From Antennarius striatus (taxonomy: Eukaryota > Chordata > Actinopteri > Lophiiformes > Antennariidae), in NCBI RefSeq assembly GCF_040054535.1, contig NC_090796.1:9319001-9383000 (forward strand): a stretch of DNA of 64,000 nt. The letters are read 5' to 3'. The translations under genes and the position numbers were made by a program. How positions within the stretch are numbered: position 1 is the first letter of the stretch; every line of letters starts with the position of its first letter. The notes beneath the pieces are model-generated. The model did no database searches. It had not been told where the DNA came from and saw only the letters and a list, made by a program, of their open reading frames with translations. Below, piece by piece: positions 1 through 64,000 of this stretch.

Positions 1-167
1 TGTCCCGGTGAATATGCTTAAGCATATCCTTTAGCAAGAAGCTTCTCGTGTGCTGCGCAGCTCTAATTACATTTTCTAGAAATAAACAGTTTGGAATTAT
101 TTTTCACCCAAGACCCTGCTTTGAATCGAAGTCTCACAACTATGTGTGTGTTGTCACACTTTTCCAG

Positions 168-302
168 ACCAACACCATCGAGCAGGCTGCTGAGGACCCA
201 GGTCAGGAGGAGGTGGTGCAGCAGTGCATGGCCAACCAGAGCTGGCTGGACACCCTCTTCAGCTCCTTCATTGAGCTTCTCACGCTCAGCACTAAAGCCT
301 GA
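168..302 (+). CDS. last coding exon of an unidentified gene (partial)
   Basis: This is a terminal exon with a good acceptor (tttccag ending at 167) and an open frame to a TGA at 300-302, giving 44 residues that begin [12 protein letters not shown] and end [10 protein letters not shown]. The stretch is amphipathic and looks like a helical C-terminal end ([15 protein letters not shown]). A long 3'UTR with two polyadenylation signals follows, which supports a real terminus. I do not recognise the family with certainty. Because the next gene is irf3 and the block matches human 19q13.33, genes beside IRF3 there (for example PRR12, RRAS, SCAF1) are candidates by position only. The rest of the gene lies left of the window. 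Confidence 0.7.
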
Positions 303-1500
303 GGCGAACGCAAAAAGAGAATGGAAATAATTAAGGCAAGAGGATTTAAAAAAAAAAAAAAGAAAATACAAAAAACTGAAAGATTGCTCCCACTGTACAG
401 CCCCCAACCCTCTTCAAATCTCTAAGATCTGAGGATGAATTTTTAAAGCCTTTGTCGAACACAAGGGGGTCTGTTCAAGGAACCTCGGACACTGGCTTCA
501 ATTCTTTTTCTTGTTGTTGACCAATGACTAAAGAAATGTCTTACTTTTTGAGAAGGAGGGACCCCACTGATTTAGGGGACACTGGTGGGTCAAGAGGGAA
601 TTGACCTTTGGATAAAAGGGAGAGAAACAAAGTGGAAGGACAAAGAGGACAAGCCGCAACGAAGTTATCGGAGGAGCCACTGACATCTTGCTAACTGTGT
701 CATAAAGACGATAGTTCAAAGAGAAACTATTACCACTTAGTTTTTACATAAATTATTTTTTGAAGACTAACATCAGTGTTGGCTTTTGACAAGAGTGGAA
801 GAGGGTGAGAATGCTTTTTAAAAATGCGTGTAGAGTGTGCCGTGAGCAGCACGAACATGAACTTGTCCACGGATAGAAACATGAAATGTGATAATAAACG
901 CTCTCTCTCTCATCCTGTACTATGTGAAGGGCAGCACCAGTTTGCTGTTTGATAGTATATGAAACACATTTTTATTATTTATATGAGGAGGTTTTTAACT
1001 TAAACTCTTACAAGCACTGGGTTGCTGCCCTGGCATTTTAAATACCTTATTAATTCCCACAGGTTCAGTATACAATCGTAACCCACATATCCAAGCCATC
1101 TTCCCCTCAATGGAAAAGAACATACATCAACGTCGGCTGTAACACAGTGGGTGTAAAATAAAAGAAAAAAGAAAAATGGGAAAGTCTATTTGAAATTTAA
1201 CATTGTTGTGCTTCAGTTCAATCATCAAGTCAAGCAGGTGAAAAGAAAAATAAGTAAACTTTCCATTTCCCACGTGGAAAGAAGGAGTGAGTATAAATAC
1301 GTAATATTTAAAGAGGAAATAGTCATTTCATTTTTATCATTTTGATGTCTGTGCATACTATGACTTATTTTGAAAACGATCTACTTTTCCATAAAAAAGG
1401 AAAAAAAAGGCGTGTAAATATTGTACAGCTCTTGATGAAATTCTTTGTCCTTCTGTACATTAACTCCTGTATTTGAGAAACGAATAAAATCTGCAAAGAA
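303..1500 (+). other. 3'UTR of the left-edge gene
   Basis: An AT-rich non-coding stretch follows the stop codon. It carries AATAAA signals at 893-898 and 1483-1488, the second followed by a GT-rich stretch, so short and long 3'UTRs of about 0.6 and 1.2 kb are possible. A Pumilio-type element, TGTAAATA, lies at 1413-1420 just upstream of the distal signal. Confidence 0.6.
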
Positions 1501-1929
1501 CAAACAACGTTTCGTTTTCCTGCTGTGTGGTGCATCTCCATCCTCTTTTTACTCCAAGCTTTTCACAGGACAATTGGGCCAAAATTTAAATTCTTTATCT
1601 ATTTATAGATCATGATACAGTCGGGTTTCCTACAACCGAAATGTTTGGACAGTCACAGCTTACTATTTATTTTCTTTTTACTTCAAGCATTTATATTGTT
1701 TTTCTTTTCCATGTTTATGCTGGATGGTAGGATAAAAGATTTTATCATAGGTTTTTTTTTATTGCAGAATTTCTCACACACACCCCCCCCCAACCATTAA
1801 TAAAAACGTGGAAAAAAATAATTTTTAAAAAATTGACTAATGAGGATAATAATAATAATCTGGAAAATAATTTTCTAAATAAAACCTTGAACTTTTATGA
1901 TGATAATAAATAATAATAAAGCCGTTTCA
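1501..1929. other. intergenic, AT-rich
   Basis: This is AT-rich sequence with short homopolymers and ATA/ATT runs between the left-edge gene and the irf3 promoter. I see no gene. Confidence 0.5.
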
Positions 1930-2126
1930 ATGACGTTCTCCGTCCTGTTGACCCCATCTACCGGCTCCGGCCGGTATGGAAGTTCACATGGAAGAAAACG
2001 AAACTTAACGATTCGGAGTTTCCGGAGAAAATCTTGTGCCGGTTTGGGGGCAGCCAGACTCGGTGGTTCCGGGTCCTACTGTCGGCTGGATCCCGGAGCG
2101 AACCCGACCGAACCCAAGCCTGTCAG
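1930..2126 (+). promoter_or_regulatory. irf3: irf3 promoter and likely non-coding exon 1
   Basis: A local CpG-rich island in AT-rich surroundings ends in a good splice donor (tgtcag|gtagga, GT at 2127). No coding continuity with the DNA-binding exon is needed, because the irf3 ATG lies 4 bases inside the next exon. I infer that this is the promoter plus a 5'UTR exon. The transcription start cannot be fixed from sequence, and there is no TATA box at an obvious distance. Confidence 0.55.
1993..2005 (+). promoter_or_regulatory. ISRE (interferon-stimulated response element)
   Basis: AGAAAACGAAACT matches the consensus RGAAANNGAAACT exactly, with both GAAA half-sites. It lies about 120 bp before the inferred exon 1 donor of irf3. 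ISREs bind IRFs and ISGF3, so this predicts interferon-inducible and possibly autoregulated irf3 transcription, as reported for fish IRF3 genes. Confidence 0.7.
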
Positions 2127-2202
2127 GTAGGAGCGGCTTCACTCCTCACATTCTGAGCCTCTTCTGTTTAACACGATCTTATTTATTTGAACTCCTTGTG
2201 TG

Positions 2203-2323
<121 letters not shown>

Positions 2324-2723
2324 TAATGACAGCAGTTTTGTGTAGCTACAACCATTGTTTTTACATTCAGATGCTCAAAGTTCACCTTATGTAACTCTAT
2401 TTGGACCTTAAACGGATCAATACAGTCATAGAAATATCCACATCAGTGTGTGTATGTATTTATGTGTGTATTTGCACTCTTTCTGTGTATTTATGTATAC
2501 TGTGTCTGAATCAGATGTGCCCCATAAGTGCCGCTTCCTCTCCTTGGTACATTTGAAATGAACAATTACAAACTGATGTTTCCAGCTACATCTCAACCAT
2601 GCAGTGATCAGGTTGCTGTAGTCCTTTTTCCATCTTATACCACTCATCTTTTTTTTGTCATTGATCATATCTGTTACTCAGCAAACCACTGTTTGGTACT
2701 GTTGACATCTGGCTTCATCAGAG

Positions 2724-5700
2724 ATGTGTCATCCTAAACCGCGGATCATCCCTTGGCTGCGGATGCAAATCGACAGCGGCAGGTATCCTGGTGTCTGCTG
2801 GACAAACCCAGAGCACACAGAATTTGCCATCCCATGGAAGCACGCCTTGAGGCAGAACTCCACTAACACTGACATTCTCATCTTTAAGGTAACTTGTATG
2901 CACAGGGATCATAAATGGGTACATAAGTCTTCCCCTACATCCATGGTGTTCTACATGGTGTAATGTTTCCTCCCTGCAGGCCTGGGCGGAGGTGGGAGGC
3001 AATGGCCACGCTCAGGGAGATGCCACAGTTTGGAAGAGGAACTTCCGCAGCGCCCTCCGAGCCAAAGGCTTCACGTTGGTCCAGGATAATAAGAAAGATG
3101 ATGCTAACCCTCATAAAGTCTTTCGCTGGCCAGATGAGTCAGCACCAGGAGGTGAGGATCCATTATTGGTCCAATTACCAATTGGTCCTGGACCAGTTAT
3201 GCTTGAAAAGATTGTTCTCTTGTTATAAAAATCCTCTTTCTCCTCATGCAAAATTATTCAGCTTGCTGTATTAACCGTAATTCACAGGTCCAGGAAAGGA
3301 ACATCATTATAGTATTTTTTGACTGTAACCTAGATACTGTAATAGAAGGTAACACAATAAGCATACAACAGATTCAGGTACTTTATTCCTGTTCTGCCCA
3401 CCTTTTCTGCCTGAACATACTATCTGTATTGTAGATAGTACAGATTCTGTACTGTTTGGATTCATGCGTCAGTGGTTGAGATTTGTTAAGGCAGTATGTA
3501 AATGCAAAGTGTGCAGGTCAAAGCATAGAAATAATGAAAAGTTCAAAATAAACTCAAGCTTTTGCTGTCAATTTTAAAGCTGACTCTTCTGCTGGACTTC
3601 AGAACCAAGATAGCCCTGATCTGGTTGCAGATATTGGCATTCCTACAGAAGAAGTAAGAGCTGAAGGAAATAGAAAAATTAAAAAGAAATATATATATTT
3701 GCAGAGTTACTCATTCACATGTGTGTCTGTGTAATTTTCGATCCAGGTTGTCTCATGCCTTGATGATTGCCCATATTTTGCAGACGAAACTGTGTTTACA
3801 GGTAAGAAGGTCTTTCTCTTTCTCTCTCTCTTTCTGTCACTCTGTCTTAATTATGCATAATTATTGGAGCTTAGAAATTAAATGACTCAAGTTAGGTTTG
3901 TTGAATCATTTTTGTGTATTCTGATCCATGTTAACCAACAGAATCCACTTCCAGTGAGGATATTCTCCAGGAGTGTCTAAAAGGACTGGACATTGGTCCC
4001 GATGGAGGTAGTCCTATCAGCTCGTCATCATTTCCTTATCGCTGCTGCAGCATGAGCACACAGCAAAATCCAAGGTACTTTTCCTGGAAAGTAGTTTTTT
4101 AGTTTCTCCAACTTTTCCACAGAGGGCACTGCAGGCTTTGAGCCTCCTCCTGAGCAACAGCAGCTCCAAAACCAGGTTATGATTGGTGCATGTGCGTTGC
4201 CTGGGCAACAGCACTATCCAGTCAGGTTTGAGGGAGCAGTTGGTGAAGCAGAGTTGCCTGAGCAACCAGCACATCCAATGGAGGAAGCCGTGGGAGGGGC
4301 CTACCTTGGGCAACTGTTCCTGCATACAATGAACAAGGCCAGAGAAGGAGATCATTTCAGTAAGTTGGCGGGTGCCATGGTAGAAATAAAATAGGAAATA
4401 AAACGCACACCCAAAAATTACATCCACTGCAAAATAATGAAAATGTGTAATGTGTTCTTATAAGACCATAAAAGCTGTGTGGGTTTCTGTGGGACAGTTG
4501 ACTATTGTGATTTAAAGCAGAAGGCACTGGAAGAGCAGGGAAGCTGAACTATGTTCCTCACACTGCTCCCCCTTTTTAATCTGCAGACACTCAATTCAAG
4601 ATATTGGTGTACTACAGAGGTGTGAAGGTGTCTGAGCAGCTGGTCCAGAATGAAGCTGGAATCCGCTTAGTCTACAGGTAACATCAAGAGATTGCATTTT
4701 ATTTTTGGGTAATATTTCATTTGATTTTACCCAGAGTTAGGTTTAGGAAAGCTGGGGAGGCGCTCATGTGTGCAGCCAGGGCCAAAATCCAGTTACCTCA
4801 GCATGAAGGGGATAGTTCCCATGCAGATATGCAAATGCATGAATTTCGTCACTTGCCAACCTATTTCGGTAATGTCTTTATGATTTTTCCAAACTATGAA
4901 AATTTCAGTATGGTTATAAACATTGCTTTCATTTTAGGCCTGAACTCACCGAGACAGTTCTGGATCCAGCATCAGGCCTCTCTCTGGTGTCTCTGCCAAG
5001 TCCTGGAGTTATGCTGGACCAAACCCAAATTAGTCTGACCCAGCGCATCCTCGACAAGCTGGGTGGTGGGTTAGACTTGCGGGTGTCAGGCCATGTGGTG
5101 TACGGCCAGCGATGGGGTGAAACCAAAGCATTTTGGAGTTTCTCCAAGTTTGACAGGAACAGACAGCCAAGAGAGGTTTCTAAACTGCAACCTCAACAGC
5201 TGTACCACTTTATGGATTTTGTCCGAGGTGGGTGAAAAGCTATCATTATGCTGCTTTATGCATTTATGAAAGTATTCAGAAAGTTGGAGGTTTTGATGTG
5301 ATGATGGATTGTTCTTTTACACTAGGAATACAAGACTTCATCGAGGGTAGAGATGACCCTCCCTGCTCCTTGTTCTTTTGCCTCGGGGAGAAGTGGCCTG
5401 ACCCAGACAACAGGCCTTGGGTGAAGAAACTCATCACAGTGGAGGTGAGAAAAGCTATAAATTATTAAACTGTGACAGATTTAAAGCAGTATTCCCGTCG
5501 GTAGAGAAGGCTTTATTCTGCAGCACATATACACATCAAATATCAGGATTGATCAAACTGCAGATCAAAGTGCTCAAATAAGGGAGCTGAAGTCAGCAGC
5601 ACCTTTCAAGAGGCAATTTTGTCTCAGTATTGATTACAGAAGCTTGAATACTGGTGGTGACAGCTGATCTCTCTGGTGTTTCTGCCCCCAACCTCTACAG

Positions 5701-5913
5701 GGGAAGATCGTGCTGACAAAGAAAAAAATACGCCATCACACTCTCATCTTTCTTGCTGTTGCATCTGACTTCTGCTTCCTATTTTTTTTTCTGTCTCAGG
5801 TGGTCCTGACTTCAATGGAGATATTGAAGACAATAGCTGTTGAAGGCGGTGCCTCCTCCCTGCAGTCTGTGGAGCTGCAGATGTCACTCAAAGAGATGAT
5901 GGAGATAAGCTGA
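2724..5913 (+). CDS. irf3: interferon regulatory factor 3
   Basis: This encodes a transcription factor activated by TBK1-family kinases downstream of nucleic-acid sensors; it drives type I interferon genes. The coding exons are 2724-2888, 2980-3151, 3580-3653, 3747-3801, 3942-4007, 4123-4359, 4587-4677, 4938-5227, 5326-5444 and 5800-5913; phases agree and give 460 aa, the usual size for fish IRF3. Residues 1-112 are the IRF DNA-binding domain with the tryptophan signature (IPWLRMQID, GVCWTNPEH, IPWKHALRQ, AWAEVGGN, VWKRNFRSAL). Residues 113-225 are a Pro/Gln/Glu-rich linker. Residues about 230-435 are the IRF-association domain (VYYRGVKVSEQL, FWSFSKFDRN, FCLGEKWPD). The tail holds GGASSL (S442/S443, matching human S385/S386) and ELQMS (S452, matching the pLxIS serine S396). 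The start is the first ATG after the acceptor. IRF7 was considered, but the short linker and the GGASSL tail favour IRF3. A poly(A) signal lies at about 6144. Confidence 0.93.
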
Positions 5914-6978
5914 TACACTGTGCTGTGCCTTAAGAAAATCATTGTTTAGAATGTCAGAAATCTCATGTTTCATTCACTGGTTCTGCATAAAGGAGCAAAA
6001 TTAGTATATTTCTGGTGCATCTTCCACGAAAAAGACATGCTTCTTTTTTCCTCTTACTTGTCTTACTTGGGTTGCTGAAGCTCATGTTGTCAGTTTCATT
6101 TCTGTTTTATATGCATTCTGGTTTCTTGTGTTGAAATGTGCTAAATAAATAAAACTGATATTACCATAAAGCAAAATACCAAATTTTCCTCTTTCATTCA
6201 TCCAGTTCTTGATTTTATTTCTTCATTTGTTTACAATACCCATGCTAATGACTCAGAATATTTACAGGAAAAAATAACATACAGTATATGAATAATATTG
6301 AAATAATTCCATACATTTCCATCTGTAGCAACATTTATATTCAGCTAAAGAACTCATCAAAACTGATTAAGTGCACTGATTTACTACAACAATACCAAAA
6401 GCCAATAAATATCAGTAAAAAATTAACAATGCAGAAGAAATAAGTCAGTCAAATGTTGCATTACAGGGGACTGAACATTGACCTGAACCCAGTGTCAGAC
6501 AGTAATGCACTACAATACATCAGAGACATGAAGGTAAACAGAGCATATGGTGCAGGTGTTGGATATAATGTATTTTTCATTTTGTTCTAGTAACAGACAC
6601 ACACAGAAATGTAACCGATATTTACCCATTCTGAATTTACTCTAATGTGACACTTTATAACAGACTAAAACAATCTACACAAAATAAAAGAAGGAACAAT
6701 AAGATCTGTAGATTGTATCGATGCTATTAGAATGCTGCTATGAGGAAATCTGTTCCTGAATATTTATTATTAATTTCAAAATAGAATTTTTAACTCCAAC
6801 CAGTGTGGCTGTTGATGCAGCGTATCATAGTCTGAATCTAGTGAAGTAGATCATACAGCCTCTAATCCTCTTGAGTTAATTCATTTCATGAGTTGCTGCC
6901 TGGCAGAGAACTAGAACATATAAATTCACTGCCGTATTTAAGTCAAATCAAACTTTGGGAATGGGACGTTTTGATGTT
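5914..6978. other. irf3 3'UTR and convergent intergenic space
   Basis: The irf3 3'UTR ends near overlapping AATAAA signals at about 6144-6153. The remainder is AT-rich and lies tail-to-tail with the RIC8 gene; TTTATT at 6763-6768 would be a poly(A) signal for that minus-strand gene. I see no other coding sequence. Confidence 0.5.
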
Positions 6979-9900
6979 TTAGTTCTTCTCTCCTTCCTCT
7001 GTGTCTCTGTCGTTCTCTGACCCAGACTCCCTCTCCTCAGTGACAAAGTCTTCCTTCAACCCTGACATTGGGACCATTTTTCCATCTGAATCGATTCCCA
7101 CTGCATGGATGAAGTGATCTCTGCAACAAAAACCACATTTAATCAGCATTGACATTAAATAAGGAGAAATACAGTGTGGCTACGAGACGCCGTCATTGTA
7201 CATACCTGGCAAGCTTGTTGAAGAGTGTGATCAATCTCTTGGCCTCCTCCTCCTTCTCCTCCTCTGTCATGCCCTCCATGGGGTCTGGCTGTTCTGTCTC
7301 CACCCGGCCTGTCACCGGGTTGATGCGATCTTTGACCTGACGGTACTCCTCTGTGTCTGAGTCAGAGTCGCTGGAATACTGACCATCAGAACTGGAAGTC
7401 CCGGACCCCTGGCCACCCAACAAACCCCTGGTGGCCAGCAAGCCTGCTGCGTTACCATAGCCTGTGTACTTGACAAATCTACTGACTGGAAGAAGAAGAT
7501 GACAGATGAAAATAAAGTACTCTATACACAAAGATCAGCATAAATGAAAACCAATTATTATTTACAGTCTGTTAAGAAACTTTTCAACTGAAAAAAAGAT
7601 GACAACTAGATATCCCCGGAGCTAGTGATAACTAATGGATATAACACAAGCAAACGCTGGTCCAGGTAAATATGAGTAAGTAATCATTTTAACTGCTAAA
7701 ATGAGTATAAGGTAAAATATAAATGTGGGGTTTTTTTTGTAACAAATGGGGAAATCTTTTGGGGGAAGATATTTTAGGATAATGGCTTTTTGATGTTGTT
7801 GCGTATGGCCGTGACATCATCACTCCCTATTTCTCAACTGTATTTAACATTGTCTTTCCTTTTATTAGGCTGGCATACTTGGGCTGATACACCTGCAGCA
7901 GATCCCAATCACTGCCGCCCCAATTACCATCCTACTACAAAAGCAAGCCAGCACATTGACTCAACAGACACAGACCAAGCAACAGCTCCCACAGACATGA
8001 TCCTTTAAGTTTATTTTTTAACTTTCGTTCTTCTTCTCCTTTGTCCTGGAGATGACCGGGGTCCTGTTTTCGGTAGTGATGGGCAAATGAAGCCCCATGA
8101 AGCATTGAAGCTTTTCATCCCAATTGGTTCACTCTGGTTCAAGCTTCATGAGGCTTCATTTACTCTGGTACGACATCTGCTGGATGGTAAAATATCAGGT
8201 GGCATGAGTTTGAAGTGTGTGGCGTTTTGCAGAAAGCCTGTGAATAAAACTGTCAGCAAAATAAAAGAGTATGCAAAACATGTGTATGTGTGTGTGTGTG
8301 TTTATATATATATATACACTGTATACAGTATATGGGTGATCGAGCCTTCTGCTCGGCTGCTCCCAGTCTGTGGGATGCTCTCCCTGACCATCTGAGAGCG
8401 CCACAGACTGTGGATTCTTTTAAACGTAGCCTAAAGACTCACCTTTTTAAAAGGGCCTTTCCTTAGCCTTTTATATATGCCTTATTGTTGGGTTGTGTTG
8501 TCTTATTAGTTTGCTTCACCATAGGTTTTATGCTTTCTTTGTCTTTGTAGCACTTTGAGATTTTCGTAATGTAAAGTGCAATATAAATAAAATTTATTAT
8601 TATTATTATTATTATTGTATACTTATAACACCCCTCCCCTACTCGGCACACGCTTCGATCCCCAGCGTCACATCACTAGTTTTCTGTTAGTCTTTAATTT
8701 GGTTTTGCTAGGTAGGGAGGGGGGCCAGCTCGGACGTCCCTATAGGAGGTGGCCTGTGTCCCCCCCCCCATTCTTTTGAGTTTGCTGGCCTCTCCAGGTC
8801 CCTTTTGATTTGGTAATGTACCCTTATTAAGTTGCCTTAAGGGCTGTTTATTATTTACAAACTTGTGTGGGAAAACGTTAATAAAAACTGTTAACTTTCA
8901 TTTTCGTGGTGTCCTTCTCTTATGTTGCGGTCTCTTTTTTTTGGAGCTGTTATTATTCTTAAGTTGTTTGGAGACTGCAACAGATGTCTACAGTGAAAAA
9001 GGAAAGATTTTTTTGGAGCATGCATTTTCTTAAACCCATAGCTCAATTTTTCATAAAACAGAAGTAAATGAAACCTAAGTGCATGTCTGTTACTTCAGAC
9101 ATGCACTCTCACCATTTTCCTTGCAGAGGACAAAGATAAGGTCAGCGGCGCAGTGTTTGACTTCTGTGTCTAGATGAGTCATGAGACGGATGAGGCGACT
9201 CTTCAGAGTGGATCCCTCCTCTGGTCTGTGGGATACATCTCTCAGAGGAGGCAGAACCTGACAGCAGACAAATTATTATTATAGCATTTGAATATTTGAA
9301 GAAACTCTTGTTTCCAATGCAATCTAAATATTAGGAATAGCACAGGTTTTTTTGTGCATTGGGAGTATTACGTATTTCCTGATGTAACGGCGGGTTTCTC
9401 TGTGGGCCCTGCAGCTCTCTGTCAGCAGATTCAGGATTGGTGTCAGCTTCTCTTTGATTTTATCCCCCTTGAAAGAACAAAAAAAAAGTAGATTATTTCT
9501 GTGCAATAGCCTATTTGTAGAAGGAGACTCTTAATGAAATGTTTCTGCATATTGCTTTTCCCCTCACCGACTCCAGGCGTCTCTCCATGAACAGCATCAG
9601 AGTGTGGACACAGTCCATGTTGACACCATGGCACTGCTGTGAGTCTGTCTCCAGGGGCACCATCAGCAGCACGTCCAGACACTGGAGAGGCAATGCTGAC
9701 AGCAGATTGACTGTGTGGCTGATTGAGACAAAAGAAAGCATGGTTGATATACAAAGTAAACACAAAATTATAAAAGGTTGTAGAAATATTAGCATAACAA
9801 ATTAACTTTTTGTAATTTGTTGACAAAAATATTACAGTGAATTTCCAGTTCACCGATGGCAAATATCCATTTATGACAGCAGAGTTCATCTGACCTTAAA

Positions 9901-12845
9901 TAGAACTTAAAGATTCAGGATGACTTCAAAAAATGTGCAAAGTGTTCTATAGAGGTAAAATAGCAACGTCAAATTCATTTGCATTATTTTTTATTATGAT
10001 TATGTTGGTAGTTTCATTTATGTAACGTCATGCTCACCCCTGCAGTTCATCAGTATCATCTGGAAGCACACACTTCCTCATCAGGCAGAGACGCAGGAGC
10101 GCCACCAGGTGTCGGTAGAGAGCTGCGTCATTCTGAGGAATTGTAAAACATGCAGGTAGAGTCGAGATTATGCCTGCGGGTTTGCTTAGTACATCTGAGA
10201 GATGACACCGACGGCTTAATGCTGGATTCATCATCACTGACCTCACCGGGCTCCTGCCTGTGGGTGCTGCAGGTGATGTTGAAGAGGATTTTAAGGATTT
10301 CTATGATGCGCTGAGAGGCTTCCAGTGAGATGGGTGGCACCTCCGGGCTCAGCACACACTCATACTGGTCCTTCCACTGAACTTCCAAACAGCTCTCCAG
10401 AGCTGCATTGAGGATGGAGACACCTCCCCCCTGGAAAACCAATCAATGTAATGCATGTGAGAGCAGATGTATAGACCAGAATAGAATAGTCAGCTCTGTT
10501 GTTATTAATATTAAACTAAACCCAAGCGATGCAGCTCAGGGCACTTTGTCGTAATTGAGGTTGTGCTACCTGTTGAAGCTGAGTCCTGAGCTCTGGTCGT
10601 AGTGCAGTAATAAGGAACATCAGACGTAGCTCATAGAACTGAACACTGGATGGAGGCGAGCAGCTGATACTGGAGGACACCCGCTCAACCAGACCACTCA
10701 TGAGCCTGAAAGAAACAACATCTTAGCAATCTGGAGATAATATGATTCAAACAAAAGCCAAAAGAGGGTCATGACAACCCTCTGTCAAAAGGCATCCACC
10801 TGTTGCCTTTCATTTAAATCTCTTTCCTTAAGTTTAACAGAAAGATAAGTTCTTTGATTCATCAGATTAAATGACTAACGTTTAACACCAAATGGGTCAA
10901 GAAAGACTTTTTTGGATTGCTGTACTGTATATTTTCAGTTGTCTCCTGTGAGAAAGCCCACCTGAGAGCACTGAACCTCTCCTGAGCCCAGACGCTGTTG
11001 TACACCACATTACACAACACCTTCATGGCCTCCTTTCTCTGCGCCTCCTCTCCTGCATCCAACTCTTCTTCCTCCCCTTCCATCTTGCTCTCTCTGCGGT
11101 CTCTCCTGCCTCGCTCCAGCACCCTCTGATGGATGCTGCCTCTGTGCATTTCATTGATGCTGGTCCTGTGGCTCCCCAGCCAGCTGAGGCTGTCCAGATC
11201 TCCACTGTTGGCATTGCTGATATCACTCTTGGCGTCTTCATCGAAGGTGCAGCCTTCTTCATTCTGGTCACCGACTTCCATATTGGCTTCGTCCTCATCA
11301 GTCTGACACTGCAACACTTTGGCCTCTGTGAGGGAGGCGATGATGTTGTCGTAGAAGTCAGTGTCGGGGTCGTTCGCTTCATCGCTTGCATCACATGTGG
11401 TCAGTCCCGCTAGTTTCGCCACAGTCAGGAGGGCGCTGTCTGTGATGAAGGGGCCCAGAATCTTTTTGTCTCGGGATAGGATTCTCAGGGTGCGCAGAGA
11501 TACTCTCAAAAGATGACTTTTGACTTCCGTTCTTATGAACCTCAAGAGGACAACAGCCAAATTCTGAGGGAAACCAAAATACATTTAGGTCAATGCTCTT
11601 CTTCAAAGGAGGAGCCAACAGTAAACCTGGATGAACAGAAAATGAATCCGTTACTTGTCTGACGATGAGATTTCGATCCTCCTGATCGTACTCATCACTG
11701 TCCGAGTCAGAGATCGTTTGGTTCCTCACTTTATTCTTCTTGAACTGACACAGCAGGGCAAAGAATGAACTTATTTTGAACATTTCAGGTAGGTACACAT
11801 GCAACTTGAACTTCTGAAATGTAGCAGCACCATACCTCTTCAAGTTTTCTTTGCTTTACAGCATTTTAGTGAGGAATAAAGAAGAAAAGAAAAATGTTAG
11901 TGTATACAGGATAGCCTTATCTCCATTTTGAGTCAGGGACTTTCCTCTTTAGAGCTATGTTGCTAAGCAGATGTATGAGGAGTTAGATTGATCTTGTTTC
12001 TATGAAATACATTATTTACTTACTAGCCTGGTTCAGAGAACAGGTTTGGTTCAGGGAATATTACATATTTGTTCATGCACGGGGATGAGAAATGGTATTT
12101 TTAAATTAAAGATAAAAATAAAGATGTAGAAAAGTCAAGATACATTGAAAATGATATTGCATCGAAATTATCCTACAAATCAAATTACTTTTAAATATAA
12201 TTAGAATATATAATAATTGAAATAAAGCAATTCAATGAAAAACATGAAATCAATTTTGAAGTAAATTTTAACCAAAATAAAATGGAATTAATACTGAATA
12301 AAACTCAGTTAGCAACTACGTTTGATTGAGATGTTTGCATATACAGTACTCCACTCCACTTAGACTATAGAGTGTTGAATAGATTAACATGCAGTATGTT
12401 GTTTATTCAGATGCTCCGCCTGGACTCAATCTGCCTGAGTATGCAAGGAGAGAGGATCAAGGACAACTGATACAGCAGAATTACTAATCACACACAGACT
12501 ATGGGACGTGTGTGGGGAGGGGTGGGTGAGATGGAGGTATAGGGTGAGGCAGCGGGAGAAAAGGTGTTGCTTCTGGAACACAGGTAGGACAGAGATGTGA
12601 CCGAAGCAGCAACATGATCCAACTCACTTTCCTCCGGTCCCTCTCTTCGGCATCAAAGAAGAAGCACTGGGCAAACTGTTGGGAGAGATGACGATGAAGG
12701 TTAGCCATCAGTCAGACACGGGAATGTGATGATGAAGCTTCTGTGATGATGTTACCTCTTTATTAAACTCCTGTAGCTGTGTCTGAACACCGTTTTCATT
12801 CCCCTGCTTGATGCACTGGATAATCCCCTCCAGGTCCACGTCCAT
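6979..12845 (-). CDS. ric8: RIC8/synembryn family G-alpha chaperone and GEF, with long acidic insertion
   Basis: RIC8 proteins fold nascent G-alpha subunits and act as GTPase-independent exchange factors in the cytosol. The exons, in coding order, are 12845-12756, 12675-12628, 11853-11836 (18-nt microexon), 11744-11655, 11563-10962, 10705-10570, 10430-10242, 10132-10038, 9718-9568, 9467-9372, 9257-9113, 7485-7206 and 7120-6979; together they are in frame and give about 693 aa. Family landmarks in order are [99 protein letters not shown] and [29 protein letters not shown] near residue 570 matches the CK2-type acidic serine cluster of RIC8A. RIC8A and RIC8B are about 520-560 aa. The excess here is an acidic 30-residue exon (53-82) and an acidic, Ser/Arg-rich block at about 137-258 between armadillo helices. 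INPVTGRVE and the CK2 cluster favour the A type, but A versus B is not settled. Confidence 0.87.
8085..8161. repeat. short inverted-repeat element, MITE-like
   Basis: Arms at 8085-8103 and 8143-8161 are reverse complements over 19 bp with one mismatch (AAATGAAGCC and CATGAAGC blocks), separated by 39 bp. It looks like the end of a non-autonomous DNA element; I cannot assign the family. Confidence 0.5.
8335..8620 (+). mobile_element. L2/CR1-type LINE, 3' end fragment
   Basis: The frame reads [14 protein letters not shown], then [15 protein letters not shown] and a stop. This is the characteristic C-terminus of fish L2-like reverse transcriptases. It is followed by a short 3'UTR ending in an (ATT)n tail at about 8595-8617. 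The element is heavily 5' truncated. Confidence 0.75.
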
Positions 12846-15800
12846 GCTTCCTGCACACACACGAATTGACACACACACAAACACACACAAAGCAGGAGAG
12901 GAATCATCATTAGGGCCATAACATAAAGTTACCGTTAAGACAGCAGAGACAAAGGTACGCTTCATGAAATACACACCAAAGATAAAGAAATAAGTCAATA
13001 AATGTGATATTTACAACTGAAAAGATTTCACAAAATCATTGAAAATACATTATATACATAATATAATGTTACACACAAATAAAAAATACATACTTATCCT
13101 ACCATTTAATTTCCTTTATCCTTTTTTATCACTGATATATGGTTCATGAATCTGTATATTTTATATCACATAGTCATTACTGAGATCCATTAAACACAAG
13201 ACTTTTAAATTTGATTTCAATACCATGTAATTCACCAAACCTACCTTGTGTAATTCACTCAATCAGTGAGGTGATATATCATAGGCGTTTCAAAATAAGC
13301 TGAAGTCTCCCAACTCAAAATCACAACTTTACTTCGGCTCTTTCTCAGGGGTCTGAGTCCACAATCCACGGAACACTCGTCTCTGTCTTTGGATATAACC
13401 CTCTCTCTCCCTCGCTCTCTCTAATCCAAGAGAGGGACAGGAGCAATGGTAAGGTTATGGATATAATCCACTAATGGACTCTAGGCTTATATCTGTGAGT
13501 GTTGACCCTGTATCCTACAGGTTTCTGTCTCCCTCTCCCTTTCCGTACTGCTTTAAAACACTCTTTCACTCAAATCTCTTAACAGGCTGGGAATCACTGA
13601 AAAAACCATAAAGATTTCTTTTTATTAAACCTCCCCGGCTCATTGCATAACACGGGAGCTGTCGATAAAAAGGCAAATGATGAGCCATCGAAGCGGGAAC
13701 GTCAAGATTTTTCAGATGAAAGCACCCGGCTTAACATGTCTATCATTTCATTAATAAAAACACTTCCATCATGTAATTGAAAAGGCACAGAATTACATAT
13801 TGTGCATTCAGCACTATGATGTTGTTTGTGTCTAGTCCCACAGGATGGAGCTATTTTTGTGGAGCCGTGCCTGAAGGGCTGCTAGAGGTCACCAGGGGAA
13901 AATGCTAAAAACAATTAAGAAATTAATATCATCTTACAAATGCATTGTTAAATGTAGTTAAATTAAGTACAAATACAGTAATGTGTTTTAGATGTGACAT
14001 TTAATAAAGGGGCTCTGCTTTGTGAAGTCTGTTAGGGGGCCCTGATAAGGTAAGGTTTAGGAACTCCTGTTCAACTAAATTATTTGTGTCTTTCTAAATA
14101 TATTTGTTTATAAAATGTGCGAATTACAGCTAAAACGTAGCAGTCCAAGCGGTCGACAAAGATATTAATCCACAGACAGGGAAAATAAACAAAACGTTTC
14201 AATTTCTCATTGCATTTTTTTTATTTTTGTTAATCTGCTGAGTTTTGGTTTGAACTTTGCTACCCTACTTTAAACTGTCATACAAAATGTACTGAAAAGA
14301 TTAGATAGATAGCGGTCATGCACTTGTCGCAAAGTGTCTTGAGCACACTACATGACGTACTCTGTGGGAAGATGATATACGAGTGATTGTCACTTCCAGG
14401 CTTTCCTAACAGGATGCTCAATCTTGCTCCTGGTGGGAAGGGGAAACGCGACCGGGAGGCAGAAGTGGCTGTATGATGGCTGCAGGTTCACAACAACAGG
14501 ATGCATACTATATTAGTGATAATGAAAAAAAAAAAACCCAAAGGGGTCCTGACAAAGTGCTCCAATGGATGTGAGCAAATATTCCATCAAGACAAATTGA
14601 ACACTTGAAATGAAGGAAATCAACAAGTCGCAGGTGGAAGATTCATGCAGCCAGTAAAACCAGTGGAAGAAAACAACAACTGTAATTGACGTATGCAATC
14701 CAGGATTATTTGCCTTTGTCATCATGACACAGATTCGCATCATAACCAGCAGACATAATGACTGCAACACAGTGCAGGCCACTGTATGTAGAGTAGACAA
14801 AACTGTTGGCTGATACGGGTTGGTCCCCTTTGAAGGGACTCTGAATTGAACACAGGAGGAAATGTTGCATAATTTTCACAACTATCACTCTGAGTTTGAC
14901 ATTAAAGGTTTGATTTCCTAAACTAAAAACTAAACTAAAATGAGAGCTAACCAGAAGTTGGAACTATGAAGAAGTCACACGCAATGTTCAAAAACTTTTT
15001 TAGTATATTGTATTTGTATCAGTTAACTTGAAAAGTTCTCCTATTTAAGGGTAAATTAGCATTAAATAAATGTTACAAGCATTATATTAAATGCTCTGCA
15101 TACACTTCTCATATTACCACGTGTATTTTTATAATGTACACAGCTATGAACACAACCAATATATTTAAGAAGATATGATGCTTATCAGATTTTCTAACAG
15201 TCCCCATTAAAATATATTTCATATTACTGCAACAAATTTTTTTATTGTATTGTCATCGATGAACAAACCATTGCCCAGGTTCTCTTTATTTAATTTGTGT
15301 TTTGTAAACCATATATCAAATGTGTCAGAGCTTCTGAATATTACATTTTTATATGAAGCAAATTTAGCTATAATCTATCGATTAAAGACTTTATTTATTG
15401 TTTTATGTGATTAAATGACAAATATACTTAATTAAGTCTTCATATGGATTCACACTTTGCTCTAAATTCATTAAAAGAAACATCAAATATCCCAGTACGT
15501 ATTCATTTATGATCAAAGTTGATTAAGAATAAAACTGAAATTAAGGAATATTCACAACTATACCTAAGAAATGACTTCTGTTCTATTAAATGACTCATTA
15601 TTTTAACCATTATCAATGGCAACTGCATTTATCTGGATTTCTAAAACTCTCAAATGTTGCAGTCAGAAGTCAGAAGCAGACATGCAGGAACAGGTTCAAG
15701 AAGATGTCTCATTTTTTTTGGCACATAACCCTTTTCACCTCGCATGTAATCCACGAACACATGAGACTGCAGGTCATGTAATCCACACAAAAACATTGTG

Positions 15801-16643
15801 GGAAATCCTCAAACTACCTCATCATTTGATTGCTAACCCTCCTGACTGCACGTACCCCCAGAGATGACTCAGTTCACTTCTCCATTGACATGAACAGTCC
15901 AGATGTTCAAGGAAAAGTACACAATAGACTTGAAAAGGGAAGTTGTGATTCCGAGTGAAGGAGAGGGAAGCTGGGGAAAAAAAAAAGTGTTATTAAAACT
16001 TTAAAATAAATGGACATTTTCCCAGAGAGAAAGAGAGGGAGAAAATCAACAATCCTTGGCCGTTTTGATAAACAATATTTTATATGATTATCCCTGAAGA
16101 GCTACTTATTGTTTGAAAACAGGTAGAAAATTAACAAGCTGCTTTAAAACACTGTCGGTGAGGGGGTGGGGTGTGTGTGAGTGAAGGACATTTCAGGAAT
16201 AAACACGGTGACGGCAAAACTTAGTCAAGGGAAAAAGCACAGGAAAAATGGGACGATAAAGAAAAGCCTCGAGGAGAATTGAGGTTATTTTGGGCCGTGC
16301 AGGCTTCCTGCAGGTGATGGAGATGAAAGAATGATTTCTGGAACAATTGCTCAGGAGCAAGTGGAGTGAGGGAGCAGAGGAATAGGGGAGGATGTGGAAG
16401 GGGTGTTGGTGCTTATAGAGTGAACTCAGAATCAATGTAAACACTGCACGAGGTACAACGTCACCACAATTAGATTTACAATGTTGTTCTTGGATACTGT
16501 TGCTGAAGGCTGTTTATGTTAGTGTCACATCTAGTGTAAATAGTTGATAAAAGTGTCACTCTGACTGATTAATCACAAGCATGAAAGTTGGTTTTCCAAG
16601 TGTGACTACATCTCAGACACACCCCTCCACCCTGTGGCCACAC
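12846..16643. other. intergenic between RIC8 and the adrenomedullin-type gene (divergent promoters)
   Basis: This 3.8 kb AT-rich stretch separates two divergently transcribed genes. It must include the RIC8 promoter and any 5'UTR exon, but I see no CpG-rich block or TATA box that fixes it. It contains a purine/pyrimidine-rich patch near 13380-13430 and no supported gene. Confidence 0.45.
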
Positions 16644-16650
16644 TATAAAG
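16644..16650 (+). promoter_or_regulatory. TATA box of the adrenomedullin-type gene
   Basis: TATAAAG is followed about 30 bp later by the likely transcription start near 16675. A 5'UTR exon then runs to the donor agtg|gtaagt (exon end 16744). The second exon starts at 16935, 11 nt before the ATG. Confidence 0.7.
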
Positions 16651-16945
16651 GACCAGGAGTGGAGACTTCATGACAGACTTGAGCATCCAACACCACGAGA
16701 AGTTTCTTCATACAGTCAGAGCAGGTTTTGCGATTTTCTTAGTGGTAAGTTTCATCCTGGATTCATATTTATCCTATTTTAAGCAGGTCTTTTTTTCATA
16801 ATCCTTATATTTGGACTTCTCTTCTGTGTCAGCCTTCTTTTGATGAATATTATGTCAATGGACCTTTTATAAGGAGCACGTCTGTTCTGTACAGTATGTT
16901 ATCTCACCGTCTCTAATTGTTTTTCCTGCTACAGGTTAGTGCGGT

Positions 16946-17852
16946 ATGGAGATAGCTTTTGTGCTGCTGCTGACATTTCCATTGACTGCTACCGTTCCAC
17001 TCAGACCAACTCACAGGTCAGTAAAAAAATACACAGCTCCTGATAGGAGATGAATGCTGATAGTAAGAATGATGTATCACCTACTATCAAAAAATCTGTG
17101 GAAAAGAATATAAAAAATGTTCTGCTTCAAAAAAGAGCCTTGGAGTATCAAAGAAGTAAAATATGGATTATTATTTTATCCACGTGTTATTGCACACTGA
17201 TAAATGAATGAGTTTTCTTTTTGATTAAAACAAGTAATAAATACCTCTCACTGATGAACCCATAGGTCAGAAGGAGACACTGTCCTCCCAGTGAACGTTG
17301 TCGAGGCTTCAGAGGTGAAAAGGTCAGAGGAGGCGCAGGAGCAGTACGCTGACGTGCTGAGGATCATCCCATATCACTCAGAACATCTGGACCTGGATGC
17401 ACTGAAACACAGGTAGAGCAATCAGCATTGCAAGTGTCTGTAAATGACATGACCACAGAAGTGCTACCAGTACAAACAGGCTGAACTCACTGGTCACTAC
17501 CCACTGTCTGGAGCCTGTTGATGTAGGATAAACACTGTGATAGTCATTTACAAACAGCACTTTGGACTCTAGCTGTTAATAGACCTTCAAATAAATAGTT
17601 TATGATTTATTTGGTATTTGGAGATACTTTTTCTATATTTTCGAGCCTGATCTGTATTTTTTTTCTCTCTATCTGTGCTTCATCACCAACAGCATGGCAG
17701 TGAAGCTACGTCTACGCCGCGCCCCTCAGAGAGGCTGCAAACTCGGGACTTGCCAGGTCCACAATCTGGCCAATGTTTTATACCACCTCGGCAATTCAAA
17801 TGGAAAAGATGAGTCGAAAAAGGCCCACGACCCGCAGGGATACGGCAGATAG
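16946..17852 (+). CDS. adm5: adrenomedullin-family prohormone, probably adrenomedullin 5
   Basis: This is a secreted peptide hormone precursor of the CGRP/adrenomedullin family, which signals through CLR-RAMP receptors in fluid and vascular control. The exons are 16946-17016, 17266-17412 and 17693-17852, giving 125 aa. Residues 1-20 form a hydrophobic signal peptide (MEIAFVLLLTFPLTA). Dibasic RLRR (79-82) precedes the mature region. The six-residue disulphide ring is CKLGTC (88-93), followed by the amphipathic helix QVHNLANVLYHL. The C-terminus DPQGYGR supplies Gly124 for an amidated Tyr123. Unlike ADM1 precursors, which continue after the amidation site, the frame stops directly after one Arg. 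The gene lies between irf3 and trpm4/hrc; human ADM5 sits beside PRMT1 and IRF3 in 19q13.33, which is the main reason to choose adm5 over other adm paralogues. A poly(A) signal is at 18053-18058. Confidence 0.82.
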
Positions 17853-18885
17853 GGCCAAGTGGAATGGACTAACAAGGTGTACAATTCTCAATAGCGTCCA
17901 CCACCTATTTAGAAGCAAATATATTTGTATACATCCTGACTGACTGGTACTTATCATAGATCTATAGAATGTGGATGTTTGAATGCTGCTTGAAAATGAT
18001 AATTCATATTGCTTTTAAAATATACAATCCTCAATATTTAAATACATTGTACAATAAATATTTATGATATACATCTGTGAGAAGTTATATTACATCCATA
18101 CCTTAAAGATTTATGCAAAATGGTCCAAACCAGGTTGAATGTTGTGTGGATCAAAAGCTTCGGTTTCTTTTAAAAGGTCCCTGTAACGATATATTAGATT
18201 AGAAACCACCTTATAATGATTAGATATTGCTGACATTGTCATTTCACCTAAATAACCTTATTTATAAATGAAACATTTTGAATTAAGCAACACAAACCAA
18301 AACAAAACCAGAAACCATATCTGTTACTGGTCGTATTGGGTTGACTAAAGTAAATGTCCCTCATGTACTGGTGGAAGTCCAGGATGGACCTGTGTGAGGT
18401 ATTTTCAGGCAACCAGGATGGCAGCAAACTGCAAAATCCACAAGCTTGTGTGTGTTTGTTGCTTGTTTGCTGGAGAAGTCATCACTGACAAGGAGAATTT
18501 TCTTTCTTGTTTTTGATATCGCTAATCCAGACCGCAGAGAGGCATCGCAGCAGTGAGATTAACACACAGTATTTAAATTGGTATGTTTGGCCTGGATCAC
18601 AAGTTGGGTGTGAAATATCTGTGGTTTGACTGACTCCTCCTTCATTTTGAAGGACGTCCACAAATTGACTGTCTGTTGTAAAAACCACACCCTCACCTGT
18701 TTGGTGTGTCTGCACCCACTTCTAACTCTTACGGTAAACTTCTGGACGTTGCAAATCCCATCCTTTCTGGAGTAAAGAATCTAAGCTATCTGGTGTCGAA
18801 ACCTGCTCATCGAGGGGATGGACACAGAGAGATCTTGAAGTATTTCCCCCTTAATTTCTCACTGAGTCAAACAGGAAAAAGAAAC
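17853..18885. other. adm5 3'UTR and trpm4 upstream region
   Basis: The 3'UTR of the peptide gene ends near 18070. The sequence after that precedes trpm4 exon 1. An open frame continues upstream of the trpm4 ATG to an in-frame ATG at 18706, so part of this may be 5'UTR or, less likely, an N-terminal extension of 60 residues. I see no TATA box that decides the start. Confidence 0.45.
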
Positions 18886-21800
18886 ATGAGAGACACGGGA
18901 GGGGAAGGCGGCGGCGGGGATAAAATTGTTAAATCTGAGAAGGACCAGGTGGGTAGGCTTTCCATTCAGTAATCCTGCTTCCTTCATACGTGATCTCATG
19001 GTGGTGCAGCGGTGATTAGTAAAGGAATACAACTCTAAAAACAAGTGGAAGTAGTGACGACAGAGGTGGCTGGCAGTTATTGTGCGTCACGGTGATGAGC
19101 GATGGACGGCTCCCCTGCCTCGGACAGCGCGCATTGAACGGCCGTGTAGTCGTGGTGTGTTCGCGGTCCGGTTCTGGAAAACGGGAGCCACTGACGGGTC
19201 GTCGCTGCTTTTGTATCCCGACTCACGAAAGTCCACTTCGAATCCGCTCACGACTGTTGACACGTCTGTGACCCAACGTGGAGCTACTTGTAAAAGTGAT
19301 AGACATTATAATAGCTCCGGTGCGGATGATACACTCGACAACACGCAACTTTAATAGCTAATAAGTCTACCGACATTACTGACACTGGTTATTAAGCCTC
19401 GGTCGTACGTATTTCAATTGTACGCGTTAAAATGAACGTCTCAATTTCATAAACAAAGGACAGAACACGCCCATTTCTGGGTTAGCGTCTGTCTAGCACT
19501 AGCTAGCTGTAGCTAGTTCAACATTTAGCAGAACTTCACCACCTAGCTTTCAGCATTCTACTTAATTTCGCCGAAGCTACAACATTCGTCGTTGATAAGG
19601 TGATACCTACATCCAGAGGAAAGGTAAAATATAACTGTCGCTGCTCTCACATATTTTCGCTCCAAAGGCGCATACGAGCGTTTATAATGGCTGAATTCCA
19701 CTTAAAGATGCCAGTTCCAGGTCTCTGGAGATGTGCCCCTCTATCATGTAACTATGTGTGACGCGACCATTATGTTATTGATAAAACGTGTCTTCCAGGT
19801 AGCTGAATTTGAGTCATACTAAGGTGAAGCAACGACAGACCTAGCCCTGCGTTTGATTGGTTAGCGTTTGTTGATTTGGTGATTGGGCGTGATGATTGGA
19901 CTACGACTAGAGTGGAGTAACGGACAAGCTAATCAGATTCAATGTAGGGCGGGTCTTGGCGTGGCCATAGTATGAAAGTCGTATTCTCTTCCGGGTGTCA
20001 AAGAAGCGGTTTGTGACGCGTCGCTGTCTCACTGCTAGAGAGTTAGCGTTAGAATAAAGTGTGGAATTCAACATGTTTACTACATGTATGTGTGGGAACC
20101 TTGTTTTTACGTTAGTGTCCAATCACAGTCAAAAGAAAGTATAATAATATTAAACTGTTACTTTAAATTATAAATATGAATACTTGTCTCTAGTTGGCTA
20201 ATTTAAATTTTTTGAAAATTTTATATACTTATTATGATCCCCGAAGGGAAATTAAGAAATTACAGGCAAATGTGGCATAAAGGTGAAATAATGTATTACT
20301 CTTCACAGACACCTTGTTTGATGTATTGTACAAAATGAATTGATTGCTATCCTCTTGATTTTACTAGTCAAAACACTATGGCTAGTACTGACATGTCTGG
20401 TAGTGGATAAAACAAAGTTTTGAATGAAAATAAGCTATTTATGGAGTTTAAATTGAAATCAAAATTCCCATGAGAGTCAGTGCTTAAGAGACTAGGTATT
20501 CATTCCAGTAGATCTACAGTTCTGTTGCGGATGTACTGTACTGTAAATTTACTGTATGTCTGCATGGAAGATATCTTCTCAGTTACCTGGCCTACGTGCC
20601 CATCACACATGCCCTCACATCCATTCTCTAAATTACACATACTGTACAAGGTTATAAACTCAAGCTGCACCACTTCAGAAGTCACAGTCAGGTGTTTGGA
20701 TGCACCGTATCACCTCAGCATATCACACGGAGCTTCTGTGTGTGCTTAGGTCAATACTGCATTTCTCATTCTCAACACTTTGTGGTCTAACATAAAAGTG
20801 TGGGGTGTTAATTAATATTGTTCTTAAAAGGAATTTATTAACTGTTTGTAAATTCTTTCAGAGCTGGATCCCCAAAATCATAAAGAAGAGAGTGTGCACC
20901 ACATTTGTAGAAGATTCCTTCAGGTACAGTGAAAATTTCTGTGGAGCACATTCCTTTGTGCGTATTATGGGTCTCCTCTGCCATCTGTGGTGATGCAACA
21001 ATAGAGAATCATGTTCTCACTTGTGTAATCTTGTCTTGCAGTAATGGTGCACTGTGTCAGTGTGGGGGTGCTAGAGATGCCCATGCCTCTGTAGCCCTTG
21101 GCGACTACTTCAGCACAGCAATTGTCAATCACTGGGATACTGCTCAGCACTCCTCTGAATACCCAACGGATGCCTTTGGAGAGTTACAGTTTGCTGGAGC
21201 CAGCAAAAGACATAGTTATGTGAGTAACATTTCTGGTGACTTTGAATGGCTCATTAAATGCTTCATTCCTGTAGAGTTAGACCTTAGCAGTACTTAGTTT
21301 TTCCTAACCTTTAAATAACTAAATATATATATATAGAGACACAGCACACTGACAATCAAATATCATGACTGTACTGAGAAGTTCTGTTATTTTGAAGTAA
21401 ATTTGACTTTGTTTTTTTAAAGTTATAGGCAGTCAACTTCTGATGTGTGTTTCAATCAAATGTCAATTCTGTATTGGGGTCTTAGTTCCTGCGACTGTCA
21501 TGGGACACCCCTCCATCTATGGTCTACACCCTGATGACGGCCCACTGGGGTCTGTCTGCCCCCAACTTGGTGGTTTCTGTAGTGGGTGGAGAAGGCAGGA
21601 CAAAGGTCAAAACTTGGGTGCGGGAGGTCCTCAGGCAGGGACTGGTGAAAGCTTCACAAAGCACAGGTAAACAGGTCACAGTTTACACATCAGACGACTG
21701 TATTGTGAAACTCAAACACTGCTTATAGTATCACAAGCATTTTATCTATGTTCAGCATACATTGTGTCAAAGGGAACAGAGGGTCACAATCTTTTTAATT

Positions 21801-23089
21801 TGGCTGGTGTACCTTTAAATTCAGGTTGTTTGTGGGTCGTCTAAAGTTTTGCAAAACATTCAAAATAGTTCAAATATAGATCTAAGAATGTATTAGAAAT
21901 GTAAAATTCTATTTACAACAGTCTAAAGTATTGTTTCTTACTTGCTTCAGTTTATGTTAGTTGTTCAAAATTTTAGCATTTGATTACAGGCTCTTAAGAG
22001 ACACCCATACACTAACAGAAGGATTGCAGTGATAGTGGATTGTGGTTGCAGGAGATTTTTTGTCTTTTTTTGGAGCATTTGCTGAAATCATCAGATCACA
22101 GTTATACAGTCGAAAGCAATATCAGCATGCCTGCAACTCATCGTGTGGGAAGACCAAAAACTTGTCAGTGGTTCATCTATGTGTTGTCTGCGGCTTTACT
22201 AGATCAAGATAGTTTCAATAAAATTAATGATAAAAGATTTTTCCTCTTAATTTGTCAATACTCAAACTGAAATGAGTAAGAATAAGGAAGAGGTTGAGGC
22301 AGCATCAATTTTTGTTTTGCTTCCACATGAAGTTTGACATGAATTCAAACCTTACAAAATCATACATCATCACCAAAGAATGAACATTTAAATGGAGATG
22401 ATAATGTAAGAAAATGAGATAATACATACATTCTCGAAAGACAGAATCTACTCATGGTAGTTTGACCCAGAAAAATATAACTGGTCAAAAGTTAAGTGCT
22501 ACTGCAGTATCTGTGTCCTTGGGGACAGACACTAATTTGGTACAACAATGGCCATTTCCTCCTCACTACTGTTGCCAAATGCAGGTGGCACACGGCGATA
22601 GTGGTCTCTCATCACCTGAGTCATTCAGTTTCATGTTCTCTCCACAGCAAAGACTGCCAGGCATGTTCAAGAACATTCATACATACACTGGAGCCTCAGT
22701 GTAAACATGCCTGAGAGGAAATGTAAGGAAGGTGTGAACATATGAGCTGCAACAACAACATAACAGCTGCAAGAAAAGTGGATCGATCATACAGACACAC
22801 AGTAGGGTAGAGTAGAGAGTAGTGTAGAGTATAACTTTATTTATTCCTTAAGGAGGTTCCATCAGGGAAATTAATTTCTGTCGCACACAGCACAGTGAGT
22901 ACACAAAACACAGAAAAAGCACACAGAAAGCACCAGCACATAGAAAGTAGTACAACACCAAATAGAAAGATTAATAAATAACCCATCAAAATTATAATTA
23001 AGTACAAAATGATAAATAGGCATAGAAATGTAAAAATAAACAGGCCTAGTTAAGCATGGGTATAGTGAAATGTCTATTGTGTTTGCGTT

Positions 23090-23135
<46 letters not shown>

Positions 23136-24200
23136 CTATTTCTATGATATTGTATGCACCTTTCCTTCCTTCCTTATGTTTTCTTTCTTGATTGACTTTC
23201 TAAAAAATGCATAGTTAGATTGTCAAAATGGCTTTTTTTATTGAATAAGGAAAGGTTTTTTATTTGCTGCTTATCTATTTCAACTAGGTGCATGGATCCT
23301 GACCGCAGGTTTGCGAGAAGGCGTCGGCAGGTGTGTTGGAGAAGCGGTGAGGGATCACGCCACTGCAGCCTCGTCGGTGTCCCTCAATAAAGTGGTGGCA
23401 CTGGGCATCGCTCCCTGGGGCCTGGTGCACAACCGACAGCAGCTGATCAACCCTCAGGTTGTAGAGGCACTCACTCCAAATGTTGTTCATGTTATAGTCT
23501 GAAAGTCCCCGGAGCCCCCAATTGTAGCTGCGGTGTGATAATTCTGCCTCTTACAGGGCAGCTTTCCTGCTAAGTATTACGTCCAGAACACAACCCGGGA
23601 CTCCTGCTGCCTGGATAACAACTACCAGGCTTTCCTGCTGGTGGATGATGGGAGTGTGGGACGCAGAGGTGGAGAAACAGGGTTCAGGGCTAAACTGGAG
23701 GATTACATATCCCATCAGCGCACAGGCATCTGGGGTAAGAGAGGGGATGATGAAGTAAAACGTTGTATACAAAATAGCAAATTAGAAAAACAGAATTCCC
23801 CTATAAACAGCTCTGTTGGTGATCTGTTTTTGATGTGTGTGTGATGAGTATGTTCCTCTGGTTTCCACTGGATAACAGCCACTGAAGGCTTGGGCAAGAA
23901 TTTCAGACGTGTAAAGTCAGGCAGAGGATTGTCAAAAATGTACCCAGTAGCTTGGTCTTTTTTTTTAAGCTCCTGCATTACCAGGAAAAAAAATCAGTTT
24001 CATTGCTCTAATCTGCAGATATTGGTCATAATGTGTGCATTAAAGTGAAGTCAGCATTAATGAATAATTTACCGATGCACTATTGGGGTTTTCTAGGTAG
24101 TGGGAGCATCGATATCCCTGTCCTCTGTATGCTGGTTTCTGGAGAGGCAAACATATTGGAGGTATAGTTGTTGCTATTTATGTTAGATGAATTTGAGCAA

Positions 24201-24257
<57 letters not shown>

Positions 24258-27200
24258 TTATATCACTTTTCTTGTGTTCCCTAAAAGAACCATGTCTCTT
24301 ATTTTCTTATTTTGCCTAATTCCCATCAGAGAATGGATCTTTCTCTGAAAAACTCCATGCCCTGGCTGGTGCTAGCTGGATCAGGAGGCCTGGCTGACTT
24401 CTTGAGTGACGTCTTGGAGAATCTGTCCTCGGCTCCAGTCGTCCAGTCCAGTGAGGTGGACGGTGAGGCTGGCCCCAGTGTGGATCTGAAAGACAGAGTG
24501 GCCGAGCGGTTTAAGAAGTACTTTCCTTCTGAAGCCGAGTCAGACAAACTCATTGAACGGGTAACTCCTGTGGACACACACGTATGATTGTGTTCTATTT
24601 GTGTAACAAGAAGCAGCTGCACACTCAGTAGCTGCTTAGTTGAATCTGTGTGATGCTCATATTTATGCTTTTCCCCAACCATAACTATTAAGACTTCCTT
24701 AAATTTCAGCCCCACTGCAGGCAAAGCATGAAGGATGGTTATATTATCAGTATGTTGTTCTTGTCATACAACAGTTTATGTATTAAATTATTCATTCTGG
24801 CTCTTCTAAGCCAGTGGACATCTTGCTATTTCTCAAACTACATCAGTTGGATCTTGCTTCCTGAAAGTCTTGCTGTACTTAAGTTGTTCTGGTTGCTCAT
24901 TTGGGGTGTCAGTTTCAGTTTTCACATGATGTAATCAGGCATGGCTGTACCGGGATAGGAGTTCAGCCCTGGGAGACAGTTTGTTAAATCCCAGACCACA
25001 CGCAGCATGTTCTCATGTGCACTCCGAATGACAGGCACTCAGACAAAGCCGGACAGCTGGTAAAAACTTTATGGATTTTTTTTTGACACTCCACCGGCAG
25101 CCCAGTGGGATTTGTCCCGGTATGCCAGATGGTCAGTACACCACTGTGATACAGGCTATTTTTGTAACACAAGACAGTAAAAAAAAAGATTAGCTTTATT
25201 ATGTCAAACCAGTTACAATTTTTTTCAATACTGTGATTAGTCCACAGCTATGCTCCTTAAATCCCTCGAGAGCATCTGTTGTCAGATTTCCTTGAATACA
25301 GCAGAAATGTGACTTTATGTTAAATTCAATCTAAAACTAAACTTCAAATACAACCTCCTGTTGTCTGCAGCGAGTGAGTGAGTTTGATTTTTAAGACTTA
25401 ACATCAGCAACAACTCAAAAGTGTGTGGCTACTGACTTTGCACTTATCAATATCCTAATGTTTATCTAATCATTAGTTTAATCAGCACCAGTGATTTAAC
25501 TTGAATTGTTTGGCGATGGCAGTGAATGGATACACTCCTAATCTTTTCTATTTTTTTAGTCAATCATTACTTTTGGTTCTTTGCTCGAAATGCTGGATAG
25601 CTTATTCACTCAGACTAGGGAGTTTGTTCTCTCAATGACATCATGGATGTGAAAATAACTTTTGCTACCAAATCTGTAGGGCAGCTTTTTAATGCTTTCG
25701 TCTCTGCATCATCACATTTTGTCCACATATATTCAGATTTCCTGTTTTTCTTCCGTGTCTCTAGGCGCTTAGCATCTACCACAACCGAGACTTTATTACG
25801 ATCTACCACGGCGAGCAGGAGGGTCCAAATGATTTTGATACTGTCCTGCTTAAAGCGTTGGTGGGAGGTACATGTAACAAAAACAAAAACATAATACTGT
25901 ATTATAATTGCAGAGATTTCAGCATTTCATATTTATTGTGATGTTCTTCACTTCAGCTAGTAAGCACCGTGCTTCAGTTGATGCCAGCCCTCACAATGAA
26001 GAGCTGAAGCTGGCAGTCACATGGAACAGGGTGGACATCGCCAAGAGTGAACTCTTCAATGGAGACATCCACTGGAGGGTAAGGGGATAACATCAAATGA
26101 AAACTTCTTTACAGTAGATCCATGTTTTTATCACCTGTCAAATAACTGATGGCATTCAACTTGTTGAATAGTATGAAGACTTGGAGGACTCCATGACTGA
26201 TGCCCTGGTCAACGACAAGCCTCAATTTGTGCGTCTTTTCACTGAGAATGGCCTCAACATCCTGGACTACCTGACTTACGGCCGTCTGGAAACCCTCTAC
26301 CGCTCTGTGCCTGAGGGAACCTTGCTTTTCCAGCTACTTCAGCGCCGGTTAGTGGAGCGGCTTGGAACTGCAGCAGCAATGCCCACATCAACAAGTGTGT
26401 CAGAATCCCCTTCAAAAGTGGGAGCAGAGAATGTGCAGAGTGGTCCAGTGGCGGAAATCAGCCTTTTTGAGGTTCGTTTTTCTTATGATAGAAAGACACC
26501 AGCCCAGGCGTTACATGCACTAATGCACACTTGTGGGTTTTTTTGTTTGTTTGTTACACCTCCTCTGTTTTCCCTCAGGTTTCAGGGGTCCTGGAGCTGT
26601 TGATGGGTGATGTCTGCCAGCCATTTTACTATAATGCTTTGGGTCTCGAACAGATTACATCCAAGAGGAGAGCTCTGAGGGTATTCCTAACTATTTATTC
26701 TAACTATGCAGAGGCATGGTGCTTTAATGAGTGACTGGTATTAGAGAACTACCTCACTGTCGTCTGACTCCCTTTTCCGCTGCTGGTTTTCATCTATCCT
26801 AGCGTGCCAGTAAGCTGTTGCGTGGAGACTGCTTGTATCGAGAGAAGCGCTGTCTCTTTCCTTGGGCCTCACTTTTTGTCTGGGCCATCCTCCAGAACCG
26901 CAGTGAGATGGCCACTTTCTTCTGGGAGATGGTAATTATCAGAAAGCGCAAACAAATGGTTTCGATCAGATCCAGAACCATGTCTGCACCAGATCACCAG
27001 CGATGGAAAACACTGTTTTAGTGACTGAGTTTGTATGTCCTGCTTTCCCTTCCTGTCTTTTACAGTCAGGGGAGACAGTGCTGAGCGCTCTGAGCGGCTG
27101 CAAAATGCTGAGGGAACTGTCTAAGCTGGAGGGTGAGACAGAGACCAAACTGTCCATGAAAGAATTGGCTCAGAGGTTTGAGAACTTGGCACATGGTGAG

Positions 27201-30200
27201 ACCATTAAATTGTCTTCCACAAATACTCAATGTAACTATAAGTACATTTTCAGAAAAGGTGATCCTATATTAGATTTCACTTTGTAATTGTATGAATCAT
27301 TTGTCTGTTTGCGTTTTGTGAAGTAGTAATAAGAAAACATTTACTGTAATGGGATTAAAATTTTGTTTTGTACATGAAATTAACCCAAACTGTCTGCTCT
27401 TGTAATCTCATCAGATGTCTTCAGCTCTTGCTATCGGAGTGATGAGAGTCGCTCTTTTACCCTGCTGATTAGGAAATCTCCAGTTTGGGGCGGCACCACC
27501 TGCTTGCAAATGGGAATGGGCGCTGATGCACGACTATTCTTCAGCCATGATGGGGTACAGGTCTGTGACTCCATGTGACTGATTTATGGAAGGCAGGAAT
27601 GGTATCCACATTTATACATTATTTTCAACTGTATCTTCAGCTTGCATACACAACATTTCAGGGGTTTGTTGTTGTTGTTTTAAAAAAAACATAAATTAAA
27701 TCCAATATCTTTTTATTTTGAAATACATGGTGTGTCAGAAGTTGAGTTTCGTTGTTGACCTTGATTTCTTGTAAATTTTTTAAATTTGTGTTGTTATCAT
27801 AACTGCAAACAACAGCATTTGGGCAAAATACATTAATAATGGTACAGTATGTCACAGAAAATAAAGTTTACCTTCAATCTCTGAAAATAATCTAATTATC
27901 GTTCCTTCCAGTCTCTGTTGTCTCAGATCTGGTGGGGTGACATGAAGAGAAACACGGAGGTGTGGAAGCTCATTCTGACCTTCTTCTGCCCCTTGCTCTG
28001 TTACACCAACCTCATATCTTTCAGGTGGAAAACAAATCATTATTTTCATATTTTCTTTTTCATCAGCATTTATCTGACTCCATGTTTGATTTGGCAAAAG
28101 TTTTACGCCGGATGCCCTTCCTGACGCAACCCTCCGATTGTATATATTGATGCTTTACAAACATATTCCACCTCACAGGAAACAGGAGGATCAGCAGCTG
28201 GAGGAGGAGGGCAAGCCCAATGAGGATGGACCGGGCAGGGACAACGACAGCCTTTATGGCACCACCATCTTCTCTTTCTCAGACATCAAGCACATGTGAG
28301 CCTCTTAGCTGTTTGTTGACTGAGTGTTTTTTTGCGTGTTGTTTCATACACATAATATTGTTGTTGTCATAGTGAAGCCGATGCACAAGGTTCACATAGC
28401 CCCCGATCAGCAACCATCAAAGGTGAGTCCTGTTAACGTCACATGGAAGAAAATGTAACAACAACAAGAAGAAAACTGCTTGCAGAATCAATATTCAATC
28501 CATGTTCAATCTCAATGATCAATTACAGGCATACCCCAACCTCGCAGACCACCAAAGCGGCCGTTCATTGTGTCAAGATGGCGTCAGTTCTGGTTCGCAC
28601 CCGTCACTTCATTTTTGGGCAACGTCCTGATGTACTTCCTGTTTCTCCTACTGTTCGCCTATGTGCTGTTGGTGGACTTTAAGCCGCCGCCACCCTCCGG
28701 TCCAGCCATCACTGAGTATGTGCTGTACTTCTGGGTTTTCACTATTGTGTGTGAGGAGATCCGAGAGGTGAGGGCACTGAGATTATTGTTAACAATGTAT
28801 TTTTTAAATTACATGGCTTTGTTTTGATTCATGTGGATGTTTTCTTCTCATAGACATTCTTCTTGGGAACAATGACGTGGCGCCAGAGGCTCAGAGTATA
28901 CATTCAGGATGTGTGGAACAAGTGTGACATCACTGCCATCACACTGTTCGTCATAGGACTAATCTGCAGGTACTGAAAACAGTTACGGGAAATCAACAGT
29001 GCTTATTAATTCTGGATTATACCATAATCTTCAACAGTTTACTTGTAGAAATTGTGTAAATCCATCAATCCACTGCACTCTCTTCCATGGCATAACTCAA
29101 AAACCATTTAGCATTTTATTGAAACTTCCTACACAAATATAGAATTGGTGTCTTTTGCTGTTAAGGAACGTTTGTGGTAGTGTTTTGTATTTGATTACTT
29201 TCCAGAGGAGATTAATATTAATATAATGTACAGGTATGTGCTGACAAATATTTCTGTACACAGCAACGTCATGTGTAAGTTGTAGACATGACTTTCAATG
29301 TTTAGGAACTTTTATTATTTATATTTTATTTGTTTCCATGGTTACAAGTTTGCCTTATGTGAGTGGGATTTGCCTCCAAAGGTGTTTAATATTTGTTTCC
29401 AATACTTTATGTTGACATTTTCCAAGTACTGGAGAGGCACATTCTGATAAAACTATGGGGATTTCAATTTTTTTTTTCTGATATCGTTTTTTTTTTTAAA
29501 TTTCCTATGTTCATCACACATTTTGTTTCCCTCCAAGTGCATTTTTATAATTTTCCACTAGGTTGTGCTGTCAGGTTGAGCTGAAGGATTTGCTTCCTTC
29601 TCTGTTATAGGATGTTCAAGTGGTCATATGAATTTGGCCGGGACGTCCTTTGTGTGGACTACATGGTCTTCACTCTCCGTCTCATTCACATCTTTGCCAT
29701 TCACAAACAGCTGGGACCAAAAATCATCATTGTTGGCAAGATGGTGAGAAAAACGTGTATAATCTGGCATCAAGTCACTGCTGTTAAACCACAATGTTTG
29801 TGTAGTAATGGGAAGACAATCATTGTCTACTTCAGGTGAAGGATGTCTTTTTCTTCCTCTTCTTCTTGGGGGTGTGGCTGATGGCTTATGGAGTAGCCAA
29901 TCAGGCTTTGCTTTATTCGTACGACCCTCGCCCGGATCGGATCTTTCGTCGGGTTTTCTACAGGCCATACTTGCACATCTTTGGACAGATCCCTGTGGAA
30001 GAGATGGATGGTACTTCATGCACATTGAGAAAATACCATATACACTTTTTGAGCTGTACTGGATGTTTAAATTCAATACGCTAATTAAAACACAATATAA
30101 AAAAAATTCTATGATAAAATCAAAAGTGAAGACGTTATTTTTATCTTTGTGTTCACCCCAGTGGGGAAGAGTTGGGACATGCCCTGCACAAACAATGTGA

Positions 30201-31747
30201 CACTGATTGACGAAGGCGAGGAGCCGTGCAGAGTTACGTACAGTAACTGGCTGGTTGTGATTCTGCTGGTTGTTTATCTGCTGGTCACCAATATTCTGCT
30301 TATCAACCTGCTCATTGCCATGTTTAGGTAAAGAATCTTCCATCAGTCAGTAATAATATACAGTCCGACTACATTCTTGTGCTGAAAAGGATTTCTTTGT
30401 CCCTCCAGCCATACATTCTCTCAGGTGCAGACTAACAGCGATATTTACTGGAAATTCCAGCGCTACAACTTGATTGTCCAGTACCACTCCCGTCCCTCCT
30501 TGGCACCTCCTTTCATCATCCTATCACACATCAATCTTTTTATCAAGAGAAATATTCGTAAAGTGCCCTCAGTCAAGATCCACCACTTTGGTCAGTAGTA
30601 CAGAGATCATGTGCCAGTCAGTGAAATAAACTGATTACTGTACATAGTCCAAGAGAGATACACTACTGTATGTATAAAACGTAAATGTTACCAAATGTAC
30701 TTTTGTAAATGTTTAGCTACATTTTTTTCCAGAATTTATTACTTTTCTTTCGTTTTAGAGATCTTTATGTATGGAGTTTGTTGTGTTAGTGTTAGTTAAT
30801 TAGTTACATGGTAAGTGCTCATGTAAAAAGTGCGGGATCATTATTTATATCATCTTTGGTTTCATCTCAGTCATCTTGGTTCCTTTATGGTCCACTGATT
30901 TATTCATTTATATTCATTAAATGACATTAATGTTAAATTAAATCTTATTGTAGTGCTCCAGTTAAAAGGGAAAGCAGCTAACAGGCTTATGACGTGGGAA
31001 ACCATTCAGAAGGAGGACTTCCTGACTGCACAGTCCAAGATCCAGAAAAACCGAGACTCAGAGAGACTTAAGCGGATGTCTGTCAAGTAAGTACACATTT
31101 TTGCACCAAACATATTTTTAGTGCTTTTGTAATTTCATACTGAGGGGAATGGCTTCTTTTCTTTAGAGTGGACAGTATGCTTAAGCATCTCACTGAAAGC
31201 AGAGACTTTGATCACAGGCTGAGGGCTCTGGAGAATGAGGTAAAAGAAAAGTGTTTAGTTTTGAGGAAAGTGCGATTTAAAATAAGAAATGAAGATTATT
31301 AAGATTTATTATTTATTAATCATTATTAATTAAAGTTTTCTTTGTACTTTTACTGCAAAAGAAAGGAGGGGGGGAGGGTTTCCTCTTCATAAGAAAATTA
31401 TTTCCCTGTGTGAATATAGATCACAGTTTCGGAGAATATAATTAGAAGATGATCTGTATTCACAAAAATCATGAAAATCTGGTTCTTCCTCTCAGATGGA
31501 GTATTGCTCAAATGCTCTGAGCTGGATTGTGGACACTTTGGCGCAAGGCAGCACATTCAAACCTTCTCGACCTCCGCCTACACTGAGAGGTACGTACATT
31601 TCAGAGCCAAGAAACAACGTCACAAGCTGTGCTCTCTATTCTCAAAGCTAGTTTGTTGAGCTTTTTGTTGCAGTCATGAACAAAATGATTTACGATCTTG
31701 TTTTCCTTTTCTACGCAGATGCTTTCCCTTCTTCCAGTTCTACCTGA
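18886..31747 (+). CDS. trpm4: TRPM4 calcium-activated monovalent cation channel
   Basis: A plasma-membrane tetrameric channel opened by intracellular Ca2+, passing Na+ and K+ but not Ca2+. Exons: 18886-18948, 20862-20923, 21042-21219, 21486-21666, 23288-23457, 23557-23734, 24097-24161, 24330-24560, 25765-25867, 25957-26078, 26172-26471, 26579-26680, 26803-26931, 27066-27195, 27415-27560, 27912-28024, 28179-28295, 28373-28422, 28529-28767, 28854-28969, 29611-29743, 29836-30010, 30162-30327, 30409-30590, 30954-31086, 31167-31239, 31496-31589, 31719-31747; all phases agree, 1259 aa (human 1214). Exon 1 ends KSEKDQ and joins [15 protein letters not shown], matching human EKEQ/SWIPKIFKKK. The N-terminal homology region ([21 protein letters not shown]) is followed by six membrane segments (about 830-1100), the filter region [10 protein letters not shown] (1025-1034), a TRP helix and a C-terminal coiled coil (VDSMLKHL...RALENE). 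The Ca site has E890, E893 (Gln in human), N915 and D918. TRPM5 is excluded by N-terminal match and synteny. Confidence 0.95.
19060..19290. promoter_or_regulatory. CpG-rich block in trpm4 intron 1
   Basis: This stretch is dense in CpG (for example gacagcgcgc, gttcgcggtccgg) within an AT-rich intron. It could be an alternative trpm4 promoter or 5'UTR exon. It has no coding match to TRPM4 N-termini and no clear donor in the required phase. Confidence 0.4.
19856..19995. promoter_or_regulatory. promoter-like cluster: three inverted CCAAT boxes, GC box and ETS site
   Basis: ATTGG occurs at 19856-19860, 19882-19886 and 19895-19899. A GGGCGGG GC box follows at 19947-19953, and CTTCCGGG (ETS type) at 19988-19995, with CpG-rich sequence to about 20060. 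This order and spacing resemble a TATA-less NF-Y/ETS promoter, probably an internal trpm4 start. Function is inferred. Confidence 0.4.
22825..22960 (-). repeat. LINE-type 3' tail fragment in trpm4 intron 4
   Basis: The motif actttatttattcc...gggaaatt followed by CA/AG-rich hexamers (acacagaaaaagcac) resembles the reverse complement of the 3' tail of a common fish non-LTR element. The short tail is degenerate. Confidence 0.4.
23098..23129. repeat. (TG)n microsatellite
   Basis: A TG dinucleotide tract in trpm4 intron 4, 158 bp upstream of the next coding exon. Confidence 0.95.
24205..24257. repeat. (TA)n plus T-run
   Basis: A TA dinucleotide tract followed by about 19 T residues lies upstream of a trpm4 coding exon and may form part of an extended pyrimidine-rich intron end. 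Confidence 0.9.
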
Positions 31748-34700
31748 TTCAGGTGCCGTGATGCCTTCACTTGCTCAGTATTTGTGTAAGATAAGACAGA
31801 AGTGCATTTCATTTGGCTGTTCCCATTCCACCTACCTATCATAATATTTCTTATTTTCATCATTGGATTCAGTTAGCAAGTATTGTCAGTAGTTTTGTTC
31901 TACAAAGGGGAGGCTTTTCCATCATCTCGACGTGTTACAGTTTTTAGTCGGTGTAAATGCTTTCAGTCTACAGTCAACTTTAGACAAATTCCAAATGTAT
32001 TTATGATGAGGCAGGATATTTTTACTTAACAGAGCTATTAAGTCTTTATTATTGTAAACTGATTGCTGAAGTTTCGTTTTTTTAAAATAGATTTTTACTC
32101 TTAGATAGAAACATATGTTTACATAGCTTGCATTCAGTCTGTGTTCTTATACTGTTTGTTTTCAGTTTCTGGGGAATTTAAAAACATTAAATGTTAAATA
32201 TTGTATATTATCCTGTTTAATAAATTATGTAGAATCTTGTGTTATTTATTACTTATTACTGTTAAGCATAAAGGACATTTTTGGAATTACACACATTCAA
32301 TCCCTTAATGCTGAACCTTTGACCAAAGGCATCTTCGTGTCAGATTTCACTTTTTGTTCAATAATGTTCCAGTCAGCTTTCTTTGAAAGTAAATGTTCAG
32401 CTATAACAGTCTGGGGCACGATGTGAGGCTACAATATGGAAGGCCTTTCTATGACATTCAAATGACAAAAGGAAATGTGGAGGCAAAGAAGGAAGATTAA
32501 GTTATAAAACAAGATAAATATGTGCAATTATTTTTCAAAGGTTGACAATCCCATTCAGGGAAATCCTGATCAAATAGAATGTGAGCCTTTAAGACCCATT
32601 AGTGTCACATTAGTGACTCACTTGTGATGTATTAACAGCTTTCCCAAGTGAGACTTTTGACACCACATGATTAAGTTAACCATTTCCTATTTTAAAACAA
32701 TGTATTTCTATTCAGGAACAAAGATAATACAGTATTGGGGATCTAAAGTTGGTTCTAAAGCGATAAGATTCAAATTTTTGACAAAGTGCTGAACTAACAT
32801 TCTTCAAATAATGGCCTAATGACCGATATGTTTTTAAAATATAATTAGGGAAGGTGAGAATTTTTGAAGTATTTTTCTAAATATCTTTGTGAATTCTCTG
32901 CCTCCTGTAAATTCTGTGAAATGAGCTTTTCTGAAACACAACAATGTATCATTCTATCTTTATGATCAGGGTGTCATTGAAAGGCATTGCAACTAAACAG
33001 ACTTGGAGCTCAATGGAGAAAAATCCACAAGGATTTACTAATAATGATAATAATAATCTATACTTTATTCATCCCTCTTGGGGAAATTGGAGTGACGGGT
33101 TGCGCACGAGGGTCGCGCCCCAATGAGCATCTTGTAGGGGGGACGGCGCCTTGCTCAAGGGTGCCCCGGCAGTGGCTAGGAGGTGAGCCAACACCTGCCA
33201 CCGTCAGCTCACACTCGGTTGGATTTATCACTGTTTTCAAAGTTGTCCAAGATGTTATCTGAATGAAAGTTTATATAAATTAAACACTGATGATTAGAGC
33301 ATGAATTTTACTGTTGTTTAGATTGACAATAAATGTAAGTATAATCCCATTTTGCCTTATGTAACTGCAATAATAATTCGAAATTGTCCATCAAATGAAT
33401 AATGGATTACAAAAGTACAATATTTCCATCTAAATTCTTGTGCAAAAAAAACATGAAAGGCACAAAAACAACCTTATTATCTCAAAAACAACAAAAAAAG
33501 TAAAACTGCAGGTAATTATTCTACAGGGGGAAATATTTGAGGATGTAAGTAAAAGTTTTGTAAACTTGGTGAAGAGGCAATTAATCTGAACAAGAAATGA
33601 AATTAATGGGGATTTAAAAGTTGTCACTGAGGGTAAGTGTCTCTCAATTATAATAAATTATATAATATTATGATTGCTAGGTGTACTGTAAAGAGAAGGA
33701 GATATGGGTAGTGTGAAAAGTGCGACATGGTGCCGAGTTTCAGTATGCCAGAACTCCATTGAAGGTCACACATTGGTACAGAAATGGAAGGAACCTTTAC
33801 TGTAAATAGCTAGCTGGCCACCTGCCAATGCCAGCAGTAGTTTGTGCTGTGTGAGACAGTGTCACCGTTTTCTGTCTCTTGCTGCATGAAGGCTGCATGT
33901 TCAAATTCTCACCTATGCAAATGACCTTGTGGCCTCCATATTTAATTAAGATTAAACATTTTTGCATTTCACAAAACCTGAAAGGTCAAATTCTTCCCTC
34001 TGTGTAATCTTTATCAACAAAACCCTGTTGTAAAAAATAAATAAATCTGTGCTTCAAATTTGAACCCTTTCTGTAAAATATCACCGTGAACACACTGGAT
34101 GTACGAGAACAACCTCCATTTTCTTCTATTTACCTCTAAAGAATAAATCAATTCAACATGTTGCCCAGTATATTGAAATATTGTTTGAGGAGAAAATTGT
34201 TGTATGTGAGTTTCTTTTTGTCCGTACATAATTCAGAATTTATTAAATGCAGGGTTATCCAAATATGGGAACATCTCATAGGTTACAAACCTGACATTAG
34301 GATCAGAAGGTCAATCATTATTGTTATTGTTAGATCCCTGGAACTTATGTGTCTTTGACTAAATACTGTACATGAACATAAATACAGTTGCCCATATACA
34401 CATCATACATGTGCACTTTGATTTTTATAACTTATGATTCCACTGTAGTGATTTAGCTTCACTAACTTCATGACTCTCCTGCAGTCCAAACCCCCTGCCT
34501 GCATGCACACACCCACCTCACTAATACACTAGGTTAAAGGCATCAGGAGAATTCTTCACAAACATGTGTCTCTGTCACTCACCCGACCACACAACACAGT
34601 CGCTTGTGTTTCCACTGTGTCCTCTGTGTTCACGACACACGGCTGGCAAACTGCTCTCTCTTTCTCCCTGGAGATGGGAGCATAGATTGTATATTCCTGA

Positions 34701-34855
34701 TCTAACTGCAGCTTTTTCATTGTGGATTTACTTATTATTTTCTGATCAAATTTATTGATTATTTGTGTTTTTAGGGGAGGAAACAAGATTAAGACATTTA
34801 TTTGGTATTGATCAAAGGTTCTGCAGAGGTCTCTCAGTTGTGCAAGTCTTCTGAT
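31748..34855. other. trpm4 3'UTR, intergenic space and one dispersed repeat
   Basis: The trpm4 3'UTR probably ends after AATAAA at 32219-32224. The rest is AT-rich intergenic sequence up to hrc, with one retroelement-like fragment (33047-33215). I see no further coding exon. Confidence 0.5.
33047..33215 (-). repeat. fish non-LTR retroelement fragment
   Basis: A GC-rich island holding tactttattcatccctcttg, then ccttgctcaagggtgcc and a gtggctaggaggtgag segment matches my recollection of a common teleost retroelement 3' region in reverse orientation. The surroundings are AT-rich. The family name is not certain. Confidence 0.5.
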
Positions 34856-37137
34856 ATGGCTGCTTCAAAATGTTGGATAATGGGGCTCCTGCTGCTCCTC
34901 CTGTGCCCATTCCAGCTCCCCCACGCTGATGTCGTAAGTGACCAGGAAACAGCTGAAGAAGAATTCCACGACAAAATTCTTGAGGAGCTTGTAGATCAGG
35001 GGAATGAAAATTATGAACATGGAGAGGAAGAGGAACACATAGCAACAGAGAAAGGTGAAGAAAATGGGGAGGAATTAAAACATATACATGAGGCAGGAGA
35101 AGAAGAAGAACAGGATGAGGCTGCTGAAGAAGAGAAGGATGATGAGGAAGAGGAAGAGGAAGAGGAGAACTTTGTTGAGGAGGATGAAGTTGAAGAGAAA
35201 CTTGCTGAGGAGGCCAAGGATGCCGAGGAAGAGGAGCTGGAGACGGAAGAGGAGGCTTCTGAAGACGAAGATAATGTGGGGGAAGAAGATGCAGAGGAAG
35301 AGGAGATAGCAATGGAAGAAGAGCCTACTGCAGAAGAGATGCAGGAAGAAGAAGAAGCTGCTGATGAGGATGAGGAGGAAGAAACTGCAAGGGACGAAGA
35401 GGATGATGATGCAAATGAAGAAGGGGCAGATGAGGCAAATGAAGAGGAGGAGGAGGAGGAGGAGGAGGAGGAGGAGGAGGAGGAGAATGATGATATGGGG
35501 GACAAAGAGGAGAACGTGGAGGATGAGGATGAGGATGACGAGGAAGATGACGAAGAGCATGAGGAGGAAGAGGAAGAGGAGGAGAAAAATGATGATGAGG
35601 AGGAGGAGGACGATGAGGAGGAGAGGGATGATGATGTGGAGGATGAGGATGAGGACACGGACGAGGAGGCCGTGGATGAGGCAGCAGAGGAAGAGGAGCT
35701 AACTGAGGAAGAGGAAGTTGATGATGCTGAGCAGGGAGAGGAAGATGATATTGCTGAGGATGACTCAGATGAAGAGGAAGCAGCAGAAGAAGATGGTATT
35801 CTCATTCTTTGACATGTTGTGCTGTTATTATGTTTATTCCCATTATTTATGGGTCTGTATCAATCAAACTGACTGCGATCACATGAATCCTTCTGACTCA
35901 ACTTGGCTGCATGAACTCCGTCACACATTTCAGTCCTGAAATAGACCCGTTAATGCATGTGGTCACTGGCAACAGCAGCATCTCACCATTCATGCCCTGT
36001 ATTGAACCAGTGCGGCTATTCTGAGACACTACAGCAGGTAATGAACAAACCCTTTGAGAGACAAAGTCCTCAAGTCATAATGGGAGTCACTGAAACACAT
36101 ATTTCACATACAAATGAGAGAATCTTGTGTATTTATTGTATGTGGACAACAAAATCCTCTTCTTCCATTGAGGGCAAGGCAGTCCAGTTGGACACAGAAG
36201 TCTCTATCTGTATCACAATCGTCACCCTCATGGTGTTGCACCAGGAAAAAGTCACTATCATCCTAGAGTTATGTGGTCACAATCAACTATCTAGTGTACA
36301 AAATATGTAATTTAACACTGTTTCTGACCCAACTCAAACCGTTAGGCCTCTGTATTTGTTGACACATACAAAATACTTCAGTGCCATCAGCCACTATGAT
36401 CTGTGGGCCCTCAAATGTAATTTAACTCTGAAAATCTAAACAGATGCTGAACATAGTGACGAAACAGAGGACCAAGACGACACAAATGAATTTGAGGCTG
36501 TGGCTGACGTGTTGCAGTTCCGTCCGGGATCTTGGTGTAGCGTTTGCTCCATCTGTGAGGTAAAAAGTAGAGCAAGGTGCCCAGTTTATCCATAGACTGT
36601 TTTTATTCAAATCACTTTTTGACCATATTGTAACAATACTGTAACATTGTTCCAATTTAAGCCATTTGCCATAAAAGCGTCCTGTAAAAGTTGAATGATT
36701 AATTATATTTATCCTCCTCAGCACTGCTCTAGTAGTTGTGAGAACTGTCCCTGTGAAGAGGGAGATGAGTCAGATCACTGCGACGATTGTGAAGTAAGAA
36801 TGTCCACTATTCAAAATACTGTAATAATACACACTGGAAGCAGAGACCATCTCCATTTCTATCCTTTTTCCCCCCAGGGATGTTCATCCTGCTATATTTG
36901 CCCCATATTGTGCAACACAATTTGCACACCAGGTAAATCCTGATAATGATTTCGTGCATATGCCATTGTTGATTTATTTTTTTGTCACTTTTGGCTTTCT
37001 AAGCATTTATTTGTCTTACTCTAATCTAGGTGGTCTTGTTGATGAACTAACTGTGTCCCTGTTTCAGTAAGCATTTCTCATTTTTTTTACAAATAAAATA
37101 TTTAATTTGTTGCTGCAGCAGCATCCTCATTCAGTGA
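34856..37137 (+). CDS. hrc: histidine-rich calcium-binding protein homologue (acidic, His-poor)
   Basis: HRC is a luminal sarcoplasmic-reticulum protein that buffers Ca2+ and binds triadin and SERCA. The exons are 34856-35795, 36444-36559, 36722-36793, 36878-36932, 37030-37066 and 37119-37137 (or 37122-37137), giving about 412 aa. Residues 1-29 are a signal peptide (KCWIMGLLLLLLCPFQ). Residues about 30-325 are almost entirely Glu/Asp runs. The C-terminal Cys-rich module (SWCSVCSICEHC, ENCPCEE, DHCDDCEGCSSCYICPILC, NTICTPGG) follows the mammalian HRC pattern closely, including the final LVDELTVSLFQ helix. Its position next to trpm4 also matches human. Unlike the mammalian protein, which carries His-rich acidic repeats, this one has about 8 His outside the Cys module. 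The short terminal exon is inferred. The C-terminal match and synteny rule out a generic acidic protein. Confidence 0.88.
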
Positions 37138-40100
37138 CAGTGGAAAACTTGTTGACTTACCTGTGTCATGGACTTGGTTTTTCAGAACTGTGTCATCTCT
37201 ACTGTAAGGAACGTTTGACACCACAGGATGGTGACGTGATGTGCTGCATTCAGGACTGGAGCTGTCTGACTGGAAATACCTCTGAAGCAACATGAGCACC
37301 GACACAGGAGCTTGTCATGAACCTAACAGCTGACAGACAAAAAAGAAAAGAAAAATGATTTGGTTTTAATGTTTTATGTTACCTAGCAATGAGAGATGAA
37401 ACATATTAGTCATCATCTATTTTCTGTATATCTTCAAAACAAAAAGACATGAGACATTGACAATAATATGACACTATAAATCTTTTTTTAATCAGGATGA
37501 CTGCAGCAGTTAAATCAAGTAATTTGGTTCAAATTCAACTGACAGGTGTTTAATTTATGACAACCAGCCCTTCCTTCAGCAACGCCTTTTAATAATCTAC
37601 AACAACAATGCACTACTTAGACAAAAGTATTCAGACACAGCTGACTGGTGATTGCCAGATAATCTGTGCTGAAAAAGAACTTTTCTGTAAGAACAGGTTA
37701 TTCTGAAGGGCTCAATGAATTCATTTGTTGTAACATAGTTTTGATGTGAATGTCAGATTATGAAATATCTTCCTTGCTAGATGCTCCTCAGTCAACTGCA
37801 CGTAGTTTTACTGAGGAGGAGACGAATTTAGAAACAATAGCAATCAACCATAAAGTGGCAAACCATGTGAAGTCACAGAGCAGTCATTGGGTTCATGAAA
37901 ACCTCTCAATTCTATTGACTCGAAAACCTCTTCAAGCACTAACTTTGGGACTAATTTTGGGTAAACCCTTTTCTGACGCCTCTCGTGTGGAAGAACTTGG
38001 CTGCCCTGCCCTGATCCCTCACCTCAACCCCACCAAACACCTTTGGAATGACCCGGAATGGAGATTGTGAGCCAGGTTTTCTTGCCCAGCATCAGTGCCT
38101 AACCTCACAAATGCTCTTCTGGATGAATGATCAGAAATCTACACTCACTTGTCTTGTTGAAAGACGTTCTAGAACAGCAGGAGTGGTGCCAGCTGTAAAA
38201 AGAACAAAAGGATTCTAAAATAGTGCCTCTGGACTCAGAAATATGTGTTCCTGTAGGTATGAGGGCGAGTTGTCACAAAACTTCCGTCCATTCTGTCTGT
38301 CGACTGCATATGAAGCTGAAAAATCTGGTGAGGAGGAGCGACCAAGGTTAATATACTGAAGGAGACGAGTAAATTGCAACCTTTCCCAATAATAAACTGG
38401 GTTTACATGGGAAAAGTGTCTTTTTTTTCTTTAGCAAAGTGAAAGAGGGCTATGCAAGACAATCCAAACATAGAATAGAATTTCCTTAAAACTGGGATTG
38501 GCAAGAGACAATATAAAGATAAACACTGTGCAAAGCATATACATTATATCCTGATTTTTCTGCCCCAAAACATTTTCACTCTGTAACTTTCTATAAAGAA
38601 ATAACCCTTGTATTTCCTCTGCCAAGAAGACAATGTTTTTTACTGGCAGTGGTTTGCTTATCTCTCTGTGAGCAGGATTCCTGACTTCTTATACTAACGC
38701 ACGAAACTCAGGAGCAGGTTTGGGTGCATGACGGAAGAACACATTTAGTGATCCTCACTGTTGTCATGCTTTAACATTTCTATGTTTCAGTCTACTACAC
38801 TGCCTGACGTATTAATGTGAGATTGGCACGAAGCCAGGAAGAACTATTCTGGTTTGCCTGAAAAGGATGTTCATTGCTACTTATTGAATTTGAATATACA
38901 GTGTAGGTATATTCCACGATGCGCTGCCAACTTGTCCGGACCCTATCCCAGTCAGCTGGGTTAGGCTACAGCAACTGTCATGACTTGCTAAAGCAGAGGA
39001 AGTGGTAGAGAAAATGAAAGAATGAATGAATAAATTCTTTTATATCATTTTAACAGTAAAATTTATTCTGGATTATGACTCAGATTCAAGCATCTTTTTT
39101 TCCTGACCATCAAATTGTGTAACATAAAGGGAAAAATCAATTAATTTCTTTTGCTTCCTTTATTTACTGAGTGATAGACTGAGGGTTATGGTAAAGTGGC
39201 CCTTAGAACGTATCAGAAGGGAATCGGAGTGTTATGCTACATGTCTGACTAATCAGGACTCCTCATGTATTTTCTATCTTGGCTATTATGGTAGTTGCTC
39301 GCACCTAAAGGTCTTACCATGTTTCAATGAAAAACAAGTCCTTATTTATTTGTCATTGAGGCTCGATCATTAAGGAGGAAAATCTTTTCTGTTCCTTGTT
39401 TAATAAACAAAGACAGAACCAGGTCTGTGCCAGGGACGGTTTGACCTTTTGGTGTCCCGGCCAGCTGAATTTCAGAAATGAAAAGAAAAACTTAAATAAA
39501 TATGAATATACTGTATATATATGACAGAGGTCAGGTGAGGCCTCTATACAAAGATTTAATACCTTTATGTGTCTTTTGTGAGTCATACACTTTTGAATCT
39601 AGAAAAATAATCAAGATGCCATTTCAATCCAGTTATTATCTACAGAGCCTGTCCCAGGTATTAAGTGTGTGTGCGTGTGTGATTGACAAGAATTTCAATA
39701 GAACTGGAAAATAAGGTGTGGTTTCCAAAAGGCTACTGAAGATGAGCAATAAAACCTGTTTTGTTAGCGCAATTAGGGAGTAACGCACACACGTCAACAT
39801 AATAGCTATTTTAACAAACTGTACTTGACCAAATAAAAAGACAGAATGGTACTTTATGTGAAACTACAACTACCAAATTAGACCCTGTGATTTAAAAAAA
39901 AAAATTGTTTTCATTTGAATCACAGTTGATTTTTGTGCATAATATAAAGGTGTATGTTTAACAGGCAAATATTAGAGTAGTCTACTACAATTCAAGTATA
40001 TACTGTATATCGACTACTATTTTCCACAAAATGCTCACCTATCAAAAATAAAATGCTGTACTATAAATCAAAACAATATAATAAAATACTAATGGAAAGG

Positions 40101-42445
40101 GATAAGTTGAGTCCATGACAGCCATATTGTTAGCCATGTGTTCCATAGCTCTGGAACATCGAAACACAAAAACTGCACCCAAGACTTTTCCCTGACTTTA
40201 CGGGTACCTCCATTAAAACGGAAGCAGATAATCGCTCTAGAAGACAAGCAGTGAAGCCAGGAGTTGTTGTGTGAAGGAGTATCTTGAAAATAACAATTTC
40301 TTTTTCAGTTTCTCAGATGTATCCTAATTAAAAGCATATGCTACCTGCATTTCCTGTTTAAAAACAATATATAATGTGACTGTAAGAAATGTTAATGTAA
40401 ATTTATTTTTCTTATCAGGGTAGTGGTTTTGTGCATTTCTCTTAACAAGAGAATGCACATCACAACAGTTATTGGAAGTTGAAAAAATTGCAGCATGTAC
40501 CATCTTCCCTTTACCTTCACCAATGCTAGTTGACCCTTGTTTTTGTGTTCAGAGCGCAAATTATTGCTTTTGGTTTTTTAGTGTCTGGTTTGGGATTTTA
40601 TCTCTCCTTTCTCTTGGGCAGGACAGTGGCTTTAAGGTGGAATACTGATCTTTCAGTGTTGGTTTTTAGAGTGAAAGTAGCCAAATGAAGCAGAAGAGAT
40701 GGAGGGAAACCAGGACACCAGACACTACTGGTGAGCCCCCCAGGAATGATATGGGAATATGAACCCCAAAGAAGGAGGGTACACTCATATCCCAATGAAG
40801 GGCATACAACTACCAAATTAAATCTACTGCTGTTGAAAATCGCAATAAACCCGTCAAATGTCACAACCATTCTTAAGCTTCAATGGATGATGGCGACGCA
40901 CATCCTACAATGCAGTTCACAAGAAATAACAGCAAATGCTGGTTATTGATTAATTATTGATTAATTATTATTTGCCAGTTCATAATCAATTGAATATAAA
41001 CCAACCTATATAAAGATGGAAATATATAGGTAACATTTAAGAAGGCCATCCTAAGCACTCTCGTCTTTGCTTCATGTCTTGTTTTGTCTCCCTGTTGATT
41101 TCCCCTCATTGTTTTTACCTGACTTAAATTGTCTGCTCCTCCCTGTGTCACCTGTCAATCACTGTCTCGTCACTCTGTGTTTGGTCCCTGTGAGTCGTTG
41201 TGCCCACCATCAGTTCATTGTTTAGTTATCTGTTTTGTCCGCATGTCTGCTCCTGGGTTTTTCAGGTAAGTCTTTTTCCATGATGTGTTTTCTTTGTGTT
41301 TAAATGATTTTTGGATTGTGGATGGAACTCCATGCCTGTACTCTTAGTTTTATTAATATACTCTAGTTCCGTGTAATATTGCCCTAGTTTTGTCTGTGGT
41401 TGGGTCCTGTATTTTGAATTACACAAAACAGTTTGAGAAGAAGTAACATGCACAACTGTAGGTATATGTAGCTGCTGTAATTATTAAATATGAATTCATG
41501 GCAAAAGGTAAGATTGTGAAAAAATATGCTTCCATAGAAGTTAAAATAGTTTCTTTTTTTTTAATCAGTAAACCAAAAATAATTATTTGTATGAACTTTC
41601 AAGGGTTAAAGTTAAACTGAGACGTACTTCTTCACCTTTATTTTGGGAAAGTTTTCCAAATGTAAAGCAGGGTGCTGGCTATTTCCATTGTGTAGACAAC
41701 CTTTATGTTGTACCAGATGGTTTGTTTGCTCTAAACACCAGTATTGTGGTTGCTCTGTCCTGAAGAAAGGCCTGTCATCACGTTACATGTAACGCTGTAC
41801 CAATTTTATTGTTGTATACACAATGTACCCCCCACCCCTAATGCCTGTCCCTATTCCTTTATATCATTGACTTCATACATACTGGGGCATTTTGACACTT
41901 GTTGGCTTTGGATTTATTGGAAGGGGACACATATTTTTAATGTGATTTTTTTTCTTCGTTTTTTTTAGGCCCTTAGGACTTCACACCTGGACAACAAGGT
42001 AGGAAATTGTTACAAATATTTACAAACAATAGTAAAAGCATCATATTCTAAATACTACAGTAAGGTAACATGATATCAGCTGCAAAATCAAAAATATTTA
42101 CAACAAATTAGCATCAAAATTTTTAATGACAGCTTCTATTATAGTCTGAAACAACAGTTTTATTTAGTGTGCAGGTCAGTGAAGCAGCTTAGGTGAAATG
42201 AGTGGATGTGTCAGTGGTTGACCGTGTTCGGTGTTTAATGATAGCACAGAATTCCCTTGAGATTTTTTTGAATCGTTAACATGGAGAAAACTTTTGTTTG
42301 AAATAGCAGCTGCACACGACTGATGCCTGTCTTGAGTTGTGTCCTCGTTTTCAACATAATGTAACATCAGAGTGATTGTTAAATGACAGTAAATTCAAGT
42401 ATATGTGTATATATGAGTGGTAACAAGCTTTGTTTCCTCCTGAAG
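37138..42445. other. intergenic with DNA-transposon remnant; likely ca4-like promoter at right end
   Basis: This AT-rich 5.3 kb has no supported host coding exon. It holds a Tc1/mariner remnant (37610-38220) and an old dispersed-repeat tail near 38910-39030 (ctatcccagtcagctgggtt). A possible 20-nt non-coding exon at 41979-41998 (ttttttag|gccct...acaag|gtagga) could be the 5'UTR exon of the carbonic anhydrase gene to the right. Confidence 0.45.
37610..38220 (+). mobile_element. degraded Tc1/mariner-family transposon
   Basis: A left part with gacaaaagtattcagacac resembles the terminal sequence of this group. The decayed transposase C-terminus is readable as IPHLNPTKHLWNDPEWRL, the usual DLNPIEHLWDELERRL region with the third catalytic acidic residue area. 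It is followed by degenerate sequence reading PSISA and LTNALLDE. Several stops and frame breaks show it is inactive. Confidence 0.7.
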
Positions 42446-45400
42446 ATGCAACTCTTCTCCCTTCTGCTGGGCCTCAGTCTTGGAGCTGTGGTAGTACGTG
42501 GTGAGGAAATGGTTCTACTTAACAGACACTAAACATTCATGTTCTTGCCCTAGTTTTACACTTATCATTCTTATCAGGCAAGGGGCATAAAATGCTATTA
42601 TTTAGGAAGTGAAAAACCTGTTTTCTCAATTTTAAACCCAATTAAATATAGTAAATACAATGTTTTAACTATTTCTGATACTTGATTTACATCAAATAGG
42701 GATAAACGATGCAAGATAAAAGCGTGAATACCCCCCCCCCCCAACATCGTACATCATTTAAGCGACATTATTTGTTGTATTAATATTCTTCATGGTTGCT
42801 AGCTAACAAGTTGAAAAACCAATGGAATAGGAGAAAAAAGTAGGAAATTTTGTTTTTTTAATTTGAATTAAAATTTAACTTAGTAATTTATAATTAATTT
42901 AATAGTTTAAATTTTTAAATTTAAAAACCAAATGGCATTTTAATGGTGATGAGAACAAGGAGTATCAAATTGGTCGCAAGCCTAAGGACTGAAAACCGCC
43001 TGTCTTTACATGTTGAACCTTAAATATTTATCCATACAATAACAAATTCTCGTAACTGCAGTGGTATAAAAATTGTTCACGGGACCTGTCTCAGTTTGCT
43101 ATGCGCGAGAGGTATACTGTACAACACTCCTGATGGCAAAAGCTCATCCTGGGGTAAAAGTTTGATGAAATTAAGTGCATTTCCCTTAAATGTAGAGAAG
43201 AATAAAATTGCATGAAATGTGCACACAAATTCTTAAGTCTTAACTACGGGCCATCAGTAACTTTATTGTTAAATTCCATTTACAATAATTCTTATACAGG
43301 GAATTTGTTCATTACATAATGATAATAAAGCCGTGTTTTTTACATGTCATGCCCTGCAGCGGTCACAGTATCTTGGCTGTATTTCTGTTTCAGCTGCCGA
43401 CAGTCCATGGTGCTACATTGGCTGCAGTAAGTAAAGACATGTCTGACCTGTTGATTCATCTGGACCAAAGGGTTCAGAGTTCGTATTAAGAGCACGTCTG
43501 CTGTTTATAGGCAACACTCCGGCTCACTGGAAAGACCTGCCTGGTTCTTTCTGTGGAGAAAATAAACAATCACCTATAAATATAAATACCAGCAACGTTA
43601 AGATTGACCACAACCTGCCAAACTTCAGCTTCCTCAACTTCAGCTCTCAGCACGTCATCAAGTCCTTCATAAACAATGGGCATACAGGTACACAAAGTGA
43701 GGCGGTTGATTTACTGTTCATTTTGAGTTCAACATTTTTTTCATTTGGGGCAGGCTACAAAGGGCAAGAAAGTAGGATCTGTGCTGATCATACAGTATAT
43801 GGTTTTCTCTTAATTATAAATACATGATTTTCAACATTTCAGCAAAATTCATATTGGAGGAAAATGAAGTCGAATTGAGTGGAGGTGGTCTCAATGGCAC
43901 ATATTCTTCACTTCAGTTTCACTTTCATTGGGGTGATACAGTACTTCATCCAGGCTCAGAGCACAAGATGGATGGAAAACGATATCCAATGGAGGTACAT
44001 CGTCTGTCATTGGCATTTTGAATGAGCAACATGGATCTTTTTTCTCTGTTTTACGTTGCTTCTAATCTATTTGCAGATGCACATAGTCAGTATCAAGAAA
44101 GGTCTCACCACAGCGGAAGCCCTCAACTCAAAAACGGGAATTGCTGCTCTTGGATTTTTGATAAATGTGTGTCCTATACAATAGAAATGAGTTATGATTT
44201 CCCCCTTGAATAGCATGACTGAATGTAGGAGTGACTGTCAAACTACAGTAATTTGCACACCATGAAAATTATATCGCAAGTGTTAGAATGTCTTCTCCCC
44301 AAAGGGAACAGAGGATGGAGATCCCTCGAGTCCGTGGAGTAAGCTCACATCTTACCTGACAAACACTGAAGGTACAAGATAAACAGTTCTGCTTCAGTGA
44401 GAGATATGATTTGTTGCATGAGAAAATGTTGCTGTACAGAAAGCCAAGGCTTAAACACTACACATTATACATTTTCAGCACCATGTCAATGACATTCTAT
44501 CACTTAACCGTGAAGCTGAGGATTACACCTTTATCAGAGCCTGAAAATTTTTGCCTTAGGACATACCCTGTCAACCTACTGTTCAAATGCCACTGTGACT
44601 GGTATCTGACTGCCAAAAGACTACGTGAGACGACAATGGCGTGACTCGTCTAGGGTTGACTGATGTTTGTCATTCCTGTTCTCAGACAGATCATTGGTGT
44701 TTTAGAGCTTTCCTAACAGACTGCAAAAAAGTATGGCCATGTGCTTAAAAAGTGTGTTTGTGTATAAAAATACTATATATATTGCTGTGTGTCTGATGTC
44801 TTCTCAGATGTTGAAGTGACAATAAACCATAACATCTCTATTGATGATCTGATTGGTAATGTGGACCGCACTAAGTTCTATCGATACATGGGATCCCTCA
44901 CCACTCCGAACTGCAGCGAAGCAGTTGTGTGGACAGTCTTTCAAGAACCAATCATCATTCACGAAAGTCTGGTGAGTCGGACATGTGGGACATCTTTGTT
45001 TTGCAGGATGAGAGGAGTAAAGGCTTAGTTTATTGTTCAAACAAATCAAAGAAAATACCCAATACTATAGAATAACAGAACCAGCCAAGTGGTGCGAGTA
45101 AAGGCTAGCTCAGGTAACTTACATTCTGCAGTCAGTATTCTCATAGTAACCTATCACATGACAGTGAATGCAGGATCATGACCCTATTATGCAACTTCCT
45201 CCTGCTTCAGATTTTCAGCTCATTGTTTACCTTTAGATCTTGCAAGGGTTTGATTTTAACTCACTTGTTAATGTTTTTAAACAATCATGAGTACCAAGAA
45301 AACTAGAAAAAGCATCAGATTAATGTCATTGATAATTATTTCAATGCCCACTACCTGTAGTAATTAAGTCAACAGATTCAGGTAGTTCATAGGGCAAAGT

Positions 45401-48400
45401 CTAATCATTATACTTGTGTTGAAAGAACAGACAAGGTTGGCACAGTAATTTGAAATTTTCTTGTGTACTCTTTGTAAATAATTGTTCAGTACAGCTTATT
45501 TCATGATCTGACTGAACTGAATCTTGGGACAAAACACAGGATGGGAAACTTTGTCCTTGTTTCCATTTTCATCTAGATAAGGACATGATGGCAAGGTTTG
45601 GGTACATAATGGGGCGAGCTGGTTTCTAGTTTGATCATCTGTGATAAGGGTGTTTTTCTATGAGATGTAACAACAAACAAAAAAGTTGCACAAGCTGCAT
45701 GGGATGTATGAAATGACAAACATTTGAGTAACTTGTGACTGTAGATTGACAGGCAATCTTTCTCCATCTTATCAATTTGACAGCTTTCACCACTCAGATG
45801 CACTTGTCTGCAGGTGCCCTGTTCTCTGGTCTGTACAGTGGCTTGGCAGGTGGATGACTATCTCAAGCATTAAGAAAAATTAGAAATATGTTTGTTCACA
45901 CAGATAGTATTTCAGGATGTCATCTTGGTTTCAGCCAGCTCTTTAAAAAATAAATAAATCACCATATAGTTGTGATTTTGAAATGTACTTTATGAAGATG
46001 ACTGGTTTTCACCCCAAACAAGTTTCTTACACCAAATCGAGTCAAAAATGTGAAACTGAAGCGCACACCTTTTCTTGTGCCCATGTATTTTATTACTTCT
46101 ATTTATATCTACCACCTACACTTGGTTGTGGATCCATTAAACTTGACTGTTAATCAATGATGAACTCAATTGATTTTTTTTTACACTGTTTACAGAGGAT
46201 TGGGATCAGCAACATATTTTTAGATAACCTTCTATGTTTCCTGATAATGCATGACAAATTAACACCATACCTAAGTGACGTCAGTTGAGTGTGTAACTAA
46301 CTACACGTCATGGGCATCTGTAACATCTTCCTCATTTCTGTTAAACCACTCAAACTGTTTCATAACTCTATGATTCACTAACTACACGGTCATTGGACAT
46401 AAAAAAAAAACTACAGGATTTTCTGTAAAAGCAAATTTATAAAAACAAATTTCAATTATTTGCACGCCCCTCAGCACCGACTTAGATGAAACTGAATATA
46501 CTGTAGATAGGACAACATGCTAATATTAACTATGAAATGTTTAGCAACCACTGGATTCTGTCATATTTTAAGTCGATGTTAAAATCAGGAGGAATCCACC
46601 ATATTTCCAAGGTGATGGTGTGTTTTGTTTGGATGTTTGTCAGTATATAGTGAGTCAGATTGAGATAGTCAGTGGTTGTAACAAATGTATGAGTACAACA
46701 CATATTTATGAGAGATTTCTATTGACGATGGTAGTTTTTTAAATAATGAAGGCAACGCCTCCTATGATGCTACACTATTTGCATCTCATGACATAACCTC
46801 CATATTGAGCATTCACACTGTTAACACACATAAAGATGACATCAGGTTGGGACCAATCCCGACACCAAGCTTCCACAAGTGTTTGGTTTGAGTAATCATC
46901 ACAGGTAACGGGCGTCCACACCCAAAACTCCTTCAGTCCACAATCCCCCTCCGCTGCAGCCACATCTAGTTGTGCATTCGTAACTAGAATATTATCTTAG
47001 CAGCACTATCACAATGGCAGATTTTTTTTAATCAATGCTTTTTCTTCTCTTTTTAGATTAAAATGTTTCCCAACAAGACAGGGCATACCAATATTTTCCG
47101 GCCTGTGCAAAAGCTGAACGAACGCCAAGTATATGCCTCCCCTGCAACCACAACCAGTGAGTCGGAAAATCACTAGAGCAAGATCCTAAATATTTAGCAT
47201 GTTATATATGTATTGACACATGACCTATTTTTTTAGTTCATGAATGGTGTTATGATGACAGCTGTGGTAAGTGATTATATACAAATCAGATGATGACTGG
47301 ACATTTTCCACTGTTAATGGGATTTGGAGTTGATTTTCTCTGCCCTCAGAATTTAGTCCATCGAAATGGCACCTTCTGCCTCATTCCTTCTGCAATGACA
47401 AACGCCAGTCACCCATCAATATCGAGACGGAAAGTGTTGTGACGGATGAGCATCTCAGCGCTTTCACCTTCAATAGATTTAACGACAAAAAGGCATTTGG
47501 GAATGTCACTAACACGGGCCACACAGGTTTGAGTCTTCTCTTATATCACAGGCTGTTAGGGTTGTTTTTTTGGGTTTTTTTGAGAACTGTATTTTTAGTA
47601 ACGGTCAAGGGATTAACAACTGATTTCTCAGTTAGTTGTCAAAACATCAACAGTTTCAATAACTAATTTTTAGTTTCAAGCTCAGTGCCCTCTCAAATAT
47701 GGTATCATACTGCATTTATCTGACAAATGTAACTTTGCCAAACAAATGTAAGTGTTTGTGTTAAATGGAAAAAGGATTGCACACTATGGTGATCCCTAAC
47801 GGGGCCAGCCGAAAGGAAGTTAAGCATGTGAACATTTTAGAGCTTTTTCACTTTATCTTGTCCTCACCCACCTCCCAGTGAAGTGTAAGTTGAAGGAGGG
47901 AGTGTGGCTCTCAGATGGTGGACTGGGACACAGATACAATACCATACAGCTTCACTTCCACTGGGGTTCTTCATCACAAGTCTCGAACGGCTCAGAGCAC
48001 TTAGTGGATTCACAAAGATACCCAATGGAGGTAGGTATACATATTAAAATATGGTATGGTTCCTGTGAAAGCATTTTCAGTGTATATGGTCTGTCTTTGT
48101 GTCATTGCGCAGATGCACATTCTGAGCCTGAGGGCCGATTTACAGTTGAAGGATGCACTGAATGAAGACAATGGCCTGGCAGTTCTGGCATTCTTTATTG
48201 AGGTAACATTTAGTGAGACATCTCACATATGTCCATAGTTCTGGTTCAGAATCCACACTTCGTGTCCTAACTGTGAATAGGTTTAAGGGGCTAGTGTGCT
48301 CACATTGGGAAAAGTAATGCAATAATTATTTACACAATTTTTCTTAGAAGAAAAAAATAATCCAGTTGTATTTACTGTGTACTTAAAAAACACTGCTCTT

Positions 48401-49920
48401 CACTAACATGGTGCTAAAAAAAACACAAAAAGGATATACTCAGCTACTAAGGACAAAATATTGCAACCTAATGTTGAAAAAATATCCAGTTACAATTAAA
48501 GAAGAAAAAATGTTGCATGCTCCAAGTTTTTATGGCAGTTTTAAGTCTCAATTTTAGATCAACTTTCTAAAAAGAAAGTTAAAAAGTCAAGTTTTCTATT
48601 TTTGTCTTTGTAATGAACATTTTAAATCATAACACTGAATATAATTCCCCAACATATTGGAAACATGATGTAACAGGTGAAGAGAAAACATCAAGCTGAC
48701 AGCTTGATTTTCAACACTTGGTGTGACATTATTTGCTGTCACATTCCAGCCTTTAATCCAGCTGCCCTAGATAGGTGAGAATGTTGCATTCTCTATCTGC
48801 TGTCTTTCATCAATGAGTTGGTGCTCCTCTCTGCAGGGCTTGAGAGGTGTTATTATTTTCTTTGTCTTAAGGACAGGATGTACAGTTTAGCAGATTCTTT
48901 TGTCACTTCACAAGTACAAAAATGTTTATACTTTTGGTATTACCAAGTACGGGTAGATCCAAGAATGTATTTTGCAGCTTTATAAACTGTAGAAATGAGA
49001 ACACACAAATCTTCTGCACTTACTTTATAATTTTACAATCCATTTTATTTGAAGGAAACATGTATCTTTATCTCTACTAACTTTCTTGCAATTGACTTTT
49101 CTGAACTCCAAGGCAAACAATGAAGCCAAAAGCAGCGAAGATTCAGAGCAGCAAGACGTAAGTGACTTATCTGTCTAAACCTGCAGACTCTTGTTTCTCC
49201 ATGGTCAAATGTCTCTTAATCATTCAATGTGCTTACCTCTAGACAAATCAATCAGATATGGAAGCATGGAAAAAACTAACAAACTATTTTTCAGCTATTC
49301 AAAATATCAGTAAGCTAAACGTCTTCTGTACATAATTTATAAACGACGACAAGAGGACACACAAATATGTCACATCTTGTATATTTTTGCTTCCATTCAG
49401 GCTCTGAAGTTGAAATTACTGACGATATCTCTATTGATGACTTGATTGGTAACGTGAACCGAAACGATTACTACCGCTACAACGGCTCCCTAACCACCCC
49501 AACATGTAATGAAGTGGTTGTTTGGACAGTCTTCAAAGAGCCTATCAAAGTGGACAAAAACCTGGTATGTTACTTTTTCTTGGTGCTGGTTATTTTCAGC
49601 TTTAATGAAAGTCAAACAATCATCCTGGAATGAAATCCAAGTGGCACTTGGGTATTTTGTTTGTGACTTTTTGTGTTCAGTCAAAGTGAAAAATACATCT
49701 GCAGTCTGTTGTAAGTGATCATTTAAATTTTCTTCAACACCCCCAGATGATGATGTTCCCGAATAAGGCAGGATATGAGGATGTGTTTCGACCCAAACAA
49801 TCACTTCATAGCAGGATAGTCTACTCCTCCAAAAAATCAGGCTGCAGTGGCCCCCACTCAGTCTCACTGTTCCTGCTGCTGACTCTGACGTCATCCAGTT
49901 TGCTTCGGCTGGGTGAATAG
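42446..49920 (+). CDS. ca4-like: two-domain GPI-anchored carbonic anhydrase, CA IV type
   Basis: Predicted extracellular zinc enzyme, CO2 + H2O to bicarbonate + H+. Exons: 42446-42500, 43394-43426, 43511-43687, 43843-43994, 44077-44166, 44305-44371, 44808-44971, 47057-47156 | 47237-47266, 47350-47526, 47879-48030, 48113-48202, 49113-49157, 49243-49309, 49401-49564, 49747-49920; 578 aa in one frame. Signal peptide 1-18 ([17 protein letters not shown]). Domain 1 (about 24-275): Zn ligands H115, H117, H141; E128; T223; shuttle H87. Domain 2 (about 283-550): H374, H376, H401; E388; T497; shuttle H347. Both keep the CA IV cysteines (WCY..C, FC, PNC/PTC). Domain 1 lacks a C-terminal hydrophobic tail; domain 2 lacks a start and signal peptide and begins only 80 bp after the last domain-1 exon. 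The end (SGCSG, then hydrophobic [13 protein letters not shown]) is a GPI signal. Domain 2 has an extra 45-nt acidic exon. Domain-1 donor at 44167 (GTGTGT) and domain-2 donor at 47527 (GTTTGA) are weak. Poly(A) signal 49942-49947. Confidence 0.88.
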
Positions 49921-50939
49921 CGTATTGGAACGGCTATAAACAATAAAGTACACTGCACTAATTATTTTAGCTGTCTTGCACTGTGTACATAATTATATTT
50001 TTTAGCAAAATGTTTGTAAAGTAGGGAGGATGTTTTTTCTTTTTCTCTTACCTACACAGAATCTTAGTATGTAATTACTGTTTTAATCAAGACACTGGGA
50101 AGTTGGATTTCCAATAAGGGCCTCTGTCCACTGTGTAGCATGTGGCATTTTGTACAGCTAAGTTGGGAGTTTTAAAGTGGTTACTGCTTGGTCAAGTGTG
50201 CAATAAAATGTTGAATGTAATCATCTACAATCAAGTGATTAAAGATATCTATGATTAACTCCCAATTACAGTTGTCTACATAGAACAAAAATAAATTTAT
50301 TATTGCAATATGAGGGTTTCTGTCTTTGTATTGGTGGGGGAACACATTATTTTAACGACTGAAAACAAATTAACTATGAAGTTTCACTTTTTTAGCCATT
50401 CAGTTCCAGAAACTTCATACCTGCCCTTTAAAATAATATGCACCACTATTATTGAATCAGTCCACATCAGTGATCAATGGGGGAGGAAGATAGAAATAAA
50501 AAAGCCACTTTTGTTTGGTGTAATTATAGATTTATGCAGGCCTAAAACGGTGTCTGTATTTTGGTATTAGTTAGGTTCTTCAAACAAAACCTGGGCTGAA
50601 AAAAAACCCCATTGGCATTGAAATGTGTTCATTTAAAGACTTAATTTGACACTGAAGAAACTAATAAAATCCCAGATATATAGATTGTTGTTGTTTTTTT
50701 AGTCTAATTGTTTTCTGTAATTTGGTGTTTTCATTCTCATTCCTCCTTTTTTGTCATTGTACTTTTTTTGATAGTGTAAATCTATGATGCATTTGTATTT
50801 ATTACTTCATATTTACTGTGAATTCACATTTGGAAATGATGCTCAAAGTCCGTATATATCATGTACCACATTAGTTGGATATTTAAACTGAATTTCTATT
50901 TGGTTTCCAGCAGAATCCTGTTTTTTTAAGTATTACATT

Positions 50940-51830
50940 ACAAAGATATACTTTACTGATCCAAAACTTTAAAATGCACATGTTGCATCAGCATTCAAGA
51001 CATAAAAACTTAAGAATGATGAAACCAAGAAGAGTAAAATTAAGAATATTACATAAAATAAGGAAGATATACTCATAGTATATACAGTATTACAGATGTA
51101 CAAGAAGTGTGTAAAGTGAAATATACAGACAAGTTACTAATAAATATGAAATGTGAAATATTATTGTCCAACCAGTCTGCTGGTGGGACTGGTGATAAGT
51201 CATTCCACTGACTTATCAGTTATCCATGATGGATAACAGTTCGTCCTCTCCACCCCAGCCTCCACAGTACCCAGTCTGCAGCCGACCACGGAGCCAGCCT
51301 TCCTGATCAGCTTGTTGAGTCTGTTGGTATCACAACGCTGCTCTTCCATCAGACCACCACAAAGAAGAGAACGCTGGCCGTAACAGACTGTTAGAACATC
51401 TCCAACATCCCGCTGCACACATTGACGGATCTCAGCTTCCTCAGGAAGTAGAGTCTGCTCATCCCTTTTTTATAGACATCGTCAGTGATTCACACCCAAA
51501 TACTTGTAGTCCTCTACAAGTATTTTGGGAGGACTACAAAATACTTGTAGTCCTCCCAGAATGCACAGTAACTTTGAAGGGCTCCTCTTCTTCCTGAAGT
51601 CCACCATTATTTTTCTGGTCTTGTTGACATTCAGCCTCAGGTGATTGTGGCTAGCCTACTCCACAAAGTCATCCATCACGACACTGTACTCCCCTTCCCT
51701 CTCCTCACTTTTTCACCACACAACAGTCGAGTTATCAGAAAATTTCTGCAGGTGTTGTACTGAAAGTCCGTTGTTTATAAGGTGAAAGGAAAGGGGACAG
51801 TCCCCTGCAGAACTCCTGTATTAACTCATT
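50940..51830 (-). mobile_element. 5'-truncated non-LTR retrotransposon (Rex/RTE-type)
   Basis: Reverse-complement sequence ends at gatcagtaaagtatatc near 50945 (the 3' terminus). It contains the decayed reverse-transcriptase C-terminal region at 51200-51750, recognisable from agcctccacagtacccagtc, cttcctcaggaagtagagtc and ctggtcttgttgacattcag. Several frame breaks show it is dead. The family is inferred from recollection of fish repeats. Confidence 0.6.
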
Positions 51831-52010
51831 CATTCATTCATTTTCCAACCCACTTAATCCGCTAACGCAGGTCGCGGGGTAGCCAGTGCCTATCCTGGCA
51901 GTCTCAGGGCGTGAGGCGGGGGACACTCCGGGCACGACGCCAGTGTACCGCGGAGCCACACAGAAACAAACAATCATTCACACACACACTCACTCCTATG
52001 GTCAATTATT
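51823..52010 (+). repeat. dispersed fish repeat
   Basis: The text attcattcattttccaacc, ccgctaacgcaggtcgcggg and ttcacacacacactcactcc is a pattern found in many teleost dispersed repeats. It is GC-rich against an AT-rich background. Confidence 0.5.
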
Positions 52011-52299
52011 CACAAACAATATTTAAAGAAATTGTGATGACAAATATCTGGACAGTCGTATTTCCTCATTTCTCAGGTAAGTTAAAACAACATGCTTGTT
52101 ACCTTTTGAAAAAGATTCACATGCTTTTGTATGTTCTTCCACGTTCAGATGTATTGGACTTACAAGACATACCTCAGCAACCACTTCATGCCGAAATCAT
52201 CCCAGAACCTGTTATTATTTATTATGTCACTCAAAATGAACTCTTCACAAAGGGCTAAGGCTGTATTTAGAACTTCTGGAAAGTAGGATGTGCAAATGT

Positions 52300-52633
52300 G
52301 AGACCAAATGACACATAGGTGAACTCTGTTTGTCATTGTTGTCATTTAGGTCAACATTGGATCATTCAGAAGTCATCAGTGAACTCCTGGAGTTGTTTAG
52401 CTGAGCTGAGAGAACAGGAGGCTAATACTTCTGTACATCCTACTTTTCAGTTTTTTATTTGTAAACACAATATAAAATGATGAATACATTTGGTTCCACT
52501 TCACGATTGTGTCTCACATGTTGTTGATTCATGAAAAATATTTTCAGTTTGTTTTCTTTAAGTTTGAAGCCTGAAATGTGGCAAAATGTCAAAAAGTTCT
52601 TGTGGGGGGCCAATACTTTCGCAAGGCACTGTA
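52300..52633 (+). mobile_element. Tc1-like element, right-end fragment
   Basis: The sequence ends with ccaatactttcgcaaggcac tgta, preceded by gtttgaagcctgaaatgtgg and cacttcacgattgtgtctca. These are the hallmark terminal sequences of a widespread fish Tc1-like element and are shared in inverted orientation with the copy at 55852. The left end is not visible. Confidence 0.7.
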
Positions 52634-52839
52634 GGCTGACAATGCAGGCATGCAGACTTTAGGAACATCCAGTGTATGAGTCTACAATATGTCACATTTC
52701 TTCTGGTGTTAGCTATCCTTGTGTGCTCTCAGCTACAAAATCCAAACATAAATTGTTCAGTCGTCAAATAGATTGCTACCTTATTTAGGACTCTCACTTA
52801 TAATTCTACAACTCAGTCTCCTGTGCAGGCTCAATAGCA

Positions 52840-53075
52840 GAGTTTGCATGTTCACCCCATTTCTGCGTGGGTTTTCTCCTGGTTTCCGACTTCCTCCCAT
52901 CTCCAAAAACATGTGCTGGTTGTCTGTGTCTCTGTGTGGCTCTGCGGTGCACTGGCCTCACACCTGGAGTTTCCCCCACCTCACGCCCTAAGCCAGCTGG
53001 GATATGCTCCAGCTCCCCGTGACCCGTGACAGCAGATAAAGCGGTAACAGAAAATGAATGGATGGATGGATGAAA
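52840..53075 (+). repeat. dispersed LINE-tail repeat with (ATGG)n end
   Basis: The block runs from tttgcatgttcaccccattt through ttcctcccatctccaaaaac and agctgggatatgctccagct to atggatggatgga. It is the decayed form of a very common fish LINE 3' region. Confidence 0.65.
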
Positions 53076-54563
53076 GGATGGACTAATATGCTATGGTTTC
53101 ATATTTGGTATTTAATGTTATTGAATATGTGAAACTAGACTAAAATCATACAACAAAAGTAATTTTTTTAAAAAAAGCTCCTCTCTCTACTAAGTACTCA
53201 TGACATTTATGGTGTCAATAGAAAATTCTAGGCACACTGAAGGTCACTTATAACAAGCAACTGAGACCTTGAAGTCATTATGGAAAATTAAACTGATATT
53301 TCATATCTTGGGATTTCTTTTCTGAAAACATCTGGGTCATATCATGCCCTGCAAAACACCCAAAGAATTAGAGATTAAGGCATTTGTGGATTTGCTTTTC
53401 AAAGATTTAACCTCTGACCGTACATAAAACAATCAGAGTCGATGAGTCATTGGAATATGCGTAGCTAGGATTCTTAGTGGATCTTGCAGCTCAGAATGCA
53501 GAATTGTGAGTGTCACACAGGCTAGGGGGTTTGTCTTTGAAGTCTTAGAGAACCAGATTTTTAAGGTTATTAAAAATAATTTAGACTGTTGCCACACGGG
53601 TGCTGTCATTTTGGGTACGCCCAAGAGGCTTTTCAGATTCAAGCAATCAGTTAGCTGTCAATAAGTCAATGAGAGCAAAATGGAACCCTCCAGGAGATTT
53701 TAAATCTCCCTCCAGGAAAGATTGAAAGTAACACCTATGTGTTCATTTCAATCTGAGAGATTGAAAGTAACACATACACTAATCCGCAATAACATGCTAA
53801 CCAACTTGCAATCTTCCCATATTTTATCCTTCCCCAGGACAGAGTTGTAGCTGTACCTGTAAACACCAAATTAACAAACAATTTCATCTCCTTACCCTCT
53901 TGGTATTTCCAATAGTTAGGACACTTTTAAGTTGGTCTACAAGTCAAACATTTATTGAACAATGATCACACGTCACACTCTCGTAGAAAACATGAAATTC
54001 ACAGTTTTATTCGGTTAACTTCGTTTACCGTATTAGACGAGACAGACGGCATCACCTCTCAAAAAACACACAGACATCCGGTTTCACATGTGTCCTTCAG
54101 TTTCACACAGCCAATCTGGTAGGATGCGTCCACATACATGTCTCCTTTAACAAAGAAGAGAGCCACCAAGAGAAATATGAGATTGCAATAGGATTTCAAA
54201 AGGAATTGGAAATACCTAACCAACTAAAAATACATGTAATGAATTAGTGAATAAAAATAAGATGAGATGAATCCACTGATTGTTTATACCTTCTGTGTAT
54301 ACCTCATGTGAAAGAAAATCTTCCTGGAATTTGGTTGGGAGTCCTGGTGTCAACTATAAAAGAAACTGAAAATGAGTGCTGTTTGTAACCTGAGTCAAAG
54401 GTGACAGTCAAAATGTGGTTGCCAAAATAGTTTGTGCACTCTGAGAAATAGACGCTACAGTTTGCTATTGTTTCCTCTGCTATTCTAATATCTTACAACA
54501 TGGCTCATTTGTTATGGACAAAAAATTCCCTGTATGTCAACGGATTTATTAAATTGACCAGTT

Positions 54564-54593
54564 GAACTTTCTCATTTTTTAATGAGAAAGTTC
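54564..54593. repeat. perfect short hairpin
   Basis: GAACTTTCTCATT, a TTTT loop and AATGAGAAAGTTC form a 13-bp perfect stem. Nothing nearby suggests a function. Confidence 0.7.
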
Positions 54594-54839
54594 ACTAAAT
54601 TACTCCGTTGAATTAATTGACAGACTCTGCTTGAATAATTAACACGTCACAAATGTCATGGGACTATCAACATTCTTTCGTCAGTGCCAATGGTGTCAAG
54701 CTCGAGGAGCCGAAATTCAAGACATGGCCTTGAATTGCAAGTCTAATAGTCATTAAATTTATTGTTCCTACAATATTTTAATCTGAAGTTGTGAATTTGA
54801 TTATAACTGCTTTTCTCTTAATAAAATGGATTGGTGATT

Positions 54840-55060
54840 CAGCTGATCCGAGTTCGATACATGTGCTGTGGTCAATGCTGAGGCAGAGGTTTGAGGATGA
54901 TGGACGTCCACAGACTGAACAGACTGATCCGCAGGGCTGGGGACTTTGTCTCCTCATTCTAACAGTGATGCAGTGAGAAGGAGGAGGGATGGAAGTGGAC
55001 ACAAAAAACTTTACATACCTGTATCAACTGGTTCTTTCTGGAGCAGTGCAACTGTGACAA
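54840..55060 (+). mobile_element. LINE fragment related to the 50940-51830 copy
   Basis: The text ccacagactgaacagactga and tccgcagggctggggac matches, in plus orientation, the same reverse-transcriptase region as the element at 51200-51420. It is short and decayed. Confidence 0.5.
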
Positions 55061-55115
55061 AAGAACTCTTTCCCCCTCAATAACATACACTGATTCTCTT
55101 TATCTGGTCATATTC

Positions 55116-55165
55116 TCTTTGAGAATATATCTGAAGATGGAGCTCTTCAGACATATTCTCAAAGA
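55116..55165. repeat. 50-bp imperfect palindrome
   Basis: TCTTTGAGAATAT and TCTGAAGA on the left pair with TCTTCAGA and ATATTCTCAAAGA on the right, around a small central loop and one mismatch. It may be a tiny MITE or a hairpin transcript source. Confidence 0.65.
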
Positions 55166-55851
55166 TTGGAATATTGATTCCACAGGCAAAAAAAAAAATC
55201 AGACAGCAAAAGTAGGCCACAAAAATTTTTAAGAGTCTTCAAACGAATGACAAATTTTAGATTTCCCACACACGCACCATCCCTTGGGTCTGGGCCAAAT
55301 GATTGCTCAGATCATACTTTCAAAACTTTTATTTTTAGAGATACATTCTTGGGATTTCTGTCACAGGCACACAGAAACTTCTTTTTTCCTGTTCTCGTTG
55401 TCAAATGAACTAATCTATGTTCTACAGGGTTGGTTCTGGAATGTTTTCATTTGTTTTCCTTCAAGCCAAATACAAATTACCAACACAAATTCTGTAATTG
55501 CATAGCAATCCAGATTGTTCAGTTAAGAGTTGCTGCTCATATTAAAAACTGTCCATGAGAAAGGTGCACAAATGAGCTGGTGGTATGTGGGCGGACAACT
55601 TATGACACACTCTGTTTTATGGGTTCAAGTAATGAGACTATATCTCGACCTAGGGGAGCAGTCCCACTATGAATATACCAAGTCTTTGGAACAAAGTTCA
55701 TAAGATTATCAGATGTTGATTTTCAAATAATATTTGTGATTTAACTGAAATCATACACTTTCTGCTTTTGTCACTTGTTATTGAACTAGCTGTCAAAAAA
55801 TGTGATTCATATAGAACATACCACAAACTTGGTGTTCAAGAGTACATACAG

Positions 55852-56067
55852 TGCCTTGCGAAAGTATTAGCCCCACACAAGAACTTTTTTGACATTTTGC
55901 CACATTTCAGGCTTCAAACTTAAAGAAAACAAACTGAAAATATTATTCATGAATCAACAACATGTGAGACACAATCGTGAAGTGGAACCAAATTTATTCA
56001 ACATTTTATATTGTGTTTACAACTAAAAAAAGGTTTGCGTGGCCAATACTTTCGTAAGGCACTGTAT
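55852..56067. mobile_element. Tc1-like MITE, about 216 bp, both ends present
   Basis: It starts CAGTGCCTTGCGAAAGTATT and ends AATACTTTCGTAAGGCACTG. These are inverted terminal repeats differing at one base in the first 20, flanked by TA on both sides as expected for Tc1/mariner insertion. The interior is only the subterminal part of the full element, so it is an internally deleted, non-autonomous copy. Confidence 0.8.
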
Positions 56068-56293
56068 GACATCACACTTTCAGCTTCAGATATCGGGTTC
56101 TGTGTGGACACAGTGAGCAAACCATGATGTAATGTCGCCAATTTTACGCGTAAAATCAAGACTGGCACATTTCTGTTCTAGTTAATGCAAAACTTCCTTG
56201 TGCAAAAAGAGACGATAACCTATCAGTCGATCCTCCATAGGACATTTTTTCGGGGAGGTTAAAGTAAAGTCAGATAGAGGCGGTGTAAGAGAG

Positions 56294-56363
56294 CCAATAA
56301 ATAGGAGGATGAGGCTCCTCAGCAGTGAATACAGAGCGGAGCGGAGCGGCAGGTGCGCAAAAG
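56294..56363 (+). promoter_or_regulatory. promoter and 5'UTR exon of the single-domain ca4-like gene
   Basis: CCAAT at 56294-56298 runs into AATAAATAG, a TATA-like box. A GC-rich exon with repeated GCGGA units follows and ends at the donor caaaag|gtaagg (exon end 56363). The coding exon starts at 56835 directly after its acceptor. Confidence 0.6.
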
Positions 56364-56636
56364 GTAAGGCGTCGCTATTTGGATCAATCATCTGCGCGAA
56401 AAGAAGAACTGCTGGAAAGAAAAGCTCCCATTGATCAATTAATCAATTTCTATGTTGTAAAGTATTAATTCATTGATTCATTTGAATACAACTGGTAAGC
56501 TCTGTTTAAGGTGAGACTTTAAATCATTTGTTCTAACGATTGAAATTGGCAGCATTTAATTAGTTGTGCCGAATCCAAACACACTGTCATCAACTATACG
56601 TAAGAATCGGTTTTATTTTGCTGTTTGTTTTTTTTC

Positions 56637-56689
56637 GTGTGTGTGTGCGTGTGTGCGTGTGTGTGCGTGTGTGTGTGCGTGTGTGTTTC
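56637..56689. repeat. (GT)n-rich microsatellite
   Basis: An interrupted GTGTGTGCGTGT tract in the first intron of the single-domain ca4-like gene. Confidence 0.9.
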
Positions 56690-56834
56690 ACACTTTCATT
56701 CATTTAATTGTTTAACGAGTAGGACATTTTCTTGCTTGACATTTAGTATGGCCGGCCGATTTGTTAACTGCGCAAAAATATCATATTAGTATTTTATCTT
56801 TCGTGTGTTTTTATTTATTTGTTTGTTTTTTTAG

Positions 56835-58976
56835 ATGAAGTTGCTTGTTGCTGCAGTAGGCTTACTTGCCTTGTGCGTCCACCCGAATGCAGCAAGTAAT
56901 TCAACCGGTAATTCAACCTTTTTCATCTTGGATGCGTAGTGATTGAACTACCAAATTGTTGCTGCCATGAGAATTTGAGTAACTTCTGTCTTTTTTTATT
57001 TATTTTTTTTAGAATGGTGCTATCATGATCCAGCATGCAGTGAGTAATCCCTGTTTAACTTCCTATGACCACGATCTCTTGCTGAGTATTTGAACCTTTG
57101 TCTTCTTTTCCTTAGATGACACCACATGGCCAACTCTCTTTCCTTCGTTTTGCAATGGCAATCGGCAGTCTCCCATAAACATCAACAGCTCAGACACCAC
57201 AGTCAACGACAACCTGACTGAAATCATGATTACGAACTCCAGTGTGAACGGCTTTCTGGATAAGATCGAGAATACCGGCAGGACAAGTGAGTGCTGGGCG
57301 TCTGCAAACACGGTCCCAGATTCAATTTTAGGCGTCTTGGGCAATGGACAATAATTTTCTTTTAAAATTGTGTAATTTCTCTGCAAATTTTATTTATCTC
57401 ATGGTTAATTATCATCTCTGAGATGCATCATAGACAGGAAAGTGCACACCTTTTACTTTTTGGACGTCCTAAAATGATGCATAATACAGATTGTATGCTT
57501 CTCCTGTTCACATTTAATTTGAATTTCCTTTTTTTTTTTAAACCTCTACAGTTAAAGTCAAATTTAGAAAAGGAATTGAGTTTCACGGAGGAGACCTAAC
57601 TGAGAGTTATGAGGCCCTGCAGTTCCATTTGCACTGGGGTAATAGAACTTCGGTGCCTGGTTCCGAGCACACTGTGAATGGCATTCGCTATCCAGGGGAG
57701 GTACTACATTCTATTGTTCATGTTGAGATTTAATTACGAGGTTTTGTTTTTTTTTCGATACAACGGGTCTTTATTCAACTGAGGATGTTTTTTTTTGTTT
57801 TTTTTTAACCACAGATGCACATAGTAACTATTAAGAAATCTCTTAATGGAAATACGTCTTTAGGAACAACAATCTCTGATGGATTTGCTGCTTTTGGCTT
57901 CTTCATTGAGGTAAGAAAAAGACAAAACAAAAATAATGCCATTAAAATTGTCCGTCATAATATTTCATATATCAACCACGGCTTTAAGTAGTTGATAGAT
58001 GACATCCAGGCCAAATAAAAGTTAAATAAGAATATAAATGAAAATTTCTTTTTTTTTTTTTTTTTTTTAAATAAACGTGCTTTTAAAAATCAAATCTTTC
58101 TTTATTTCTTTCGTTCGGTCTTTCTTTCTTTTTTTAGGAGTCGACAAGTTCATCTGCATTATCTGACAGCTGGAGAACCTTGTTAAACGACCTGAGCAAC
58201 ATCTCGTTTTGTGGTGAGGACATTGGAAAAGGGATTGGATTGTGTTTGACAAAATATATTCTTAAGCATCACAAAATCCAAACTATAGTGAACAAATTTC
58301 AAGCAATTATGAGAGGGTAGCGCAATGCTTATTCATGTACAAATTTATTTTCCTTAATATAACCAAATATGCAGAAAATTGTTAGTAATTTGTCCTTGAG
58401 AAATCTTAGATGTGCTGCCCTTTCATAATTTGAAATATGGTGATTTTTTCCCCCAAACTTGTCAATATTGGCTGCAGTCTGTTCAGAGGTCATATTTCTC
58501 TCCTCAGACACATCTATCGCTGCACCTTCTGGAGTCTCACTGGATGATCTCATCCAAGGGGTGAATCGCTCCAGCTATTACCGCTACCTAGGCTCGCTAA
58601 CCACCCCAAATTGCTTTGAATCTGTGGTTTGGACTGTGTTCAAAGAACCAATCGGCCTCAGCAGTGATGTGGTGAGCTTTTGGTATCTTTTTTTTCACAA
58701 TGATGCAACTACATAGTCAGAAAAGTCAATATAATTTTTTTCAACACTGTTTCTCACAGCTAACATGCTCCAATATTTTGTCTCCAGATTGATCTTTTCA
58801 GCACCTTATACATTGGCGCCAATGCTTCATCACCTTTAATGATCAATGTCTACAGAGGCATCCAGGACCTGGCCCTGACTGTCACAACACAGCGGGAGGC
58901 CACGGAAAGCTCTGCCTCCATGATCTTCTACTCTCTAGGGCTTATTGCCCTCAGCCTTTTTGTGTCCTGGAGTTAG
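56835..58976 (+). CDS. ca4-like: GPI-anchored carbonic anhydrase, CA IV type, with His64 replaced by Arg
   Basis: The exons are 56835-56907, 57013-57039, 57116-57286, 57552-57700, 57815-57910, 58138-58213, 58508-58671 and 58788-58976, giving 314 aa; the exon plan is that of each half of the neighbouring two-domain gene. Residues 1-20 form a signal peptide ([20 protein letters not shown]). The zinc ligands H116 and H118 (QFHLHWG) and H142 (EMHIV), E129 (GSEH) and T229 (GSLTTPNC) are all present, so the zinc site should form. The residue at the proton-shuttle position is R89 (ENTGRT, where the neighbours have NNGHT and NTGHT). The CA IV cysteines ([17 protein letters not shown]) are kept. The C-terminus, [20 protein letters not shown], is a GPI-anchor signal, predicting an outer-membrane enzyme. 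It is probably active, with slower proton transfer, unless another residue serves as shuttle. Confidence 0.92.
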
Positions 58977-60017
58977 GACTCAAAAAAGTTAAACTTGTTG
59001 CTAGTGTCAACAATATATGGTTATTCTGGCACTTCATTTATTGCCTTTTCTGAGTGATTTGTCAAAATTACATCTAGCCATATTTGCTAACACTTAAATG
59101 AAGTATGCACAGAACAAATCATCAGTGCTCTCAAATCAGCATAGAGACCTTTTCTCAATAAGCTAATCTGATCGTTAACATTGCGGTACCTTAGGAGCTC
59201 TCCAACTTGGCTCTTTATATTAACACTATTATAATGAAGTTGTTCAAATTTGCATGATATCTCACTTATACATATGTTGACCATCATATGATTTATTCTT
59301 TGGTTATGATTTTCTATGAGGAATCAGAATTTAAGCTCTGGTAGGCATGCTAGCACTTGTAGCATACATGATTATCCATTACAAGCAGGAGAATTTGACT
59401 TTTTGGTTTGCAGTATGAAAATGTCTAGATATAAGTCATCTGGATCCATGTGCCTAAACTGCTTTCAGATCCCTTGAGATGGCATGCATTTGCACTAATA
59501 ATGTACGTGGAAGTGAGAATAAGGTAAATGAAGTATTGAGAATCTAGAATTATGTATTTCAGTGTTTAGTTGATGTTGACACATATCCATTAAGGATGTT
59601 CTTCCCAATAGATTTTCATATTTGATTCATTTTTGTAATTTAATTTGTTTTTATGTTGTCATCATCAAAGAAGATAGAAACTATCATGTCATGTAGCCAC
59701 ATTGTCAGGTTGAACACTCCACAATATGCCTTGTACTGCCTCTTGTCTTCATGAAGGACCGATGTCTCATTGAGAGTCAAATGAAAACCATTATGTATCA
59801 CAATGGCAGAGATTACATGCTGGCATTAGTCCTCTGTTGCACTACTTGCATGTAACAAACCTGGAGCCTCACGATTTTGTTAAATGTATCATTAATTATA
59901 TGATTTTATGTCTACCTGTTCTTCAGCTGTCTTACTTTGACTGTACACAAGTACATACATTCCTGGATAACATAGATATTATGACAATAACAATAATAAT
60001 AACAATAATTATTATTA

Positions 60018-60026
60018 TATACACAG

Positions 60027-60057
<31 letters not shown>

Positions 60058-60092
60058 TATATATATACAGTGTGTGTATATATATATATATA

Positions 60093-60185
<93 letters not shown>
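60018..60185. repeat. (AT)n microsatellite
   Basis: A long, nearly pure TA tract with short CA/TG interruptions. Tyr/Ile open frames across it are repeat artefacts. It is able to extrude cruciforms and is likely length-variable. Confidence 0.97.
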
Positions 60186-61572
60186 TGTATATATAAAAGT
60201 GCCATTGCAAGTTGGCACTTAATTGAGTAAGACACTTGAGCAAGATGTGGCCCTTCAATTTGCCATCATAGTTCACATTAGATGACGTAAAACCCTCATA
60301 TATACAAAATGCATTTATTATTTTACAAATGCTGCCCTTTAATTCTGACTCTAAGTCTTTGCACTAAAATTAATATATACGAGGACACAATGGTCTGTCA
60401 CTGGGACATGTGCCACATGTAGCTCGCTTAAATAATATCCCTCTTAGGGAATAGAATAAATACTCCAGTCACAACATCCTTGAACAGCTTGAATGTGATG
60501 TGAATAAACGATTCAATGTTTAACTAGATCAGAAGAAGTTGGGGCCTTTGAAATAAGCATACACAACTTTACCTGCAAAGCTCCAGCAAGTGAATCGTTT
60601 TAGTATTACGAGTCTGTCTGATTGTTAAATCAGGACTTTTGTTTCTCCTGACAGTGAGAAAACTGCGCCAACAGTCCCAGAATCCAGACAACCAGTATAT
60701 CAGCACAAATATGCTCATCCTGTACTGAGTTCATTCCCTTCCCCACACTTGACTAAGATGAGAATCTGACATTGAAAAGGTTGAGGCGTTAAGATCACAA
60801 TCAGTGTTCTGGACTGAACACAAGGGTTTGTCGCATGAGAATGATGAGTATGCACATCTATTCAGTTGAATGGTTGAGATTTTCACAAACATGAAGTGTC
60901 AAACATGTGAACCGCATGATAAGCAACAGGGCAGTCGTGAAGGCGCTGAGATCAAACGATAGTGTTTTTTTTTTCTTATCAGATTGTGCGGGTAGGGTGG
61001 GGGTGGACTTTTGCTTGGGTCTTATGGGTGAGATTCAGGTGAGTCACACCTCTTGAAGCAGAATTCACCTTGTAGCCAGGAACAAGAAAGCTATACATGT
61101 ATGTAAGATTTTGTAATATTCATAAAAACACATTAATATTTCTTTTACATATCTCCACCTACATTGCTGTATGTCATAACTTTAACATAAGTAGATCTAA
61201 ACTAACCTGAGGACGATATTGCAACACCAGTGAAATTCCAGAACATTATAGAGCTCAAACGTGAAATGATTTAGTGAACTGCTTCTTAAGAGCGGCACCA
61301 AAAGCATCACAGTGACAGATTTTTTTTTTTAAATAATAAAAATGCAAGTACAAAAAATACATTAAACTCTACATGATATCAGTTAACATCACCGTAAGAG
61401 GACTAAAATGACAGGAAAAGCTTGACGGATATCATTAAATGTGACACTGCTTCAGGCTTTCTTAAGTCATTTTGAACAGCTGTATTATTTATATATTTTT
61501 GAGTCAACAGGGATTCCTGTCATTTCAAAAGCTCAAGTGTAGTTGTCACCAATCCTGCTAAACTCTTTTTTT

Positions 61573-62510
61573 CAACTCTTCGCAAGTGAATGATTTATTG
61601 CAAACCTTGGATTGTATTACTTCTTACAGCTCAACCAGGACAAAACAGAAGTACTTGTCATCGGTCCTGAAGCACACAGAGAAAAACTTAATTTAAAACT
61701 CAAAGCCCTGGCTTTTAAGACATCTGAGCAGGTAAAAAACCTAGGTGCTATTCTAGATTCTAAATTGAATTTTAATGCTCATATCAAAAGTACAGTTAAG
61801 AGTGGATTTTATCATCTAAAGAATATTGCCAGGGTAAGACCATTTTTTATCTCAAACCAACACAGAGACACTAATGCATGCTTTTATTACTTGTAGAATT
61901 GTTTACTGCAACGCTCTTCTTTCTGGTCTCTCCAAAAAAAGCTACTCCATTACAACATCTCCAAAACTGTGACGAGTTCAGAAAGAGAGCTCACGTTACA
62001 CCAATTTAAAGTCTCTGCACTGGTTACCTATATGCTTCAGAATTGATTTTAAGATCCTTATAATGGTTTTTAAATCTCTTAATGGTCCTGGTCCTAATTA
62101 TTTATCTGATTTGCTTTTAACATATACACCCTCTAGATCTCTCAGGTCGTCAATCACTGCCCTTTTAATTACTCCAAAAGTTTTAACCAAAACATATGGC
62201 GAGGCCTCCTTTTACCACTGCGGCCCACGTTTGTGGAACAGTTTGCCTGAGGACCTGAGGAAAACAGAGTTTGTGGACATTTTCAAAAGCAAACTCAAGA
62301 CCCACCTTTTTAACTTGGCTTTTAACTAAAAATGTATATATCTATTTATTTATTTACTTTTTTCTTTAAATTACTACTTTTAACCTTTTAGTTTATCTTG
62401 TGTGTGTGTGTTGGGGATGACTGTTTTTATATTGTTTTTATGTAAAGCACTTTGGGCTACTCACTTTGTATGTAAAGCGCTTTATAAATAAAGTTTGATT
62501 GAATGATTAA
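61573..62510 (+). mobile_element. L2-type LINE, 3' half of reverse-transcriptase frame
   Basis: The frame starts LNQDKTEVLVIGPEA (end of the reverse-transcriptase core) and continues NLGAILDSKLNFNAHIK. After frame breaks near 61900-62000 it resumes with MVFKSLNGPGPNYLSDLL, GEASFYHCGPRLWNSLPEDL and FKSKLKTHLFNLAFN, then a stop. The 3'UTR contains taaagcactttgggctact and ends gctttataaataaagtttga, as in fish L2/Maui elements. It is 5' truncated and inactive. Confidence 0.85.
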
Positions 62511-63111
62511 AACAACAGTTTTGAGCATAAGCATAATTAATCAACAGAAACAGTGACTTCTCACTTTGATTATTTTCATTTTTTTAAAAATAATTTACAA
62601 GAACAACACTTGATCCATTATAATTTTGTAAAGAAATCATACAAAACTACAGGTCCTCCTTTCTGTTTGAACTCTACCTATCTATGAATGAATGTATTTT
62701 AAAAATATAAGCTGATAAAGAAGCTGACATTTGCACTAAAGTATGTTGGCCTCACTATGAGGGAGCGGCCTGCGTGCCGGATTTCTGTCTTAAATTTCCA
62801 TGCATTCTCATTTAGGGGCTGTGTGTAATACAATCCTTACTGCAGGAAAAGGAGTGGCACAATTCTATAGTAAGACAGGGGAAGAACAAAACTCACCTCA
62901 GCCACATGGGCTGTTAAGGTAATATTTACTGAAGGATGAACCTAATATTAAAGTAATACAAGTATTTAAGTTGGATTGCTATACTTTACTATATGTTATA
63001 TGAGAGCAGCTAATTGGCTGCAATGGAAGATGAGTTTTTAAGAGCTTTTGCCACCCTCCAGTTGAGTAAGAGGGATAGTACAAAAGCAACCTGAAGTTGG
63101 GTCTCTATTTT

Positions 63112-64000
63112 CTAATAAACAGCCACCAACAGAAGAAAGAGAATGAAAGTGAGCCAGCTACTTCTGAGGAAAGAAGATGAACCCTTTAAGTCACAGCTGC
63201 ACTCCTTTGGGAGTCGAGGATTGACTGTGTTGGGGGGCGCAGAGGGAGCCGGACATCTGAGCCAGTCCACAGCGATGGATCGAGGAGTAACTACTTCTTG
63301 ATTTAGTCCTCCATTTTTCAGTACCCAGTAAAGGTTGTCCTTGAAGAAGTAGGCATCTCCTAAAGAGTAAGAGCAGATCTTTAATTGCATCGTGATTAAA
63401 TCGTTATAAACTCAGTGACAAAAAGGTAGTAATAAGAGCAACAGAGTGGAATAATTCCATTAGCTGCTCAACATGTCAAGAGGGAAATTCTATCTGTCCT
63501 GTGTAGCTGAAGCCAAAAAAATGATCGCGCTTAAGTATGATCTGTAGTCTATAATTATGTGAGACAGGTTTGATGTTTTGGCTTCCCTTTGTTTATGACT
63601 AAGTGTATGGTATGTTGTCATTCAAGCTGGAGAGTTGATTCACAACATTTCCTTTTCACATTTTTCTATCTTCTCTCTTCTCTTTATTTGAAAACGCTTT
63701 ATACTTCTCTGGCTACTTGTTCAAGCCTCTCGAAAAATGCCCTAACCTTAAAATAAACACATTTAATACTGATCTCACAACATATTCAGCCCTCAGACTG
63801 CAATATTACCTTCTCCCCAGCTGATGATGTCATCCATATGGGACGGTACTCCAGCCCAGAGGCTGTTGTCTCGCGGGTAACCTGAATCTGGCTGCCTATT
63901 CACGTGTTCGCTAGTGTGACTCTCGTCAAATCTCCAAAATTCTCCCCCGCTGAAGAGGTACGTTTTCCCGTTGTGGGCCCAGATGAAAGCTGCCTCCACA
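63112..64000 (-). CDS. mmp25-like: GPI-anchored membrane-type matrix metalloproteinase, C-terminal exons (partial)
   Basis: Two exons are present, 64000-63810 (open at the window edge) and 63359-63112, joined in phase. They encode hemopexin-like blades (FIWAHNGKTYLFSGGEFWRF, SGYPRDNSLWAGVP, DDIISWGEGDAYFFKDNLYW) closing at the conserved DWLRC cysteine, then a Pro-rich stem and a hydrophobic end (SSWLTFILFLLLVAVY) with no cytoplasmic basic tail. That ending is typical of the GPI-anchored MT-MMPs MMP17 and MMP25, not of the transmembrane types. I cannot choose between the two with certainty from this part. The catalytic and propeptide parts lie right of the window. The family degrades or sheds cell-surface and matrix proteins. 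Confidence 0.8.

Follow-up and report, generated by a model that had tools for sequence, protein, structure and literature searches.

Introduction

Fish gills excrete CO2 and take up ions, and membrane-bound carbonic anhydrase IV (CA IV) that faces the blood or the water is important for both processes. A CA4-like isoform with two consecutive CA domains has been reported in Eupercaria, and is named CA4C in a figure legend (PMC7918649). It is described there as membrane-bound and, in Chionodraco hamatus, as gill-specific, with a level below 5% of those of CA1A and CA4A, the remaining isoforms of the gill. Its twin domains are regarded in that paper as recent and as confined to Eupercaria. Two-domain CA4-like proteins have already been published for perch-like fishes, and the locus examined here encodes a known kind of protein. 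The initial annotation had hinted that a two-domain CA IV would be unusual among vertebrates, a suggestion overtaken by the report of CA4C (PMC7918649).

A comparable predicted arrangement was described for the giant clam protein DDCA, which has 601 amino acids, one signal peptide, two alpha-CA domains and one predicted GPI site near the C-terminus (PMC5879104). In the same paper two transmembrane regions were also predicted, and work cited there found that tgCA was not released by PI-PLC. No two-domain vertebrate CA was reported in the accessible portions of PMC4393933 and PMC9032886, and no description of the genomic junction of the two domains was found in the open-licence literature. The present locus adds exact exon borders and a one-domain neighbour, which are of use for testing how the fusion arose.

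Gene model and domain content

The stretch of DNA that was analysed (the window) comprises 64,000 nucleotides of Antennarius striatus, C21:9319001-9383000 of the 548-Mb genome, and positions are counted from its first letter. It was found that 16 exons at 42446-49920 on the forward strand form one reading frame of 578 codons plus a stop, with consistent phases and GT...AG borders at all 15 introns. The calculated mass of the precursor without sugars is 64.9 kDa, and the protein carries 13 N-glycosylation motifs. The features are as follows, with the basis of each in brackets.

42446-42500 (+): exon 1, start codon and signal peptide, donor in phase 1 (reading frame, signal-exon scan)
43394-43426 (+): domain 1 exon 2, WCY..C motif (reading frame)
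43511-43687 (+): domain 1 exon 3, His64 equivalent H87 (reading frame, histidine check, spliced alignment)
43843-43994 (+): domain 1 exon 4, zinc ligands H115 and H117 (reading frame, histidine check, spliced alignment)
44077-44166 (+): domain 1 exon 5, zinc ligand H141 (reading frame, histidine check, spliced alignment)
44305-44371 (+): domain 1 exon 6 (reading frame, spliced alignment)
44808-44971 (+): domain 1 exon 7, GSLTTPNC with the gatekeeper Thr (reading frame)
47057-47156 (+): domain 1 exon 8, without GPI tail, phase-1 donor at its end (reading frame, scans)
47157-47236 (+): 80-bp junction intron between domains 1 and 2 (signal-exon and polyA-signal scans negative)
47237-47266 (+): equivalent of exon 2 in domain 2, HEWCYDDSC, acceptor in phase 1 (reading frame, comparison with neighbour)
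47350-47526 (+): domain 2 exon 3, His64 equivalent H347 (reading frame, histidine check)
47879-48030 (+): domain 2 exon 4, zinc ligands H374 and H376 (reading frame, histidine check, spliced alignment)
48113-48202 (+): domain 2 exon 5, zinc ligand H401 (reading frame, histidine check, spliced alignment)
49113-49157 (+): uncertain 45-nt exon, phase 0-0, without a domain 1 counterpart (reading frame; skipped by spliced alignments)
49243-49309 (+): domain 2 exon 6 (reading frame, spliced alignment)
49401-49564 (+): domain 2 exon 7, GSLTTPTC (reading frame; start also from spliced alignment)
49747-49920 (+): last exon, end of domain 2, GPI-like tail and stop codon (reading frame, hydropathy)
49942-49947 (+): candidate AATAAA polyadenylation signal (motif scan)
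56835-58976 (+): neighbouring one-domain CA4-like gene of eight exons, with a signal exon of its own (either of two donors possible) and a GPI-like tail (internal control)

A possible 5' untranslated exon was also seen by eye upstream of exon 1, at 41969-41998 (+); it is preceded by a T-run and an AG and followed by a GTAGGA donor.

The Pfam family PF00194 (Carb_anhydrase) matched two stretches of the one protein, with 461.9 bits against a cut-off of 27 (E 7.6e-139), and a search of NCBIfam with the protein returned no match. Searches of the PDB placed CA IV first for domain 1 (E 3.3e-43, among the best 60 of 242 matches) and for domain 2 (E 2.9e-36, among all nine matches below 1e-30). Domain 1 extends over approximately residues 20-274 and domain 2 over approximately 283-548, with a linker of about eight residues. 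As the initial annotation had stated, the zinc-binding histidines are kept in each domain (H115/H117/H141 and H374/H376/H401), as are both equivalents of the His64 proton shuttle (H87 and H347), and these positions were confirmed in the translated frame. GSEH and GSLTTP, which we take to be the motifs of the Glu106-Thr199 gatekeeper pair, aligned in both domains, and the pair is present in each. Four cysteines lie at comparable places in each domain (C25, C29, C44 and C227; C284, C289, C304 and C502), the second of each set being matched by spacing only; this is what the two disulfides of CA IV, with their known pairing, would lead one to expect. Both active sites are predicted to be catalytic.

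At the C-terminus, the best 12-residue hydropathy mean was 1.85 at residue 560, within a short stretch, and the chain ends in RLGE. A GPI signal at this end is plausible, if not ideal, and GPI attachment of the protein is predicted from it.

The exons were checked with a purpose-written spliced aligner, for which human CA IV and a cluster relative served as queries. With human CA IV, both borders were exact for four of the seven domain 1 exons that follow the signal exon (43511-43687, 43843-43994, 44077-44166 and 44305-44371) and for three of the eight domain 2 exons (47879-48030, 48113-48202 and 49243-49309). Exon 7 of both domains aligned with shifted ends, and some other exons were recovered partly. 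Domain 1 exon 8 was missed with both queries, though it lies inside the searched stretch, and spurious short exons at 45884-45918 (human CA IV query) and 45814-45842 replaced it. In domain 2 the human query also failed to return the first exon, the 45-nt exon and the last exon; with the neighbour's protein the first of these was recovered, its end four bases off. The 45-nt exon at 49113-49157 was marked as uncertain because both alignments of domain 2 skipped it. The frame stays open with or without it, and it may be a cassette exon or no exon at all.

The junction between the domains

The junction intron is in phase 1 on both sides: domain 1 exon 8 stops at 47156, and the following exon begins at 47237. 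Splice sites were scored over positions 40001-60000 with a consensus matrix, by which the junction donor was equalled or exceeded by 34 of 1202 GT sites, itself included, and the junction acceptor by 118 of 1120 AG sites. Domain 1 exon 8 stays open up to the junction donor and encodes no hydrophobic tail; read-through past the donor would add six residues (SESENH) before a stop, likewise without a hydrophobic tail. Neither AATAAA nor ATTAAA occurs in 47157-48042, which includes the junction intron. The first domain 2 exon (HEWCYDDSC) corresponds to exon 2 of the neighbouring gene, where a separate signal exon precedes it.

We then consider whether domain 2 has a signal exon of its own. A strict scan of 40000-47236 and 49921-57100, with phase-1 donors and a hydropathy rule for the signal peptide, returned the exon at 42446, the neighbour's at 56835 (with two donors) and a weak candidate at 43349 that overlaps domain 1 exon 2, and it gave no usable second signal exon for domain 2. 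The recovery of the neighbour's signal exon by the same scan indicates that it is able to find such exons. A loose scan of 42501-47236, which admitted donors scoring 0 or more, returned weak candidates, 45178 and 45287 among them. Their donors scored no higher than 3.3, apart from the donor of domain 1 exon 5 at 44166 (score 6.0), to which two of the candidate starts lead. In our judgement none of the loose candidates pairs a strong donor with a signal peptide of typical form, and they were taken to be chance occurrences. An alternative last exon with a GPI tail for domain 1 was sought by tblastn in the 2.1-kb intron, without an exon-8-like match; exon 8 of the neighbour (58788-58976) escaped the same search, which could therefore overlook a diverged exon of this kind.

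The reading frame, the PF00194 matches and the signal scans agree with the initial annotation, in that the DNA is best read as a single gene encoding two CA IV-type domains between one signal peptide and one C-terminal tail. Its statements that the only start and signal peptide are those of domain 1, and that 80 bp with no signal exon inside separate 47156 from 47237, were likewise borne out, the strict scan showing no convincing other signal exon upstream of domain 2.

This reading has to be weighed against two tandem genes that were wrongly joined, the promoter and signal exon of domain 2 being hidden in the introns of domain 1. The presence of a one-domain neighbour in the same cluster, the length of the intron at 44972-47056 and the weak candidates of the loose scan speak for such an arrangement. 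We nevertheless consider it very unlikely, because the strict scan left domain 2 without a usable signal exon, yet found those of this gene and of the neighbour, and because domain 1 exon 8 encodes no anchor and runs into a donor of the right phase. Still more improbable is a decaying pair or an assembly artefact, for which nothing positive was found. Between the domains dN was 0.50 with dS saturated, which makes selection unmeasurable for that pair; a pseudogene is at odds with 578 codons free of stops and frameshifts, with the retained zinc and shuttle residues and with a dN/dS of 0.17 for domain 1 against the neighbour (at a dS of 3.9, itself near saturation). Duplicated reads would not be expected to differ as much as the domains do, at 45% identity.

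An alternative with more to recommend it, though still improbable in our estimation, is that exon 1 has two splice partners, domain 1 and the exon at 47237. Direct joining to 47237 would yield a GPI-anchored CA of one domain, made in addition to the two-domain protein or in its place. The phase-1 end of exon 1 (at 42500) fits the acceptors at 43394 and 47237 alike. Against this stand the lack of an anchor on domain 1 alone, the lack of a polyA signal in the junction intron and the two-domain isoform reported in Eupercaria (PMC7918649).

We therefore favour, with a probability of about 0.88, a two-domain CA4-like teleost gene of the published CA4C kind, whose product would be exported by one signal peptide and probably held by one GPI tail. 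A single transcript, with the exon at 42446 included, would be joined across 47156|47237; the signal peptide would then direct export of the whole chain, with its two alpha-CA domains and short linker, and the GPI tail would probably hold it on the outer cell surface. Because one tail would serve both domains, two CO2/bicarbonate active sites would sit on one anchor, which might allow more extracellular CO2/bicarbonate conversion per anchored molecule. A role in the gill or another epithelium may be expected. Such an arrangement of active sites is unusual, and the literature covered holds no measured benefit of it. We infer orthology to CA4C.

Neighbouring gene and origin of the double domain

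The neighbouring gene has the layout of a signal exon, a WCY exon and a GPI-like last exon. Its zinc histidines are kept, and the His64 position is occupied by Arg (NTGRT), which may weaken proton shuttling. Between the two CA genes lies an inverted repeat (52451-52595 / 55886-56030; 145 nt, 97% complementary, 3290 nt apart), perhaps a mobile element. Upstream of the CA genes, a TRPM4/5-like channel exon was noted at 30104-30331 (+), with TRPM5 as its best match (E 2e-11), as was a long, very acidic Glu-rich open frame at 34796-35812 (+) with a signal-like start and no Pfam match, whose resemblance to histidine-rich calcium-binding protein is our guess. Seven pattern matches for fish sequence hidden in viral contigs were considered, and none was confirmed.

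Domains 1 and 2 share 45% identity by BLAST (123/271); when 258 positions were aligned the value was 47.7%, and in the tree alignment, with 226 columns, it was 49%. A 14-row tree drew on 10 of 15 fetched regions (L017-L022, L024-L026 and L028; L023, L027, L029, L030 and L031 were left out), and L018, L020, L022 and L025 were shortened at their C-terminal ends, where the aligner had appended doubtful exons. CA matches on C5 and at C21:2.4 Mb were left out of the trees. A CA4-like locus on C6 (L031, then L040/L041), with about two believable exons, was included in an earlier 15-row tree and dropped from the later one.

Domain 1 (d1), domain 2 (d2) and the neighbour (g3) formed one clade in the 14-row tree (100/100). 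Inside it, the best tree joined d1 with g3 at 60/4, and neither d1+d2 (p-AU 0.478) nor d2+g3 (p-AU 0.329) was rejected. A set of seven rows with human CA IV and the CA4-like genes received 92/89 (not starred) and also holds the unclassified locus L020. In the 15-row tree, with its poor C6 row, the clade of three had 97.7 SH-aLRT and 97 bootstrap, with d1+g3 at 64.8/63, and a first quartet tree, built from 232 columns with 200 bootstraps, gave only 39% for d1+d2.

Since the domains are 45-49% identical and share one clade with the neighbour in which none of the branching orders was rejected, a fusion of old tandem genes is as possible as a recent internal duplication. A more specific proposal, which we offer tentatively and hold to be doubtful, is that two old and diverged tandem CA4-like genes were fused, one of the GPI ends and one of the signal exons being lost, rather than a recent internal duplication having occurred. 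The two sites on one anchor would then be non-equivalent, and their relative output could be shifted by splicing of exon 1 to either domain.

Comparison with known carbonic anhydrases

The closest solved structures of both domains are PDB 1znc, 5ipz and 2znc, which we take to be CA IV of mammals; the WCY start and GSLTTP are shared with them. Mammalian CA IV differs in having one domain, and identity to 1znc is 37.8% for domain 1 and 35.3% for domain 2. The giant clam DDCA/tgCA, as described in PMC5879104, resembles the fish protein in combining a signal peptide, two alpha-CA domains and a predicted C-terminal GPI site. It comes from a mollusc, and the clam and fish double domains likely had independent origins. 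In contrast to CA4C, whose twin domains are called recent (PMC7918649), the two domains of the present protein share 45-49% identity and do not come out firmly as sisters when the neighbour is included. By description, the two proteins agree in being CA4-like and in carrying two consecutive CA domains in one teleost protein.
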